The notes beneath the pieces are model-generated. The model was not told the origin of the DNA and made no database searches. It saw only the letters and a list, made by a program, of their open reading frames with translations. Positions 1-64,000 of a stretch of DNA of 64,000 nucleotides are shown here, one piece after another. The translations under genes and the position numbers were made by a program. Numbering within the stretch: position 1 is the stretch's first letter; every line of letters starts with the position of its first letter. The DNA comes from an uncultured Alphaproteobacteria bacterium (GTDB lineage: Bacteria > Pseudomonadota > Alphaproteobacteria > UBA6615). The stretch lies in NCBI GenBank assembly GCA_943787745.1, contig CALSNJ010000001.1, positions 62,001-126,000 of the forward strand, in the 5' to 3' direction.

Positions 1-702
1 GGAGGGAGGCTGGAAATGATCTCGGGCCCACCAGCGGGCGGGGTACCGGTCTCGAGCAGGACACCGGCGGAAACCAGCGGACCGATTTCCGGGGGCAGGA
101 CAGCGTTGGCGTTCCGGGGTGTTTCGTAGCCGAAAATCTCGGCCCGACGGATGTCGCGGCGTTCCGCGATCTCTCGCAGGAACCGGTCTGCTGAAAGAAC
201 CACAAAGTACATCGGCGGGTCGCTGGCGATATAAGCGCGTTCGATATCTGCCAGGTGGTCGGACATGGCAGCGAGTTTGATGTCGAACAGGACATGGCGG
301 CGAGACCAGGAAATCATGCGATCGAGCAGGGCGTCAAAGCGCGGTTCGTGCTGCATGACCCCGGTCGCGTTGACCAGGTCGGCTGTGTTTTCAGGTTCAA
401 ATGTCAGCGCGTTCACGCAATGAAAATCATGTGCGGGATAAAGCGCCCGGGCGCGCGCCACGCTGGCCTCGCTGAGATCGAGACCGGTGTAGCGCGGCGT
501 GGCGCCCAAAGTGGCGAGCAATTCTACAAAACGCCCGCTGGCACAGCCGATATCGATGACGCTTCTGAATTGCGGGTGCGATCGGTTTGAGCAAGCGGGT
601 TTCGCTGTCGAAGAAATCCGCCGCGCCTTTCCCGGCGAAGCGGTCGACGATGTCATCCTGGTTCCAGCGCCGATAGTGCGGGTCGAGGTCCGGGCCGGTC
701 AT
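1..702 (-). pseudogene. Class I SAM-dependent methyltransferase, frameshifted, 3' end beyond window
   Basis: A Rossmann-fold methyltransferase read right to left. The N-terminus (from base 702) is in one frame. From about base 575 the conserved protein continues in another frame with motif I IDIGCASGR, then TGLDLSE and a MQHEPRFDALLDRM helix, and runs off the left edge. One single-base indel near 560-580 separates the parts. The start is supported by an ATGA overlap with the stop of the deacetylase gene upstream. The substrate is unknown; a sugar O- or N-methylation is inferred from context. With the frameshift corrected it would be an ordinary, intact gene, so error or recent damage are both possible. 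Confidence 0.7.
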
Positions 703-1661
703 GAGGTCACCGGAATGTCGTTGGTGTCGATCCGCGGCAGCGCCAGCGGCGTGTCGCGCGTAAGATCGGCGATCGCGCGGCTCCAGCGTGAACGCGGCGG
801 TGCAACCAGCCTGTTGCGCGGCCGCAGATGTGGCGGCGTCATCGAAGGCCCCATAGGGGTAGCAAAAGCTCCAGCCATCTCCGGTCGGGAGCCCAAGGGA
901 CTCCAGAAACTCCCGGGACCCCTGGAACTCGCGGTCGCGCGCAGTCCGGGTTCGAGTTCGTTCATGCGATTGTGGCGTTCACCATGGCCCTCCGAGCGCC
1001 ATGCCGCCGGCATGCATGTCTCGCAATTCCTCGACATTGGCATAGAGCTGTTTGGCGAAATCCTGCTCGTCCGATGACACATGGCGGGCGAACAATTCGC
1101 TCGCAGATTCGGGCGCGCAGCGTTGCGGCGGCAGGCGTGTCTGCAGGGCGCGTTTGACGAACATGGCTTCGGGCGGATTGTGCAATCCGGCGACAGCCAG
1201 CTCGCGATAGAGGGTTTGGGAATCGGGCAGGTCGTGATCTGCGCGGGCGTCGTCGATCGCGGTGCGGGTCTCGTTGGATATTGTCTCCAGCCCCGCCGCG
1301 GCGATCGCAAACTGGATCTTGTTTACATCAAGGACCTCGTGGTCCCGGGCGGCCCGGGCGACGGGGAAGAAGACCCCCTGCCAGCCCCGCTCCGCAAGTC
1401 GTGGAAACACGATTTCGAAATGGTCACGATACCCATCGTCGAATGTCAGCAGGCAGGCATTGGCCGGAAGGGCGCGTATTGCCGTCCTGGGTGGCCGCGA
1501 TAACGGCGTCCAGCGTGACGGGTGTGAAGTTGCAGGCGATGTGTTCGAGCTGGTGGTCAAACTCGGTCACACTGCGCGCGTGCAGGTCGGCCGGCGCCTC
1601 GTCGCGCACATAGTGCCATGTGATGATCGTGACGCGGCGATCGTGCGTGCGTATCGCTCAT
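699..1661 (-). pseudogene. Polysaccharide deacetylase (NodB-like), multiply frameshifted
   Basis: Conserved pieces of a NodB/CE4-type deacetylase lie in order but in changing frames: VTIITWHYVRD near the start, CLLTFDDGYRDHFE (the metal-binding DD motif), GGMALGGHGERHNRM, WSFCYPYGAFDD, and a C-terminus LALPRIDTND. I place frame changes near 1640, 1495, 985, 925 and 775. The one near 1640 coincides with a GCAC repeat that looks like a 4-nt duplication. The start (1661) overlaps the sulfotransferase stop as ATGA and the stop overlaps the next start as ATGA. Such enzymes remove N-acetyl groups from glycans. Five frameshifts without amino-acid decay suggest sequence error or very recent loss. Confidence 0.7.
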
Positions 1662-2493
1662 GTGTCTCCCCAGCGCGCACCCAGACGCGCATAGAAAGGG
1701 TCAAGCTCAGTGCGAACCGTTGCGGCTTCCTCGGGGGTGATCAGGTCACGCCACTGGTGGATGGATGATTCGAAGATTGGTTTCTCAAGTGAGATCGATG
1801 TCTTGCTGTCCCGCCCGGTGACCTGCCTGACCGTGTCGCGTTCACGGGATGTGGCGGCGGTGTCGATTTCTGCGCAATTTGCGTCCCAGTCGAGTTCGCA
1901 GAATGCCAGCACGCGCCGCATGGCACCTTCGGTGTTGCTGACCAGATCGGTATAGTCGACTTCCATATAATTCTCGCTCGATGTTCCGAGTACAGCGGCT
2001 CGATCGCGTCATAGGCGTTTCGCGCGCTGTCGAGAAAATCATTGAGGCTGTCACCACGACGGGCTTTCCAGCTGGCAAAGCAATCCCGGTACTCCCGGGT
2101 TACATGGATCAGCTTGGCGTCTGGCCAAAGTTCCTGGATCAGTGGCCATTGACGGATATTGGCGGGTGTTTTTTCGGCCCATCGCGGCTTTCCGGACTTC
2201 GTGGCCGCCTCGCACAGGACGATATCAATGAACTCACGTGCCGGATTGGCGTTCTTGGTGGCGCAGTGCCGGGCATAGGCGTCCGCGTCGATCTCAAAGA
2301 AATCCCGCAAGAATCCCATGCGCCGGGAATCCGGCTGGTGCCAGTTGGTCCGGATGTCGTCGTCGAACCAATGGGTTTCAAACCCGGCATATAATTCGTG
2401 GTGCTGTCCCAAAAGAACGCGCAACAACGACGTCCCGGATTTCATCAGTCCGCCGATAAAGATCGGCCGGTCTGCCTTGTTGACGTTGCTCAC
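1658..2493 (-). pseudogene. PAPS-dependent sulfotransferase family protein, one frameshift
   Basis: The N-terminal part carries the sulfotransferase 5'-phosphosulfate loop FIGGLMKSGTSLLR (residues about 12-25) and the 3'-phosphate-binding segment HVTREYRDCFASW. The protein continues after a single frame change near base 1970 as YMEVDYTDLVSNTEGAM and ends at 1658. The start overlaps the stop of the preceding gene as ATGA. Family knowledge: these enzymes transfer sulfate from PAPS to glycan hydroxyls or amines. PAPS could come from the cysDNC genes at 48.7-51.4 kb in the same island. Total coding length (about 277 codons) is normal once the indel is repaired. Confidence 0.75.
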
Positions 2494-3881
2494 GCGGTGC
2501 CCTTTTCGCTCAGGCGCAGGGCCAGGTCGCGCAGCTTTTCGGCATAAGTTGGTCCTTCGAGCGAGGAGAAGTTATTGGCATAGTTGCGGATGCGCGCGCG
2601 CCATACGGGGTCCGCGGCCTGTATCAAAAGCTGGTTCACCGCGCGGGGCAGGTCCTCGTCGCTTTCGCATTTTTCGACGCCGGGACAATCCCATAGCCCT
2701 TGGAAATGTGCGAGCCGTGCGCTGATCGCGGCAGAGTGCCCGTATTTCGATTCCATGTCCGGGGTGGGCATGAATGAGATGGTTGGTTTGCCGTTGAGTG
2801 TGGTTTCCAGCTGGATGGTGGAAAGGCTGGAAACCGTTCCGGCGACCATGTGAAGAAGCTGGCGGGTGATGTCGTAATCGGCCATGTCAAAGGTGTCATC
2901 ACCGGTGGCCGCGATGCGGCGGTAGTACGCCTCCATATGCGGGTCCATGGTGATGTGGCGGAACCCCGCTTCAAAGAAATCCCGTTCCCCTTCGATCAGG
3001 CCGCCGCGCCATGGATGCGGCCGGTAAAGGATGTGGCAAGGCTCGATGTCACCAGCCTCGATCGCATCTTCCAGAAGCTGAAGATGTCGGGTCTCGTTGA
3101 TCGATTTGCTGACACCGCCATAGAGAACGATGGGCAATCCCTCGGGCACGCCGAATCTCGCGCGCAACGCGGCGTCGGTTTCCGTGACGGGCTTGCGGTA
3201 AAGATCGAACTGGGCCGCGCCGATGATTTCCACACGCTCGGGTGGCAGCCCCATATATTCGATGGCGTGGTCGCGGGTCTGGTCCCCCCAGACGGCCAGG
3301 CAGGTGGGCATGCCCGTTGCGGCAGCCTTCTGGCTGGGGTTGTCCCAGGAGTTCATCAGGATCAGGAACGGGAGGTCGAGCTGTTCTGAGGCGAGCAGCA
3401 ATTCGTTGATGTAATAGCCGTTGAGCTGGGTCGGCTGGATCAGAATGTCGGGTTGTTCCTCTTTGATGAGGTCGATAAGCGGCTTGTAGAGCCCGAGTTC
3501 TTTCAGGAATTTTCGACGTACCCAGGAATAGATCGGCTCCCGCGAAAGCAGATCGTAATACTGGGTTCGCTTCCAGCCATTGATATCCGTCATCCGTTCG
3601 CGCCGCCCGGCATAGTTGGGCGTGCCCCGCTGCAGGTGCAACACGGATATCGCATAGAGCTTGTACCAACTGCCCATGCGGATGCGCGGAATATGGGTTC
3701 GCAAGACCCGGCCCAGACCAAGACTGTCGATATCGAGAGTGAGCCACTTCTTCTCGGTCGAAATGTCGTCATTGAAGACATAGGTGACGTCGAACGCCTC
3801 TCCGAGCGCAGCGAAGGCATCGCTGTGCACGAAATGGCGCACGATCATGTCGTGGTCGATAAAGACGAGGGCCTTGGGCAT
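2490..3881 (-). CDS. Putative GT-B-like glycosyl/glycerophosphate transferase
   Basis: 463 residues, intact. The start reads MPKALVFIDHDMIVRHF. The C-terminal half has features of the CDP-glycerol transferase / UDP-GlcNAc 2-epimerase GT-B superfamily: a Rossmann restart GLPIVLYGGVSKS, then HILYRPHPWRGG, and a GTVSSLSTIQLE stretch resembling the nucleotide-binding loop with glycine/serine turns. I do not recognise the family. It lies between the SQD1-like gene and the sulfotransferase gene, so a glycosyltransferase acting on a sulfonated or later sulfated glycan is a reasonable inference. No signal peptide or membrane segment is evident, so it is probably cytoplasmic. Confidence 0.6.
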   Translation of the reverse strand: MPKALVFIDHDMIVRHFVHSDAFAALGEAFDVTYVFNDDISTEKKWLTLDIDSLGLGRVLRTHIPRIRMGSWYKLYAISVLHLQRGTPNYAGRRERMTDINGWKRTQYYDLLSREPIYSWVRRKFLKELGLYKPLIDLIKEEQPDILIQPTQLNGYYINELLLASEQLDLPFLILMNSWDNPSQKAAATGMPTCLAVWGDQTRDHAIEYMGLPPERVEIIGAAQFDLYRKPVTETDAALRARFGVPEGLPIVLYGGVSKSINETRHLQLLEDAIEAGDIEPCHILYRPHPWRGGLIEGERDFFEAGFRHITMDPHMEAYYRRIAATGDDTFDMADYDITRQLLHMVAGTVSSLSTIQLETTLNGKPTISFMPTPDMESKYGHSAAISARLAHFQGLWDCPGVEKCESDEDLPRAVNQLLIQAADPVWRARIRNYANNFSSLEGPTYAEKLRDLALRLSEKGTA

Positions 3882-3908
3882 TTCGGGTGTCCCGAAAACC
3901 GGTTCGGG

Positions 3909-5069
3909 CTATTTCTCGTTGCGCGCCCAGGCGATGGTCGGCGGCAGCAGATCTGCATTCACCCGGTCACAATTAGCCTGTACCTCGGCGAACATGCCGT
4001 CGAGGGCGGCATCATCAAGAAGATGTGGTTTCAGGCCCAGTTCGAGCAAACCTGTGTGCTTGGCATTGTAGTAATGGTCTTCCTGCTCGACGCGTGGGTT
4101 GGGCGTGTTCTCGATGCGAGCATCCACACCGGCACGCTTGGCGGTGGCCTGCACCATGTCAGCCAGCTGCTTGACCGAGAACTGCTCGGTGAACTGGTTG
4201 AAGATCCGGAAGTCACCGCGATCTGCCGGGGTGTCGGCGGCAAGCTCAACGCACTGGATGGTGTCCCGGATATTCAGGAAGCCACGGGTTTGACTGCCGT
4301 TACCGTAAACGGTCAGCGGCTCGTCAGTGGCAGCCTGGACCAGGAAGCGGTTCAGGACCGTGCCGAAGACATGGTCATAATGGAACGACGTGCGCAGTTC
4401 GGGCGCCATGTCCGTCTCGTCGGTGGAAATGCCATAGACCACACCCTGATTGAGGTCGGTCGCGCGCAAGCCCCAGATACGACAGGTGAACTCGATGTTG
4501 GCGCTGTCGTGCACCTTGCTCAGGTGATAGAAGCTGCCCGGCTTCTTTGGGTAGAGCATGCGGTCCTTACGGCCATTGTGCTCGACCTCGAGCCAGCCTT
4601 CTTCAATATCGATATTCGGCGTGCCGTATTCGCCCATGGTCCCCAGCTTGATCAGATGGGAATCTGGTGCCGCACTCTGCATCGCGAACAACACGTTCAG
4701 GTTCCCGATGACATTGTTGTGCTGGGAATAGACCGCGGTCTCGCGGCTTTGCATGGAATAGGGCGCGGAGGGCTGTTCGCCGTAATGGATGACGGCTTCA
4801 GGCTGGAAATCCTCAAACACCTTGTAGACAAAGCGGTGATTGAGGAGATCGCCGACCCGCAGCTCGATATCCTTGCCGCTGATCTCCCGCCAGGCTTTGA
4901 CCCGGGAGTGCAGGTTGGAGACCGGGAGCAAGGGGTCAATGCCCTCTTCCAGTTCCCAGCGGCGTTTGGCAAAATTGTCGACGACGAGAACCTCGTCGCC
5001 GCGTGCGGAAAAGTGCATGGCGGTGGGCCAGCCGAGATAGCCGTCTCCACCCAGGATCAATACGCGCAT
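3909..5069 (-). CDS. SQD1/Agl3-like UDP-sulfoquinovose synthase
   Basis: 386 residues, an extended short-chain dehydrogenase. The N-terminus has the NAD loop GGDGYLGWPTA, then VVDNFAKRRWE. The middle has HYGEQPSAPYSM, SQHNNVIGNLNVLFA, LGTMGEYGTPNIDIEEG, and the catalytic Y181/K185 in SFYHLSKVHDS. The distal part has DLNQGVVYG and FNQFTEQFSV. These blocks match plant SQD1 and archaeal Agl3, which convert UDP-glucose plus sulfite to UDP-sulfoquinovose. I chose the ATG at 5069 because an AAGGA ribosome-binding site lies 8 nt upstream. No SqdX-type lipid glycosyltransferase is in the window, so the sugar probably enters the surface glycan rather than a sulfolipid. Confidence 0.85.
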   Translation of the reverse strand: MRVLILGGDGYLGWPTAMHFSARGDEVLVVDNFAKRRWELEEGIDPLLPVSNLHSRVKAWREISGKDIELRVGDLLNHRFVYKVFEDFQPEAVIHYGEQPSAPYSMQSRETAVYSQHNNVIGNLNVLFAMQSAAPDSHLIKLGTMGEYGTPNIDIEEGWLEVEHNGRKDRMLYPKKPGSFYHLSKVHDSANIEFTCRIWGLRATDLNQGVVYGISTDETDMAPELRTSFHYDHVFGTVLNRFLVQAATDEPLTVYGNGSQTRGFLNIRDTIQCVELAADTPADRGDFRIFNQFTEQFSVKQLADMVQATAKRAGVDARIENTPNPRVEQEDHYYNAKHTGLLELGLKPHLLDDAALDGMFAEVQANCDRVNADLLPPTIAWARNEK

Positions 5070-5127
5070 GTTCGAGTTTCCTTGCTCACGTGTCGTTTGT
5101 GTTCGTTCGTATGTTTGCGCAGTCTGG

Positions 5128-5826
5128 CTAAATGCCATACCGCGCGGCGATGAGTTCGGCGAGCATCAGATCGATCTCGCTGTCGATATTGACTGATTCG
5201 TGGGCGTCCATTTCGACAAACCCCACAGGTGCAACGACAAGTTGTTGGTCGATGAACCAGTTGTCGCGCCCCACCACATAGGCCCCGCTCGAGACGCGGC
5301 AGATATGCTCCATATCCTGACGACGCGCGAAGATGTTCTGTGGGTCACGGATATACCGTTCGACGGTCCGATCCGCGAGCTTTTCCAGAATATTTTCCGG
5401 TTTGCGTTCCAGAGGGCAAACCGTGACCACCGAACCCACATCTCCCTCACGATACCGCGCAACGGCGGCCGCGATATGCTCCGGGCGACGGAAAGGAACC
5501 GTGGCTTCGAGAAATACGAGCGTCTCGATCTTTCGTCCGATGTGCTCTTCATAGGTTTCGATCGCATGGGCGATCACCGGCGCCATGGCCGTTTCATCCT
5601 CGGCCAGCTCTGCGGGTCGCAGGAACGGCACTTCGGCGCCCGCCCGCTTTGCCTCTTCGGCAATGGCGGCATCTTCGGTCGAGACGAGAATATGATCACA
5701 TACGCCAGACTGGCGGGCCGCATCCACGGCACGTGCAATCAGGGAGCGCCCACCAATTTCCTTCAGGTTTTTACCCGGAACCCCTTTGGAGCCGCCGCGG
5801 GCCGGTATGAGTGCGAGAATGCTCAT
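5128..5826 (-). CDS. CMP-nonulosonate cytidylyltransferase (NeuA/LegF-like)
   Basis: 232 residues. It starts with the CTP-binding signature LIPARGGSKGVPGKN, followed by VSTEDAAIA, FLEATVPFRRPEHI and the C-terminal HESVNIDSEIDL typical of CMP-sialic, legionaminic and pseudaminic acid synthetases. The ATG at 5826 sits 1 nt beyond the stop of the NeuC-like gene. With the neighbouring NeuC- and NeuB-like genes it forms a late nonulosonic-acid triad (epimerase, condensing enzyme, CMP activation). Legionaminic or sialic acid is the likely substrate, but sequence alone does not decide which. Confidence 0.85.
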   Translation of the reverse strand: MSILALIPARGGSKGVPGKNLKEIGGRSLIARAVDAARQSGVCDHILVSTEDAAIAEEAKRAGAEVPFLRPAELAEDETAMAPVIAHAIETYEEHIGRKIETLVFLEATVPFRRPEHIAAAVARYREGDVGSVVTVCPLERKPENILEKLADRTVERYIRDPQNIFARRQDMEHICRVSSGAYVVGRDNWFIDQQLVVAPVGFVEMDAHESVNIDSEIDLMLAELIAARYGI

Positions 5827-5827
5827 T

Positions 5828-6982
5828 TTAATAGACGATCGTCTTGTCGAGCGACGGCCAAACTTCTGCCAGTGCGGCGGCGATCTTCTGGCCGGAATTT
5901 CCATCTCCGTACAGCGTATCGCGCGGATATCGACCGTGATCGATTTGCTCGCGTGCGGCACTCAGTATCGATATGACGCCGTGGCCGACATCTTTCACAT
6001 TCCGTCCACGCGCCCGCCCGGTCTGGCGACTGCCAATGTTCACAACGGGGGTACCAAGAAAGGCCCCTTCGCGCAGGCCGCTTGATGTGTTTCCCACCAG
6101 CGCCGCTGCGTTGGCCAGTAATGTGGCGTAGTGCTCAATTGGTACACTGCCCAGTCGCGTCACCGGTGGCGCGTCAGGGTCGCTGATCAGGGCGTCGACG
6201 ATGGCTTCGGCATCATGCGCGCCGGCATCGAGATTGGGCAAAATCCAGACCGTGGGCAAACCGACCTGTCGCACGACCTCGGCGAGCTGCGCGTACTGTT
6301 CTTGGGCTGCCCCGTATTCGGTCACAACCGGATGAAAGGATACGGTCAGAAAGGGGGCGGTGAGGTCGATTTTGGCTCCGATCCCGTTCGCGCCCACAAA
6401 TGCTCCAGCCGGTTTCGTGTCGTCGAGATCGAGCGCGGCGATCAGGTCCAGACTGGGTGTCCCGACGGTGAGGATTGCGTCTTTGGGCTCACCCATTTTC
6501 TCGAGGCGCGCCGCTGCGTCCGGGTTCGCGGGAAAATGGAGATGTGCGAGTTTTGAAATTGCATGCCGGATGCGCTCGTCAATGGAGCCGGACACCTCTC
6601 CACCCTCAAGATGGGCAATCCTGACATTCATGCAAAGTGCGGCTTGCGCCAGTGCGAGGGCTTCATATCGATCCGCGACAATCACCACCCAATCCGGTTT
6701 CTGACGTGCGAGCACATCCTGCATCGCCAGCAGACAATTTCCGGAGGACCGGGTCATGCCGGACAGGTCCGTATCCGGGTCGAGATAGTCCAGCTGGTCA
6801 TCAACCTTGAAGCCGTCCTGTGCGAGAAGCTCACCGTGGTCGCCATAGGTCGCGTCCAGTAAGGGACCACCAAGGGCAACGCGCAATTCCACATCATCGC
6901 GTTCTGACAAAGCGCGCATGGTGGTCTTCATCTTCGCGTAATTGCCGCGGGTCGTAAGAGGTATGCAGATACGTTTCGTCAT
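5828..6982 (-). CDS. neuC: Hydrolysing UDP-GlcNAc 2-epimerase (NeuC/LegG-like)
   Basis: 384 residues with the GT-B/2-epimerase fold. The N-terminus CIPLTTRGNYAKMK matches NeuC/LegG, followed by VVIVADRYEALA, IAHLEGGEVSGSIDERIRHA and the C-terminal nucleotide site VGNTSSGLREGAFLGTPVVNIG. The enzyme removes UDP and epimerises C2 to give ManNAc or 2,4-diacetamido-trideoxymannose for the NeuB step. It lies 9 nt from the NeuB-like gene in the same operon. Because the island also encodes LegB, LegC and PtmE, the legionaminate version (LegG) is the more likely role. Confidence 0.88.
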   Translation of the reverse strand: MTKRICIPLTTRGNYAKMKTTMRALSERDDVELRVALGGPLLDATYGDHGELLAQDGFKVDDQLDYLDPDTDLSGMTRSSGNCLLAMQDVLARQKPDWVVIVADRYEALALAQAALCMNVRIAHLEGGEVSGSIDERIRHAISKLAHLHFPANPDAAARLEKMGEPKDAILTVGTPSLDLIAALDLDDTKPAGAFVGANGIGAKIDLTAPFLTVSFHPVVTEYGAAQEQYAQLAEVVRQVGLPTVWILPNLDAGAHDAEAIVDALISDPDAPPVTRLGSVPIEHYATLLANAAALVGNTSSGLREGAFLGTPVVNIGSRQTGRARGRNVKDVGHGVISILSAAREQIDHGRYPRDTLYGDGNSGQKIAAALAEVWPSLDKTIVY

Positions 6983-6991
6983 GACGTGGTG

Positions 6992-8020
6992 CTATTCGAG
7001 GCCTTCAGGCTGGAACGGGTCATCGGCATCGATCGCTGTTTTCAATGTCTTGCCGATCACGTCGCTGTACCGGTTGGCCAGGATCGCTTCTCCGGGTCGC
7101 TTGGCGATCACATCGTCGGCGCCGACAACATGTCCGGCGGGAAGGTCGCGTGTGGCCACGAGTGACTTGAGGGCCCATTCCATGCCCGGCAGCTCGCAGG
7201 GCGCGGGCTCCTTGCGGCCGTGGCCGATCATGGTTTCGGTGCGGCGGATATCTGCGACCAGATCGGCGAAATTCTCCGGACCGGCCGAGACCTTCCAGTC
7301 CTGTGCGTTGGGAACGTCACGCAGGATAGTGATGTGTTTCTCGACGATTTCCGCGCCGCGGGCGACAGCGGCCAGTACGGCAAGGCCGTCGGCAGTGTGG
7401 TCCGAGTATCCCACGGGGCCTTCAAAGAGTTCGGCCATCCGGTCCATCGCAGAAAGGTTCACGTCTTCGGGCGGTGTCGGATAGCTGGTCACGCAATGGA
7501 GCAGTGCGACCTCGTCACAGCCACCTGCGGTGCACGCGGTCAGCGCTTCATGAATATCGGTCTCGCCATACATGCCCGTGGAGACGATCATCGGTTTTCC
7601 GAGTTCGGCGAGTTTGGTCAGGAAGAGCGGGTTCGAACGCTCACCGGACCCAACCTTGATCGCGGGTACGTCCAGTTCGGTCAGCCATGACAGCCGGGTT
7701 TCATCATGGGCGGTGGACATGAACAGGATGCCCTTCTCGTCACACCGCGCCTTCACCTCATGGGCTTCGTCCAGCGTGAGGTTCCGGGGACGCAGCCGGT
7801 CCCGCCAATCGGGGGCACGTTTGGCGATCAGGGCGTCGACGTCGAAGAACTGGGTCTTGAAGACATCCGCACCGGATTCCGCTGCCAGATCGACCAACTC
7901 GCGGGCGAGGACCATGTCTCCGAAATGGCCGACCCCGGCCTCGGCGATGATCAGGCATGGGGCACCGCCCCCGATGGGACGGCCCGCGATTTCGAATTCA
8001 GGTGCGAAACGCGTTGTCAT
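6992..8020 (-). CDS. neuB: NeuB-family nonulosonate synthase (legionaminate/sialate type)
   Basis: 342 residues: a TIM-barrel NeuB domain (about 1-270) and a C-terminal SAF/antifreeze-like domain (about 285-342, with GHVVGADDV). Visible motifs are LIIAEAGVGHFGD, DVFKTQFFDVDAL, PAIKVGSGE, PMIVSTGMY, LLHCVTSYPTPPEDVNL, VGYSDHT and IVEKHITI. NeuB enzymes condense phosphoenolpyruvate with a six-carbon amino sugar. The PTPPEDVNL variant resembles legionaminate/sialate synthases more than PseI. The start overlaps the ABC-transporter stop as ATGA. Partners are the NeuC-like and NeuA-like genes downstream. Confidence 0.88.
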   Translation of the reverse strand: MTTRFAPEFEIAGRPIGGGAPCLIIAEAGVGHFGDMVLARELVDLAAESGADVFKTQFFDVDALIAKRAPDWRDRLRPRNLTLDEAHEVKARCDEKGILFMSTAHDETRLSWLTELDVPAIKVGSGERSNPLFLTKLAELGKPMIVSTGMYGETDIHEALTACTAGGCDEVALLHCVTSYPTPPEDVNLSAMDRMAELFEGPVGYSDHTADGLAVLAAVARGAEIVEKHITILRDVPNAQDWKVSAGPENFADLVADIRRTETMIGHGRKEPAPCELPGMEWALKSLVATRDLPAGHVVGADDVIAKRPGEAILANRYSDVIGKTLKTAIDADDPFQPEGLE

Positions 8021-9915
8021 GCGGTGCCTCCGGCATTTTGAGTGGCAGGGGTTTCTGGCGCATCGTCAGGATCTGTTTCCTGGGCGAGATGGCGAAAGAG
8101 GGGGCTTTGTGCAATCAAGTCCTCATAAGAACCTGACGTCACGAGTTTTCCATCTTCAAGCAGAAGGATCTGATCGCAGGCGCGCAAGGCGGGAATGCGA
8201 TGGGCCACAACCAGCGCCGTGATGCCCGGCAGGTCGTGGACCGTTGTGTTGATTGATTGTTCGGTCACAGCATCCAGAGCGTTGGTCGCTTCATCAAGCA
8301 CAAGGAAGGTGGCCCCGCGATAGAGCGCCCGCGCGATGGCAACGCGTTGGCGCTGGCCGCCGGACAACCGGCTGCCCCCATCACCAAGACGCGTGTCGAG
8401 GCCGTCGGGCCAGTCGGCGATGACCGCAGAGAGTTGGGCCTGTTCCAGAGCCTGCCAGATTTGGTCGTCGTCTATATCTTCATCTGCGGTACCAAAGGCG
8501 ATGTTGCGACGCAGACTGTCGTCCATCACGTAGGGTTCCTGCGGGACATAGCCAATGGCCGAAAGCCACGAATCCCGGAGCGCACCTTCGAGCACAACTC
8601 CATCCACAGTGACATGGCCCCGCTCTGGCTCCAGCAGTCCAAGCAGCAGGTCAATCATCGTGCTTTTGCCCGCACCCGAAGGCCCCGCCAGCCCGTAAGC
8701 CTGCCCACGGGTAATTGTCAGGCTGACGTCATCAACCTGCGCGACGTCGGCACCGGGGTAAGAGAAAGCCACGCGTTCCAATTCGATTTTCGTCCATTCG
8801 GGAGCCGGTTTGTCTTCGGGGAACTGTGGTGTTCCCATCCAGGGGCCGATCTCCGCGCGCAAGGCCATGAAGCCGCGAAACGATGGCTCGGTCTTGATGA
8901 GCTTGTTGATGGACCCGGTCGTGGAGGAGACCGCCGGGAGCACCCGGGCCATGACAAGCAATACAAAGGTCAGCTGCCCGACCACGATCTCGACGGGAAG
9001 GTCCGAGAGGACCAGAGCCAGAGCGAGCGCGAGCATGCCGACTTGTCCGACCAGCAGCACGCCACTCGGGATGGCCTTGTTGACGATGTTGAGCTTCATG
9101 CGCGCGGCGTTGCCGCGCACAAAGATCTGCACGTAGCGGTTTGTAAAGAACCGCTCGGCGCGTGATGCTTTGACGAGCTTGCGTCCGGTAAAGGTCTCAA
9201 CGGCAAGCTGGTTCCCGGTAATCACCATGTCGCGCTGAGTGGAAGCGAAACGGGCGGCGAGAGGGTTGAGGACCGACAGTACGCCTGCGGCCAGGACCGC
9301 AAGCACGCCAATGACGACGATTGCCTGCCAGGGCGATATGACGACAATCGCAATGATTCCAAGGCTGAGTACAAAGGCGCCGTAGAGAATTTCCAGAACA
9401 ACGGGATAGAGCGCCTGCCCAACCGTTGCGGCATCGGTGACCAGTCGCTGCGCGAGCTGTGGCCCATTCTGTCCGCGAAGCCAGGCATAGGGTGCACCCA
9501 GACAACCCCGCAGCGTGTCGCGCATCAATCGGTTCGTGAAGCGCATGGAGAAACGCTCGACCAGGAAATGGACACCCATGCGCAGACAGAAGGCGAGGAT
9601 CAGGCAGATCACCACACCGATGCCGATCGCAAGAAAAGCCTCGCGCCCTCCGGGTAAACCCAATGATGACAGAAGCCGTTCAACGCCGGGGTAGCGCGAC
9701 AAGGCGGCGGGATCGATCAACAATCCAACGAAGGGCACCGTGGTCGAAAGGGCTGCGAGTTCAGCGGTCGAAGCGCCCAGGGACGCCACACCGATGGTCA
9801 CCGCCGAAATTCTTTCGCGCCGGGACAACAGCGTCCAGCCTTCCCGGGTCATGCGCGCCAGAGCGCCGAACGAGCCGGTCGTACGTAACGGAGTCTTGGG
9901 AGGAGAGGCGGTCAT
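8017..9915 (-). CDS. MsbA/PglK-like ABC transporter (permease fused to ATPase)
   Basis: 632 residues from the ATG at 9915, 10 nt after the upstream methyltransferase stop. The N-terminal half (about 35-320) carries hydrophobic segments such as FLAIGIGVVICLILAF, ALYPVVLEILYGAFVLSLG and AIVVIGVLAVLAAGVLS. The C-terminal ATPase has Walker A GPSGAGKST, signature LSGGQRQRVAIARAL, Walker B FLVLDEATNALD and the H-loop VVAHR. Half-transporters of this class dimerise and flip lipid-linked glycans (PglK) or lipid A (MsbA). It is the only clear exporter candidate in the operon, so flipping of the assembled lipid-linked oligosaccharide is inferred. Confidence 0.88.
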   Translation of the reverse strand: MTASPPKTPLRTTGSFGALARMTREGWTLLSRRERISAVTIGVASLGASTAELAALSTTVPFVGLLIDPAALSRYPGVERLLSSLGLPGGREAFLAIGIGVVICLILAFCLRMGVHFLVERFSMRFTNRLMRDTLRGCLGAPYAWLRGQNGPQLAQRLVTDAATVGQALYPVVLEILYGAFVLSLGIIAIVVISPWQAIVVIGVLAVLAAGVLSVLNPLAARFASTQRDMVITGNQLAVETFTGRKLVKASRAERFFTNRYVQIFVRGNAARMKLNIVNKAIPSGVLLVGQVGMLALALALVLSDLPVEIVVGQLTFVLLVMARVLPAVSSTTGSINKLIKTEPSFRGFMALRAEIGPWMGTPQFPEDKPAPEWTKIELERVAFSYPGADVAQVDDVSLTITRGQAYGLAGPSGAGKSTMIDLLLGLLEPERGHVTVDGVVLEGALRDSWLSAIGYVPQEPYVMDDSLRRNIAFGTADEDIDDDQIWQALEQAQLSAVIADWPDGLDTRLGDGGSRLSGGQRQRVAIARALYRGATFLVLDEATNALDAVTEQSINTTVHDLPGITALVVAHRIPALRACDQILLLEDGKLVTSGSYEDLIAQSPLFRHLAQETDPDDAPETPATQNAGGTA

Positions 9916-9925
9916 TGTGTTGCGG

Positions 9926-10705
9926 TCAGAATTCCAGTGGGTCTCGAACCGGGTCGAGGCCACGGGTTCGTACGGCACCGAATCGGTGCGTGGTCTGGAC
10001 GTCGCCTGCGGAGTTCACCTTGTCGACGGCCGTGTGAAAATAGATTTCGAAACCACAGCGCTCCAACATGCCCTTGATCTCGGATGCCCGGACGAGGTTT
10101 CCCGGCCATTCCGGTGAGCCGGGGTCATAGGGGTGTCCGAAAACAAAGCGTCCGCCGGGTTTGAGGACCCGGGAAACTTCGCCGATGGCCCGCTCGAAAT
10201 CCTCGGCATAGGCGAGGGTCGCCGACATGGTCAGGGCGTCGAAGCTTTCATCCTCAAAATCCATCGCTTCCATATTCATGGGGCGGATTTTCGGGTTCAT
10301 GGAGTAGAGGTCGATGGCCTGAATGTTGCGCCACCGGTAGCCGTGAAGCCAGCCAAGGTAGAGTTCGGCAACATTGCGAGGACCGACGATTAGCAATTGT
10401 TCTTTGGTCAGGTCGCGGGGTGGCTGGGCCAGGATTTCATAAATTTCTTCGGCGCGCCGGGTCACGGTGATGCGTTTGTTGATGGTGACGCCAGCGTTGT
10501 AGTCATGAACGCTGCGGTGATAATCATCCTCGACCACGTAATCCTTCGTGAGCCGGGAAAGCCTTCCGAGATCGCGCAGCTGAAGCCCCAGAGAGACAAG
10601 GTCAAAGATGATCGGCAGGCGCAGGATTGTTCTCCAAGGCCGGGGTGGGCATTGGGGTGCGGTCGACTGGAAGACCGAGCGATAAAGATGTCCGGCAAGG
10701 CTCAT
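9926..10705 (-). CDS. Class I SAM-dependent methyltransferase
   Basis: 259 residues from the ATG at 10705, which lies 1 nt after the oxygenase stop. The methyltransferase core is in the second half: LLIVGPRNVAELYLG replaces the usual glycine-rich motif I, followed by IQAIDLYS, MNMEAMDFEDESFDALTMS, and the post-motif ISRVLKPGGRFVFGHPYD pattern. Motif I is atypical (GPRNVAE rather than GxGxG). A substrate cannot be assigned; its place beside a PhyH-like oxygenase suggests glycan decoration. Confidence 0.72.
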   Translation of the reverse strand: MSLAGHLYRSVFQSTAPQCPPRPWRTILRLPIIFDLVSLGLQLRDLGRLSRLTKDYVVEDDYHRSVHDYNAGVTINKRITVTRRAEEIYEILAQPPRDLTKEQLLIVGPRNVAELYLGWLHGYRWRNIQAIDLYSMNPKIRPMNMEAMDFEDESFDALTMSATLAYAEDFERAIGEVSRVLKPGGRFVFGHPYDPGSPEWPGNLVRASEIKGMLERCGFEIYFHTAVDKVNSAGDVQTTHRFGAVRTRGLDPVRDPLEF

Positions 10706-10706
10706 A

Positions 10707-11639
10707 TCAAAATTCGTCCGCTGGGTTTTTGGGGTAGGGAACTGTCTTGGCGATACCGTCGCGGCTGTAGCGCGCGAAATCGGTGGGCAGATGTGACGGG
10801 TAGCAATGGAACACGATCGCGGTGCGTTCATGGCCCGGTGCGGGATAGCCGCCGCGATGCAGCGTGTTGTTCAGGAATGGGACGATCAGTCCGGCGGCAC
10901 CGGACCCCTCGATGACCCGTGACGGATAGCCCTGTGAGATAGCATCGTCATAGTAATCGGCCATGACCGTACGTCGGTCGGACCCGGGCTGTGCACTCAT
11001 GCGGGAACGCAGTTGGGTTGGCTCGTCATCATAGATCGTCTGTGAGGCATCCCATGGCAGTGCTTCCAGCGCGCCATCCACGTCCTTGGTTTCGTGCAGA
11101 TAGAACATGACATTGACGCAGATACCCGGCCCGGAATCGCTGTGCCAGCGCTGCGAGCCAACCCGCGGGGCCGCACTTCCGACAGAGCGATACAGGGTTC
11201 CATAGAGAATTTTGAAATGCGCCTGGAAGTGATTCTGAAGGAAGGTGCCGAGATCCCCGCGGAACAGGTTCTCGATCTCCGGAAAATCCGCCCAGAGATT
11301 GCCATTGTAATTGTGCTGCCCGCGTTCCTGATCATCGTCGGCCCAAAGGGTTTCGCCGTCGGCTTCGCGGTGCTTGATCCGGGCAAACATGGCATCAGCG
11401 ATGGTGGTGGTGGCCGGGGTCACGAACCGGGTCACGCCATCCTTGCCGAAGGTGGAGACGGCATCCGCAAGGTTTGTGGGAAGGCTTGGTAAGTCTTCGG
11501 CATATGCGGCGCGCGCACGTTTCAGATAGGCCGTGTAACGCGGCGCGTCCTGCCAGCCAATGCGCGAGCGATGCTTGTGGATGCTGTGACGTCGCAAGGT
11601 GTCGCCAACGGTTTGGCGTGCTGTGTCGATCAGGCTCAT
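10707..11639 (-). CDS. PhyH-like Fe(II)/2-oxoglutarate dioxygenase
   Basis: 310 residues. The iron-binding HxD is seen in QRWHSDSGPG (about residue 170), and the distal histidine with the 2-oxoglutarate arginine in NNTLHRGGYPAPGHERTAIVFH. This is the jelly-roll arrangement of the phytanoyl-CoA dioxygenase family. Such enzymes hydroxylate lipids, amino acids and sugars. In a nonulosonate cluster, hydroxylation of an acyl substituent or sugar ring is possible but unproven. The stop of this gene and the start of the next are 1 nt apart, and its own start overlaps the upstream gene as ATGA. Confidence 0.75.
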   Translation of the reverse strand: MSLIDTARQTVGDTLRRHSIHKHRSRIGWQDAPRYTAYLKRARAAYAEDLPSLPTNLADAVSTFGKDGVTRFVTPATTTIADAMFARIKHREADGETLWADDDQERGQHNYNGNLWADFPEIENLFRGDLGTFLQNHFQAHFKILYGTLYRSVGSAAPRVGSQRWHSDSGPGICVNVMFYLHETKDVDGALEALPWDASQTIYDDEPTQLRSRMSAQPGSDRRTVMADYYDDAISQGYPSRVIEGSGAAGLIVPFLNNTLHRGGYPAPGHERTAIVFHCYPSHLPTDFARYSRDGIAKTVPYPKNPADEF

Positions 11640-13330
11640 CTCCGCGCTCCTTCCGCGCTCTCATGCTCTTTGGTGCCCACATCATCAGCAGCGTGGGCCA
11701 TCTTGTAGACTTGATAGAACCGGTGCCCCGAGCCGATCCAGTCGCGAATCAGCCGGGTTTCCCTGTCGACCTGAGGCGCGAACCGTTCGAGGAAGGCCGG
11801 CAGGTCCGCATAGATGGCTTCCTGATCGGAATCATCCGGGAACAAATAATCGCCATGCCAGTCCGGGCCGGCGAAATACCAGCCTGCGAACTCACGAGCA
11901 TTTTCGGCGATTACTTCGCCGTCTGTATCCTCCCACCAACGGGTGCGCAGGGCGGAGAGGTAGTCGTCCCGGTCGCCCGGCTGGAGCACAAAGCCGTTGC
12001 TCCCGTACCAACCGCTATCGGCGACCATCACCGGTGTGCCGATAGAGGGGAGCTCGATCCCGACTGTGCCGAAATAGGTGATCCCCGCATTGATGGCCCG
12101 CATCAGTTCCAGACCGTTCCAGTCTTTCGGGACGACCGCGATGTTGTTGGCGGGTTTTGCCGTGACCAGATCCGCCAGGGTGGGTCCGCGCGAAGACGGA
12201 TACCAGTCATCGCAGGGGTGGGCCTTGAACAGCCAATTGATTTCAGGAGTCTCATGGGCAACCACGAGGGTCGCTTCGATCCAGTCCTGAAAATCCCGGA
12301 AGTTCGTCATTTCAACCGAGTGGGGAAAGTCGAACCAGTTGGTGCCATAGACGCAGACAATCGGCGCTTCCGGGTCCCAGCCGAAGCGCGAAGCGATCCC
12401 TTCTCGGTCGATGGAACCAGCGCGGTCCCGGAATGCGAAGATCGCCCCGACATCATTGCTGTCCCCCGAGAGACGCTGGTCCAGATAGGTTTTTCCTGCA
12501 GCCCGTCGTTCCGCCCGGGTGGCGGCAGGGGCACTTTCGATTTCCTGACGGGTGGGGCTGTTGACGTAATAAAAAATGTCACCGGGTTTCTCGATTCGGA
12601 TGAACCGGACCGACCCGAAATCACCATAGAGAATAACAACAGGAATACTCGACCGCATGGCGCACCAGGCCAGCGCGGAGAAATCGTAATTCAGCGCGTG
12701 GCTCAGCAGCACCAGATCAAACCGGCCCTGATCGATGATGCGACGTGCGGCATCGATATTGGCCAGAGTTTCAGCCAGATAGTCGACCAGCATGGGATCG
12801 TCCGGATTGGCCGTTCCGCGCCGCTGCCGGGTGAGCAAGCCGTCGTAGAAAATTTCTGCCGGAAAGTCCTCGGGCAATTCGAGCTGCATGATGTCGTCCG
12901 GGGTCCGGACGTTCTTCAGCAGGGTTCGGGCGGTTGCCCGGCATCTTGAAATTGAGCCCCGTTCACCGGGGAAATCGACAACGTCGTTTATGCCGAAGCG
13001 GTTGAAGCTGTCCTGCACGCGTTTGCGATTGAACCGGCCGAGCAGCCCTGTTTCGGTGCCGCGCCAGAGTCCGAGCCCGGCCCGGGTGAAAGCGTAGCGG
13101 GTCCAGTAGTTCGGATTGTCCCACATGCCGTCGATCAATACGCGTTCGTAGAGAGGCGGATTCTCGGGGCCCAGATCGGCACGTCGGGACAGCGCATCGA
13201 GCACCGGCATCACGGTGGCGCGTTGTGCCATGACAGCTGCTTCCCGGGCGCGTGCCGCCGGCAGACAGGCCTGCAGCCGGGTGTAGACGTTCCGTGCGGA
13301 TGCGCGCAGACGGGTTTTCAGGGCGTTCAT
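11636..13330 (-). CDS. Putative GT-B-like capsule-type glycosyltransferase
   Basis: 564 residues from the ATG at 13330, chosen because it forms an ATGA overlap with the upstream stop; an in-frame ATG at 13348 would add six residues. An N-terminal alpha-helical region is followed by a two-domain layout with APIVCVYGTNWFDFP (start of the second Rossmann fold), NWLFKAHPCDDWYPS and a C-terminal AGITYFGTVGIELPSIGTPVMVAD segment. The last resembles the nucleotide-sugar site of capsule-type (KpsC/KpsS or 2-epimerase-fold) transferases. No membrane segment is seen. Family assignment is tentative. Confidence 0.58.
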   Translation of the reverse strand: MNALKTRLRASARNVYTRLQACLPAARAREAAVMAQRATVMPVLDALSRRADLGPENPPLYERVLIDGMWDNPNYWTRYAFTRAGLGLWRGTETGLLGRFNRKRVQDSFNRFGINDVVDFPGERGSISRCRATARTLLKNVRTPDDIMQLELPEDFPAEIFYDGLLTRQRRGTANPDDPMLVDYLAETLANIDAARRIIDQGRFDLVLLSHALNYDFSALAWCAMRSSIPVVILYGDFGSVRFIRIEKPGDIFYYVNSPTRQEIESAPAATRAERRAAGKTYLDQRLSGDSNDVGAIFAFRDRAGSIDREGIASRFGWDPEAPIVCVYGTNWFDFPHSVEMTNFRDFQDWIEATLVVAHETPEINWLFKAHPCDDWYPSSRGPTLADLVTAKPANNIAVVPKDWNGLELMRAINAGITYFGTVGIELPSIGTPVMVADSGWYGSNGFVLQPGDRDDYLSALRTRWWEDTDGEVIAENAREFAGWYFAGPDWHGDYLFPDDSDQEAIYADLPAFLERFAPQVDRETRLIRDWIGSGHRFYQVYKMAHAADDVGTKEHESAEGARR

Positions 13331-14616
13331 GATCGTGGGGCGGGCCATTCCGGGCGTACCCGGTGGTCATTTGAATAGCCACGCGCCATCAGCACATAAG
13401 CGCTTTCATCGGCGTCTGGGTCTTTTGTTGCCGTCACCGGGAACTCCGACCAGTCTTCCTTTATGGGAAGGCGTGCCGCGTCGACCCCGGAATCTTCCCG
13501 GTGGTTGAGGATCGAATCCCGCAACTGCCAGCTGCCCTTCGCGCGCTCCCAGATACGGGGGTCACGGAAGCGATCAATCTCCCCGTCGAATTCGCGCGCG
13601 TTGAGTCCCACCCAGTCAAGGAAGGTCTGTTTGTCCGCAGGCGGCGTATCCTGATATTTCGCGACCATGTCGATGCCCTGTTCGCGGGTCATCCGGCGCA
13701 GGCGGATTTCGCGGCTGGCATGGTCGCTCGCGCGCCCATAACCCCATTTGGCGAATTTCACCCAATCGTGCAGGCCGCTGTGGTGCTGACAATCGACGTC
13801 GTTGCAGGTGTCGAAGCTGCGGGGCACCGTCCCGGTCTCGTAGCCGTAGCGTTCGAGCATGTCCGTATGCTGCTGCTTGGTGTCCCAGCGAATGAAATTG
13901 TTGAGGTAGATGCCGCGCACTCCGATCCGCGAAATCTCCCGGTCATGGGGGTACATGTAAGGAACCAGATCGGATTCCCTGAGGCCTTGCGTGCCGCCGA
14001 CAAGGTCTTCGGCTTCCACCCCCATCAGATCATGATCGCATCGATATTTGCGCGTCATCTCCACTTCGTCGGTGTGGGAAAACATGCCGACCTGATCGAG
14101 ACCCTGATGGGCCCCCCAGATGATCAGCGGTATCTTGAAACGGACCGCGATCTGGACCGGGAACACACTCTGACCGGCGAGAACGTGCCAGTACATTGAG
14201 CCCATACGATGAATGGTTTCACGGGTGATCGCCTTCACCCGCTGTGGGGCCACAACATGTTGCATGTAGTCGCCGTCGAACCAGGTGCGCAGATAAGCAA
14301 GATTGCGGATGCCCCGCGGCGTGTTGTGGTGCCGGTTGTAGCTCAAGAGAAGCGGGTTCATCCCGAACCGGCGCTTCACCGTGTCGACAATGAAATGGGA
14401 ATCCCGGGCCCCGCTCACCGGAATGATGCAGTCGAACTTGCCCGGTGCCTTGCCGCGATACGCGGAGAAGAGCGTCGTCAGGCGCGCTTCCCGTTCGGCC
14501 CAGTCGAGGGAGTCTTTTTCCTCATGGATGCGACAGCCGCTGCATATCCCGGCATCGTCGAATGTCAGGTGTAGCGGATGGTTCTCCGGGTACAGGCAGC
14601 GGCGGCAATACTTCAT
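13327..14616 (-). CDS. WbpG/PseA-type N-acetyl sugar amidotransferase paralogue 1 (variant PP-loop)
   Basis: 429 residues. The zinc-type cysteine pairs CRRC and CSGC are at the N-terminus, followed by the PP-loop region DCIIPVSGARDSH. The family normally has SGGKDS here, and the two paralogues in this window keep it; this copy has SGARDS. Further blocks are LIIWGAHQGLDQVG and GYGRASDHASREIRLRRM. WbpG-family enzymes use ammonia from a HisH/HisF pair to make acetamidino sugars. HisF lies directly upstream (ATGA overlap). The altered ATP loop could mean changed or lost activity. It is also longer than its paralogues. Confidence 0.8.
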   Translation of the reverse strand: MKYCRRCLYPENHPLHLTFDDAGICSGCRIHEEKDSLDWAEREARLTTLFSAYRGKAPGKFDCIIPVSGARDSHFIVDTVKRRFGMNPLLLSYNRHHNTPRGIRNLAYLRTWFDGDYMQHVVAPQRVKAITRETIHRMGSMYWHVLAGQSVFPVQIAVRFKIPLIIWGAHQGLDQVGMFSHTDEVEMTRKYRCDHDLMGVEAEDLVGGTQGLRESDLVPYMYPHDREISRIGVRGIYLNNFIRWDTKQQHTDMLERYGYETGTVPRSFDTCNDVDCQHHSGLHDWVKFAKWGYGRASDHASREIRLRRMTREQGIDMVAKYQDTPPADKQTFLDWVGLNAREFDGEIDRFRDPRIWERAKGSWQLRDSILNHREDSGVDAARLPIKEDWSEFPVTATKDPDADESAYVLMARGYSNDHRVRPEWPAPRS

Positions 14617-15488
14617 ATGATCTCTTTGGGGATGTACTCGAAGATTTCGGCGGCAAGTTCGCTCTCAGGCCGGCGTCCGGTCCGGCCTTCGGGCAGGAAG
14701 GAAAGGTGTCGGTAGTCGGCCTCGCTGTCGAGGCGGATGTCGAGGTCACGCTGGCGCAGGGCGGATTTGATCGCGGCCACACTGTGCTCGGTGTAGTGCA
14801 GCATGTTGGCGGCTGCGGCCGCCGAGGCTCCCGTCTGGGTCAGCAATTCGGCAAAATGGTCGGGCGTGCCCGCCCCGCCCAGTGCGATGACCGGGATGCG
14901 AACCGCTGCGCAAACCCTGTTTACAAGTTCCAAGTCGTACCCGGTCCGTGCCCCGTCCCGGTCGATGGCGTTGAGTAGGATTTCGCCCGCGCCTGCGTGC
15001 TCGCAAGCCTGGGCGAACGTCACCGGATCGTGGCCGGTATCGGTGCGGCCATTTTCGGCAAAAACCGTCGGCTCACCGTCAGCATTGCGCTTCACATCGA
15101 TGGAAGCGACCAGGCATTGAACCCCGAACTGTTCGGCCACCTCACCCAGCAATTCCGGTGTCTGCCAGGCACTGCGATTGAGGGAGACCTTGTCGGCGCC
15201 CGCACGGATCAGGGTGCGGACATCCTCGACGGTTTTGATTCCGCCGCCCACGGTCAAAGGGACCTGGCAGGCGGCCGCGACGTCCCTGACGATGTCCAGG
15301 TCGATCAGCCGGTCTTCGATACTGGCTGTCATATCAATCAGGGCGATCTCGTCGACCCCCCAGTCGTCGAGAAACCGTGCGGCGATATCCGCGCGGCCCA
15401 CCGGGAGGTAGCGATTGAATCCGATGGATTGCACCACGATGCCGTGCCGCAGCATGAGGCAGGCGATCAGTCGACGTTTGGTCGCCAT
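14613..15488 (-). CDS. hisF: HisF-like subunit for sugar amidination
   Basis: 291 residues, an (alpha/beta)8 HisF homologue: RLIACLMLRHGIVVQ at strand 1, VPLTVGGGIKTVEDVR, LIRAGADKVSLNRSA, CLVASIDVKRN, GAGEILLNAIDRDGARTGYDLELV and PVIALGGAG. True histidine-pathway HisF has an aspartate in strand 1 (CLDV); this copy and other WbpG-associated HisF proteins lack it. In WbpG systems HisF passes ammonia from HisH to the amidotransferase. It is flanked by hisH and two wbpG-like genes, which argues strongly against a role in histidine synthesis. Confidence 0.85.
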   Translation of the reverse strand: MATKRRLIACLMLRHGIVVQSIGFNRYLPVGRADIAARFLDDWGVDEIALIDMTASIEDRLIDLDIVRDVAAACQVPLTVGGGIKTVEDVRTLIRAGADKVSLNRSAWQTPELLGEVAEQFGVQCLVASIDVKRNADGEPTVFAENGRTDTGHDPVTFAQACEHAGAGEILLNAIDRDGARTGYDLELVNRVCAAVRIPVIALGGAGTPDHFAELLTQTGASAAAAANMLHYTEHSVAAIKSALRQRDLDIRLDSEADYRHLSFLPEGRTGRRPESELAAEIFEYIPKEII

Positions 15489-15491
15489 GGT

Positions 15492-16127
15492 CTAGGCCAC
15501 CTCACGGGCGGCAAAGATGTTGGTGAAGTTACGCAGGAGTTTGAGTCCGGCGCGCTGGCTTTTCTCCGGGTGAAACTGGGTCGCGATGATGTTTTTGTGG
15601 CGCACCATGGCGGTCAGGGGGGTTCCGTAATCTGCGGTCGCGATCACCAGGTCCGGATTGGTGCGAAGCGTGAAGGAGTGGTCGAAATAGAAACAGGATT
15701 CCGCAGTGATGCGGGAGAAGGCCGGATCGCCCGCGTCGAACTGGAGATCACTCCACCCGACATGAGGCACATCGAGACCATCGCCGGTCGGAACCGGAAC
15801 CACCGTGCCCGGTATCCATCCCAGCCCGGTGTGCTCGCCGCGTTCGGTGGAGGATTGCGCAATCAGTTGCATGCCCAGGCAAAATCCCAGAAATGGTTTT
15901 CCCTGTTCGACGACCTGTTCGTGCAAGGGACCGATGAGGTCGAGGGCGGTGAGGTTGGACATGGCTTCACCAAAGGCGCCAACGCCAGGCAGAACAATGG
16001 CCTGTGCGGCCGCCATATCCTCGCGGGCGGACGACACCTGGGCGGACACCCCGAGCGCGGCAAAGGCGTTGCGCACGGAGCCGATATTGCCCATGCCGTA
16101 ATCGATGATGCAGATTTGTGCGGTCAT
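15492..16127 (-). CDS. hisH: HisH-like glutamine amidotransferase for sugar amidination
   Basis: 211 residues from the ATG at 16127, which overlaps the upstream stop as ATGA. It is a class I glutaminase: CIIDYGMGNIGSVRNA, VLPGVGAFGEAM, the catalytic cysteine in FLGFCLGMQLIA, and the His/Glu pair in ATQFHPEKSQ. It supplies ammonia to the HisF-like and WbpG-like partners encoded on either side. All catalytic residues are visible, in contrast to the second hisH copy at 30.1 kb. Confidence 0.87.
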   Translation of the reverse strand: MTAQICIIDYGMGNIGSVRNAFAALGVSAQVSSAREDMAAAQAIVLPGVGAFGEAMSNLTALDLIGPLHEQVVEQGKPFLGFCLGMQLIAQSSTERGEHTGLGWIPGTVVPVPTGDGLDVPHVGWSDLQFDAGDPAFSRITAESCFYFDHSFTLRTNPDLVIATADYGTPLTAMVRHKNIIATQFHPEKSQRAGLKLLRNFTNIFAAREVA

Positions 16128-17245
16128 TCGGGTGGGTGTTTCAGCTTCCACTCATTGCCATCGCGTTCCCAGATATCGGGGTTGCGATATTGCTCGGCGA
16201 CTTCCCAGAACTTGTCTTCGCTCAACCCGGTGAAATCACAGAAGGCGCGGATGAAGCGCGGGGCGCAGCGTCCGTCATAATTCGTTGTCAGTTCGACCGC
16301 CTTGGCGCGCTCCATCCGACCCCATCGCACGGCCATGGAGCATTGTTCGGAGACCTTGCCGAAGCCGAACTTCATCCGCTTGATCATCTGGTTGGCCGAC
16401 AGGAAGTCACAATCAAGCGCGTCAAAGACTTCGAGGTTTCCGGTTTGTTCGGGATCAGCGTCTTCACCGTCGCGGCATTGCAAGCCGTTGGCCACGGCTT
16501 CCGGGCCGTTCACGAAGTCATTGAAGTCATCCATGTAGTAGCCGAGATAGATCAGGCGCAGCTTTGCCCGGTCGATATCCTCGTCTGACGGGTAGGTGTA
16601 CCAGTAGAGATCCTCTTCCTGGAATTCTTCGTCGAGGAGCCAGGACATATCGCCGCCCGAAAGCGTGTTTGAATATTTCAGGCGGTTGGCATCCCCGTCG
16701 AGGGAGCCACCGGCACCGCCCCAGGAAATCGCCGGGTTCTCGCCATAGACGACCAGCGGAATATGATAGGCGATGGCAACTTTCGGGATCGCCGCGTAAA
16801 GCGGCAGCTCGGTAGATTTGTAGATATTGCCGAACTTCGTAAACCCGACCCGCATGGCCTGACGCCAGGTTTCGGGGCCGGGGCTGACATAAATGCAGTC
16901 GAAGCCCAGCTCGATCAGGTTGGCCATATTGGCCGCACCCCGGTCGGTCTGTTCCTCGGGCGGATAGGCGCAGGAGACCAGCAGGGGGTTCAGTCCGAGC
17001 CTGTCGCGGCAGTAAACCGCCTGACGGTGACTGTCCTTGCCGCCGCTGACGGGGATGATGCAGTCATAGCCTGAGACATTCGTCGACTTCGCCCAGGCTG
17101 CAATCTCCTCGAGTTCGCGGAACCGCGCGTCCCAGTCGATCTCCGCCGTCTCCCGGGCGTATCGACACGGCAGGCAGATACCTGCTTCGTCAAATGACGC
17201 ATCAGGGCGCGTGTCGGGCTCGATGCACACCTTGCAGTATTTCAT
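16124..17245 (-). CDS. WbpG/PseA-type N-acetyl sugar amidotransferase paralogue 2
   Basis: 373 residues, intact. CKVC and CLPC cysteine pairs lie at the N-terminus, a canonical PP-loop CIIPVSGGKDSHRQ near residue 65, then LVVYGENPAISWGG and YYMDDFNDF. The enzyme adenylates an N-acetyl group and accepts ammonia to form an acetamidino group, as in Pse5Ac7Am (PseA) or the mannuronic derivatives of WbpG systems. It heads a unit wbpG-hisH-hisF-wbpG, all coupled tightly. Which nonulosonate it modifies cannot be decided from sequence. Confidence 0.85.
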   Translation of the reverse strand: MKYCKVCIEPDTRPDASFDEAGICLPCRYARETAEIDWDARFRELEEIAAWAKSTNVSGYDCIIPVSGGKDSHRQAVYCRDRLGLNPLLVSCAYPPEEQTDRGAANMANLIELGFDCIYVSPGPETWRQAMRVGFTKFGNIYKSTELPLYAAIPKVAIAYHIPLVVYGENPAISWGGAGGSLDGDANRLKYSNTLSGGDMSWLLDEEFQEEDLYWYTYPSDEDIDRAKLRLIYLGYYMDDFNDFVNGPEAVANGLQCRDGEDADPEQTGNLEVFDALDCDFLSANQMIKRMKFGFGKVSEQCSMAVRWGRMERAKAVELTTNYDGRCAPRFIRAFCDFTGLSEDKFWEVAEQYRNPDIWERDGNEWKLKHPPE

Positions 17246-17793
17246 TGGTCGTCGGATGGGGTTGGAGTTGCGTGCCTTGCGGCCAGAATCAGATCGACAG
17301 GCTTGCTGTCCAGCAGGAAACGCCCGACAGAGCGCCCCTCTATCGTCATGCCACTTTCCTCGAATGCACGAAGCATTCCGGTATTGGTCGACATGGTGCC
17401 GGCATGAATCATGCGTAACGCCCCGACCTGCAGCAGATGGTCAACAACGGCGCACCAGGCTTCGCGTCCCAACCCCTGCCCACGGCTGGGCGCATGCCCG
17501 ATGAGGATGGAGGTTTCCGCGGTGCGATTGGCGGTGTCGAGATAGGCGGTGATGTTGCCAATATGGGTGTGGGGTGTTGCGCGCAGTTCGATGGCCCAGA
17601 AATAATGTCCGCCGGCGCGCAGTCCCTCGATATGGCTGCGGCAATCCTCAAGGCTATGTTTGCGGTGGCGTAGCTCGCTGAAACGGACGGTTTCAGGATC
17701 GTTCAGCCAGCCGACATATTGTGTTGTCAGATGGTCATCCGAGAACGGGCGCAAGGTGGTTCGTGTCGTTGTGATTGTCGGCGTCGAGGTCAT
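17242..17793 (-). CDS. GNAT-family N-acetyltransferase (RimJ/RimL type)
   Basis: 183 residues. The GNAT core is visible: TLRPFSDDHLTTQYVGWLNDPE at the start, YFWAIEL, THIGNITAYLD, AETSILIGHAPSRGQGLGREAW (the acetyl-CoA R/Q-x-x-G-x-G/A loop), and IHAGTMSTNTGMLRAFEESGM. RimJ/RimL-like enzymes in flagellar or O-antigen clusters acetylate 4-amino sugars (PseH, LegH). It could be the LegH-type step or act on another amino sugar. Both ends overlap neighbours as ATGA. Confidence 0.8.
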   Translation of the reverse strand: MTSTPTITTTRTTLRPFSDDHLTTQYVGWLNDPETVRFSELRHRKHSLEDCRSHIEGLRAGGHYFWAIELRATPHTHIGNITAYLDTANRTAETSILIGHAPSRGQGLGREAWCAVVDHLLQVGALRMIHAGTMSTNTGMLRAFEESGMTIEGRSVGRFLLDSKPVDLILAARHATPTPSDDQ

Positions 17794-18896
17794 GCGGCCT
17801 GTGCCATTTTGGTCAACGCGTCACAGATGCGGTCGAGCGCTGATTCTGCGCCGGCGTGGGGTGTTTTCGTCTCTGTTGTGCGCGTCACCATGGGCGGCAG
17901 GGTGTTGCGCAGTGTTTGCCGGTTTTCCGCCAGCGCAATGTCTCCCGATGCCAGTGATGGCAGCCAGTCCCGTTCGATGGGGTGAGGCAGAACAGAAAGC
18001 ACGGGGCGGCCCATGGTGTGGGCTTCTTCAAGGGGCGCGCTCGACATGCCGACCACGAGGTCGGCGGCCCAGAGCAATCCCAACGGATCGCCGCCGGCAC
18101 TGAGCTGGTCAATCTCGTTTGTATAAGCTTCGAATTCTTCGGCCTGATTTTTCGGGTGCAGGCGCAGGATGAACCATGGTGCCGGGTCGATCCCGCGAAG
18201 TGCATCGAGAACTTCTTCGAGGATGCGCGCGCATCGTGGCGCGGTGCCGTCCCGGCCATGGAAGTTCAGATTCTTCTCCCAGTTTTCTGCTTCCGGATTC
18301 ACCACGTATCCGATTTCCGCGATGAACACGACGATGGGCGCGTCTTGCGGCGCCTCGGGTGCAACAAGGCTGCGGACCTTGTCCCGGCCTTCTTGCGCAA
18401 GTGATTGGGCGACATCACGGACACGATCAAGATGCGGGTTTCCCGATACAATAATATGGGAGTCCCGGAACCCGAGCGCGGCAAAGGCCTGCCGCGTGTT
18501 CTTATCGGGGACAAACAGCCAGTCCGGTGCGTGTGCGAGCGGGTCCGAACTCCGGCCACGGTAGCGATGTTCGGCGTTGGCCTCCTGGTCGACGAAACTC
18601 GCGCTGGGGATGCCTGCCTGTTTGGCGGCATCGATCAGAGCGAGACCGCGGCTGGCGAGGTTTTCCGATGTGCCGACCACGACAAGCTGCGGTCTGCGGG
18701 TGTTGATCAGGTCACGCGCTGTGGCACTGGGATCCAGAATTGTGGCTTTGACACCGCGTGCCTCAAAATAGGTGGCGAGGCCGGATTCGCAGAACAGGGC
18801 GAAAGATGGCCCCTGACGGGTGAGCGCCGGGATCAGCGGAACCACCCAGTTGGCGGCACCGGGGTCTTCAACATAGATCAGCAAGTCTTCGTTCAC
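17790..18896 (-). CDS. Putative GT-B-fold transferase, family unknown
   Basis: 368 residues. The N-terminus LLIYVEDPGAANWVVPLIPAL is followed by QLVVVGTSENL, ASFVDQEANAEHRY and DWLFVPDKNTRQAFAALGF. The second half has VVFIAEIGYVV, FILRLHPKNQAEEFE and AADLVVGMSSAPLEEAHTMGRPVLS. The layout (HPK after a Rossmann strand, then a GMSSxPLEEA loop) is that of GT-B or 2-epimerase-like transferases. I cannot name the family. It could transfer a CMP-nonulosonate, because no recognised sialyl- or pseudaminyltransferase is present in the island. Confidence 0.55.
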   Translation of the reverse strand: MNEDLLIYVEDPGAANWVVPLIPALTRQGPSFALFCESGLATYFEARGVKATILDPSATARDLINTRRPQLVVVGTSENLASRGLALIDAAKQAGIPSASFVDQEANAEHRYRGRSSDPLAHAPDWLFVPDKNTRQAFAALGFRDSHIIVSGNPHLDRVRDVAQSLAQEGRDKVRSLVAPEAPQDAPIVVFIAEIGYVVNPEAENWEKNLNFHGRDGTAPRCARILEEVLDALRGIDPAPWFILRLHPKNQAEEFEAYTNEIDQLSAGGDPLGLLWAADLVVGMSSAPLEEAHTMGRPVLSVLPHPIERDWLPSLASGDIALAENRQTLRNTLPPMVTRTTETKTPHAGAESALDRICDALTKMAQAA

Positions 18897-19897
18897 AGGC
18901 TGATCACTGCGCCGCTGCTTGCTGATTGCCGGATCGCGGCAATCACCTGCGCCGTCGCGAGCGCTGATTCTCCGGTGCTGACAGGTGCGCGCCCGGACGT
19001 GATGGCATCTGCAAGGTCGTCGTAAATGTCCCGAAACGCGGAACCGATGCTGCTTGTTTCGAAGTCACCCGCATCGCTGGTGATTTCATGCTCTCCTGAC
19101 ATGGCACGATTGTCGCTGCGCGGATACCGCGCGATGCGCAAACCTTCCTGAAGGATTGCCATGCGTCCGGTGGTGCCCCAGATATCGAGGGCGTTCTCCC
19201 GATAATTTTCAAAGGCCAGTGGTTGTCCCATCACCGCGATCCCGGACTGAAGACGCAGGACAAAGGGCACATTGATATCGTCGTCCAGAGGGCCTTCGCG
19301 ATAGCCATTCAATCCGGCGGGCACCTGCACGGCCGCGATTTCGCCAAGCAGCATTCGTGTCAGATCAACCATATGGGTCGCGTTGTTGGAAAGGCCGTTG
19401 CCATAGACAAGGAAGGCGCCCTGCACATCTCCCACGGAGTCTTCGAGGCCACCCGCGGCGAGGGCGCGATGGCTTTGGTCGGCGCGGCGCGGAAAATTCA
19501 CCTGCACGACAATGCCCCGGCTCTGGCAGGTGTCCAGAAAGGACTGCGCCTCTTCCGGCGTGGCACCGAGCGGCTTTTCGACAATCACTGCGCGCAGGGC
19601 CGGAAGTGCATCAATGATTGCTTTCCGGCTGCCCGGGGGTGTGGCGAGAATGGCAACTTCGATGGTCTCGGCGCCTGGAAACTCGGTGCCCGTCCCGTGG
19701 GCTTGCAGGCCATGTTGAGAAGCAACGGCGGCGGCTGCTTCGGCGTTGGTGTCGATTGCCGCCACCCAGTCAAAGCCGGGGTGATCGGCCAGTACCTGAT
19801 TGTGTGAGGCGTAGGGATAGTACCGGGCCATGACCGGGTCTGCACCATAGCCGACGCCGACGTTCCCACACCCGAAGAGCGCTGTGGCGAGCGTCAT
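18893..19897 (-). CDS. Gfo/Idh/MocA-family oxidoreductase 1
   Basis: 334 residues from the ATG at 19897 (ATGA overlap with the upstream cytidylyltransferase stop). NAD(P) fold ATALFGCGNVGVGYG, then VEVAILATPPGSRKAII, AVIVEKPLGATPEEA and a C-terminal domain with SNNATHMVDLTRMLLGE. The EKPLG motif (catalytic lysine) is intact. These enzymes oxidise or reduce sugars or nucleotide sugars. Because pseI and a DegT aminotransferase are close by, it may make the precursor for, or modify, a nonulosonate. No specific substrate is assigned. Confidence 0.78.
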   Translation of the reverse strand: MTLATALFGCGNVGVGYGADPVMARYYPYASHNQVLADHPGFDWVAAIDTNAEAAAAVASQHGLQAHGTGTEFPGAETIEVAILATPPGSRKAIIDALPALRAVIVEKPLGATPEEAQSFLDTCQSRGIVVQVNFPRRADQSHRALAAGGLEDSVGDVQGAFLVYGNGLSNNATHMVDLTRMLLGEIAAVQVPAGLNGYREGPLDDDINVPFVLRLQSGIAVMGQPLAFENYRENALDIWGTTGRMAILQEGLRIARYPRSDNRAMSGEHEITSDAGDFETSSIGSAFRDIYDDLADAITSGRAPVSTGESALATAQVIAAIRQSASSGAVISL

Positions 19898-20649
19898 CGG
19901 GGCGCCTTCTCCTCGCAATCGGCATTGATCGTCAGAATGTCCGGGCGCGCATTCAGCAGCTTTGCGAGGACGTCGAGTCCGAAGACCGCACCGTGCCGCG
20001 GCACAAGTTCCGCCAGTACGGTTTCGATGAACTGATGATCCTCGACATAGTCGAGTTGAAGACGTGCCCCGGGAATGCGCCAGGCTTGCGGGGCGATCAG
20101 GTTGATCACGTTGTAGTCCGGGGATTCATAGAAATGCAGGGAGACGTGTTCCCGCACCGCGGGGTCATTGATATTGGCGGCCACGTCTTCGAGCAGCTTT
20201 CGCGGGAAGACCTGTACGTCGGCACCGAGCGGAAATGTCTGCACCTTCCCGCAGTTGGATACGACATCACAGTCATTGGCGAGGAAGGTTTCGATCCCGA
20301 GCGAAATCACATCCGGGCAGATCAGGGTGCAATCACCGGTGACCTCGACAACGATGTCACCGCCGGCCTGCTGTTGTGCGCCGACCACGCGTCCCAGAAC
20401 ATCCTCTTCACTGCCGCGATGACAGGCAACGCCATTCGCTTCGGCCCAGGCCGCCAGTTCGGCATCGCCGGGAGAGGTCGTAGTGGCGAGAATGATGTCG
20501 TCGAGTTGCGGGACCGCGCGCAAGCGCTCGACCAGCCATGCCAGCGCCGGGCGGCCATGGGTGTCCATCAGGACCTTCCCGGGCAGGCGCGAAGATCCCA
20601 TCCGCGCCTCGATGCTGGCCACGATTCTGGCACCCGAGTCAGTCGGCAT
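19894..20649 (-). CDS. SpsF/PseF-like cytidylyltransferase
   Basis: 251 residues from the ATG at 20649, overlapping the aminotransferase stop by 11 nt. The N-terminus VASIEARMGSSRLPGKVLMD is the CTP-binding signature of the SpsF branch, followed by DDIILATTTSPGD, GDIVVEVTGDCTLICPDVI and YVEDHQFIETVL. SpsF-like proteins activate sugar acids, including Pse (PseF), or serve in spore and surface glycans. A second SpsF-like domain occurs in the fusion protein at 25.8-27.9 kb, so two acids or two steps may be served. Confidence 0.8.
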   Translation of the reverse strand: MPTDSGARIVASIEARMGSSRLPGKVLMDTHGRPALAWLVERLRAVPQLDDIILATTTSPGDAELAAWAEANGVACHRGSEEDVLGRVVGAQQQAGGDIVVEVTGDCTLICPDVISLGIETFLANDCDVVSNCGKVQTFPLGADVQVFPRKLLEDVAANINDPAVREHVSLHFYESPDYNVINLIAPQAWRIPGARLQLDYVEDHQFIETVLAELVPRHGAVFGLDVLAKLLNARPDILTINADCEEKAPR

Positions 20650-21934
20650 GGAGTGCGCCCGTGGCCTCGGCATCACGCAGGGCGGTTCGGTGTTCGACAA
20701 CCTTGTGGACGGCATCGACCATCTGCTGTTGCTGACCGGATGTGGGGTCCCAGGCGCAGACTTCGTAGACCAGCGCTTCGGTGTCATGCAGGCGCTCGGT
20801 GACGGGGCACAGACCTTCCGCATAGTCCGGCCCGCTGTTGCCGAAGGGGAATCCGTTTTTGCCAATGGCCTGACGTTCACGGAACATTGGCAACCGGTAT
20901 AGCGGCGCAACATAGCCCTCGAAGGACGGAAACCCTTCTGCGGCCAGGGCGCGCTGCATCGTGCGGCGCGAGACTCCGAGGGTTTCGGCGTCGAGACGGA
21001 GGGTCCAGAGATAGAATGCGTGATCGCAGTCTTTGCGTTCATGGGGAATGGCGATGCCGGTGGTGCCGGCAATGCCCTTGCTGAGCGCGCGCGCAATTTC
21101 GATCCGACCATTGATGATCGAATCCGCCCGCGCGATCTGGGCCCGGGCGATGGCGGCCGTGGTTTCGGTCATGCGCAGATTGTAGCCAAAGGTATTGGCC
21201 AGATTGATTTCGCCTTCGACACCGGCCACGTTTTCGCCGTGGTTCCGGATCATCTGAAGCCGGGCGGCAAGGTCATCGTCTTCTGTGGTGCAGATCCCGC
21301 CTTCGCCGCACTGGAGATGCTTGTGCACATTCAGGCTGAACACGCCGATATGCCCGATGGTGCCCGCATAGCGACCGTGCTCGCGCGCCAGCGGCCCCTG
21401 CGCATTGTCTTCGACAAGATAGAGGCCCTTTGAATCCGCCAGCGCACGCAGGGCGATCAGTTCGGCCGGGTGCCCAAACAGGTTTACGGCGATAATGGCG
21501 CGGGTCTGCGGTGTGATCGCCGCGGCGACCTTTTCGGGATCAAGGCAGTAGGTGGCATCTTCCACATCGACAAAGACCGGGACGCCACCATAGGCGATCG
21601 GGGCCACCGCCGTTGCAGACATGGTCCAGGCCGGGACGATGACCTCGTCTCCCGGCGCGATACCGATGGCACCCATGGCCGCGACCAGCCCGGAGGTTGC
21701 CGAATTGACCGACACAGCATGGCGGCATTCAAAGAGTTCGCACCATTCGTCTTCGAGCGCCCGAACGGCCGGGCCACCCAGAAACTCCTTGCCGGGTGAT
21801 CCGTAGAATCCCGAGAGAAGGCCATTGTCCAGCACGTCGAGGACGGCTTTCTTTTCGTCGTCGCCGATCGTGTTGAAAATTGGAAGCGGGTCGGCAACGG
21901 TGGGTGCGCCACCAAGGATCGCGAGCTTGCTCAT
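20639..21934 (-). CDS. DegT/DnrJ/EryC1/StrS-family sugar aminotransferase
   Basis: 431 residues. PLP-dependent fold with SVNSATSGLVAAMGAIG, DEVIVPAWTMSATA, IAVNLFGHPAEL, LVEDNAQGPLA, and the Schiff-base lysine K205 in FSLNVHKHLQCGEGG. The distal part has EGFPSFEGYVAPLYRLPMF. It differs clearly from the two other DegT enzymes in the window (PseC and LegC), so a third amination step exists. Its own substrate is unknown. It overlaps pseI (ATGA) and the SpsF-like gene (11 nt). Confidence 0.84.
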   Translation of the reverse strand: MSKLAILGGAPTVADPLPIFNTIGDDEKKAVLDVLDNGLLSGFYGSPGKEFLGGPAVRALEDEWCELFECRHAVSVNSATSGLVAAMGAIGIAPGDEVIVPAWTMSATAVAPIAYGGVPVFVDVEDATYCLDPEKVAAAITPQTRAIIAVNLFGHPAELIALRALADSKGLYLVEDNAQGPLAREHGRYAGTIGHIGVFSLNVHKHLQCGEGGICTTEDDDLAARLQMIRNHGENVAGVEGEINLANTFGYNLRMTETTAAIARAQIARADSIINGRIEIARALSKGIAGTTGIAIPHERKDCDHAFYLWTLRLDAETLGVSRRTMQRALAAEGFPSFEGYVAPLYRLPMFRERQAIGKNGFPFGNSGPDYAEGLCPVTERLHDTEALVYEVCAWDPTSGQQQQMVDAVHKVVEHRTALRDAEATGALHAD

Positions 21935-22998
21935 AATGTCGTCTTCACCATATCCAGGGATAATGCGCTACCTCGGGAGATGTCGCGGGTGGCGACCTGT
22001 CCGAGAATTGAAGGAAGATGTTTCGGCTCCAGTCCAAAGCCGGGCCGGATTGAGCGCAGGTTCTCCGTGGAGAAAGTCTCGCCAGCCTTGATGTCAGCGA
22101 CCACATAAAGTGAGCGCCGGAAGATCGTGTTGTCTTTCTCGCTCGATTTGAGTGTGTAGTCCACAGAGCCAAGTGCCTCGAAGGCGGCGCGGGTCGCCGT
22201 ACAGAGTTCGGCCAGCTCTTCGGGTTCCAGTGAGAAGGCGGCATCCGGGCCACCATCAGACCGGCGCAATGTGACGTGCTTCTCGATAATCCGCGCGCCC
22301 AGCGCGATCGCCGCGACGGAAACAGCGGTCCCGGGCGTGTGATCCGACAATCCCGGGAGCACATCAAACCTGTCCGCGAGGTCGGGGATGACCCGCAAAT
22401 TGCTGTCGGCAACAGGGGCGGGATATCCGCTCACACAGTGAAGCAGGGCCAAATTCTCTGCGCCGGCCGCGCGGGCGGCGGCAACGGCTTCACCAATTTC
22501 GTCCTGGTTGGCCATACCCGTCGAAATGATCATCGGTTTCCCGGTCTGGGCCACACGCGCGATCAAAGGCAGGTCGATAGCTTCAAAGGAAGCGATCTTG
22601 TAGGCGGGCGCGTCCAGGGATTCGAGCAGATCAACTGCCGTTGAATCAAAGGGGGCACTGAACACCGTCAGGCCGATCTTCCGGCCATGGTCGAAAAGCT
22701 TCTCATGCCATGCCCACGGCGTGTGGGCTTCACCATAGAGTCCATAAAGTGTCTTGCCGGCCCACAGGCCACCATCGATGCGAAACTCGTCCCCGTCGTG
22801 ATCAATGGTGATCGTATCTGCGGTGTATGTCTGCATCTTCAGGGCATCGGCGCCGGCCGCTTTGGCCGCATCCATGATCGCGAACGCGCGTGTGATATCG
22901 CCGTTGTGATTGCCCGACATTTCCGCAATCACATAGGGCGGTGCGTCTGGCCCGATTTTTCGACCGTCGATTTCAAAACTGTGCAGGGTGTTGCTCAT
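21931..22998 (-). CDS. pseI: Pseudaminic acid synthase
   Basis: 355 residues. Characteristic PseI blocks are YVIAEMSGNHNGDITRA, DALKMQTYTADTIT, TVFSAPFDSTAVDLL, PAYKIASFEAIDLPLI, PMIISTGMA, LLHCVSGYPAPVADSNL and AFSLEPEELAEL. The C-terminal SAF domain is about residues 290-350 (IKAGETFSTENLRSIRPGFGL). The enzyme condenses phosphoenolpyruvate with 2,4-diacetamido-2,4,6-trideoxy-altrose, the product of PseG, which is encoded two genes upstream. ATGA overlaps join it to both neighbours. Confidence 0.93.
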   Translation of the reverse strand: MSNTLHSFEIDGRKIGPDAPPYVIAEMSGNHNGDITRAFAIMDAAKAAGADALKMQTYTADTITIDHDGDEFRIDGGLWAGKTLYGLYGEAHTPWAWHEKLFDHGRKIGLTVFSAPFDSTAVDLLESLDAPAYKIASFEAIDLPLIARVAQTGKPMIISTGMANQDEIGEAVAAARAAGAENLALLHCVSGYPAPVADSNLRVIPDLADRFDVLPGLSDHTPGTAVSVAAIALGARIIEKHVTLRRSDGGPDAAFSLEPEELAELCTATRAAFEALGSVDYTLKSSEKDNTIFRRSLYVVADIKAGETFSTENLRSIRPGFGLEPKHLPSILGQVATRDISRGSALSLDMVKTTL

Positions 22999-23579
22999 CT
23001 CTCGATGTCCTGATGTGCAAGGCGCGCGACCTCGGCGACCGGTGTCTCCCAGCCCAGCGGCAATTTCGCCATCAGGTCGTCCTTGTCCCGGGCGCGATGG
23101 TGGGAACCTTCACCTTGTTGTTTGATCCGGGGCGCCGTGCCCGCTCGAATCGACGGCCATGTATCCCGAAACAGTTCGATCATGCGTCGCTGTAGTCGGT
23201 CATAGCTGGAGGCGAGTGTGTCGCCCTCCTGGAACGGGATTTCCTGTTGCGCGATAAGGTCGCCGGTGTCGATGCCCGCGTCGATGTAATGGATCGAGAC
23301 GCCGCCGGGTGTGCCGTTATGGGCTGCCCAGAAGTTTGGGTCAGCGCCCCGGTTCCAGGGCAGCATGGACACGTGGAGATTGATCAGCCGGTTTTGCCAC
23401 GCGTCGAGAACGTCGCCGCGAATCAGGTGTCGGTAGCCATAGCTCACAGCAAGACCGAACGCACTTGGCTCCGGGCTTGTCTCGGTGATCGGCATTTCAC
23501 AGACGACAGAATCATCACCAGATGACGCCAGAATCTGGTTCAGGCTTTCCGGATAGGGAGACAGGACAAGAACTTTCAT
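22995..23579 (-). CDS. Formyltransferase-like protein
   Basis: 194 residues. The Met-tRNA/sugar formyltransferase core is recognisable: LAVSYGYRHLI, INLHVSMLPWNRGADPNFWA (the catalytic N-x-H-x-S-x-LP-x-x-RG segment), GVSIHYIDAGIDTGDLI and QQEIPF. The asparagine and histidine are present and the distal aspartate lies in DTGD. Such small formyltransferases attach formyl groups to 4-amino sugars using N10-formyl-tetrahydrofolate. Set between pseG and pseI, N-formylation of a Pse precursor is a reasonable inference. Confidence 0.78.
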   Translation of the reverse strand: MKVLVLSPYPESLNQILASSGDDSVVCEMPITETSPEPSAFGLAVSYGYRHLIRGDVLDAWQNRLINLHVSMLPWNRGADPNFWAAHNGTPGGVSIHYIDAGIDTGDLIAQQEIPFQEGDTLASSYDRLQRRMIELFRDTWPSIRAGTAPRIKQQGEGSHHRARDKDDLMAKLPLGWETPVAEVARLAHQDIER

Positions 23580-23590
23580 TGGGTGCGACG

Positions 23591-24619
23591 TCAGACCTGA
23601 GACCGCGAAGCTTCGCCGGCCTCGATGATCGGGAGCAGGGTGTTGATCACCCGTTCTGCTCCCGCGCCATCACAAACATCTGCTGCGATCTTGCTCATCT
23701 GTTGCCACGCTTCGGAATCGTCACGAAGTCGCTGTACCGCGCGGGAAACAGATTGTGCCGTGGTCTCCCGGACCAGTTCGACCGCGCCGATCTGTGACAG
23801 TGCTGACGCGATGTCGCGCTGGTTGTCTGCCGTGATGACGGCAACCGTCGGGAGGCCCAGACAGCAGCGCTCCCATGACGTCACGCCGCAGGCGCCAATC
23901 GCCAAATCTGCTGCAATCATTCGCGCTGGCATATTATGAGCCTGCCGGGTCATCTGCATGTCGAAGGGATAGTCATTATCCATATCAGAAAACTCGCCGA
24001 TGACGCTGACACGCCCGGTAAATCCCGACTGCGCCAGACCGTCCAGAAGTACAGCCATGATGCCGGACTGATCTGTTGCGCCGACGCTGATCAGAATTTC
24101 GTCAACCGACAGGGTTTGCGCGCGCCGGGCCAGTGCTTGAGGTCGCCGCTCTGCAAATTCCGGCCGCAGCAAGGCGTAGTCTGTGCCGGTCAGACAAAGA
24201 GTGTTCTCCGGAAGCAGGTCGCGATACGCGTCTGCGTCGCGCCCCAGAGTCATGTCCACCAGCAGGTCCGCGTCATGCGGGCGATCGACCAGATCATCAA
24301 TCACCATGATGTATTGCGCCCAGCCCCGACACGCCGATTCAAGAGCAGCATCCCTCTGGTAATGATCCACGATCAGAAGGTTGACACCTCCGGGAAAAAG
24401 CGCGCGAAGCTCTTCGGCCTCGTGTGCCGGGTCGCCCGAGACAATTTTAACCGATTGCTCTGCGAGGTCTTCGACGAGTTCCTCGCTGCTCTCGATTGTG
24501 GCGAATGCAATATCCCACCCCGCATCCTGCAGGCGCTGGGCCAGCGTCAGGCAACGGCGGATATGTCCCGAACCAATGGCCCGGGCCGCGTCGGCACGCA
24601 CAATTGCCCGCCGTGTCAT
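23591..24619 (-). CDS. pseG: UDP-2,4-diacetamido-trideoxy-altrose hydrolase
   Basis: 342 residues from the ATG at 24619, which overlaps pseC's stop as ATGA. PseG hallmarks are AIVRADAARAIGSGHIRRCLTLAQ at the start (general base His in GSGHIRRC), LLIVDHYQRD, MVIDDLVDRPHDADLLVD, ILISVGATDQSG and AIGACGVTSWERCCLGLP. The enzyme strips UDP to release the free hexose used by PseI. A gap of 11 nt separates it from the formyltransferase gene. Confidence 0.93.
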   Translation of the reverse strand: MTRRAIVRADAARAIGSGHIRRCLTLAQRLQDAGWDIAFATIESSEELVEDLAEQSVKIVSGDPAHEAEELRALFPGGVNLLIVDHYQRDAALESACRGWAQYIMVIDDLVDRPHDADLLVDMTLGRDADAYRDLLPENTLCLTGTDYALLRPEFAERRPQALARRAQTLSVDEILISVGATDQSGIMAVLLDGLAQSGFTGRVSVIGEFSDMDNDYPFDMQMTRQAHNMPARMIAADLAIGACGVTSWERCCLGLPTVAVITADNQRDIASALSQIGAVELVRETTAQSVSRAVQRLRDDSEAWQQMSKIAADVCDGAGAERVINTLLPIIEAGEASRSQV

Positions 24620-25830
24620 GTGAGGTTGCAAACCTTTGCGATAGTGTCGACCACCCGATCCACATCACCGATTGTCATCTCATAGAACAGGGGCAGGCTG
24701 AGTGTTCGCGCGTAATAGCTTTCGGCACCCGGCAATCCCAGATCGGGTGAGAGCGCTCGATAGTAGGGCTGGCGATGCACCGGGATGTAGTGAACCTGTG
24801 TGCCGATGCCTTCCGCGCGCAGCGCCGCCATGATCTTGCCGCGGGGTTTTCCGATCTCTGCGAAATCGATCAGGACCGGGCACAGATGCCAGGCTGTCCC
24901 CGGTGTGGCGTCGGCCGCGGGAAATTTCACGATGGGCGTGAGTGGTGCGAGCCGGTCCTTGTAGTGCTGCATCAGTTGATGCCGTTGCGCAACGAATCGG
25001 TCGAGCTTGCCGAGTTGGGTGCGTCCCAGCGCACAGGCCAGATCGGGCACCCGGTAGTTGAAGCCGGGTGACGGCATTTCATAGTACCAGGGGTTGGTCT
25101 CTCCCTCGGTCATGGCGAGATCGTTCTGGGTAAACCCTTCGGTATTTCGGACGATGCCGTGGTCTCGCATCCGACGCGCCGTTGTGGCGATTGCGTCGTC
25201 ATTGGTGGTCACAAAGCCACCCTCGCCCATGGCGGCGATTTTTACCGGATGCAGCGAGAAGGTTGCGGCATCGCCAAGCGCGCAATCTCCCACGTTCTGC
25301 TCGGCACCATCGGTACCGGCATAGGTGCCGCCAAGCGCGTGGCAGGCATCCTCAATGATCTGCAATCCGTGATCCTGCGCGATGGCATTCAATCCGACCA
25401 TGTCGCAGACCCGTCCGGCCAAATGAACGGGCATCGCCGCCCGGACATGGAGTTTTCCTGCGCGCGCCAGGGCATCCGACAGTGTCTCGGGCGTCATCAG
25501 CCCTGTGTCTGGATCGACATCGGCAAAGATCACCGTTGCCCCGGTGTGCACGACAACATTGGCTGTTGCCACAAAGGTCACGGCAGGCACGATCGCGGCG
25601 TCACCCGGGCCAAGGCCGAGACCCATCACGGCGAGGTGCAATGCGGCAGTTCCGCTGTTGCAGGCGATGGCGTGGCGGGCGCCGGTGTGTTGGGCGGCGG
25701 CATCCTCGAAGGCGGCGACTTCCGGACCCGTGGTGAGGAAATCGCTGCGCAGCACCGCGCTGACGGCGGCGATGTCATCGTCGTCGATACTCTGTCGTCC
25801 ATAAGGAAGGAATGGGGTGTTGTCGGTCAT
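24616..25830 (-). CDS. pseC: UDP-4-amino-4,6-dideoxy-L-AltNAc transaminase
   Basis: 404 residues, DegT fold. The start reads PFLPYGRQSIDDDDI, typical of PseC. Further motifs are LTTGPEVAAFE, CNSGTAALHLAVMGLG, VPAVTFVATANVV, IEDACHALGGTY, and the PLP lysine K197 in FSLHPVKIAAMGEGG. The enzyme aminates the 4-keto product of PseB using glutamate. It is coupled by ATGA overlaps to the fusion gene upstream and pseG downstream. Confidence 0.93.
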   Translation of the reverse strand: MTDNTPFLPYGRQSIDDDDIAAVSAVLRSDFLTTGPEVAAFEDAAAQHTGARHAIACNSGTAALHLAVMGLGLGPGDAAIVPAVTFVATANVVVHTGATVIFADVDPDTGLMTPETLSDALARAGKLHVRAAMPVHLAGRVCDMVGLNAIAQDHGLQIIEDACHALGGTYAGTDGAEQNVGDCALGDAATFSLHPVKIAAMGEGGFVTTNDDAIATTARRMRDHGIVRNTEGFTQNDLAMTEGETNPWYYEMPSPGFNYRVPDLACALGRTQLGKLDRFVAQRHQLMQHYKDRLAPLTPIVKFPAADATPGTAWHLCPVLIDFAEIGKPRGKIMAALRAEGIGTQVHYIPVHRQPYYRALSPDLGLPGAESYYARTLSLPLFYEMTIGDVDRVVDTIAKVCNLT

Positions 25831-27866
25831 GCAGATTTCCGAACAGAGAAGACGGGTTCAATGGGTTTGCCTGCAATGCGCGCGAGCAGGTCACCCTTTG
25901 ACAGGGCATCGCTTACGCTTGTGAGTGCCCGATCATAGGCTGACAGAACAAGGTCACGGTCCGCCGCATTATGGGCATAGCTGACATTGTGGCTGGCATT
26001 GACCAGAACGCCCGCGTTCAGCATCTCTTGCAGAAAGAGTGTCTTGATGGCCGCGCCGGTTGTGTCCCCGCGATCTGCGAATGCGAGAATGGCCCAGGGT
26101 GCCGCACCGCGCAGGCGAATGACACCGGCAAGCCCCGCCCGTTCGATTCTGGCTTCGGCGGCCTGTTTGAGGTCCCCGCCATAGGCCCATAGTTTATCGG
26201 TCACGGCGTGGGCTTCGATCTTGTCGAGGGTCGCAATCGCGGCAGCCAGAGAGAGAGCTTCGCCGCCGAAGGTTGCGGAGAAGAAAATGTCTTCCATGAG
26301 TGTCATGATGTCGGCGCGCCCGACGATGGCCGAAATCGGCATGCCGTTGCCCATGGCCTTGCCAAAGGATGACAGGTCCGGTGTCACGCCGTAATGCGCC
26401 TGGGCGCCGCCGGGTGACCATCGACAGCCGGTGATGACCTCGTCGAAAATCAGGATCACACCATGCCGGGTGCAAAGCTCCCGTAGTCCCTCGAGATAAC
26501 CTGGCTGCGGTTCTTCGGCGCTTGCAGGCTCGAGGATCAGTGCTGCGATATTGTCGCTGTCTTTGCGGAAATGATCTTCGACGATCCCGAGATCGTTGAA
26601 GGGGATCATCGTGGACAGTTCTCGGACCGCGTTCGGAACACCAAGATGTCGGGCCGTCGCGCCGATATACCAGTCCTGCCAGCCGTGATAGCCGCACATC
26701 AAAAGTCGGTCGCGCCCGGTTGCTGCGCGGGCCAGTCGTACGGCCGCCGATGTGGCGTCGCTGCCGTTCTTCCCGAACCTCACCATCTCCGCACAGGGCA
26801 CCTGGCGTACCAGCCGTTCTGCCAGTTCAGCCTCAAGTTCTGTCGCGAGGCTGAATGTGATGCCGGCGCTGAGTTGGCGGCGGAGTGCGGCGTCCACGTC
26901 CGGATCACGATAACCCAGAACGATGGGCAAAAGTCCCGAGACAAGATCGACATACTCGTTCCCGTCCACATCCCAGACCCGTCCGCCTTCGCCGTGGCTG
27001 AGAAACAGCGGGGCGTTGTTCTCGGGATACTGGATGCGGCTTTTGCTGAACGTCTGCGAGCCGAGCGGGATTGTCTTTTCCGCCCGTTCGAGCAGCGCCT
27101 GGGACGTGGCGTAGCGCCCTTCGTTTGAGGAATCTCCAACACCGGCCTGATGGCTGGCCCCAGCCGTTGGATGGGCCGTGCCATCGATCTTGTCTGCAAC
27201 CTCCAGCACGTCGAGAAACCCCGGGGTCGGAAGGTCGACCAGTTTGTCCGCAATGGCACTCAGGTGATCGAGGTCGGTTTCTGTGTCGAGCGTCCAGCGC
27301 TCTGTGCCAAGTCCTGGAATCGGGCAGACCAGACTTTCGATCCGGAACCTGTCGCGCCGGGCACGAATATAGGGTGTCACGTGTTCACGATCGTAGTCCC
27401 GCGTGGCTTCGCGGGCGGCGGCGTCGAGAACATCCCGGCGCATCGCTTCGCAGTCGAGTCCATCGGGCCAGGTGCGCGGGTCGAAATTGTTGGCGTAGCC
27501 CGCACCTGTCCGGCGCAGGAGGGTCAGGACCTGTCCTGCAACCGCGGGATCGAGGAACGGGCAATCTGCGGTAATTCGCAAAACGATCCCGGCGTCGGCC
27601 TGCGCCGCCGCACCGGCAAATCGCGCCAGAACGTCCGTCTCAGAACCGCGGAAGCAATCAACAGTGTTCTCGGCACACCAGGTTGCGACGGCGTCATCTC
27701 CCGACAGGTCAGATGTGGCCACCCAGACATCGTCGACACCCGGGATTGTGCGCGCGGCATCGGTCACGCGCGCGAGCACAACGCGATCACCCAGCGGCAT
27801 CAGAACCTTGCCCGGGAGACGTGAGGACCCCATGCGGGCCTGGATGATGGCGACGGTGTTCGTCAT
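25827..27866 (-). CDS. Fusion: SpsF/PseF-like cytidylyltransferase plus class III aminotransferase
   Basis: 679 residues in one open frame. Residues about 1-235 form an SpsF-like nucleotidyltransferase (IIQARMGSSRLPGKVLMPLG, RITADCPFLDPAVA, TERWTLDTETDL). Residues about 250-660 form a GSA-aminotransferase-like class III PLP enzyme (IPLGSQTFSKSRIQYP, RFGKNGSDATSAAVRLARA, YHGWQDWYIGATARHLGVP, IFDEVITGCRWSPGG, PLP lysine K503 in SSFGKAMGNG). The linker is about 20 residues. In the Pse context the first half may be the CMP-Pse step (PseF). The second half may aminate or isomerise a related sugar. Both halves keep catalytic motifs. Confidence 0.85.
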   Translation of the reverse strand: MTNTVAIIQARMGSSRLPGKVLMPLGDRVVLARVTDAARTIPGVDDVWVATSDLSGDDAVATWCAENTVDCFRGSETDVLARFAGAAAQADAGIVLRITADCPFLDPAVAGQVLTLLRRTGAGYANNFDPRTWPDGLDCEAMRRDVLDAAAREATRDYDREHVTPYIRARRDRFRIESLVCPIPGLGTERWTLDTETDLDHLSAIADKLVDLPTPGFLDVLEVADKIDGTAHPTAGASHQAGVGDSSNEGRYATSQALLERAEKTIPLGSQTFSKSRIQYPENNAPLFLSHGEGGRVWDVDGNEYVDLVSGLLPIVLGYRDPDVDAALRRQLSAGITFSLATELEAELAERLVRQVPCAEMVRFGKNGSDATSAAVRLARAATGRDRLLMCGYHGWQDWYIGATARHLGVPNAVRELSTMIPFNDLGIVEDHFRKDSDNIAALILEPASAEEPQPGYLEGLRELCTRHGVILIFDEVITGCRWSPGGAQAHYGVTPDLSSFGKAMGNGMPISAIVGRADIMTLMEDIFFSATFGGEALSLAAAIATLDKIEAHAVTDKLWAYGGDLKQAAEARIERAGLAGVIRLRGAAPWAILAFADRGDTTGAAIKTLFLQEMLNAGVLVNASHNVSYAHNAADRDLVLSAYDRALTSVSDALSKGDLLARIAGKPIEPVFSVRKSA

Positions 27867-28840
27867 GATGATGTGCGTGTTTCAGCCATGTTGCGTGCGG
27901 CCAGTGCGATGGCGAGGGAACTCAGACCTTCCGAGGCCGGACACCGGGGAGTCGCGCCGTCGAGGCATTCCAGAAAATGTTGTGCTTCATTCACGTAGTC
28001 TTCGTTGAACCCGCCGGGGTGGGTCTGGTTTTTCTGCAGGGCGCCATCGGCGCCCCAGCGCTGATAGTGTCGGGTTATCAGGTCGGCGCGAATGAAGCCG
28101 TTTGTGCCGGCAATTTCGAACATGCGTTGGGCGGGACGTGTCAGAAAATCGACGTGAATGTTTGAATGTGTTGCGTTGTCGTGAACCACAATCAGATCCG
28201 CGATGTCTTCGGTCTCAAGACCCAGTATGCCGGTCACGCGTGTGGCGGCGGTCTTGAGTTGTCCGTGGCCGAGAAGGTGAATGGCCAGATCGATCTCGTG
28301 GGTAAAATCCATGATCACGCCGCCCGCAACCGGGTCGTTGGCATAACCCTGTCGATGATCATGCCCGGGGCGCCAATCGGGCAGGTGGCTGGCCGCGAGG
28401 GCGCGAAACCAGACAGGGTCCCCGATGTCCCCCTTGGTCAGAGCCGCGCGCGCCTGTTCGACACAGGGATGAAAGCGCAGATTGAAGCCCATGGAAACGG
28501 AGCGTTCATCCTGCGTGGCTCGTGCGACGAGCGCCTGCGCGCGTGAAAGTTCGTGGCCAAGCGGTTTTTCGACAAGCGCATGACAGCCGGCTTCCAGGCT
28601 GGCCTCCAGATCGTCCAGATGCGCGCCACTCGGGGAGCAGATGACGGCGGCCGTTGCGGCATTCAGTGCGGTGCTGCGCTTGTCACAGGTTTCGATTTCC
28701 AGATTCTCAGCTGTTTCCCGGGACTGAGGATCGGGATCAAACCCGAGAACCCGGCAACCGAGTGCACTGAAGTTGGTCGCATGTCGCCGCCCGATCGAAC
28801 CCAGTCCGATCACGGCGATTGTGTGCTGGTCAGCTGTCAT
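27863..28840 (-). CDS. Gfo/Idh/MocA-family oxidoreductase 2
   Basis: 325 residues from the ATG at 28840, 11 nt inside the upstream acetyltransferase end. IAVIGLGSIGRRHATNF binds the nucleotide, followed by AAVICSPSGAHLDDL, HALVEKPLGHELSRA, VSMGFNLRFHP, AGGVIMDFTHEIDLAIHLLG. Catalytic EKPLG is intact. The protein resembles the oxidoreductases near pse and ptm clusters. A role in making or altering a nonulosonate precursor is inferred, with no substrate assigned. Confidence 0.8.
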   Translation of the reverse strand: MTADQHTIAVIGLGSIGRRHATNFSALGCRVLGFDPDPQSRETAENLEIETCDKRSTALNAATAAVICSPSGAHLDDLEASLEAGCHALVEKPLGHELSRAQALVARATQDERSVSMGFNLRFHPCVEQARAALTKGDIGDPVWFRALAASHLPDWRPGHDHRQGYANDPVAGGVIMDFTHEIDLAIHLLGHGQLKTAATRVTGILGLETEDIADLIVVHDNATHSNIHVDFLTRPAQRMFEIAGTNGFIRADLITRHYQRWGADGALQKNQTHPGGFNEDYVNEAQHFLECLDGATPRCPASEGLSSLAIALAARNMAETRTSS

Positions 28841-29361
28841 CAGCGAACCTGCAGAGCAGGACATGATCCTGCCAGCCATCTTCGTAGCGAAAATGGCTGG
28901 GTCGGCGGCCTTCTTCTGTGAATCCGGCCGCGAGAAAGGCCTTTTGCGCGCCAAGGTTTGCGCCATAGCAGCCCGCAGTGACCTTGTGCAGGCCAAGTTC
29001 GCCGAGCGCATGGCTTGCCAGCGCGTCGATGGATTCCCGGGCGAGCCCCTTGCCCCATTGTGCGCGGTCACCGATCAGCAGGCCGATATCTCCGCGTGCG
29101 TGATGTCGGTCGATGGGGCCGATCTTGATATTGCCGACATGAGTTCCGCCATCCCGGAGGAACATACCGAGCATAAGATTGTCGGGATCGGCATTCGTGG
29201 CTTCGACAAAATCTATGAGGTCAGATTCGGTGTAACTGCGGAATCGCGATTCCAGGAACTGCATGAGTCCGGCATCGTTCATCCACTCAAGATAGGGACC
29301 ACCAGCGGTGTTCCGCGGTGAGCTCGGTCAGGATCAGCTGTGGGGTTTCCAGTGTCGTCAT
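28830..29361 (-). pseudogene. GNAT acetyltransferase (PseH-like), one N-terminal frameshift
   Basis: The conserved protein begins at the ATG at 29361 (TTLETPQLILTELTAEHR), changes frame once near base 29300, and continues as GGPYLEWMNDAGLMQFLESRF to 28830. The core has THVGNIKIGPIDRHHARGDIGLLIGD, the acetyl-CoA loop WGKGLARESIDALA, and LHKVTAGCYGANLGAQKAFLAAGF. Using the internal ATG at 29282 gives an open frame of 150 residues lacking the first GNAT strand. By position in the Pse gene set it is the best PseH candidate (4-amino sugar N-acetylation). One inserted base explains the break. Confidence 0.72.
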
Positions 29362-29371
29362 CTTTGTTATG

Positions 29372-30133
29372 TCAGGGCCGCATCGGCTGGCCGGCCCCGG
29401 CCAGGACCCGCTTGAGTTTGACGATATTGTTGTCCGAGAAGACGAGCATGGTGCCGAGCGCGAGTGAATCAACCCCGGCGGCCATGGCTGTGGTGAGGTC
29501 TTCCAGAGTGCCGGCACCGCCCTCCAGGATAATGGGTGTGTTGATGGCGGCGCGCGCTTCGGCATGTAGCTCCAGGTCAAACCCGGTTCGGCGACCCTCG
29601 CGGTCCACAGCCATCAACCGGATTTCGCCAGCTCCCAGTTCCACACCCCTTGTCATCCAGGCGCGCCAACTCAGATCGCTCATGCACGGACCGCGTGCGG
29701 TGATCGAAGACGTGGCGGGTTCCATCGTCGTCTGTCATCACATCAATACCCAGCACAACGGCCTGGCGTCCGCAGAGGCGCGCGACGTCGATGAGGAGGT
29801 CAGGCGTATCGAGTGCCGGCGGTTGTCAGGCAGACCTTGTCGGCCCCGGCCGACAGACAATGCCCGTGCAACTTCGGGAGACGTGATGCCGCCGCCAATG
29901 GTGAGCGGGATCTGTGCCTCGGCGGCGATGCGCGTTACGGCCTCAAGATCGGGTCCGCGACCTTCGCGGCTGGCATCAATGTCGAGTGCGATAATTTCAT
30001 CTGCACCCTGGGCGTTGTGCGCGCGCGCGGTCGTTGCCGGATTGCCCGCGTCGCGATGTGCGGTGAACACTTCACCTTTCACGAGCCGCCCGCCGCGCAA
30101 CAACAGGCTGGGGATGATTCGATTTGTCGGCAT
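29372..30133 (-). pseudogene. hisF: HisF-like subunit, second copy, multiply frameshifted
   Basis: The total span gives a normal 253 codons, but the conserved HisF reading moves between frames. RIIPSLLLRGGRLVKGEVF, ADEIIALDIDAS and LTIGGGITSPEVARAL lie in one frame; AGADKVCLTT in another; LDTPDLLIDVARLCGRQAVVLGIDVM in a third; then GVELGAGEIRLMAVDREGRRTGFD and IILEGGAGTLEDL. Breaks lie near 29845, 29820 and 29690. As in the first copy, strand 1 lacks the histidine-pathway aspartate (SLLL instead of CLDV). With hisH and the third wbpG-like gene it forms a second amidination unit. Confidence 0.75.
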
Positions 30134-30770
30134 CGCGTGCGCTCAGGGCGTGCCAGTCCAGAAACGCCTCGATCAGGCGAATGCCGTTCAGCTGGCTTTT
30201 TTCCGGGTGGAACTGGACGGCGAAAACATTCTCCTTCAGCACGGCCGCCACGACCGGTGTGGTGAGGTCGACGGTCGCCGCCACAGCCGGTGCCGAGGTT
30301 TGCAGGCAGTTGGTGTGACAGAAATAGAAATGGTTCGATTTCTCGTTTCGGCCAAAGAAGCTCGCGGCTTCGCCATCCACCGGATCAATTCTCGCCCAGC
30401 CGATATGCGGGATGCGTACATCTGTTCCGACGTGCTCGGAGATCGGGCCAACCCGGCCGCCGATCCAGCCCAGCCCGCGGATGAATGCCGAACTCATCGA
30501 GTTCGTCGGCCAGCAGCTGCATGCCCAGACAAATTCCGAGAATGGGCGTGCCGCGCGTCGCGCGCTGGATTCGAGGGCCTCGGACAGGCCGCGATCGCGC
30601 AGCACGTCGAGCGCGCTGCCCGCTGCGCCGACGCCGGGAAGGACAATGCGTTCCGCGCTCGCCACGCTCTCCGGGATGGCGCTGGCCACCGCGTCCGCGC
30701 CTGTATATGCGAGCGCGTTCAGGACCGAGCGGATGTTGCCGGCCCCGTAATCAACGACGGTAACGGTCAT
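30072..30770 (-). pseudogene. hisH: HisH-like glutamine amidotransferase, second copy, compensating frameshifts across the active site
   Basis: One open frame of 232 codons exists, with VVDYGAGNIRSVLNAL, IVLPGVGAAGSALDVL, GLGWIGG and AVQFHPEKSQLNGIRLIEAFL. Between about 30556 and 30482 the expected glutaminase segment is in a different frame, where it reads GTPILGICLGMQLLADELDEFGIH. Two cancelling indels therefore bracket the nucleophile cysteine. As written, the protein lacks its catalytic cysteine motif. The long tail after FLDWHAL also overlaps hisF by 62 nt, hinting at one more indel near 30140. Confidence 0.75.
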
Positions 30771-30831
30771 GTATTAGGGTGTGGTGCGCACATTGAAACC
30801 AGCTACGCGCTGGCCAGATTGTGGCTCAGCT

Positions 30832-32013
30832 CTACTTTTGTGAACCGGGTGCAACACCGATGCGTGTCCACTTGTCATAGTCCCAAGGCTTTTGATCCAT
30901 CTTGTGCGCCTGCGCCCAATCGTAGTCCAACGGCTCATGTGGATCGACCACATGCTCTCCGACCAATTCCATGAATTCACGTTCATCGATGCCCAGATAG
31001 TCGAGAAACAAATCCAGGGATGCCGGACGTTTGCCATCATATTCGTTGACCAGCCGCTCACCCTCCTCGCGGGTCATGCGGCCGTTGCGGATATCGATGG
31101 AAGCCAGATGAGCGGTCCGACCAAATCCGCGCTTGAGATACTTGATGTAGTCCCGCACGCCCTGCATGAAACATTCGATTTTCTCATAGTCGTATTCGGG
31201 CGGTACGCCCTCGACCTCATCACCCTGCCAGCCGAGTTCGTCCTTGATCAGGTCGACCTGTTTGCGCACATCCCAGGGGATGAAGGAGCCCAGACAGACC
31301 GAACGCACGCGTTCGCGTCGGAGGTCGGCCGCGGGCGGGTATGTGTATGGTTTCAGGTCACGCGCCGTGACCGGAAAGTCGGAGATCGTATTGTCGAGCA
31401 TGCCGAGCATATCTTCGGCATTGATGCCGAGATTCACGACCGTGTTGAAGCGGCGTTCGTCGACTTCTTCTTCCTCGTCATAGCTATAGAAGGAGGAGTA
31501 CTCCGCCGAGGGTTCACCCCAAATCACCAGCGGAACCTTTTTCTCCAGCGCCACCCACATAGGATAGGAGAAGATCCCGGTGTGGCAGTGCCAGCAAAAA
31601 TCACCACGCCGCCGCAGGGCCTCGAACATGAGCTTGCGGACCACCTGCCAGTTCGGTGTGAAGTCGAGCACATCAACACCCAGAGTCCGGAAGGTCCGAA
31701 GGTTGTTCTCGATCAGAGTCGGACGCATGAAGCCGTGATTGAATCGGACGACCAAAGGTTTGAGTCCGAGTTCACGCACCAGATACCAGAGGGTATAGGT
31801 CGAATCCTTGCCGCCCGAGAACGGCACGATGCAGTCATAGTCATACTTCCCGCGCGCGCTCTCGATGATGTCATTGAGCTCGATGCGTTTTGTCGTCCAG
31901 TCGATTCCGGTCTGTTTGAACTCGACCTGATCACAGACGGAGCAGACGCCGGCATCATCAAATCCAAGCGTTTCGGCCGTTTCCGGCATGACACATCGGG
32001 AGCAGCTTTTCAT
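30832..32013 (-). CDS. WbpG/PseA-type N-acetyl sugar amidotransferase paralogue 3
   Basis: 393 residues, intact. N-terminal SCSRCVMPET and CSVC cysteines, canonical PP-loop DCIVPFSGGKDSTYTLWYL, then LKPLVVRFNHGF, a HCHTG motif (zinc or active-site segment), LVIWGEPSAEYSSFYSYDEEEEVD and GFGRTAHLASIDIRNGRMTREE. It is the second gene of the pseB operon and stands 61 nt upstream of the hisH/hisF pair. Its position next to pseB makes it the best candidate for PseA (acetamidino form of Pse), but the pairing is inferred. Confidence 0.85.
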   Translation of the reverse strand: MKSCSRCVMPETAETLGFDDAGVCSVCDQVEFKQTGIDWTTKRIELNDIIESARGKYDYDCIVPFSGGKDSTYTLWYLVRELGLKPLVVRFNHGFMRPTLIENNLRTFRTLGVDVLDFTPNWQVVRKLMFEALRRRGDFCWHCHTGIFSYPMWVALEKKVPLVIWGEPSAEYSSFYSYDEEEEVDERRFNTVVNLGINAEDMLGMLDNTISDFPVTARDLKPYTYPPAADLRRERVRSVCLGSFIPWDVRKQVDLIKDELGWQGDEVEGVPPEYDYEKIECFMQGVRDYIKYLKRGFGRTAHLASIDIRNGRMTREEGERLVNEYDGKRPASLDLFLDYLGIDEREFMELVGEHVVDPHEPLDYDWAQAHKMDQKPWDYDKWTRIGVAPGSQK

Positions 32014-32028
32014 GACCTTGGGAACCTT

Positions 32029-33066
32029 CTATGCCTCGGCCTTCGCGAGCATGTCGCGAAAACCCTGCTGGTCGAGCCAGTGGCTGTTGGTGTTGCTGGC
32101 GTAGGAGAAACCCTCTTCCAGGGCGGTGGCGTTTCGGGCGATGTAACGTTCACGCAACGCCGTATTGTCAGAGGGTAAAATGACATAGCGGTCAGGCAGT
32201 TCGACGGTCGATCGAGCATCGTCTTCGGTGACCATGATCTCGTGTAACTTTTCGCCGGGCCGTATGCCTACGGTGACTTGCGGAAGTTCGGGTGCGATGG
32301 CACCCGCCACATCGGTCACCTTCATGCTCGGAATCTTGGGAACGAAGACTTCGCCGCCCTCCATGTTTCCAAGGCAGGAGAGAACAAACTCAACACCCTG
32401 AGTGATGGTGATCCAGAAGCGGGTCATCCGGTCATCTGTGATCGGGACTTCTGTTGCGCCAGTGTCCACGAGCCGCCGGAAGAACGGCACGACACTGCCA
32501 CGTGATCCAGCGACATTGCCGTAGCGCACCACTGCGTAGGTCGGCCGGCCGCCGCTCAAATTGTTGCCCGCTACGAAAATCTTGTCGGCGGCCAGTTTGC
32601 TGGCACCATAAAGATTGACCGGGTTGGCCGCTTTGTCGGTCGAAAGTGCGACGATGCGTTTAACGTTTGTGCGAATGGACGCTGTGACGACGTTTTCGGC
32701 GCCGTGAACGTTGGTCCTGATGCATTCGAAAGGATTGTATTCGGCGGCCGGGACGTGCTTCAGCGCGGCCGCGTGGATGACGTAGTCGACATCCCGCATT
32801 GCCATTTCCAGCCGGTCAACATCGCGTACATCGCCGATGAAATAGCGCATGCATTCGTGCCCCTGAAAGTCGGGATTCTGCTGCATCTCATACTGCTTGA
32901 GCTCATCGCGTGAGAACACGATCAGTTTGCGTGGCTTGTAGCGCGTGAGCACCGTGCGGATGAAGGCCTGGCCAAAAGACCCGGTGCCGCCTGTGATCAT
33001 AACGGACATGCCGTTGAGATCCGGCGCGTTCTCGTCAAGATAATCGGGGTCGAAGGATGATGTCAT
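32029..33066 (-). CDS. pseB: UDP-GlcNAc 4,6-dehydratase (inverting), first Pse pathway enzyme
   Basis: 345 residues from the ATG at 33066 (an in-frame TTG at 33096 would add ten). NAD loop VMITGGTGSFGQAFI, FSRDELKQYEM, HAAALKHVPAAEYNPFE, STDKAANPVNLYGASKLAADK (Y153/K157 dyad and the PseB-type TDKA), VVRYGNVAGSRGSV and TRFWITITQGVEFVL. The enzyme makes the 4-keto-L-arabino sugar from UDP-GlcNAc. No Shine-Dalgarno sequence precedes the ATG. It is the first gene after the operator-containing promoter and the ops-like site, so it heads the long operon. Confidence 0.94.
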   Translation of the reverse strand: MTSSFDPDYLDENAPDLNGMSVMITGGTGSFGQAFIRTVLTRYKPRKLIVFSRDELKQYEMQQNPDFQGHECMRYFIGDVRDVDRLEMAMRDVDYVIHAAALKHVPAAEYNPFECIRTNVHGAENVVTASIRTNVKRIVALSTDKAANPVNLYGASKLAADKIFVAGNNLSGGRPTYAVVRYGNVAGSRGSVVPFFRRLVDTGATEVPITDDRMTRFWITITQGVEFVLSCLGNMEGGEVFVPKIPSMKVTDVAGAIAPELPQVTVGIRPGEKLHEIMVTEDDARSTVELPDRYVILPSDNTALRERYIARNATALEEGFSYASNTNSHWLDQQGFRDMLAKAEA

Positions 33067-33200
33067 GGAAACCGGTGTTCTGCGGGGTGGAATCAAGCTG
33101 GTCTGGCGTTCTTGCGATCCACAAGAGGGTCATTCGTCAGACATGCTACCGCACTCAGGGTGAATCGACACCGCGAGCGCTCCGCTTGAGATTGCGGCGC
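33067..33200 (-). other. Long untranslated leader of the pseB operon
   Basis: About 130 nt separate the predicted transcription start (near 33194) and the pseB ATG. The leader carries the ops-like element (separate entry). A four-codon ATG-to-TGA frame begins inside that element (33144). No Shine-Dalgarno sequence precedes pseB. RfaH-dependent operons characteristically have long leaders and weak or absent ribosome-binding sites. The leader is the place where an RfaH-type factor would load. Confidence 0.6.
33142..33153 (-). promoter_or_regulatory. ops-like element (RfaH recruitment site) in the pseB leader
   Basis: The minus strand reads TGCGGTAGCATG, which matches the E. coli ops sequence GGCGGTAGCGTG at 10 of 12 positions, including the whole GCGGTAGC core. 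The non-template strand can fold TGC-GGTA-GCA, the ops-type small hairpin with the GGTA loop; the two differences from ops create an extra T-A pair. It lies about 40-50 nt downstream of the predicted start site. An RfaH-like gene is present at 47.5 kb in the same island. Confidence 0.65.
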
Positions 33201-33229
33201 ATTGTTCATGTGTTGAACACGACTGTCAA
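33201..33229 (-). promoter_or_regulatory. Predicted sigma-70 promoter of the pseB operon
   Basis: On the minus strand a perfect TTGACA (33224-33229) is followed by a 17-bp spacer and AACAAT (33201-33206, 4/6 to TATAAT). Transcription would start near 33194. It lies in the 226-bp AT-richer gap between pseB and the SGNH gene. The operator palindrome fills the spacer and reaches the -10, which implies repression. Confidence 0.6.
33203..33219. promoter_or_regulatory. Operator palindrome TGTTCA-N5-TGAACA in the pseB promoter
   Basis: A perfect 6-bp-arm inverted repeat with a 5-bp centre (TGTGT), placed between the -35 and -10 of the pseB promoter. The core GTTCA-N5-TGAAC recurs only twice more that I found, both times directly upstream of the winged-helix gene at 48.6 kb. 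A ten-base pattern is expected about 0.06 times by chance in 64 kb. Confidence 0.7.
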
Positions 33230-33292
33230 GAACACACGAAGATGTTGAATAAGAAGGATTAACCTGACTTGGGTCGTGACCGGTCAAGGTGT

Positions 33293-34477
33293 TTATTTGG
33301 GACAGCCGAGGCGCAGAAAATCGATTTCAGTCTCGCCGTTGCGGCGAAACCTGCGATCTGATGTGGCGTGGCCAGCCTCGTGTTCGATAACAGCACGCAA
33401 ATGCTCCTGATTGAGGACATCCGTCAGTTGTGATTCAGGGTTCCGGGCCAGTGCCAGGAGAAGGCGCGCGATCCCGACATCCCCCACGTGGAACCCATCC
33501 ACGAACTCACAATCCTCAACGCCCGATGGGCGACCGTCCAGAAAATCTGCATGCGGTGTGTTCAGGGCCGCGATTGCCTTCCGGGCTTGTTCGGCATAGC
33601 CGTAAGCCGCGCCAAGCGAGTCCATTTTACGCCGCACCCTTTCGGACATGGGCGGCACAAAGGTGATCACGTGCGCGCCGGCCTGTCGAAGCAACCCGAT
33701 TGCGGTTTTCAATTTCTCGACCCGGTCCGCATCGATTTCACGACCATGGCGAAACTGGCTGGTGCCCGTGGTGACTCGGCGCAGCGTATCCTGAAAACCG
33801 GGATCTTCGGCAGCGCGTCGACCATAAATATAGTGGTCGTAATACCAGGCGCCATCAGGGCCGAACCCGGCCCCGTCTTCGATGGCCTGAATGCCGATCA
33901 GGGGTTCTCCGTTCGGTGCGACGGGGATGTTGCCAGCAAGAAACGAACGGTAGGTTTCTGGTGTCACCCGACCCTCAAGAAGCCAGCGGAAGGGCGTCAT
34001 CATGGCGTCCGGTGTGAGACTGCCTCCGCGCAACTCATGGGTCCGGAAATCCGGCGCTGTCGTATAGGCCGGGTTCAGCCAGTAGTGATCAATCCCGAAC
34101 AGGACGATTTTCGGGGTCCCGATGGCAAGCATGTCCTGCACCAGTTTCACGGCTTCGGCCGGGTAATTGATCGTGCGTCCAAGATTGGCGAAAGATCGAT
34201 TGAACTGGCTCTGTCGGAATTGAAGGACGCGCGAAGAGCCAATCGCGACGATCTCCGGGCTTCGTGCCGCGAAGAGTTCCAGTTTGTAGGGGTAGACATT
34301 GGGGTGCAGGGCCGTGCCGTAGAGCCCGCCCTTGCGTTGCTGGATCGCCGCGATGTCTTCTATGGAGGTGAGTTCCCCGGCGGCTTTGAGGAATTTCCAG
34401 TTTGCCGCGCCGGCAGGCAACAGAAGCAGAATCGGCAGTAGAACAATCAGGATAAAGCGGCGGTAGCGGGCATGCAT
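33293..34477 (-). CDS. SGNH-hydrolase-like membrane-anchored protein (DltD/AlgJ-like partner of MBOAT)
   Basis: 394 residues from the ATG at 34477. An N-terminal membrane anchor or signal segment (FILIVLLPILLLLPAGAA) is followed by EIVAIGSSRVLQFRQSQF, whose GSSR fits the SGNH nucleophile block, then LFGIDHYWLNP, HVITFVPPMSERV and a DGFHVGDVG C-terminal Asp-x-x-His candidate. Such proteins act in the periplasm with an MBOAT to O-acylate glycans. The MBOAT gene lies 10 nt upstream, so the two probably form one acyl-transfer unit. Confidence 0.7.
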   Translation of the reverse strand: MHARYRRFILIVLLPILLLLPAGAANWKFLKAAGELTSIEDIAAIQQRKGGLYGTALHPNVYPYKLELFAARSPEIVAIGSSRVLQFRQSQFNRSFANLGRTINYPAEAVKLVQDMLAIGTPKIVLFGIDHYWLNPAYTTAPDFRTHELRGGSLTPDAMMTPFRWLLEGRVTPETYRSFLAGNIPVAPNGEPLIGIQAIEDGAGFGPDGAWYYDHYIYGRRAAEDPGFQDTLRRVTTGTSQFRHGREIDADRVEKLKTAIGLLRQAGAHVITFVPPMSERVRRKMDSLGAAYGYAEQARKAIAALNTPHADFLDGRPSGVEDCEFVDGFHVGDVGIARLLLALARNPESQLTDVLNQEHLRAVIEHEAGHATSDRRFRRNGETEIDFLRLGCPK

Positions 34478-34487
34478 CAGACGACCC

Positions 34488-36032
34488 TCAGAACTGGAAG
34501 TAGAGGAAGGTCCCGCCACGGGACATGAACAGAAGGCACGTGATGCTCGCAGCCGACAGACCCACGGCCCAGACTGCGCTGGGACGCCATCGCAGGACAC
34601 TCGCCCAGTTGAGGGCGCGCGGTGTCGGAGTGCCGGCGGGGGGGCGATAGGCAGCCCATTGCAGGGTGTTGGGCATCATCCAGACCAGCACCAGCAAGCC
34701 CAGCACCCAAAGAACCTGACGCAGACCCAGGAACAGATAAGCCTCTTCGAAGCGTATGCCGGCTTCGAGAGCTTGCGGTCCCAGCCCACCGAGATAACCG
34801 AGATAGGTATGGGGCAGGACGATTCCGTTCAGTCCAATCATGCCGGAGAGCAGGTTGAAGGCCGTGTCGATGTCCGGGGACCGGAAGAAAACCCAAGCAA
34901 TGGTCACAAACAACAATGTCAGCGCAATGCCGCAGGCCCGTCCGGCAGCGGTTCGGGGTTCTTCATGGGTTGCCCGTCCCAGAACGCGATGACGCCAGAA
35001 ATGGGTGATCACCAGAGCAGCACCATGCAGAGCACCCCAGATCACGAAGGTCCAGGCCGCGCCGTGCCAGAGTCCGCCGAGCAACATTACGATTGCCAGA
35101 CTCATGTAGCGCCGGACCGGGCCGTGACGGTTTCCGCCGAGTGGAATGTAGAGATAGTCGCGCAGGAATCGCGAGAGGGTGATGTGCCAGCGTCGCCAGA
35201 AGTCGACAATACTGGTGGCCCGATAGGGTGAGTTGAAATTGATTGGCAGGCGCAATCCGAACATCAGCCCAAGCCCGATGGCCATATCCGAGTAGGCGGA
35301 GAAATCGAAATAGATCTGGAACGAGTACGCGGTGACCCCGCCCCATGCTTCCAGTAGGGGGATCGCCACGCCGCCTGCTGCGGCATCGAAGACCGGGTCG
35401 GAGAATTGTGAAATCGAGTCGGCGATCATCACCTTCTTGAAAAGGCCGATGATGAATATGGCCAGGCCCTGTGCGAAGGTCGCGGGCAGGATTCGCCCTG
35501 CCCGACCGGCCACGAATTGCGGCATCATCTCCTTGTGATGCACGATTGGCCCGGCGATGAGCTGCGGGAAGAAACTCACAAATAGCAGGTAGTGACCGAA
35601 GGAGTGCTCGACAGCTTCCCGCCGATAGACATCGACCAGATAGGCGATCTGCTGGAATGTGAAAAAGGAAATACCGAGCGGCAGGACGATCGATAAAACG
35701 CCGATATCGGCGCCGAGGACGGCGTTCACGTTCGTGATGAAAAAATCGACATATTTGAAGTAACCCAGCAGCAGCAGGTTAAAGCCGATGCCCAGTATCA
35801 GAACGGGCTTGTGCGCCCTGCGTGCGAGGGACAGGCCGATCACATAGTTGACGATCAGTGAAAGCGCCAACACGCCGACGAAACGCCAGTCCCACCATGC
35901 ATAGAAAAAAATTGAGGCGGCTGCCAGAAACAACATGCGCGCGCTTTGGGTGCCCCAGCGCATCAGAATCGCTGCCCCCAGCAGCGTGGCCGGGAGGAAG
36001 AATAGGACGAAGGTGTAGCTGGAAAATTCCAT
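34488..36032 (-). CDS. MBOAT-family membrane O-acyltransferase (AlgI/DltB-like)
   Basis: 514 residues from the ATG at 36032. Many hydrophobic helices start with YTFVLFFLPATLLGAAIL. Family motifs are seen in order: LPLGISFFTFQQIAYLVDVYR, FPQLIAGPIVH, FKKVMIADSI, YFDFSAYSDMAIGLGLMFG, NFNSPYRATSIVDFWRRWHITLS, YIPLGGNR and the catalytic histidine in GLWHGAAWTFVIWGALHG. The enzyme moves an acyl group across the inner membrane for O-acetylation of an exported glycan. It is divergent from the methyltransferase gene at 36.2 kb. Confidence 0.9.
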   Translation of the reverse strand: MEFSSYTFVLFFLPATLLGAAILMRWGTQSARMLFLAAASIFFYAWWDWRFVGVLALSLIVNYVIGLSLARRAHKPVLILGIGFNLLLLGYFKYVDFFITNVNAVLGADIGVLSIVLPLGISFFTFQQIAYLVDVYRREAVEHSFGHYLLFVSFFPQLIAGPIVHHKEMMPQFVAGRAGRILPATFAQGLAIFIIGLFKKVMIADSISQFSDPVFDAAAGGVAIPLLEAWGGVTAYSFQIYFDFSAYSDMAIGLGLMFGLRLPINFNSPYRATSIVDFWRRWHITLSRFLRDYLYIPLGGNRHGPVRRYMSLAIVMLLGGLWHGAAWTFVIWGALHGAALVITHFWRHRVLGRATHEEPRTAAGRACGIALTLLFVTIAWVFFRSPDIDTAFNLLSGMIGLNGIVLPHTYLGYLGGLGPQALEAGIRFEEAYLFLGLRQVLWVLGLLVLVWMMPNTLQWAAYRPPAGTPTPRALNWASVLRWRPSAVWAVGLSAASITCLLFMSRGGTFLYFQF

Positions 36033-36176
36033 AGTGGTGCTGCTTCGGAACGTTGTGGGTCGTTCTCGAGAGATAGGCATATCGCATGAAACCCCGTGCG
36101 CCGCAATTCACAGGGTTCTGCGGGAATTGTACGTGGCCGGTTGCCGCGTCATGGCGAAGCGCTTATCTAGGTCCTT

Positions 36177-37142
36177 GTGAGCGATCCGAAAACAGATACC
36201 GGCATGACCGATAATAGTTCCTTCGACCGCCTGCGGTGTCCGGAAACGGGAGCGCGGCTGGTGCGGGACGGCGACGTTCTGCGTGCTGAGAGCTCAGCCC
36301 GGAGTTATCGCCTGAATGATCTGGGCGTCCCGTTGTTTGCGGAATCCTTCCTGAGTTCGGATGCCGAACGCCAGCGTGATCATTACGACCGGATTGCAGC
36401 AGCCTATGTTGAGCATCTCGATTACCCCCACACGGAGGTCTATACGGACTATCTGGATCGGGCGCTGTATGAGGCAATCGGATCACGTGATCTGGGGGTT
36501 ACAGCCGAGCTTTGCTGCGGGCGTGGCGAGGCACTACGCCTGCTTTCCGACCGCATTCGAGAAGGCATTGGCGTGGATATCTCTGAAGAGATGCTGAACG
36601 CAGCGATCCATGAAGGCGTACGCGACACCTGGGCCCTTGTTCAGGGGGATGCCACCAAGGTGCCGTTGGCGGATGAAAGCGTCGACTCTGTGGTGATGCT
36701 GGGCGGTATCCACCATGTAAATGACCGCGATGGACTGTTTCGCGAGATCGCTCGTATCCTGAAACCCGGTGGGCGTTTCTACTGGCGGGAACCGGTCAGT
36801 GATTTTTTGCTCTGGCGGGGATTGCGCGCTCTCATCTACAGGCTGTCTCCTGCCCTCGACCATGAGACAGAACGGCCCTTGCGCTATATCGAAACCAGGC
36901 AGCCGCTCGATGATGCCGGGCTGACGCTCGACCATTGGCGGACCTATGGCTATGCGGGCTTCTGCCTGTTCATGAACAGCGATGTGCTTGTCTTCAACCG
37001 GCTGTTCCGGTTTCTGCCGGGCATTCGCGCATTGACGCGCTTCAGTGTCTGGGTAGATGACGTGCTGGCACGCACGCCAGGTATGCGGATGCGTGGATTG
37101 CAGGTGGTTGGCGTTGCCAGCAAAAAGGATGAAGCGACATGA
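36177..37142 (+). CDS. Class I SAM methyltransferase with N-terminal Trm112-like segment
   Basis: 321 residues from GTG at 36177; an ATG at 36204 is an alternative start nine codons later. The first 60 residues (FDRLRCPETGARLVRDGD, SYRLNDLGVPLF) resemble the short Trm112p-like domain that precedes some sugar-tailoring methyltransferases, but the second cysteine pair is missing. The methyltransferase domain has AELCCGRGEALRLL (motif I), GVDISEEML, VVMLGGIHHVNDRDGLFREIARILKPGGRFYWREP. It overlaps the small membrane-protein gene as ATGA, suggesting joint action on a lipid-linked sugar. Confidence 0.78.
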   Translation: MSDPKTDTGMTDNSSFDRLRCPETGARLVRDGDVLRAESSARSYRLNDLGVPLFAESFLSSDAERQRDHYDRIAAAYVEHLDYPHTEVYTDYLDRALYEAIGSRDLGVTAELCCGRGEALRLLSDRIREGIGVDISEEMLNAAIHEGVRDTWALVQGDATKVPLADESVDSVVMLGGIHHVNDRDGLFREIARILKPGGRFYWREPVSDFLLWRGLRALIYRLSPALDHETERPLRYIETRQPLDDAGLTLDHWRTYGYAGFCLFMNSDVLVFNRLFRFLPGIRALTRFSVWVDDVLARTPGMRMRGLQVVGVASKKDEAT

Positions 37143-37486
37143 TCAAGGTTCTGCTTTTTGCCGGCATGATAAGCGGCATGGTCTCGGCGAATCTTTTGCT
37201 GAAGGTCGGCTCTGGCGAAACCGGTGCGAAGCTTTCCTTCATTCACCCCGCGCTTAATATCTATGTTGCCGGGTCGCTCGCCGCATTCGGCGCGGCTTTC
37301 GCGTTCTACTTTTTCATTCTGAGGACGACGCCGCTCAACGTGGCGCAATCACTTGCGGCTGCGCAGTTTATTGCCATCATCTTTGCGGCAAATCTGGTGC
37401 TGGGCGAATCGATTGGCCTGATGCGCTGGGGCGGAATTCTTTTGATCTCGATCGGGATTCTGCTGGTCGGGTTGTCGTCTGACTAA
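37139..37486 (+). CDS. Small four-helix EmrE/ArnE-like membrane protein
   Basis: 115 residues with four predicted membrane helices: VLLFAGMISGMVSANLLL, NIYVAGSLAAFGAAFAFYFFI, a helix around AAAQFIAIIFAANLVL, and WGGILLISIGILLVGL. The pattern (RTTPLNVAQSLAAAQFI then GESIGLMRWGGI) fits the EamA/SMR group that includes ArnE/ArnF, flippases for undecaprenyl-phosphate aminoarabinose. The upstream methyltransferase, the ArnC-like GT2 at 41.0-42.0 kb and the ArnT-like gene at 43.0 kb support flipping of an undecaprenyl-phosphate sugar. Confidence 0.75.
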   Translation: MIKVLLFAGMISGMVSANLLLKVGSGETGAKLSFIHPALNIYVAGSLAAFGAAFAFYFFILRTTPLNVAQSLAAAQFIAIIFAANLVLGESIGLMRWGGILLISIGILLVGLSSD

Positions 37487-37492
37487 CCCGGA

Positions 37493-39124
37493 TTATGCGG
37501 CTTCGCGTTCGGCAGCTTTGTCGTCATTCTGTTCGTCCGCTGAGCCGCGTCGCCTGCGCTGAACCACATCGCGCAAACGATGTTCGAGAACCGTAGCGGT
37601 CCCACGCTCTGTGAAGATGTTCCGCAACGTTCGGACAATCCGGCCCGGCCGCAGGATGTACCCAACGATATAGTTCAACAACATGAAGCCCAGCCGATAG
37701 GTGGCGAGTTCACGCGGCCCCATCACGGGGTTGACGGTGAGTGGGTTCAGGGATGTGTAGTCGCTGTTCAGGGATGTCAGTGAGAGAAAGTATTCATCGC
37801 TGAGGGATACCTTGCCGTCTTCGACAAGCGCATTGAATATCTCCGTCCCCGGATAGGGTGAAAAAATATTGATTGTGACTTCGTCGACACCGCGTGCGGC
37901 AAGATACAGGCCGTAACGGATCGTCTCGAAAACATGTTTTCGGGTTTCATGGGGAAACCCGATAATCATGTTGGTGCGCAGCGTCAGACCCTGTCGTTTT
38001 GCTTCGATCACGGATTCAGTGAATTTTGGTTTGTCGATCCGTTTCTTGATCAGCTTCAGCGTTTCCGGGGAACCGCTTTCGGGAGCATAAACCAGCTAGT
38101 TACACCCGGTTTTTTTCAAAAGCCCGAGCGTATCCTCGTCCAGCGCCTCACTGCGGGTACCTGACGGCAAAGACCAGTGCAGATCGAGGCCTTCGTCGAT
38201 CAGGCGGTTACAGAAATCGACAGTCCATTTTTTCTTTGTGATGGCCGTCAGATCATAGAACTGCAGAGCCGTGATGCCGTAGCGCTTCTGGTAGCTTTTG
38301 ATCTCACCAACCAGATCATCGATGTCACGCAGGATATAACGTGTGGTCCACATATGAGCGTTTGAACAGAAGGTGCACTGATAGGGGCAGCCGCGTGATG
38401 CCATGATCGGCATATCCCGCTCTGTCGCGACGCCATAGGATTTTCCGGCATCCCAGAAGCGCTCAAGATACCCTTCCGGCCAGTTGGGCCAGGGAATAGC
38501 ATCGATCTCCCGGATGCGCGCCTTGTTGCCGGTGTCGACGAAGCTTCCATCCGCATCGAGGTAGGCCACACCGGCCACTTCGGAAAAGGGCGTTCCCGTG
38601 GTGTGGGCTTCGAGGACTTCGAAGAAGGTGTGTTCGCCCTCGCCACGCACGCAGAGATCAAGTGCGGGGCAATCGCGCAGGCTGTATTCGGTCAGGGCCG
38701 TAATATGTTCGCCACCCGCCACAATAAACGCGGCGGGGAAGCGCGTACGCATCTCGGTGATCAGGTCTCGTGTGACAGGCCATTCGCCCGAAAACATCGC
38801 AGAGATGCCGATCACGCCTGTGTTTGCCGGAATGCGTTCGAATATCTGTTCGAATGTCAGGCCCTGTGTGTGATAGCCGGGGAAGTTCTCCAGTGGTGTG
38901 AATCTGTCGAGCCCTTCGCCGATCGCATCGACCAGCTCCACGGCATAGCCGCGGCGTTCGATATAGGCGGAAATATAGGCGTAGCCGATGGCCGGTGTGG
39001 CCTCGTTGTTGAACGCATTCACCGTAGAGACGATTGGACCGCGGACCAACGCGACTTGTGGCTTGGGGTGCGTCAAGGTTTCTGGCTTTCGTTCTGGCCG
39101 GTTTCCCGGATGGTGGTCGGACAA
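37493..39124 (-). pseudogene. B12-binding-type radical SAM protein interrupted by an in-frame amber codon
   Basis: The frame is continuous over 543 codons but codon 343 (38096-38098) is TAG. Upstream, an N-terminal domain (about 25-165, PAIGYAYISAYIERRGY, FIVAGGEHITA, VRGEGEHTF) precedes the 4Fe-4S motif C246-x3-C250-x2-C253 in ASRGCPYQCTFCSN. Downstream of the TAG the barrel continues as LVYAPESGSPETLKLI and NMIIGFPHETRKHVFE. The family usually has an aromatic residue at this place (GCN-Y-LVYAPESGS), so TAC or TAT to TAG is the simplest change. Such enzymes methylate or rearrange unactivated carbons. A sequencing error is possible. Confidence 0.82.
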
Positions 39125-39168
39125 CCCATGAATTGCAGGCTCAATCTAATTCGAAAGAGGGTGGGTGT

Positions 39169-41031
39169 TCAACTTTGTCGCATCGCGCTGACGGCAGACT
39201 CCCGCAATGTCATCCAGCACCAAAGCGCGTGGCGCCAGTCGTTCTCCCGGTCATGATGCTCTGCCCAGCGGTTGGCCAGCCAGGTTTCATTGAAGGGCAG
39301 GTTGTTGGGAGAAATTTCTGGTGCGGGGAGTTCGCGCAGCCATGCCGAGAGCGGGATGCCGAAGCCCTTCTTGGGGCGTGCCACGATATCTTTGGGCAGA
39401 TCGTTGGCCACGGCTTTGCGCAGAAGGTATTTGGTGGTGCCGTTCCGGTACTTGAACCGCGCCGGAAGCCGTTGGGCAAAGGCCACAAGATCATTGTCGA
39501 GAAACGGCGCCCGCAGTTCGAGAGATTCGAGCATGCTCGCCCGGTCTGACTTTGTGAGGATGTCATCCTGTAGGTAAAGCCGGGTGAAGAACTCAGAGGT
39601 TCGGTCGACCAGGTTTTCGCTCTCGCAACCATTCCAGATCGAGATGGCGTCCGCATAAAGTTCTTCGGGATCGACAGGGCCCTCGAACAGTTCTGCGATT
39701 TCATCGACCGCGAGTGGCGCCATCCAGACAGGGTTCCACATGGGCGGCGGGTGGTTCAGGCCACGCAGTGTGCGGCGTAACTTGAAGTCGAGGCTCATGT
39801 TGCGGTCCGAAAGCGGAATTTTGCCAACCAATGCCGTGATCCAGCGGTGCACCCCGCCGGGGACAAGTCGCTGATAGTTCTGGGCCAGAGCGAGTGCCCG
39901 GAAAGGGTCGTAACCAGCAAACAGTTCATCGCCACCATCGCCGGTCAGAGCAACGGTCACGTTTTGACGGGCAAAGGCACAAACCTGATGAGTGGGCAGG
40001 ATGGAACTGTCGCCCAGCGGTTCTGCCATTCTGTTGAGCAATCTGGTGATGCCGTCCCGCATGCCCGGAAGGTCACAGGTGTGGACGTGATGTTTTGTAC
40101 CAAAGGCGTTTGCAATTTTTGCGGCATGGTTGGACTCATCGAAAGAGCTTTCGGCAAACGCAATGTTGAAAGTCTGTAGGTTGTCGGCCCCGAGTTCCTG
40201 TGCCGCCAGTGCGACAATCGCGCTCGAATCAATTCCTCCACTCAGCAGGAATCCCAGTGGCACATCGGCTTCAAGCCGCCGGTGCACGGCGGTCTTCAGG
40301 TGGTCCCTTAGCTCGGCGGCCAGAGCGCGCTCGTCGCGCAAGCTGTCATCGGGCTGCAGACGAAATGCCCAGTAGGGTGACTGAGAGGCAGCTCCGCTTG
40401 TCAGGTCGAATGTAAGCCGATGCCCGGCTTTGAGCTTCCTGACGCTCTTGTAAGGGGTGTGCGGCGCAGGAAAATAGCCATAGGCAAAGTATTTCTGCAG
40501 CGACGACCGGTCCCATGCGGGTGTGACCCCGTCATGTGCGAGGAGGGATTCCAGTTCGGATGAGAAGGCGAACAGCCCATTCTCATGGTGAATAAAGACC
40601 GGCTTCTCGCCGAAGCGGTCACGCGCCATGAACAGGCGCTGGCGTGGCTTGTCGTAGATGGCAAAGGCGAACATCCCGTTCAGGTGCTCGGGCAGGCCGT
40701 CTCCCCATTCCCGGTAGCCATGCAAAAGCACTTCCGTATCCGAATGGTCGCTTTTGAATTGATGACCCTTGCTCTCCAAAAGCATCCGGAGTTCACGGTG
40801 ATTGTAGATCTCGCCATTGAAGACAATGGTCAGCGTACCATCACCGGTCTGCATTGGCTGTTTGCCGCCGTCATGGTCGAGCACGGACAGGCGTCGAAAT
40901 CCAAAACGGAGGTTAGCTGCTGGGTCGCTGAAAAAGCTTTCATCATCGGGGCCGCGATGGGCGATCGCCCGGGCCATGCGCGCGATGTCGCTTTGGTCGC
41001 CCGGTCCGATGAATCCGGCGATCCCGCACAT
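39169..41031 (-). CDS. asnB: AsnB-type glutamine-hydrolysing amidotransferase
   Basis: 620 residues. N-terminal nucleophile Cys2 in MCGIAGFIG, then IAHRGPDDESF, IVFNGEIYNHRELR, SDTEVLLHGYREWG; the synthetase domain has the PP-loop FLLSGGIDSSAIVAL, LTGDGGDELFAGYD and ELRAPFLDNDLVAFA. Both catalytic sites are intact. In surface-glycan loci this family amidates uronic acids (as WbpS) as well as making asparagine. The uronate-forming dehydrogenase at 51.7 kb makes the glycan role plausible. It sits directly after the ArnC-like gene (stop and start adjoining). Confidence 0.88.
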   Translation of the reverse strand: MCGIAGFIGPGDQSDIARMARAIAHRGPDDESFFSDPAANLRFGFRRLSVLDHDGGKQPMQTGDGTLTIVFNGEIYNHRELRMLLESKGHQFKSDHSDTEVLLHGYREWGDGLPEHLNGMFAFAIYDKPRQRLFMARDRFGEKPVFIHHENGLFAFSSELESLLAHDGVTPAWDRSSLQKYFAYGYFPAPHTPYKSVRKLKAGHRLTFDLTSGAASQSPYWAFRLQPDDSLRDERALAAELRDHLKTAVHRRLEADVPLGFLLSGGIDSSAIVALAAQELGADNLQTFNIAFAESSFDESNHAAKIANAFGTKHHVHTCDLPGMRDGITRLLNRMAEPLGDSSILPTHQVCAFARQNVTVALTGDGGDELFAGYDPFRALALAQNYQRLVPGGVHRWITALVGKIPLSDRNMSLDFKLRRTLRGLNHPPPMWNPVWMAPLAVDEIAELFEGPVDPEELYADAISIWNGCESENLVDRTSEFFTRLYLQDDILTKSDRASMLESLELRAPFLDNDLVAFAQRLPARFKYRNGTTKYLLRKAVANDLPKDIVARPKKGFGIPLSAWLRELPAPEISPNNLPFNETWLANRWAEHHDRENDWRHALWCWMTLRESAVSAMRQS

Positions 41032-42021
41032 TTATGTGGCGTCCGTCGTGTCCGCTGTCGGCACCTTGCGCACTTGCTTGACCAGATAGGTCGTCTTGCC
41101 CTGGCTTTCGTAATAGACCCGAACCAGAAGCTCAGCCATCAGGCCCATCAGGATGCAGATGACCCCGGTCAGAAACGTCAGGGCCGAAAGCAGTGGTAAC
41201 GGAGTCTGGATCAACGATGTGCCTTCGAAGAATCGCAGGTAGAGCGCGGCAAGGCCGCCCAGAAATGAAATCACGATCGAGAGTGTGCCGACCAGACCAA
41301 AGACATAGATCGGCTTGGTGTCGTAGCGCATCAGGAACTGGACGACCATCAGGTCGAACATCACCTTGAAGATACGGTTGAACCCGTAGTTGGATTTGCC
41401 GACAGTGCGTGGCCGGTGATTGACCGGAATTTCGGTGACCCGTCCGCCCTGCCATGTGGCATAAATCGGAACGAAGCGATGCATTTCACCGTAGAGCCGC
41501 ACACCTTCGATCACTTCGCGGCGATAGGCCTTCAGGGTGCAGCCGTAATCATGCAGATGAACGCCGCTGATCAATGAGATGATCCGGTTCGCGACGCGAC
41601 TCAGGATGGAGCGCCCCTTGTCGTCCTGACGATCTTTCCGCCAGCCGGAAACCACGTCATAGCCTTCTTCGAGCTTCGTCAGGAGAGCGGGTATGTCTTC
41701 GGGGTCGTTCTGGAGGTCGCCGTCGAGCGGCACAATCACGTCTCCTCGTGCATGGTCAAGGCCAGCCATGATCGCGGCTGTCTGTCCAAAATTTCGGCGT
41801 AGGTTGATCGGGTGAACGGTCGGGTCAGCCGCCGCGATTTCGGCCAGAATTTCCTCCGTATCGTCTCGGCTGCCATCATTGACCAGGATGATTTCGAATC
41901 GCCGCCCCGTTTTGGGTAGCGCTGCCGCCAGAGCTTCGTGGAGCGGGCGCAGATTCCCCTCTTCATTGTAAAGCGGGATGACGACCGAAAGCTCGATCTC
42001 GGAATGTGCCGCGTTGGTCAT
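41032..42021 (-). CDS. GT2 glycosyltransferase, ArnC/DPM1-like (polyprenyl-phosphate sugar)
   Basis: 329 residues. GT-A domain: LSVVIPLYNEEGNLRPL, IILVNDGSRDDTEEIL, NLRRNFGQTAAIMAGLDHA, and the metal-binding VPLDGDLQNDPEDIP; then HDYGCTLKAYRREVI and PVNHRPRTVGKSNYG. Two C-terminal helices (YVFGLVGTLSIVISFLGGLAALYL and LLSALTFLTGVICILMGLMAELLV) fix it to the inner membrane. These enzymes load a sugar on undecaprenyl phosphate. Divergent from the methyltransferase and ArnT-like pair at 42.2-44.7 kb, and the likely donor-maker for that GT-C. Confidence 0.88.
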   Translation of the reverse strand: MTNAAHSEIELSVVIPLYNEEGNLRPLHEALAAALPKTGRRFEIILVNDGSRDDTEEILAEIAAADPTVHPINLRRNFGQTAAIMAGLDHARGDVIVPLDGDLQNDPEDIPALLTKLEEGYDVVSGWRKDRQDDKGRSILSRVANRIISLISGVHLHDYGCTLKAYRREVIEGVRLYGEMHRFVPIYATWQGGRVTEIPVNHRPRTVGKSNYGFNRIFKVMFDLMVVQFLMRYDTKPIYVFGLVGTLSIVISFLGGLAALYLRFFEGTSLIQTPLPLLSALTFLTGVICILMGLMAELLVRVYYESQGKTTYLVKQVRKVPTADTTDAT

Positions 42022-42213
42022 GAATGCACTCTCATTCGTCTGCAGTTACCATCGCACCGCATGCAAGTGGACCGGATTGGTCTCCCTGCAATTCCGATGT
42101 GTTGATTGTCCGATGGCATACATCTGAACGCTGTTCTTGTCACGTCGGAGTATTGATTGTTGACTTGGTCGGTTGCCTCCAGCATACGCGGAGGAACTCG
42201 CGAAACAGGTGCC

Positions 42214-43014
42214 ATGGCCGATAGTCCCGATATCAAATCCGGCTCTCCAGAACGGTTCGGTTATTCTTGGGGAATATTCTCCGAAATACTTCCGGTGCAT
42301 GAAGTTCAGTTTCAACGCTGGACATCTGCCTTGCCGCAGGGTGCATGGCAGGGCGCCGCGTTTCTGGATGTGGGTTGCGGTATGGGCCGCAACAGCTATT
42401 GGGCGGTCAAGGCCGGAGCCACATCGGGACGCGCGATCGATGTTGATGAACGCTCGCTAGCTGGCGCCCGCGTCAATCTCGCGGAAAGCCCGGTCCAGGT
42501 GGATCATGAGAGCGCCTACGATATCTCAGATGAAAACCGGTTTGATATCGCTTTCTCTGTCGGCGTAATCCATCACCTGGAAGACCCTGAACTCGCACTT
42601 CGCCGGATGGCGCGGGCGGTTAAGCCCGGTGGTCGGGTGATGATGTGGGTCTACGGCTATGAGAACAACGAGTGGATCGTGCGTTGGTTCAATCCCTTGC
42701 GTCGGCTCCTGTTTGCCCGCTTGCCGCTCTCGGTTGTGTTCTTCCTGTCGTTCTTCCCGACTGCGATGCTCTGGACCTTGCTGCGTCTCGGCTGGGGTCG
42801 GCTCGAGTATCATGACCTGTTGCGCGCACTGAGTTTCCGACATCTCAAGGCCATTGTTTTCGACCAGATGATCCCGCGAATTGCGCATTACTATCGTCGG
42901 GATGAAGTGGAATCTCTGATGCAATCCGCCGGGTTGCAGGATATCTCCCTGGAATGGGTGAACGAGATGTCCTGGTCGGCTGTGGGGACCAAGCCGGGCA
43001 ATCCGGGGTCATGA
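42214..43014 (+). CDS. Class I SAM-dependent methyltransferase
   Basis: 266 residues from the ATG at 42214; a GGAGG lies 19 nt upstream, farther than usual. Core motifs: FLDVGCGMGRNSYWAVKAGA, RAIDVDERSLAGAR, FDIAFSVGVIHHLEDPELALRRMARAVKPGGRVMMWVYG. A hydrophobic stretch (LPLSVVFFLSFFPTAMLWTLL) near residue 185 could contact the membrane. The stop is followed by a TTG-started GT-C gene. Likely a tailoring enzyme for a lipid-linked or LPS sugar. Confidence 0.8.
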   Translation: MADSPDIKSGSPERFGYSWGIFSEILPVHEVQFQRWTSALPQGAWQGAAFLDVGCGMGRNSYWAVKAGATSGRAIDVDERSLAGARVNLAESPVQVDHESAYDISDENRFDIAFSVGVIHHLEDPELALRRMARAVKPGGRVMMWVYGYENNEWIVRWFNPLRRLLFARLPLSVVFFLSFFPTAMLWTLLRLGWGRLEYHDLLRALSFRHLKAIVFDQMIPRIAHYYRRDEVESLMQSAGLQDISLEWVNEMSWSAVGTKPGNPGS

Positions 43015-43027
43015 GCGGGCCTGTCCG

Positions 43028-44749
43028 TTGATCTCGCGTGGGCAGGCTGTCGTTGTTCTGATCGCGATTCTGATCGCTGCTGCTGCTTTTCGATTGGTCG
43101 GGATTGACTATGGGCTGCCGCACCCTTTGGTTTCTGACGAAGAAATTCTGATCGGCGGTGCTTTGCGAATGGCGCAGACCGCAAGCTTTATCCCGACGCT
43201 CGATCCGGCTCTGGCTGAACAGCTTTATTATCCCGTAGGCCTTCCCTATGCCTATCTCGCGGTGTTTGCACCGGTTGCCGGTCTGCTGTTTGCCGGATAT
43301 GGCTTTCCGCCGATGTCGGAATTCACGACGGTATTGCTGACCCATCTGGACATGTTTTTTCTGGTGGCGCGGCTGTTGGGGGCAGTGCTCTCTGTCGCGA
43401 CTGTCTGGATTATCTATCGATTGGGGGCGGCGATGTTTGCCTCTCCCATAGCCGGGCTGTTTGCAGCGGCTTTGCTTTCAGTGAGCTGGTTCCATGTTCT
43501 GTTGGGCCATTTTGCCCGCCACTGGTCTGCGACTGTTTTTTTTACCTGGCTGATTGTCTGGCTTGCCTGGCGTTACTATGAAACGCCGAGCGTTCGTCGC
43601 GCGATCTGGTGCGGCTTGGCCGCAGCCATGGGGTTTGCTGTTGGCTACATCGCGGTTCTCGGTTACGGCGCATTCGGGTTGCTCCATCTCATTCGCCACA
43701 GGGCGCGGTTTTTTAACCGTTATCTGATTTGGGGATTGCTGGCCGCGGGGGGTGGCATATTGATTGCGGGCGCCCTTCATGTTCCGGCGATCGAGCGGCT
43801 TGTGGGGAGCAACGCGCCGGTTCTGCCTGTGGACCAGATCAAGTCGCTCGGCGGCTATATGGAGATGCTCAGCTTTTACATGATGACGCTCTGGCATGCC
43901 GAACCGGTGCTACTGGTGTCGGGCGCCGTCGGGGGACTGCTGGCGCTGGTCGGTTTCCGCTGGCATGTCGGCGTGCTCGTGCTCGCATTTTTCGGGTATA
44001 CGGTTTTTCTGTATCTCTTCATGCCGCTCGAAGATCGTTACATCCTGCCGGCCATTCCTGTACTGACGCTTCTTGCAGGTGGTGGGGCCGCCATTCTCGG
44101 GTCGGGCTCTTTCCGCCGTGTCTTTGTGATCCGTGTCTTTGCCGTTGTCATGCTCGCGTTGATGTACGCGGGGTGGAACGTGACCACGTTCAACGGCTTG
44201 CTCAACGCACCGGATTCGCGTGAGCGCGCGATTGATTGGGTTGCTGAACGAGCGACAGCCGATGACGGGATTGTTCTCGCTATGAACCCCGTCAAACTGC
44301 CTGCGGCGACCAGCGGGTTGAAGGTGCAGGCGGTGTTGGCTCCGGCAAGTCTGGATGCCGTTGATCGCTTGGCCCTTTCGGGGGGCCGTGCAGGCGGATT
44401 TCATGTGGTGCATCTCAACCGGTTTGCGCCGGATGCGCTGGAAGGCGCGGCGGGCGCCGCACTTCTGGCTCAGCTTCGGGATTCCGGGTTTCGGTACATC
44501 CTGGTCGCACAACGTCATGATCTGCCGCGCACAAGGTTTCACGAAGAACTCGCGCAGCTCGGCCGCCCTGTTGAGACCTATGACCCAACCACGCGTCGAA
44601 GCGATGTGACCCCGCCAGATATGCGGACAACGATTCTGGTCCAGAATCGTATGGTGCACGACTATTCCGGGCTTCGTTATCTGGGCCCGCGTGTCGAAAT
44701 CTATGATCTTGAACGCGTCAGAATCTCGGAATCGGACCCGCGACGGTAG
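43028..44749 (+). CDS. GT-C membrane glycosyltransferase (ArnT/PMT-like)
   Basis: 573 residues if TTG at 43028 is the start. The first loop after helix 1 has the acidic GT-C motif in LPHPLVSDEEIL. At least nine hydrophobic helices follow, then a soluble periplasmic C-terminus from about residue 400. Family members transfer a sugar from undecaprenyl phosphate to lipid or protein in the periplasm. An ATG at 43011 overlaps the previous stop as ATGA but leads to a stop after six codons. Since ATGA coupling is common here, one lost base near 43028 may hide the real start. Confidence 0.78.
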   Translation: MISRGQAVVVLIAILIAAAAFRLVGIDYGLPHPLVSDEEILIGGALRMAQTASFIPTLDPALAEQLYYPVGLPYAYLAVFAPVAGLLFAGYGFPPMSEFTTVLLTHLDMFFLVARLLGAVLSVATVWIIYRLGAAMFASPIAGLFAAALLSVSWFHVLLGHFARHWSATVFFTWLIVWLAWRYYETPSVRRAIWCGLAAAMGFAVGYIAVLGYGAFGLLHLIRHRARFFNRYLIWGLLAAGGGILIAGALHVPAIERLVGSNAPVLPVDQIKSLGGYMEMLSFYMMTLWHAEPVLLVSGAVGGLLALVGFRWHVGVLVLAFFGYTVFLYLFMPLEDRYILPAIPVLTLLAGGGAAILGSGSFRRVFVIRVFAVVMLALMYAGWNVTTFNGLLNAPDSRERAIDWVAERATADDGIVLAMNPVKLPAATSGLKVQAVLAPASLDAVDRLALSGGRAGGFHVVHLNRFAPDALEGAAGAALLAQLRDSGFRYILVAQRHDLPRTRFHEELAQLGRPVETYDPTTRRSDVTPPDMRTTILVQNRMVHDYSGLRYLGPRVEIYDLERVRISESDPRR

Positions 44750-44836
44750 GACTTCGTTAACCAACACCCTGTTGAATGAGAATCCGCACGTGTTTGTAGT
44801 TGGCACATGCCGGTTTTCTGCTCTTTGGCGCACAGG

Positions 44837-45901
44837 GTGATCGCTTTGCCGAGTACATTTGAAATCTCTGGCCGCCCCATTGGGGGAGACGCCCCGGCGT
44901 ATCTGATTGCAGAAGTGGCGCAGGCCCATGATGGGTCTCTGGGCACCGCCCACGCTTTTGTGGATGCCGCCGCGGATGCCGGTGCCGATGCGGTGAAGTT
45001 CCAGACCCATATTGCCGATGCCGAATCGACACGCGACGAGCCGTTCCGGGTCAAGTTCAGTCGCAAGATGAAACGCGGCTCGATTACTGGCGGCGTATGG
45101 AGTTCAGTGCGGCAATGGCTGGGGCCTTGCCGATCATGCACGTGATCGCGGTCTGCATTTTCTGAGTTCAGCCTTTTCGCTGGAGGCCGTGGACTTGCTC
45201 CGCGGCCTTGGCGTTCCGGCATGGAAGATCGCATCCGGCGAAGTTCTGACGGCAGCGCTGGTGGATGCGATCTGTGCGGATGGGAAGCCGGTCATTCTTT
45301 CAAGCGGCATGAGTCCCTGGGCTCGATATCGATGCCGCGGTTGCGCGCATCAGGCGTCCGGCGCACCGGTTGCCGTTCTGCAATGTGTCAGCCGATATCC
45401 CACACCGCTTCGCGATATTGGTTTGAATGTGATCGATGAAATGCGCGCCCGCTACGATTGCCCTGCGGGGCTGTCCGATCACTCCGGGACTGCCATGGCC
45501 GGCGATGGCGGCCGTTTCCAGAGGAGCCGCGATCGTAGAGCTGCACATCACGCTTTCAGATCGGATGTTTGGTCCCGATGTCCCGTCGTCACTGACGGTG
45601 GAACAATTTCGCATGGTGGCTGATCTGCGCGACGCGGTTGCCGAAATGGATGCGCATCCCGCTGACAAGGATCTCGGTGGCCGAGGAACTGTCCGATATG
45701 CGGTCCATGTTCGGCCGCAGTCTGGCATCGAAGCAAAACCTCTGCGCGGGGACCCTGATTACCGAAGAGATGCTTGTGGCCAAAAAACCTGCGACGGGAA
45801 TCCCTGTTGGAGATGCCGACGCCGTAATTGGTCGGACGCTGGCACGCGATGTTACCTCGGACCGCCTGATTGCGTGGGATGACCTGCGCGTGGATGGCTG
45901 A
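44837..45901 (+). pseudogene. neuB: Third NeuB-family nonulosonate synthase, multiply frameshifted
   Basis: A full-length NeuB protein can be followed across changing frames: FEISGRPIGGDAPAYLIAEVAQAHDGSLG, GADAVKFQTHIADAE, LDYWRRMEFSAA, WGLADHARDRGLHFLSSAFSLEAVDLL, PAWKIASGEV, PVILSSGMS, VAVLQCVSRYPTPL, GLSDHSGTA, VELHITLSDRMFGPD and the SAF-type tail ending WDDLRVDG. Breaks lie near 45070, 45115, 45318, 45352, 45495 and 45690. Start is uncertain (GTG 44837, or ATG 44807 upstream). It differs from the two intact NeuB paralogues. No amino-acid decay is seen between breaks. Confidence 0.75.
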
Positions 45902-45910
45902 AGGAACCCG

Positions 45911-46726
45911 ATGATGAGCCTTGCTGAATCCCGACCCGAGTTCCGTTTCTCCCCTGAAGCGCTCGAGGACCATTTTGCGGTTCTCTCTGAGAAGGTTTTC
46001 CAGACCGCAACCAAGTGGCCGCATTTCGAGTTGCTGCTCAAGGATGTGCGCCATCTGGCGGCTCAGACCCCGGCCGGGGCGCGGGTCGTTTCGATGGAAC
46101 GCGGCCTTCTCTATGGCGGATGTTCGTTGATCGCACCGTTTTTTCAGGACCACGATTTTGTCTCGCTCGATTGCAGTCCGGCCAGTGCCGATGACAGGGG
46201 TGCTTACAACAGCGTGATGGTCGAGGATCCGCGCTTTCTGTTTGTGCCGACGACCCATCGTGGGGATATCGATCGGACGGGCCTGGAAACAGCCGGCGCT
46301 GATCTCGTGTTGGTCCCCAACCTTGTGCACCACGTTGCGGATCAGGCGAGTCTGTTTGCCGAGTTTGCCCGGCTCGTGAAACCGGGTGGGAAGGTTTATG
46401 TCTTTGAACCCCTGTTGCGCGAACTCCACCAGATCCCGGATGACTATCTGCGCTGGACACCATTTGGCATGGCTCGTGCGCTGGAGAATGCCGGGTTGCA
46501 GCCCGCGCCACCCGCGCTGACCGGCGGACCCTTTGAGGCGATTGCCTATTGCTGGGCGCAAGCCTTGGAGTACCTGCCAGACGACAAGCGGGCTGAAATG
46601 TCGGCATGGTTCTATGACACCCACATGTCGGAGCTGATGGCATGGGATGCAGTCTGCGATGAGAATAAAGTCCGCTCACACACGGCGTTTCCTGTCGCGT
46701 TCTCGATTCTGGCGGAGAAGATGTGA
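45911..46726 (+). CDS. Class I SAM-dependent methyltransferase
   Basis: 271 residues; the first two codons are both ATG, so the start may be 45911 or 45914. Core: ARVVSMERGLLYGGCSLIAPFF (loose motif I), DHDFVSLDCSPASAD, ADLVLVPNLVHHVADQASLFAEFARLVKPGGKVYVFEP, and a C-terminal FSILAEKM. It stands 9 nt after the NeuB-like gene and overlaps the NeuA-like gene as TGATG. This suggests a small neuB-methyltransferase-neuA unit making a methylated nonulosonate. Confidence 0.75.
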   Translation: MMSLAESRPEFRFSPEALEDHFAVLSEKVFQTATKWPHFELLLKDVRHLAAQTPAGARVVSMERGLLYGGCSLIAPFFQDHDFVSLDCSPASADDRGAYNSVMVEDPRFLFVPTTHRGDIDRTGLETAGADLVLVPNLVHHVADQASLFAEFARLVKPGGKVYVFEPLLRELHQIPDDYLRWTPFGMARALENAGLQPAPPALTGGPFEAIAYCWAQALEYLPDDKRAEMSAWFYDTHMSELMAWDAVCDENKVRSHTAFPVAFSILAEKM

Positions 46727-47484
46727 TGACGTGGCGCGAGGGTGGCCATGAACGAGGCGTACTTGCAGTTGTTCCGGCCCGCGGAGGCTCCAAGGGAATT
46801 CCTGGAAAGAATATGAAGCGGCTCGGTGGCCTGACGCTTGTCGGGCGCGCGACGCAACTGGCAGCGTCATTGCCCTGGGTCGATCAGGTCATTGTTTCGA
46901 CCGATGATCCCGAGATCGCGGCCGAGGTTATGCGGCAGGGCGGCGATGCACCGTTCCTGCGCCCGGAACATCTGGCCAGCGACACTGCGTCTTCGGACGA
47001 CATGTGGCGTCATGCCTGGACTGCGGCAGAAGCGCATTATGATCGTCGTTTCGATGTTTCTATCCTGCTTGAGCCCACCAGTCCGCTGCGGCAATCAACG
47101 GATCTTGCCGCGACGATGGAGGCCCTTTTCACGGATGATCATTGCGCGGCGGTGACTGTCAGCCCCACACCCGCGCATTATACGCCGCACAAGACGCTGA
47201 CAGTGGGATCGGATGGCCGGGTTGGGTTTCTGGTCGAGGATGGCGCCCGGTTTGCGAGGCGTCAGGAAGTCCCGCCTCTCTATCATCGAAACGGGCTTTG
47301 CTATGCTCTGCGTCGCGATCCGTTCCTCGCAGGCGCACCGATTCTGAACGAAGACAGCGCTGCCGTCGTGGTCGAGCGTCAGGTCGTGAACATTGATGAA
47401 CCGTTTGAGTTGGAACTTGCGGCCTGGCTTCTTGAAAGACAGAATCGCGTTACGTCGGCAGTTCCTTTTGCAGAAACAGCTTGA
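46726..47484 (+). CDS. CMP-nonulosonate cytidylyltransferase (NeuA-like) 2
   Basis: 252 residues from the ATG at 46726 (TGATG overlap with the methyltransferase stop). CTP-binding AVVPARGGSKGIPGKNMKRLGG, IVSTDDPEIAAEV, PFLRPEHLASD, ILLEPTSPLRQSTDL, YHRNGLCYALRRD and VNIDEPFELELA. Catalytic motifs are intact. Its NeuB partner upstream is frameshifted, so either that gene works in the true sequence, or this enzyme serves another NeuB product. The stop is 12 nt from the convergent RfaH-like gene end. Confidence 0.85.
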   Translation: MTWREGGHERGVLAVVPARGGSKGIPGKNMKRLGGLTLVGRATQLAASLPWVDQVIVSTDDPEIAAEVMRQGGDAPFLRPEHLASDTASSDDMWRHAWTAAEAHYDRRFDVSILLEPTSPLRQSTDLAATMEALFTDDHCAAVTVSPTPAHYTPHKTLTVGSDGRVGFLVEDGARFARRQEVPPLYHRNGLCYALRRDPFLAGAPILNEDSAAVVVERQVVNIDEPFELELAAWLLERQNRVTSAVPFAETA

Positions 47485-47496
47485 GGTGACGCGTGT

Positions 47497-48012
47497 CTAG
47501 CTGGCGGGTGCCAGCGCTGTAAGCGGCATCTTTACGCGCACCTGACGGCCCAGAAGTTCAAGCAACAGGAACACACGATGCTGGTCTGAAGGAGCATCGA
47601 ATATGCCGACTTGGTCGCTCATGGCCCCGTCGGTGATGCGCACCTTGTCACCCTTCTGGAGTCCCGCACGTTCCCCAAGGACGACATAGCCGCTTTCATC
47701 CTCGTGGCGGCGAATGTCATTGATAACGTCATCGGGTACTGGTGCGGGCAATCCGCTATGGCAAATCAGTTCGCTGACACCGACCGTGGAATTCAATGCC
47801 CGCCAGCGGGCTCGTTCCGGGTCCATCCCGACAAACAGGTAGCCCGGAAACAACGGCGTCTGGACCGTGTCGGTTTTTCGCGCGTGGCGTCGACGCTTGA
47901 GATAACGGGGCAGGTAGCCGTCGAAACCCTGGCGCATGATATGCGCAAGCGCCTTGAACTCGCCATTGGGATGGGTCCGGACCACGAACCAGCGTTTGTT
48001 GGCCACGGTCAT
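47497..48012 (-). CDS. RfaH/NusG-family specialised antitermination factor
   Basis: 171 residues. The NGN domain (about 8-105) has KRWFVVRTHPNGEFKALAHI, the hallmark TPLFPGYLFVGMDPE and LNSTVGVSELICHSG, which align with RfaH (PLFPNYLFV, INATRGVSHFV) better than with housekeeping NusG. The C-terminal KOW-type domain (about 115-165) has KGDKVRITDGAMSDQVGIFD and VFLLLELLGRQVRVKMP. RfaH binds paused RNA polymerase at ops and prevents termination in long surface-glycan operons. It overlaps the winged-helix gene as ATGA and is therefore under that gene's promoter. Confidence 0.88.
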   Translation of the reverse strand: MTVANKRWFVVRTHPNGEFKALAHIMRQGFDGYLPRYLKRRRHARKTDTVQTPLFPGYLFVGMDPERARWRALNSTVGVSELICHSGLPAPVPDDVINDIRRHEDESGYVVLGERAGLQKGDKVRITDGAMSDQVGIFDAPSDQHRVFLLLELLGRQVRVKMPLTALAPAS

Positions 48013-48641
48013 GATTGTGCCTCGCTGATTCGGAGAAGCGAGGGTACGAACACACGCTGTGCCGGAAAGCTTTTGATCAGCGAGTCATACGCGGCCTGGG
48101 GGTCGGCGAGGGTTGTCAGCAACAGCGCGTCGATTTCACCAACCGCTTCGATGGATCCGACCACAGGGAACTGGGCAAAACTGTCATGGCCGTAGTCTGG
48201 GTCGACAATTGCCACGATTGAAACATCGGCTGCTTCGCAGAGCGAGGCAACTTCGGCGAGTTCGCTGGCGCCATACAGCGCGATTCTGGTCCACCCGCGT
48301 TGGCTGGCGGTCAGCAGGGCTTCGGTACATTGGTTGCGGGCGCTGCGGAAAAATCGAAATGAATCCGAGAGATATTCAGCGGTCAGACGGCTCTTCTCCG
48401 CAAACCCCTGAGGTGTGAGGTAGTAGGCGTAACGATTGGCGGGTGCCTGACTGACTTTGATCAGTCCCTTCTTGGCACAGCGTTTGAGATAGGCATTGGC
48501 AAGCCCCAGCGCGATGCCGAGTTCCTGCGCGACGGAACGTTGGGTGATCCGCTCGTTCTCATGCACAGCGTTGAGGATGCCCAGAGTGATCTCGGCATCA
48601 TCGGCCTTGCCCGGCGTTGAAATGCGTTCCGCGTTGCTCAT
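48009..48641 (-). CDS. Winged-helix regulator with C-terminal Rossmann-like domain
   Basis: 210 residues. Residues about 18-85 form a winged helix: ITLGILNAVHENERITQRSVAQELGIALGLANAYLKRCAKKGLI, then YAYYLTPQGFAEKSRL. Residues about 112-205 look like a Rossmann/CoA-binding or PglD-type fold: RIALYGASELAEVASLCEAADVSIVAIVDPDYG, DALLLTTLADPQAAYDSL. It could sense a nucleotide, a nucleotide sugar or redox state. Two operator palindromes lie 9-47 nt upstream of its ATG, implying autoregulation. It is followed by the RfaH-like gene and preceded by cysNC (84-bp gap). Confidence 0.8.
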   Translation of the reverse strand: MSNAERISTPGKADDAEITLGILNAVHENERITQRSVAQELGIALGLANAYLKRCAKKGLIKVSQAPANRYAYYLTPQGFAEKSRLTAEYLSDSFRFFRSARNQCTEALLTASQRGWTRIALYGASELAEVASLCEAADVSIVAIVDPDYGHDSFAQFPVVGSIEAVGEIDALLLTTLADPQAAYDSLIKSFPAQRVFVPSLLRISEAQS

Positions 48642-48648
48642 ATCACTC

Positions 48649-48665
48649 CGTTCACTTTATGAACG
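48649..48665. promoter_or_regulatory. Operator palindrome CGTTCA-N5-TGAACG, proximal copy
   Basis: A perfect inverted repeat (6-bp arms, centre CTTTA) just 8 nt upstream of the winged-helix ATG. Binding here would block the promoter exit and ribosome site. Its centre is 22 bp from that of the second copy, so both face the same side of the helix. Confidence 0.68.
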
Positions 48666-48691
48666 TAGTGCGTTCAAACGATGAACGTCAA
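48662..48691 (-). promoter_or_regulatory. Predicted promoter of the winged-helix/RfaH-like operon
   Basis: On the minus strand TTGACG (48686-48691), an 18-bp spacer and TACGTT (48662-48667, weak -10). The distal operator fills the spacer, and the proximal one covers the start region. This copies the layout of the pseB promoter (-35, then palindrome). The -10 is poor, so transcription may also come from cysDNC read-through. Confidence 0.4.
48671..48687. promoter_or_regulatory. Operator palindrome CGTTCA-N5-TGAACG, distal copy
   Basis: A perfect inverted repeat (6-bp arms, centre AACGA) that overlaps the end of the predicted -35 box of the winged-helix gene. Its core is identical to the site in the pseB promoter. 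Confidence 0.68.
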
Positions 48692-48725
48692 GTGATTCAA
48701 TGGATTAGTCGGATCAGTGTGTCGG

Positions 48726-50636
48726 TTACTTCGCCGTGACGGCGAAATTGGCTTTCACATAGGCAACCAGTTCATCAAGGCAGGATTCAATATCCTTATC
48801 GCTGGTGTCGACGATCAGTTCGGGGTCCGTCGGTTCCTCATAGGGAGCCGAAATACCGGTGAACTCCTGAATCTCGCCGGCCCGGGCGCGTTTGTACAAA
48901 CCCTTCGGGTCCCGGGACTCGCAGGTCGCAACGTCTGCCTTGATGTAGATTTCCCGGAAGGAATCCCCGCCAGCCTCACGAGCACGATCCCGGTCGGCAC
49001 GATAGGGCGAAATGAAGGCCGTGATCACGATCAGGCCGGCATCAGAGAGAAGCGCGGCGACTTCGCCGACCCGGCGAATGTTTTCGGCCCGGTCTTCGGG
49101 AGAGAATCCCAGATTGGCGTTCAACCCGGTCCGCACGTTATCACCGTCGAGCACATAGACCTGGTAGCCCTCGTCGAAGAGGCGATGTTCGAGCGCCATG
49201 GCGAGTGTAGATTTACCCGCACCCGAAAGACCGGTGAACCAAAGCACACCGGGTTGATGCCGGTTGCGGGCGGCGCGGCGGGTATTGTCCACGCCGTGAT
49301 CGACCTCGGTCAGGTTGGACGAGCGGATGGTGATCTGTTCCCGCTGATCTGGATAGCTGCCCATGGACACGATGCCGCCGGCCAGCGTGATGTGCCGGTC
49401 ATAGACAATGACCCGGCCTGTTCTTGGCAGATTGTCATGGTTGTCAATCGCGACCAGTTGGTTCGTTCGCACAACGACTTCGGCGATTTCGTCCCGCGAC
49501 ACTTTCGTGGCTTCATGATCAGACAGAGCTTCCACATCGATCACACGTTCGATCCGTTCGATCGTTGCATTCAGATGCCGCGGTCCGATCTTCAATCCAT
49601 AGGTCTTGCCGACCTCAAGTGGGGTGTCTGCCAGCCAGAACAGGCGCAGATGGAAGACGTCTGTCTCAATCGGGGCGTCCGAGACGTGGCTCGCGACTTC
49701 GCCACGCTCGACGAAAATCTGCTCATCAAGGGTGATGCCGACAGATTGTTCGGCACTTGCGGTGGTGGCGGGTTCGCCGGTGTTCCAGCTCTCGATGGAG
49801 GCGATCCGCGCAGTTCGATTGCTGGGCGAGAAGACCAGTTCGTCACCAACATGCAGTCGACCGGATTCAATTCGTCCGGCAAGAATTCGGCGGTCGTCGA
49901 ACTTGTAGACATCCTGCAGCGGCAATCGAAGTGGACGGTCAACCGGGGATTCCGGAAGTTCGAACTCGGCCATGGTTTCGATCACGCTCGGGCCGTCATA
50001 CCAGCTCATTCGATCCGATGCGGTGGCGACATTGTCGCCTTCGCGCGCCGAAATCGGGATGACCCGGCGGGCCTGAATGCCAATGCCTTCCAGGTAAGAT
50101 TTGTACTCGGTCTCAATTTGACGGAACCGCGCTTCATCGTAGTCGACGAGATCCATCTTGTTGACCGCCACAGCGACTTCGCGCACGCCGAGCAGTTGCA
50201 GAAGATAACTGTGGTGGCGCGACTGACGACGAACGCCCTGATCGGCATCGATCATCAGCATTGCGGCATCGGCGTTCGAGGCGCCGGTCACCATGTTGCG
50301 AATGAACTCACGATGCCCCGGCGCATCAATGATGACGTATTGGCGAGCGTTGTGGCGAAACCAGATTTGCGAAGTGTCGATGGTCACGCCCTGATCGCGT
50401 TCGGCTTTCAGACTGTCCATCAGGAAAGCCCACTCGAAGGGCATGCCCCGGCGCCGGCACATTTCCTGGATGGCTTCGAGCTTTCCATCGGGCAATTGGC
50501 CGGTGTCGTGGAACATGCGGCCTACGAGGGTGGACTTCCCGTGATCGACATGACCAACGATAACAACGCGCATCAGGTCACCGGATGTGGTGCCGGCGCG
50601 CAGTTCATTCATCTGTATTGCTGTGTCGTTGGGCAT
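48726..50636 (-). CDS. cysNC: Sulfate adenylyltransferase subunit 1 / APS kinase fusion
   Basis: 636 residues. Residues about 20-435 are the CysN GTPase: [46 protein letters not shown]. Residues about 445-636 are the CysC kinase: [54 protein letters not shown]. With CysD it makes APS and then PAPS, the sulfate donor. No PAPS reductase or sulfite reductase gene is nearby, so here PAPS probably feeds the sulfotransferase at 1.7 kb and not cysteine synthesis. It starts within a TAATG overlap with cysD. Confidence 0.95.
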
Positions 50637-51430
50637 TACATGTACCCCGAGGTGCGCAGGCGTTCGAAGGAGTCTTCCGCCTCGGTGTCCATGAGGCGCC
50701 CTGCGCGTTCGGGGGACCGGGTGGTTTCCAGTTCGGTGATGATCTCGTCGATGGTGGCTGCGTTGCTGTCGATCGGGGCCGTGATGTTTTTCTCACCAAG
50801 CGAACGATAGCGTTTTCCTTCCTGCGCAAAATAGAGCGGGTTGATCGGAATGTTCTCACGTTGTGAGTAGTGCCAGATATCAACCTCGGTCCAATGCAGC
50901 AGGGGGTGGATACGCAGATGCGCGCCTTCGGGGGTATCGGTTGTGTACTGGTCCCAGAACTCGGGCGGTTGATCACGAAATTCCCAGGCGCCGCTCAGGG
51001 CGCGGGGGCTGAATACGCGTTCCTTGGCGCGGGTGGCTTCCTCGTCGCGGCGGATGCCGACAATGATGCCCTTATAGGCGTCCCCATCCAGAAGTTTTGC
51101 CAGGCCGGCGCTTTTGCGTGCGGCTGAACGTGTCATTGGCGGCAGGTCGGGGTCCATCTCGCTTTCAGGGGGGCAATCTATGACGACCAGATCGAGATCC
51201 CATTCTTTTGTGTACTGATCGCGATAGGCATAGACCTCGTCCAGTTCCATGCCTGTGTCGAGTTGGACAACAGGAAATGGGACGCGGCCGAAAAATGCCT
51301 TACGTGCCAACCAGATGACGACGTTGGAATCCTTGCCGATTGACCAGAGTGCGGCCAAGGGGCTGGCGGCAGCATAGGCCTCACGCAGGATGTAAACGCT
51401 CTGGGCTTCAAGTCTGTCGAGACGGTCCAT
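50636..51430 (-). CDS. cysD: Sulfate adenylyltransferase subunit 2
   Basis: 264 residues. PP-loop ATP pyrophosphatase: [33 protein letters not shown] (SIGKDS loop), [52 protein letters not shown] and [17 protein letters not shown]. The partner of CysNC in activating sulfate. A TATAAT-containing promoter lies 24 nt upstream on the minus strand. Confidence 0.95.
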
Positions 51431-51699
51431 TATACACTAATCTTTTGTATGTAATTATACTTCAGGTTCATTTTCGGAAAACAACTGGCCTCACGTCCTG
51501 CCTTTGCAAGAGTGCAAGAGCGTGGACTGGTTTCTCTCATATGCATACTTGGTGTTTAGGGATTCGAAGGCATGATGCAAGCTCAATTGTTTCAATTTCC
51601 CTTATAGGTGTGTTCACGATGATGCTTGGCATGATCTTCCGGGCGCGCTAATAGCCGGACTTGCCGTGTTGTCTGCGGCTGATCCGGGAGTTGTCCGTC
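51431..51699. other. 269-bp divergent intergenic region
   Basis: AT-richer than its surroundings, between cysD (left) and the nucleotide-sugar dehydrogenase (right). It contains the cysD promoter, an 8-bp tandem repeat TGCAAGAG x2 near 51505, one GATTC (CcrM-type GANTC) site near 51570, and two lone GTTCA half-sites (51466, 51613) without their partner arm. I see no gene or terminator in it. Confidence 0.5.
51454..51484 (-). promoter_or_regulatory. Possible promoter of cysD-cysNC
   Basis: The minus strand has a perfect TATAAT (51454-51459), 24 nt upstream of the cysD ATG. The best -35 candidates are weak: TTGTTT with a 19-bp spacer (51479-51484) or TTTTCC with a 16-bp spacer. A second TATAAT overlaps the ATG itself and is unlikely to be used. 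Confidence 0.4.
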
Positions 51700-52971
51700 A
51701 TGTCTGCATCACCGAAAATTGCCGTTATTGGCCTTGGCTATGTCGGCTTGCCGCTGGCTGTGCACCTGGCGCACCATTTTGAAATTATTGGTTTCGATGT
51801 GGATGCCGGACGGGTGACAGAGCTTCGTGCGGGGAAAGACCGAACCGGTGAGATCAGTCCGGAGAAACTGAGCGCTTCGACAATTACGATCACCGATGAC
51901 GAGTCCGCGATGGATGGTGCGGATGTTTTCATCGTCACCGTTCCCACCCCGGTCGATGCGCGCAATCGCCCGGATCTTTCTGCCATTCGCGCGGCGAGCG
52001 AAACAGTGGCCCGCCATATCGCAAAGGGCGCGATCGTTGTCTACGAATCAACAGTCTATCCGGGCGTCACCGAAGATGAATGCGGTCCCATTCTGGCCAC
52101 CGGTTCGGGTCTGGTCTGTGGAGAAGAATTTTTCCTCGGGTATTCTCCGGAACGGATCAACCCGGGTGATCGTGAACATACGGTTGACCGTATTACAAAA
52201 ATTGTTGCCGGCCAGACGCCCGCAGTCACCGAGAAGCTGGCTGAGATCTATGGTTCTCTGAATGGAGGCGATATCTACCGCGCGCGCGATATTCGTACCG
52301 CTGAGGCCGCCAAGGTAATTGAGAACGCCCAACGCGATATCAACATCGCCTTCGTCAACGAAGTCGCGATGATTCTCAACGGCATGGACCTTGATGTGCA
52401 CGACGTGCTTGATGCCGCGAACACCAAATGGAATTTCCTGCCCTTTCGCCCCGGCCTTGTCGGCGGACACTGTATCGGCGTTGACCCGTTCTATCTGGCA
52501 CACGCCGCGCAATCGACAGGGCTGCATCCCGAAATCGTGCTGGCCGGTCGTCGCATCAACGATGCCATGGGCCCCTATATTGCCCATGAAATTCATGATG
52601 CGCTGGGTGGCGAAAAAGGGCGCGTTCTTGTTCTGGGGCTGACCTTCAAGGAGAACGTTCCCGATCTCCGGAACTCGCGTGTCGTCGATATCGTGACCAC
52701 CTTGCGTGATCAGGGGCACGAGGTGGATGTGCACGACCCTCAGGCTTCACCCGAGGAAGCCAAGTCGCTTTTCGATATTGATTTGCTGACGTCCCTCAGC
52801 GACCTGAATGGTTATGCGGCCGTTGTGGGTGCTGTGAAGCATCGTGAATATGATGAACTGGATGCGGTCTCTCTTGAAGCATTGATCGCCGAAGGCGGCT
52901 TGTTGGCGGACATCAAGGGAATCTGGCGCAATATCACTCTGGGTGAAAATATTCGCCGCTGGCAGCTTTAG
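51700..52971 (+). CDS. Nucleotide-sugar (UDP-HexNAc) 6-dehydrogenase, WbpA/TviB-like
   Basis: 423 residues from the ATG at 51700. NAD fold KIAVIGLGYVGLPLAVHLA, then IVTVPTPVDARNRPDLS, VVYESTVYPGVTEDECGP, FLGYSPERINPGDREHT, and the thiohemiacetal cysteine C258 in RPGLVGGHCIGVDPFYL; C-terminal LVLGLTFKENVPDLRNSRV. The VPTP-DARNRPDLS block is characteristic of UDP-GlcNAc/GalNAc dehydrogenases rather than UDP-glucose dehydrogenase. The uronic acid product would be a substrate for the AsnB-type amidotransferase at 39-41 kb. Its stop overlaps the convergent ptmE stop by 2-3 nt. Confidence 0.9.
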   Translation: MSASPKIAVIGLGYVGLPLAVHLAHHFEIIGFDVDAGRVTELRAGKDRTGEISPEKLSASTITITDDESAMDGADVFIVTVPTPVDARNRPDLSAIRAASETVARHIAKGAIVVYESTVYPGVTEDECGPILATGSGLVCGEEFFLGYSPERINPGDREHTVDRITKIVAGQTPAVTEKLAEIYGSLNGGDIYRARDIRTAEAAKVIENAQRDINIAFVNEVAMILNGMDLDVHDVLDAANTKWNFLPFRPGLVGGHCIGVDPFYLAHAAQSTGLHPEIVLAGRRINDAMGPYIAHEIHDALGGEKGRVLVLGLTFKENVPDLRNSRVVDIVTTLRDQGHEVDVHDPQASPEEAKSLFDIDLLTSLSDLNGYAAVVGAVKHREYDELDAVSLEALIAEGGLLADIKGIWRNITLGENIRRWQL

Positions 52972-54098
52972 AAGATCGACGCGAAATCCGCGTTGGCCCG
53001 TCGGTAATCGTCGATCTGACCGATATCCACCCAGTATTCCTCCACCGGATAGGCGCTTGTGCGCAGACCTGCGGCCCGACAATCGTCAAACAATTGGGGC
53101 ATGTCATAGGCCTGATCGCGCGGCACGAAATCCAGCGCTGACGGGCTGAGGACATAGATGCCTGCATTGATGAAGTGCCGTGTGACGGGTTTTTCGCGCA
53201 GGCTCCGGATTTCGTTATTGTCCACTTCAACAACCCCGTAAGGCACCTGCACCTCATAGCTGCGAACAGCCATCGTGGCGGTCGCGTCATTGTCACGGTG
53301 GAAATCAATCATCTGAACCGGATCGAGTTTGGAAAGAATGTCCCCGTTCATGACAAGCAGTGGGGTGTCGTGCTGCTTTGCAAGCCGTGCGATGGGCCCG
53401 GCGGTGCCGAGCGGCATGTCTTCCTCGATATAGGAGACATCCACGCCCAGTGCGTCACCATTGCCGAAATGGTTCCGGATGACATCCGCGCGATAGTTGA
53501 CTGAAATGTGAAACTCCGAGAACCCGGCAGCCGCAAAGCGCCGAATGATGGTCTCAAGAATGGGGCGTCCGCCAACATCGAGCATCGGCTTGGGTGTGTG
53601 TTCTGTCAGGGGGCGAAGTCGTCTGCCTTCGCCGCCGGCCATCAGGACAATCGGATATGGCTGACTTTCTGGGGTGAGAAGCGCATCCAGCGTGATCAGG
53701 TCGACCGCGCGGCCGGCAAAATCAATCACCGGGATATGTTTTATCTTCTGATGACGCATGAATGTCAGGACGTCACCGCGCGGCTCGCCGAAGCGAATTG
53801 TGCGTGGCGCGGTGTTCATGATCAGGCGTACCGGGGCGTCGGTCTGGATGCCGCGTAGCAACCCGCGCCGAAGGTCACCATCTGTCACGGTGCCCAAAAG
53901 TTTCCGTTGGGGATCTATCACCAGTCCGATCTGCACACGCTGGGTTGTGAAGCGCTCGATCAGGGTATGGATGGACGTGTCTGGGCCGATCAGACTCTGG
54001 GCGAGCAGCGATTGCGGCGACGCCACAGGCTTGAGAGCGGGAGCTGCCGGGGTTTCGGCTTCGCGCAGGGCGGGAATATGTGAGAGAGCTGCGTCCAT
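52968..54098 (-). CDS. ptmE: CBS-domain nucleotidyltransferase (PtmE-like glucosamine-1-P guanylyltransferase)
   Basis: 376 residues. Two CBS repeats fill about 30-145 (LLGTVTDGDLRRGLL, KIKHIPVIDFAGRAVDLI). The sugar-phosphate nucleotidyltransferase follows: YPIVLMAGGEGRRLRPLTEHTPKPML (from residue 149), ISVNYRADVI, MPLGTAGPIARL, LVMNGDILSK, INAGIYVLSP and EEYWVDIGQIDDY. The CBS-plus-NTase order is that of Campylobacter PtmE, which makes GDP-GlcN for the GDP-legionaminic pathway. It follows legC by 32 nt. A 7-bp hairpin runs into its start codon. Confidence 0.83.
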   Translation of the reverse strand: MDAALSHIPALREAETPAAPALKPVASPQSLLAQSLIGPDTSIHTLIERFTTQRVQIGLVIDPQRKLLGTVTDGDLRRGLLRGIQTDAPVRLIMNTAPRTIRFGEPRGDVLTFMRHQKIKHIPVIDFAGRAVDLITLDALLTPESQPYPIVLMAGGEGRRLRPLTEHTPKPMLDVGGRPILETIIRRFAAAGFSEFHISVNYRADVIRNHFGNGDALGVDVSYIEEDMPLGTAGPIARLAKQHDTPLLVMNGDILSKLDPVQMIDFHRDNDATATMAVRSYEVQVPYGVVEVDNNEIRSLREKPVTRHFINAGIYVLSPSALDFVPRDQAYDMPQLFDDCRAAGLRTSAYPVEEYWVDIGQIDDYRRANADFASIF

Positions 54099-54113
54099 GG
54101 ATTTTCAATCCAT
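54097..54113 (-). repeat. Perfect hairpin overlapping the ptmE start codon
   Basis: The minus strand reads ATGGATT-GAA-AATCCAT, a 7-bp stem with a 3-nt loop; its 3' end includes the A and T of the ptmE ATG. It could hold back ptmE translation or be a protein-binding palindrome. There is no U-tract, so it is not a terminator. Confidence 0.45.
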
Positions 54114-54130
54114 AGAATGCGCTGAAAACT

Positions 54131-55354
54131 TTAACGATCCGTTGACGATGATGCCTCTGAAAGGGGCAATCCGGCGCCTGATGGCAACAGCAAACCTCTG
54201 GCTGAGAGGTCTTCGGTGACCGACAAACCCATGCGGGGATTGTCACAATACATCGGCATGTGGTGCAGGGGTGTCCAGACTGCCCGGCACTGATATCCGG
54301 CCTCGTTCAATTCCGAGAATGCTGCGTTGCGCGCCTGTTGGGTCTCGAACAGCACGGCGTTCAGCCAATAGTTGCTCCTGCCCCATTTGGGATGTGTGAC
54401 TGTTGAGACACCCTCCAGGCCTTCAAGAGCATCAGCGTAGCGTGCGGCAAGGATTTGTTTGGACTTCAGTTTTGAGTCCAGAGTTTCGAGTTGTGCGCAG
54501 CCCAGCGCGGCATTCAGATTGGGCATTCTATAGTTGAAGCCGACCGCATCATGGATGAGTTCTGTGCCGTCTCCCGCACGTGCTGTTGTCGTCAGGTGTC
54601 GCAGCCGCCGGGCGAACAATTCGTCATCGGTGATGATGGCGCCGCCGCCACCGGTGGTGATGGTTTTGTTGCCGTTGAAGCTGAGAACACCGGCGCGCCC
54701 GAAACGTCCGGTGTGGCAATCTCCGATGAAACTCCCCAGAGATTCTGCAGCATCCTCGATCAGGGTCAGATTGTAGCGCGCCACGATCCCGCGCAGCAGT
54801 TCCATATTCACCGGGTGGCCGTAGCAATGCACAGGAACAATGGCGCGCACGGGTGCATCGGTGTGCCGGTTGACGAATTGGCCGTCCCGGCATGTGAGAG
54901 TCATGTCGAGATACTGATCGAGTGCAGCTGGATCGAGGCCAAGGCTTTGGGCCTCGCACTCAACAAAATGCGGGGTCGCCCCGCAATAGTGGATGGCGTT
55001 TGCGGTGGCGACAAAGGTGAAGGATGGGACCAGCACCTCGTCCCCCGGGCGCACGCCGGCGGCGTAGAGAGCTGCATGTAACGCAGCCGTGCCGTTCACA
55101 GTGGCGATGGCATGTCGGGCACCCGTGGTTTGGGTGATCATATCCTCGAAACGATCCACCCATTTTCCGACCGAGGAAACCCAGCCGGTGTCGAGGCAAT
55201 CCTTTACATAGTCCCAGGCATTCCCATCGATCTCCGGTGCGTGGAGGGGGTGTGGGCCATCGTGCGGTGACAACACCGTGGAAATCCGCTCAAGAATGTT
55301 TTGGCCTTTTGGGGGTGCTGTCTCGACGAGGGAACCTAGGGTCTGGTCAGACAT
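54131..55354 (-). CDS. legC: LegC-like aminotransferase
   Basis: 407 residues, DegT fold: GNAWDYVKDCLDTGWVSSVGKWVDRFE (LegC-type opening), TVNGTAALHAALYAAG, DEVLVPSFTFVATANAI, PVHCYGHPVNMELL, LIEDAAESLGSFIGD, and the PLP lysine K230 in SFNGNKTITTGGGG. It aminates the 4-keto sugar made by LegB, from which it is separated by an 8-nt overlap. The C-terminus (SEASSSTDR) is shorter than usual; a frame change near 54136 would add IVKVFSAFYG, so a small 3' indel is possible. Confidence 0.87.
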   Translation of the reverse strand: MSDQTLGSLVETAPPKGQNILERISTVLSPHDGPHPLHAPEIDGNAWDYVKDCLDTGWVSSVGKWVDRFEDMITQTTGARHAIATVNGTAALHAALYAAGVRPGDEVLVPSFTFVATANAIHYCGATPHFVECEAQSLGLDPAALDQYLDMTLTCRDGQFVNRHTDAPVRAIVPVHCYGHPVNMELLRGIVARYNLTLIEDAAESLGSFIGDCHTGRFGRAGVLSFNGNKTITTGGGGAIITDDELFARRLRHLTTTARAGDGTELIHDAVGFNYRMPNLNAALGCAQLETLDSKLKSKQILAARYADALEGLEGVSTVTHPKWGRSNYWLNAVLFETQQARNAAFSELNEAGYQCRAVWTPLHHMPMYCDNPRMGLSVTEDLSARGLLLPSGAGLPLSEASSSTDR

Positions 55355-56360
55355 TATAGAGATGGGCCTTGTACCCGGCCCGGTTGGCCGGGGCGGCGAA
55401 CCAGTCGATCGTTGCCTCCAGCCCGCGCCGGAATCCGGTCAATCCGGCATGGGCAGGCTGCCAGCCAATCAGTTCAGCTGCCTTTCGGTTGTCACACCAA
55501 AGGCGTTCAACTTCCGAAGCGTCGGGGCGCAGGCGTGTGTCCTCGGTTTCGATGATGAGTTCCACACCCATGAGGTCGGCGATGGTCTGGGCGGTATCTC
55601 CGACCGAGATTTCAAAGTTTGTCCCGATATTCACCACATCACCAACTGCCCCGTTGCTCTCGGCAGCGGCCAGGAACCCGGCGACAGTGTCGCTGACATA
55701 GGTGAAATCCCGTGTTGGTGCGATGGCGCCCAGACGGATTTTGGCGGGTCCGTTCTGGGGGTCATGAGCAGCCAGTTGTGTGATGATTGTCGGGATCACC
55801 GCGCGTGCGGATTGGCGTGGGCCATAGGTGTTGAAGGGGCGCACCACGGTCACCGGTGTCCCGAAGGAGCGCCCGTAGCTGAGAGCGATCTGATCTGCGC
55901 CGACCTTCGTGGCGGCATAGGGTGATTGCGGGTTTAACGGATGGGCTTCGTCGATGGGAACATATTGCGCGGTGCCATAGACCTCGCTGGTGGAGGTGTG
56001 GACAACGCGCGACACGCCAAGGTCGGTCGCAGCCTGAACCACATTCAGCGTGCCTGTGACGTTGGTGTCGACATAGCTTTCCGGCGCAAGATAGGAATAC
56101 GGAATTCCGATCAACGCGGCGAGATGCAGCACGGTTTCACATCCCGCCATGGCCTGACGCACGGCATGGGAGTCACGGATATCTCCGGCGATGATCTCGA
56201 TAGTGTCCAGGGTTTCAGGAGCGGCGTCGTCGAGCCAGCCCCAGGATCCGCGGGAATCATATTCAACAAACGCGCGGACGTCTGCGCCGTCTGCGGCGAG
56301 TTTCTCCACCAGATGGGAGCCGATGAAACCACCAGCACCTGTAACAAGAACCTTCGACAC
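55347..56360 (-). CDS. legB: LegB-like NAD-dependent 4,6-dehydratase
   Basis: 337 residues. NAD loop KVLVTGAGGFIGSHLVEKL, EYDSRGSWGWLD (as in LegB), HLAALIGIPYSYLAPESYVDTNVTGTLNV, HTSTSEVYGTA, and Y148/K152 in SPYAATKVGADQIALSY; then RPFNTYGPRQSARAVIP. In the GDP branch it dehydrates GDP-GlcNAc. With legC and ptmE it forms the early legionaminate module. The late steps (NeuC-, NeuB-, NeuA-like) are 47 kb away in the pseB operon. A CtrA-like box lies 60-77 bp upstream. Confidence 0.88.
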   Translation of the reverse strand: MSKVLVTGAGGFIGSHLVEKLAADGADVRAFVEYDSRGSWGWLDDAAPETLDTIEIIAGDIRDSHAVRQAMAGCETVLHLAALIGIPYSYLAPESYVDTNVTGTLNVVQAATDLGVSRVVHTSTSEVYGTAQYVPIDEAHPLNPQSPYAATKVGADQIALSYGRSFGTPVTVVRPFNTYGPRQSARAVIPTIITQLAAHDPQNGPAKIRLGAIAPTRDFTYVSDTVAGFLAAAESNGAVGDVVNIGTNFEISVGDTAQTIADLMGVELIIETEDTRLRPDASEVERLWCDNRKAAELIGWQPAHAGLTGFRRGLEATIDWFAAPANRAGYKAHLYNV

Positions 56361-56418
56361 ACTGCCTCACATGGATAAATGACCGCAGAACGGTCTGACC
56401 CGGTGATGGTCGGCGAGG

Positions 56419-56437
56419 ATGGTTAAGGAAAGGTTAG
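56419..56437 (-). promoter_or_regulatory. CtrA-like box upstream of legB
   Basis: The minus strand reads CTAA-N7-TTAAC followed by CAT, that is, the CtrA pattern TTAA-N7-TTAAC with one mismatch, and it also contains an exact TTAACCAT. It lies in the 98-bp gap between the heparinase-like gene and legB. Presence of gcrA makes CtrA likely in this organism. Confidence 0.4.
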
Positions 56438-56458
56438 GAGGCTGGATATTTGCACGCC

Positions 56459-58120
56459 TCAGGTTTTCTTGGGGACCTTTTTCAAGGCCCATTTGACCCG
56501 TGCGGCGGTCGCGCCGGCTTCAAGGGTGCCCGATACAACAACCTGTTCAGTGCGGCGGACGTCATCTGCGGTTCCCAGGTACACACTCTCGGCAAGCGAA
56601 AGCGTGCCGCCTTCGGCGATCAGGCGCCAGCCGATACCACTTGGAAGACGAAGCAGGACGGCCGAGCCATTCTGAACCAGCGAGGCCTGAACGGTCGGGT
56701 GCAGATGGAAGCGAAGCGCAAAGCCGCGCGCGGGACGGGTGTTGTTGCCCGAATCCTCGATCCTGTTGAGCGCGTCCTCGCCGCGAATGTCATCGCCGCC
56801 AGCGGCCAGATAGATCCGGCGTTCATGGCTGAGGCCGAAAACCGGCACATATCCGTCATGGTGCGTATTGATCCAGTGGTTGCCGTCGTCTTCGCTGCGC
56901 TGGCTGGTGACATCCTGGGGGCGCCTGCCAAAGGTCCCATCAGGCAGAATCTCCGCCGAGTTCGTATCGTCGACGACCATCGTCGAATGCGCGGCGGTGG
57001 ATCGCTGGACCGAGGCCCAGGGGTCGCGATTGCCCGGGCGGGCCCCGCAATTGGTGATCAGTCGTTCCTTGCCAATGGAGACCTCCAGACTGAGAGCACC
57101 GGCATGGGCTGTGGTGTCGAGCCCGGCTTGTGGCGGGGTGCCCGTATCCACCAGAACAACCGTCCGGTTGGCCACGAGGCGTTCGAATCCTGAATGGGGT
57201 GCGCGCGCAGGCGCGCGGCCCCGTGCGTCGGCCTGAGACAACAACATGTCGATCAGCCAGTCTTCACCCTCACCGCTGCCATTGAACAACGCCAGTCCAC
57301 CGTCGTTGTGACGCAGCATGCGCAGGAAGGGTGCGGCGCGATCAATGGCTGCCAGCAGGAAGGACGGGATATCGGTTTCCGATGCCAGCAGGGCACTGCG
57401 CACATCCACAAGATCGCGCAGAACCGTTTCCTGAATCTGTGGGTTGCGGGAAATATGGCCGCCATCGGGACGGATTTGTCGGTCGACGGCGCGTTCGAGA
57501 ACTCTCAGGCCCTGACGGATTGCACCATCATTGTCGCCCAGCGCCGCGCCCGCCGCGATCAGGCCCTTGGACGCTCGGATCAGGCCTGCCCCCTCGACGC
57601 CGCCCGGCAAGACACGCGAGAGATGCTTGGTCTGTCTTGCGATGGTGGCGATGTATCTGCGGCGATAGACATCATCCGCAGAGGCGCAGAAAAAATCGTG
57701 TTGGCCCAGCCATGCGTAAAGCCGGGTTGCCAGCACATCGGGTCGCCAGGCGATTTCCTGCCAGCTTGTCTGCCGCTCGATCCAGTCGCCGACCAGATCA
57801 CGTGCGCGGCGCCTTGCGGCATCACCACCAACAGCACGCAGGTCACGCAGCCAGTCAAAACCGTGCAATTCTGCAAGCCACGCATCGCTCATCCCAACAG
57901 GGTGCCAGGCATGCTTGCCGCCGCGCACCGTTTCTCCCAGGAAGGAAAGTTCTCCGGCAGAAATGGCGCTGCCACGTTCGGCATTCCCCGGCCAGGCGTC
58001 GGGCGGTACGACGGCAAGTTCTGTCGGCGCACGGCCGACGAGCGTGTAGCGATAGATCGGTGTGGCGTAGAGCAGCTTTCCGACGCCGTAACGGAATTCC
58101 TGAAAGACGTTTCCGCTCAT
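56459..58120 (-). CDS. Heparinase II/III-family protein
   Basis: 553 residues. An N-terminal alpha/alpha-toroid region (about 60-300: WHPVGMSDAWLAELHGFDWLRDL, GGHISRNPQIQETVLRDLVDVR) is followed by a beta-rich heparinase II/III domain (HAGALSLEVSIGKERLITNCGAR, RSTAAHSTMVVDDTNSAEI, HDGYVPVFGLSHERRIYLAAGGDDIRGED). The histidine in AAHSTM and tyrosine in HDGY fit lyase-type residues. No classical signal peptide is obvious. This gene is a common neighbour of rsmB and rpe in alphaproteobacteria, so it probably belongs to the core block and not the glycan island. Confidence 0.85.
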   Translation of the reverse strand: MSGNVFQEFRYGVGKLLYATPIYRYTLVGRAPTELAVVPPDAWPGNAERGSAISAGELSFLGETVRGGKHAWHPVGMSDAWLAELHGFDWLRDLRAVGGDAARRRARDLVGDWIERQTSWQEIAWRPDVLATRLYAWLGQHDFFCASADDVYRRRYIATIARQTKHLSRVLPGGVEGAGLIRASKGLIAAGAALGDNDGAIRQGLRVLERAVDRQIRPDGGHISRNPQIQETVLRDLVDVRSALLASETDIPSFLLAAIDRAAPFLRMLRHNDGGLALFNGSGEGEDWLIDMLLSQADARGRAPARAPHSGFERLVANRTVVLVDTGTPPQAGLDTTAHAGALSLEVSIGKERLITNCGARPGNRDPWASVQRSTAAHSTMVVDDTNSAEILPDGTFGRRPQDVTSQRSEDDGNHWINTHHDGYVPVFGLSHERRIYLAAGGDDIRGEDALNRIEDSGNNTRPARGFALRFHLHPTVQASLVQNGSAVLLRLPSGIGWRLIAEGGTLSLAESVYLGTADDVRRTEQVVVSGTLEAGATAARVKWALKKVPKKT

Positions 58121-58147
58121 TGGTTGCCGCTCATGGCGCGTCTCGCA

Positions 58148-58840
58148 TCATCCGGCCCGCATGGCCGCGATATTATCGGCATAGGCTTCGGGCCCGCCTT
58201 TGAAGGTGGCGGTGCCCGCGACGAGGACATTTGCACCTGCGGCAATGGCACGCGGTGCCGTCACCCGGTCGATGCCGCCATCAACTTCGAGGTCGATATG
58301 CTGGCCACCACCTGCAACGTGGTTGTCGATACGGGCACGCAGGGCAGAGATTTTTTCAAGCTGACTTTCGATGAACGCCTGTCCGCCAAAACCCGGATTC
58401 ACGCTCATCACCAGAATCAGATCGACCATGTCCATCACGTTGTCGACGACGCTCACCGGTGTGGCGGGGTTCAACACAACACCGGCCTTCTTGCCGAACC
58501 CACGAATGGTTTGCAGCGAACGATGCAAATGGGGGCCAGCTTCGGGATGCAGCGAGATGATGTCGGCACCAGCTTCGACAAAACCCTCGATCATCGGGTC
58601 AACCGGGCTGATCATCAGATGGACATCAAACGGCAAATCACAATGCGGACGCAGCGCTTTTGCGACGGCAGGTCCGATGGTGATGTTGGGGACGAAGTGA
58701 CCATCCATCACATCAATATGAATCCAGTCAGCGCCCGCCTCGGCGACAGCGCGAACCTCTTCGCCGAGCTTTGAAAAATCGGCGGCCAGGATAGATGGTG
58801 CAATACGGACGGGCGTCTGTGCCCCTTGGGACGAAGCCAT
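58148..58840 (-). CDS. rpe: Ribulose-phosphate 3-epimerase
   Basis: 230 residues from the ATG at 58840. TIM barrel: [18 protein letters not shown] (Ser and metal-site start), [90 protein letters not shown]. All metal ligands (H-x-D-x-M-D-G-H-F, H-L-M, D-G-G) are present. It interconverts ribulose 5-phosphate and xylulose 5-phosphate. Confidence 0.96.
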
Positions 58841-58901
58841 GGTTTCTGGTACCTGATTTACGCGTTGCGCCGCAAGAAAAGCTGCGGGGTGAATGGGAAG
58901 A

Positions 58902-60209
58902 TCATGTGCGCACCAAACGGGCGGCGAAAAAGCCGTCCATCCCGCCCCGTTCGTGCCAGTGGCATGGCAGGGTGCGCAGCATGCCATCCGGGGCAATTGC
59001 CGATGGGGCGAGGCCTTCTAGTTCGGGACGTGTGGCCGGGTCAATCGGGTCGATGCGCACGGGCGCACCAGCTTTGCAAAGTGCTGCGATCTGGTCGGGG
59101 CCTTCCTCGGGCTCGAGGGAGCATACCGCGTAGATGATCACGCCACCGGGGCGGACCATGTCGACCGCGGCGGCCAGCAAGCGCTGCTGAAGGCCCGTGA
59201 CCGCCTCGATATCCTTTGAACGACGGCGTCGGGGAATATCGGGATGCCGGCGGATGGTGCCGGTCGCAGAACACGGTGCGTCGAGGAGGACCGCGTCAGC
59301 CGGGGTGTCGGGCCGCCATTGGGTGCCGTCGGCATTCACCATGTCGATGTTGAAACCGGTTCGCCCGAGGTTTTCCTGCAATTGTCCCAGTCGGGCGTTT
59401 GAAATGTCGACAGCGGTCACCTGCGCGCCGGCATCGGCGAGTTGCAGGGCCTTGCCCCCCGGGGCGGCGCAAAGATCAATCACGGACTGGCCAGTCACAT
59501 CGCCAAGCATGCGGACGGGCAAGGCTGCGGCCGCATCCTGGATCCACCATGTGCCTTCGTTAAAGCCCGGAAGGTCGGAAATTCGCCCCCCGCCGGATCG
59601 ACGCAAGGTGCCGCCTGGTAGAATTTCGGCCTCGAGCTTTGCGGCCCATTCTGCAGGGTCTGCTTTGACCGAAAGCGAGATATCGAGGGGAGCTTCGTGG
59701 AGATGGGCGGCCGCGATCGCCTCGGCGGTTTCCAGTCCGAAGTTCGCGTTCCAGCGGTGGAACAACCAGTTCGGCGTGTTGGCTTCACCGGGGTTGGCGG
59801 GGTCGGTGATGGGTGTGTCGGTCTTCTGGTCACGATCGAGCCGTCGGAGGATCGCGTTCACCAGGCCCTTCAAAGCACCTTTGCGATGCTGGGTCGCCAC
59901 CCGCACAGCGGCGTCCACCGCGGCATGGGGTGGTGTTTCGAGGAAGACGAGCTCGGCGACACCGATCCGCAATATGTTGCGGATGCGTGTGTGGCGGCTG
60001 GATATTGGGCGGTCGAGCCGTGCCTTGATGATGGCGTCGATCTCTCCGAGGCGACGTAGGGTGGCCCCGATAATGCGGCGTACTTGTGCCCGGTCTCTCG
60101 GGTCGAGTGCGGCCAGCCCCTTGTGTTCACCCAGGGTGATATCAAGAGGCGCGCCGCGATCAAGCACAGCGTCGAGGATGTCACAGGAAATCGCGCGAGG
60201 GTCAGCCAT
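58902..60209 (-). CDS. rsmB: 16S rRNA (cytosine-C5) methyltransferase, RsmB/Fmu family
   Basis: 435 residues. The N-terminal NusB-like domain (about 1-135: [23 protein letters not shown]) is followed by the methyltransferase: [17 protein letters not shown] (motif I), [33 protein letters not shown] (Cys of motif IV) and [16 protein letters not shown] (catalytic Cys of motif VI). It methylates 16S rRNA. The rpe gene follows after 61 nt. Confidence 0.93.
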
Positions 60210-60253
60210 GGCGCTTTAGACCATATTCTGTGAGGACGACAAAGGTGGGTGCA

Positions 60254-60290
60254 AAGAAAAGGGCGGGTTTGAAACCCGCCCGTTCTTTTG
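60254..60290 (-). terminator. Rho-independent terminator downstream of gcrA (possibly bidirectional)
   Basis: A perfect GC-rich stem GGGCGGGTTT / AAACCCGCCC (60261-60281) with a very short loop is flanked on the minus strand by TTTTCTTTGC. On the plus strand the other side is also T-rich (TTCTTTT). It lies 28 nt beyond the gcrA stop. Confidence 0.8.
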
Positions 60291-60308
60291 CGTCATGCAA
60301 TATGACGA

Positions 60309-60788
60309 TCAGGCGGCAGCGCTCTTGCTGTCTTTCCGGATATAGGCAACGGCACAATGCTTGGAGCAATACGGCCGGCCTGGCACGGTATCGTCTTCAC
60401 AGAAGCTGAAATTGTCCTTGCCCGGATCCCCGGTCGGCCACAGGCACGCTTTGACATCACCGCCGCGTCGCGCCATTGGCGGGAGAACGGATTCAGCAAT
60501 GCGTTGGTCGCCGTCGGGCACGATCTTTTCACCACCGATTTCCTCATCGGCCATCGTGCCGCGCAGCGCCTTGGCTTCGGCGGCCCGGTCAATGGCACGA
60601 TTGCGCCGACGCGACCCGGTGCCGTTACCCCGGATCGGGGATGGGCGGCTTTCCAGGCCCAGACGGTGCGCCTTGCCGATCACGGCGTTACGGGTGACTC
60701 CACCCAACTGGACGGCAATCTGGCTCGCGCTCAGACCTTTGGCCCACAATTCACGAAGCATTGCTACCCGTTCGTCAGTCCACGACAT
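60309..60788 (-). CDS. gcrA: GcrA cell-cycle regulator
   Basis: 159 residues from the ATG at 60788. The N-terminal GcrA DNA-binding domain MSWTDERVAMLRELWAKGL, SASQIAVQLGGVTRNAVIGKAHRLGL is followed by a basic linker and a C-terminal zinc-like segment CLWPTGDPGKDNFSFC ... PYCSKHCAVAYI. GcrA binds RNA polymerase sigma-70 and activates promoters with CcrM-methylated GANTC sites in Caulobacter-type bacteria. A TTGTCC/CATTAT promoter with a DnaA-box-like -35 lies upstream. Confidence 0.94.
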   Translation of the reverse strand: MSWTDERVAMLRELWAKGLSASQIAVQLGGVTRNAVIGKAHRLGLESRPSPIRGNGTGSRRRNRAIDRAAEAKALRGTMADEEIGGEKIVPDGDQRIAESVLPPMARRGGDVKACLWPTGDPGKDNFSFCEDDTVPGRPYCSKHCAVAYIRKDSKSAAA

Positions 60789-60893
60789 GTTGATGTCCCA
60801 TCTTTTCGTCTGCCCCTTGGAGGGCACCGGTCGGCACCCTCAATTCTGAAACGGAGCCTAGATCATGTGGGATCATTGGGGCAAGACCACAAA

Positions 60894-60922
60894 ATAATGT
60901 AGGACCTACTAGATGTGGACAA
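60894..60922 (-). promoter_or_regulatory. Predicted gcrA promoter
   Basis: On the minus strand TTGTCC (60917-60922), 17-bp spacer, CATTAT (60894-60899). Transcription would begin about 100 nt upstream of the gcrA ATG. The -35 is part of TTGTCCACA, a DnaA-box-like 9-mer. Confidence 0.55.
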
Positions 60923-60943
60923 TCTGTTAACAGTCTATCCACA
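60914..60943. promoter_or_regulatory. Pair of inverted DnaA-box-like sites at the gcrA promoter
   Basis: TTGTCCACA (minus strand, 60914-60922) and CTATCCACA (plus strand, 60935-60943) face each other around the perfect palindrome CTGTTAACAG (60924-60933). Both differ from TTATCCACA by one base. In Caulobacter, DnaA activates gcrA transcription, so this position is meaningful. Confidence 0.5.
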
Positions 60944-60985
60944 TTTTGCGCCAAAATTGGTGTTTTTATGCCCATTTTGGCCTTT

Positions 60986-61954
60986 TCAGCGCGACCGGGG
61001 ACCGCGACGTGATCCGGCACCGGGGACGCTTCCCCGGCCGGTTCTTCTCTCTGAACGGGTGCGCGCCCGCGGTGACCAAGGGCCTTGCGGTCCGGCGGGG
61101 GTCACAACAGACGACTTGCCGGGCGTTCCGGACATTTCCCGCAATCGGGCGACCCGGTTCGCTGTGTTGGGATGAGTTGAGAACATTTTGTCCCGTTTAT
61201 GGGCGTGCAATGGGTTGATGATGAACATGTGGGCGGTGGCCGGGTTGTTTTCAGCGGCGTCATTGTCGATTTGCCGGGATCCAGCCTCGAGTTTTTCAAG
61301 TGCGTCGGCCAGCCAGTCCGGGTTGCCGCAGATCTCCGCACCGCCCCGGTCGGCTTCGTACTCCCGTGTCCGGCTGATCGCCATTTGCACCAGCATCGCG
61401 GCCATGGGGGCCAGAATCATCATGGCCAGCATGCCGATGATGCCCATCTGATTGTTCCGGCCGCCACCGAAGAACAGCGCGAAATTTGCAAGCATCGAAA
61501 GCGCGCCCGCCACCGTGGCGGTCACGGTCATGATCAGGGTGTCACGGTGTTTCACATGGGCGAGTTCATGGGCCATGACCCCGGCGACTTCGCGCTCGTT
61601 CATGAGCTGTAGCAGGCCGGTTGTGGCGGCCACCGAAGCGTTCTTGGGGCCGCGACCCGTTGCAAAGGCGTTGGGTTGCGGGTTGTCGATCAGATAGACC
61701 TTGGGCATCGGCATACTGCCGCGTTTGGCAAGCTCGGCAACGATGCGGTGCAGGCTGTGGCTGGGATCGACTTCCTTTGCCTTGTAGTAGCGCAGCACCG
61801 TTGCGCCCGAGTTCCACCAGGCAAACAGGTTCATGCCCGCGGCGATCACAAGTGCGATCAGCATGCCGGTCTGGCCCGCCATCAGGAATCCCGCGCCCAT
61901 GAACAATGCGGTGAGGGCTGCCAGCAGCAGTGCGGTCTTGAAGTAACTGGCCAT
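60986..61954 (-). CDS. htpX: HtpX family M48 membrane metalloprotease
   Basis: 322 residues. Two N-terminal helices ([19 protein letters not shown] and [17 protein letters not shown]), the zinc motif [16 protein letters not shown], two more helices, and the third ligand in [18 protein letters not shown]-terminal low-complexity basic tail follows [14 protein letters not shown]. It degrades misfolded inner-membrane proteins. Divergent from the SdhAF4-like gene by 91 bp. Confidence 0.94.
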
Positions 61955-62045
61955 GTCTTTTCTCTGGGTCTCGTCTCTGGTCCTGAAATTCGGTCGCGAC
62001 GATCAGTCTCTTGGCAAACCCGGTCTGATCGTCCATATCAAAGAG

Positions 62046-62285
62046 ATGGCTGACAAAACCGACAATACAAGCAGTGCGACACCGGTTTATCGCGAACGGG
62101 TGCCCGATCACGCGCCCACCCGCGCACCGATACCAGCACCCAAACCCGCCCAAAATGCGGCAGACGCTTTGCCGGAAACCAAACCTGAGAATCCGGAAAA
62201 GAAGCCCGAGCTTGGTGGACCCAAGGGGCCCGAGCCCACGCGCTTTGGGGATTGGGAACGTGACGGGCGTTGCGTCGATTTCTGA
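62046..62285 (+). CDS. SdhAF4-like succinate dehydrogenase assembly factor (DUF1674)
   Basis: 79 residues from the ATG at 62046, with AAGAGATGG context. The N-terminal two thirds are proline-rich and disordered; the conserved C-terminus is ELGGPKGPEPTRFGDWERDGRCVDF, the DUF1674/SdhAF4 signature. The family assists flavinated SdhA during assembly of succinate dehydrogenase and is common next to htpX/rsmB in alphaproteobacteria. Confidence 0.85.
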   Translation: MADKTDNTSSATPVYRERVPDHAPTRAPIPAPKPAQNAADALPETKPENPEKKPELGGPKGPEPTRFGDWERDGRCVDF

Positions 62286-62303
62286 CGTGTTTTTGCACCC
62301 GGC

Positions 62304-62879
62304 ATGATCAACCTTCCCGACGGTGACTTCGTTCTCGCGGATCTGGAATACACATCCTGGGACGGGGCGATGGCGCGCGACTGGGGCGGTCCCGGTGAGT
62401 TCCGCGAGATCGTGCAGATCGGCGCTGTGAAAGTCACCCGGGCCGGCGGCTGGCACGAAGTCGACGCCCTGATGGTTCTGGTTCGCCCCACTCTCAACCC
62501 GGTCCTGTCAGACTATTTCACCAATCTGACGGGTATCACCGATGCTGACATCGCCCGAGCGGGCGTTCCGGTCACCGACGCATTGGAGCGGTTTTCGCAG
62601 TTCACCGGCGCGCTGCCCATCCTGACCCATGGGCGGGATGATCTGGTGGTCGTGGAAGAATGCGTGGAAAAGTCGATCGACAACCCGTTCGCCAATCACG
62701 ACTGGTGCGATATCAACCCCGGGATCCGCGCGATGACGGGTCGTGATCTGATGAGTTCGGAACTCCCGGCGCATTTGGGGCTGCCTCAGAAAGGTCAGAC
62801 CCATGACGCACTGGCGGATGCTCGCGCGTTGCTTGCGGTGCTCGCGCATTTCGAGGCGCCGGCGGTGCACACCAGTTAA
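62304..62879 (+). CDS. DnaQ-like 3'-5' exonuclease domain protein
   Basis: 191 residues. The exonuclease I motif FVLADLEYTSWDG (D-x-E) is followed by EIVQIGAVKV, NLTGITDADI, and motif III GQTHDALADARALL (H-x4-D). This is the DEDDh class, as in the RNase T and DNA polymerase III epsilon families. It stands alone rather than being fused to a polymerase. It may trim RNA or DNA ends; the true substrate is unknown. Convergent with the ABM gene (3-nt gap). Confidence 0.84.
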   Translation: MINLPDGDFVLADLEYTSWDGAMARDWGGPGEFREIVQIGAVKVTRAGGWHEVDALMVLVRPTLNPVLSDYFTNLTGITDADIARAGVPVTDALERFSQFTGALPILTHGRDDLVVVEECVEKSIDNPFANHDWCDINPGIRAMTGRDLMSSELPAHLGLPQKGQTHDALADARALLAVLAHFEAPAVHTS

Positions 62880-62882
62880 AAA

Positions 62883-63173
62883 CTACGTCTTCGGAATCTC
62901 CGCAACGATATCAATCATCCGGCCCTTGGGGCCAAACTCTCCGAGAACTTCGCCGATCTTCTCGGCGTTGGAATCGCGGAAGTTGATGAAGTCCTCATGG
63001 GTGTCCCAGAGCATGTAATTGATCACCGTGCCGGTGGCTTTTTCCACATGCACCGTGGCGCCATGGAACTGTGGCTGTGCGGCCACGAGTGTGCCGGTGA
63101 TGCCCTTGAGGGCTTCGACGCAGGCATCGACCCGGTCCGGACCAACTGCGAATTCAACCATTGCGACTTGCAT
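62883..63173 (-). CDS. Small ABM-domain (antibiotic biosynthesis monooxygenase-like) protein
   Basis: 96 residues of one ferredoxin-like ABM fold: VAMVEFAVGPDRVDACVEAL, LVAAQPQFHGATVHVEKATG, NYMLWDTHEDFINFRDS. Such dimeric proteins include quinol monooxygenases and heme-degrading enzymes, but most genomic copies have no known function. It lies 27 nt downstream of acs on the same strand and may be cotranscribed. Confidence 0.78.
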   Translation of the reverse strand: MQVAMVEFAVGPDRVDACVEALKGITGTLVAAQPQFHGATVHVEKATGTVINYMLWDTHEDFINFRDSNAEKIGEVLGEFGPKGRMIDIVAEIPKT

Positions 63174-63199
63174 GAGACGTACACCTGTTAAATGTGGTG

Positions 63200-64000
<801 letters not shown>

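Follow-up and report, generated by a model that had tools for sequence, protein, structure and literature searches.

What does a pair of overlapping regulatory genes do between sulfate-activation and sugar-biosynthesis genes in the genome of an uncultured Alphaproteobacteria bacterium (UBA6615)? The question is raised by a 64,000-nucleotide stretch of contig CALSNJ010000001.1 (positions 62,001 to 126,000), here called the window. The first-pass annotation, made from the letters alone, had described the two genes as a portable control cassette. They are as follows.

48009 to 48641, minus strand (read 48641→48009): regulator with a winged helix-turn-helix (wHTH) and a Rossmann domain, 210 amino acids, assigned from the open reading frame, HTH_24 and MarR_EPS matches, the AlphaFold2 model and fold comparison
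47497 to 48012, minus strand (read 48012→47497): RfaH-like NusG paralog, 171 amino acids, assigned from the NusG domain, the RfaH model and the closest solved structures, which are RfaH

The genes are joined by a stop/start overlap, ATGA, at 48009-48012 on the minus strand, as the first-pass annotation had stated. Its placement of the pair between sulfate-activation and nonulosonate genes also turned out to be right: cysD-cysNC lie upstream, with a gap of 84 bp between the regulator gene and cysNC (stop at 48726), and a CMP-sugar cytidylyltransferase gene lies downstream in convergent orientation. The order cysD–cysNC–pair is retained in the window's genus and in a sister genus. The 3.27-Mb genome has one regulator of the wHTH–Rossmann kind and two NusG-family genes. 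Besides the pse operon described below, the window contains another nonulosonate set at 52968-56360, upstream of cysD-cysNC and the pair (LegB, LegC and a CBS-domain nucleotidyltransferase); it has no exact copy of the operator treated further down.

The AlphaFold2 model of the regulator (74 homologues) comprises a wHTH at about residues 12-62, a long linker helix at 77-114 and a Rossmann domain at 117-210. The winged helix matches HTH_24 (E 3e-12), and its closest curated family is MarR_EPS (TIGR04176), at 61.8 bits and under the 88-bit cut-off of that family. The MarR_EPS model, named 'EPS-associated transcriptional regulator', matches residues 17-95, and the family shares with the window regulator its location in a polysaccharide locus; its members, however, have about 105-140 amino acids and no Rossmann domain, whereas the window regulator carries this domain in addition. 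The C-terminal domain is confidently predicted to adopt a Rossmann fold (pLDDT about 97). In the fold comparison, WbaP is closest by Z (9.4 over 86 residues), followed by Rex repressors (about 9 over 92-95 residues) and quinovosamine dehydrogenase (3nkl, 8.7); the fold is so common that these Z values do not show the function of the domain. The 'PglD-like' label given earlier to this domain is supported at the level of the fold only, at which it resembles the cytoplasmic Rossmann domain of WbaP and PglD/quinovosamine-dehydrogenase-like domains, since residues 100-210 gave no Pfam family match at E 0.1. The pairing of a wHTH with a Rossmann domain, which had been called unusual, is real in the predicted structure but has a parallel in the Rex repressors, where the same two domains follow each other in the same order. 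Rex and the window regulator are about 13-19% identical; their single domains superpose but the whole chains do not (different domain orientation, whole-length rmsd of about 19 Å), and their operators and gene contexts differ. Ligands of Rossmann domains are usually bound after the strands of the sheet, and the conserved residues G124, D147, T176 and P200 of the regulator are placed there. A nucleotide-type ligand is therefore plausible, these positions being compatible with it rather than proof of it; a CMP or UDP sugar is a guess. No carrier of the regulator was found among phage records at E 1e-5.

The second protein of the pair contains a NusG domain (E 1.9e-19), and its best family is RfaH (TIGR01955), with 124.7 bits and under the cut-off of 144.5. 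The antiterminator models for UpxY/UpxZ and LoaP gave 79.8 of 100 and 38.8 of 125 bits, respectively, both under cut-off. UpxY/UpxZ and LoaP resemble the window protein in being NusG paralogs whose genes accompany the polysaccharide or other long operon served, but they have no promoter repressor partner of the present kind. The other NusG-family gene of the genome, at C2:1117387, has a higher NusG score and is evidently the housekeeping NusG, beside which the gene of the pair is a paralog. Four side chains of E. coli RfaH contact the ops element, K10, H20, R23 and R73 (PMC5995543). H20 and R23, as well as Q24, are identical in the window protein (H24, R27, Q28); in most relatives, N occupies position 20. 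The window protein has H14 and V77 in place of K10 and R73, so that ops recognition, to judge from the alignment, must differ in detail from that of E. coli RfaH. The C-terminal domain is modelled by AlphaFold2 as a beta barrel, unlike the autoinhibited alpha hairpin of E. coli RfaH; the prediction alone cannot settle fold switching. According to a 2026 preprint, predicted monomorphic NusG-like RfaHs tend toward a genomic context other than that of E. coli-like RfaHs; for the latter, the adjacent operons are probably not the ones targeted (PMC13015549).

A scan of 84,980 species genomes found 169 loci, and the nearest 80 of them (79 distinct) were analysed. Nearly all are from Alphaproteobacteria, with a few in metagenome-assembled genomes labelled otherwise; many are metagenome-assembled, and the relatives are not independent, so kinship inflates the counts. 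In this sample, the rfaH-like gene directly follows the wHTH gene in 73 of the 79 distinct loci, and one of the six others ends at a contig end. A start codon permitting the same 4-nt overlap is present in 63 of the 73 pair loci. The pairwise divergences of both proteins are correlated (r 0.70, 66 loci; at most 0.14 in 2000 permutations), in line with joint inheritance of the two genes, although common descent alone contributes. The pair is common but not obligatory, given that the wHTH gene stands without an adjacent rfaH in several genomes (L062, L072, L087, L097 and Chelatococcus plasmids). One could argue that the two are ordinary neighbouring regulators brought together by a shared location in glycan islands, with no joint circuit. 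The Chelatococcus plasmids fit this reading, as does the generally diverse, glycan-rich neighbourhood of RfaH genes (PMC7593976). We regard it as quite unlikely in view of the 4-nt overlap in most loci, the correlated divergence far above any permutation, and the occurrence of operator and ops in the same leaders, described below.

The first-pass annotation had postulated an operator-rich promoter common to both genes, and the 84-bp gap does carry the palindrome CGTTCAN5TGAACG twice, at 48649-48665 and 48671-48687, within and next to a predicted promoter. An overlapping repeat in reverse order, TGAACGN5CGTTCA, is present as well, and the half-sites alternate every 11 bp.

48671 to 48687, CGTTCATCGTTTGAACG as read on the minus strand: operator 1, in the -35/-10 spacer of the pair promoter
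48649 to 48665, CGTTCATAAAGTGAACG as read on the minus strand: operator 2, overlapping the -10 and start region
48662 to 48691, minus strand: predicted pair promoter, TTGACG (48686-48691), 18-nt spacer, TACGTT (48662-48667)

Exact GTTCAN5TGAAC occurs four times in the 3.27-Mb genome: twice at the pair, once at the promoter of a pse (pseudaminic-acid) operon and once inside a gene. The last site, at C1:358131, lies in a repeat-rich coding sequence and was taken as chance or irrelevant. Seven sites with at most one mismatch were found in the window, three of them exact, vs. 1.65 expected by chance; the one-mismatch sites are at 411, 18891, 41803 and 44273. In the nearest 80 of the 169 loci (1.06 Mb), the exact operator occurs 109 times next to the regulator gene vs. 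15 times elsewhere, and each of eight other palindromes built in this way is found 0-3 times, so its frequency is far beyond chance. An exact copy lies upstream of the regulator in 69 of the 79 distinct loci, and a copy with at most one mismatch in 77. The operator belongs to the wider wHTH family, beyond the Rossmann-bearing branch, since an exact site lies by the start of four of the five over-cut-off MarR_EPS members found in the phylum. One of these (L135) also has an rfaH-like gene and a high-scoring ops-like element. On a Sulfitobacter plasmid (L184, about 4925-4995), a MarR_EPS gene is accompanied by GTTCATCCGTGAAC, whose centre is 4-nt rather than 5-nt, directly followed by the ops-like string GCGGTAGCCGTG.

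The alphaproteobacterial SOS box is GTTCN7GTTC, and the palindrome likewise contains GTTC. That it is a LexA site or the box of another global regulator is nevertheless barely conceivable: the repeat is inverted rather than direct, there are only four copies in the genome, and in the same nearest loci it tracks the regulator family in 77 of 79 cases, including MarR_EPS relatives outside the class.

The position of the operator within the promoter is stereotyped, TTGAC-GTTCAN5TGAAC-~N4-TA. TTGAC was found in 73 of 77 of these nearest loci, and in 69 occurrences across the 77 the operator begins 5 nt downstream of the first base of TTGAC; with this register, the operator fills the -35/-10 spacer. 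A second operator often lies 22-24 or 27 bp away, 22-24 bp being the commonest spacing in relatives, and in most loci this second site is at -10/+1 or just upstream of -35. The spacer is in general a repressor's position, and the location of the operator there supports repression. MerR-type activators also bind between -35 and -10, however, and the predicted -10 hexamers of the pair and pse promoters (TACGTT and AACAAT) are weak, as might be expected if the wHTH protein were an activator or a MerR-like spacer remodeller. MerR promoters have stretched spacers of 19-20 nt. The present ones are of 17-18 nt, with strong -35 elements (TTGACA/TTGACG), the second site suits exclusion of the polymerase, and in the MarR_EPS relatives the start region is also covered by an operator. 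Activation is thus unlikely, and repression is the reading retained below.

The nearest large glycan operon, where the first-pass annotation had proposed to look for the palindrome and an ops motif, has both in its leader, and the combination recurs elsewhere.

33204 to 33218, GTTCAACACATGAAC as read on the minus strand: third exact operator, inside the predicted pse promoter, one of the four in the genome
33201 to 33229, minus strand: predicted pse promoter, TTGACA (33224-33229), 17-nt spacer, AACAAT (33201-33206)
33142 to 33164, minus strand: ops-like element TTCACCCTGAGTGCGGTAGCATG, one mismatch to GGCGGTAGCATG, with TGCGGTAGCATG at 33142-33153
32029 to 33096, minus strand: pseB, first gene of the target operon (TIGR03589, 513 bits, over cut-off), start probably at an ATG near 33066
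30832 to 32013, minus strand: WbuX-type N-acetyl sugar amidotransferase (TIGR03573, 356 bits, over cut-off)
24616 to 25830, minus strand: pseC (TIGR03588, 475 bits, over cut-off)
23591 to 24631, minus strand: pseG (TIGR03590, 226 bits, over cut-off)
21931 to 22998, minus strand: pseI (TIGR03586, 498 bits, over cut-off)

Further closely spaced glycan genes on the same strand continue toward 2490, and the gene spacing suggests that the pse operon is one transcript of about 30 kb. The leader runs operator, promoter, ops, pseB, with TGCGGTAGCATG 50 nt downstream of the operator, and the presence of both elements in this one leader is established at the sequence level, as are the gene pair, its operators and their promoter register. 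The ops element has a matrix score of 30.3 bits vs. 4.1 for the next best site in the window, and an operator followed by ops within 35-65 nt is found once in the genome. The string GCGGTAGCATG occurs only twice in the 3.27 Mb; the second copy lies at C3:147878, where it overlaps an SH3-like coding sequence at its start, with no operator nearby, and was taken as chance.

The ops sequence of E. coli, which we take to be GGCGGTAGCGTG, numbered as in PMC5995543, agrees with the mutants and pause positions quoted there. Its core GCGGTAGC is identical in the window pse leader, and both elements are part of the untranslated leader ahead of a long surface-glycan operon that a NusG paralog would serve. 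At positions 1 and 10, E. coli ops has G, whereas the window element has T and A. The window element differs further in having a conserved upstream block, TTCACCCGGA, and the window factor in standing in an operon with a dedicated DNA-binding regulator, unlike the RfaH/ops (JUMPstart) system of E. coli. The block, just upstream of the core in the window (33142-33164) and its relatives, is conserved about as strongly as parts of the core. An RNA hairpin was considered as an explanation of this TTCACCC block and rejected, because the folds of five sequences disagree.

If the wHTH protein regulated its own operon only, the pse operator would be a chance match and the RfaH-like protein would act elsewhere. 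A single glycan-promoter copy in the genome is in keeping with this, as is the exact palindrome inside a coding region, which illustrates that stray matches are possible. But the pse copy lies exactly within a TTGACA-17-AACAAT promoter and is followed by ops at a distance of 50 nt; in the congener G003 (L154), two one-mismatch operators and ops are retained at the syntenic pse promoter; and this arrangement is met again in other genera as well as in another family. Restriction to the own operon is accordingly very unlikely, and control of the pse operon by the pair is the reading that we follow.

In relatives, the string GCGGTAGC[A/G]TG, i.e., GCGGTAGCATG plus GCGGTAGCGTG, occurs 32 times in the nearest 80 of the 169 loci vs. 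twice for the reversed strings, mostly at roughly 50-105 bp after the stop codon of the rfaH-like gene. A matrix made from these sites has the consensus TTCACCCGGActGCGGTAGCrTGgaaa, and the scores are nearly two-peaked, most sites being above 20 bits and the background mostly below about 13. An ops-like site within 400 bp downstream of the cassette was found in 39 of 73 testable loci of the same sample vs. 4 of 2131 random segments, by a matrix that is partly circular, having been trained on some of the counted loci; some of the four random matches are probably real sites. The exact-string counts are free of this circularity, as are those in the genomes of the window's family, where 14 of the 16 genomes that have an intact regulator gene contain perfect TCACCCN5GCGGTAGC and none of the 8 that lack one does (Fisher P, calculated by hand, about 6e-5, kinship ignored).

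Cassette and target occur in two ARRANGEMENTS. The commoner order is operator–wHTH–rfaH–ops–glycan genes, from which it follows that a single promoter would suffice and that ops would form a checkpoint between the regulatory and the biosynthetic genes. In the other layout, to which the window belongs, the target lies apart from the cassette and has both operator and ops at its promoter. Eight of 13 family ops sites away from the cassette have an operator with at most one mismatch within 160 bp upstream, and five do not; among random 160-bp segments, 1.8% (85/4800) have such an operator. Another family supplies three genomes in which pair and glycan operon are transcribed divergently; as many as four operators separate the two, and ops follows 67-68 nt from where the last operator begins. 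The window, L154, L160, L163, L130, L131 and L132 share one layout, a TTGAC-N5/6-operator and then an ANT or NNT -10. Class-wide, the exact bipartite arrangement of operator and ops with a 40-70 spacer was found in 4 of 385 genomes, a search too strict for cases with ops directly behind the cassette.

Two further types of leader were encountered. In L024 (about 12320-12410), L025 (about 10345-10425) and L026 (about 11016-11105), operator and ops stand ahead of a short TonB-like gene, convergent with a TonB-dependent receptor gene, instead of a long glycan operon; a strong TTGACT-17-TACTGT promoter overlaps the operator. L093 contains, at 2396-2795, a second leader with two operators and ops, roughly 6 kb from the complete cassette of the same locus, which suggests that one cassette may serve two operons.

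As to the 'portable' nature of the cassette, its neighbours differ between loci, two copies can occur in one genome and regulator copies without an adjacent rfaH are carried by plasmids, all of which would be compatible with the term. The two-copy cases are the genome bin G018 (L026, L051) and the record set PBCW01 (L046, L061), each with two different copies, which may reflect contamination of the bins; in G018, ops lies directly behind only one copy. On the Chelatococcus plasmids (L182, L183; 6898-8790), the regulator has two operators and neither an adjacent rfaH-like gene nor ops. It overlaps there by 4 nt with gmd (GDP-mannose 4,6-dehydratase), an overlap indicating that the wHTH gene can be coupled to a biosynthetic gene instead of rfaH. 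A degenerate, interrupted copy of the wHTH region in L017/L019 (G008:C32:42303-42599), in a relative whose genome has no perfect ops, gives the impression of a system in decay.

Taken together, the cassette is most likely a two-tier control unit in which a repressor and an RfaH-like factor gate one long operon for surface glycan. The wHTH–Rossmann protein, which is probably dimeric, would bind GTTCAN5TGAAC, as co-conservation strongly suggests, and by its position would block both its own promoter and the pse promoter by filling the -35/-10 spacer. The same transcript yields the RfaH-like protein, which would be recruited when RNA polymerase reaches ops in the pse leader, as its co-occurrence with ops and the conserved core indicate, and, by analogy with the RfaH family, would let the polymerase complete the operon of about 30 kb. 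A nucleotide or sugar-nucleotide ligand at the Rossmann domain presumably frees the repressor, a speculative step. Release of the repressor would then open the promoter and supply the antiterminator together. Such a circuit would amount to a double lock of the coherent feed-forward type, with negative autoregulation as its limit. Repression rather than activation, loading of the RfaH-like protein at ops, the ligand and the continuity of the operon are the steps that we infer. The proposal of the first-pass annotation that a repressor and an antiterminator from one transcript gate initiation and elongation thereby gains support from conservation of the pair, the operator in the promoter spacer and the leader that combines operator and ops.

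Wang et al. (2020; PMC7593976) described an association of RfaH cluster CL4 with an HTH regulator and noted that E. coli RfaH is the only one whose recruitment is understood in detail. The CL4 association, given at the level of COG categories, is very probably the same as the window pair; the CL4 text describes neither an operator nor a promoter layout for it, and names no ops element or shared target. The literature searched gave no description of the operator, of alphaproteobacterial ops or of a leader shared by operator and ops, although a prior one is possible. No paper was found on the function of MarR_EPS, and none on the operator in degenerate form. Among the papers listed for the string TTGACGTTCA, none was on the present system.

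On balance, we lean toward the view that this is an undescribed, widespread alphaproteobacterial module, in which a wHTH–Rossmann repressor and an RfaH are made from one transcript, the targets carry an operator in the promoter spacer together with ops, one sensed metabolite would gate both initiation and elongation, and ops would be read without two of the canonical RfaH contacts. An ops element and an RfaH-like protein with altered contacts are present across Alphaproteobacteria, the factor being tied to a dedicated regulator and the sites predicted base by base. The two-part address can serve as a search key for targets and here points to one place in 3.27 Mb. Two questions thereby become directly testable: by what means specialised NusG paralogs locate their operons in bacteria other than enterics, and how transcription of very long glycan operons is coordinated in the cell from start to finish.
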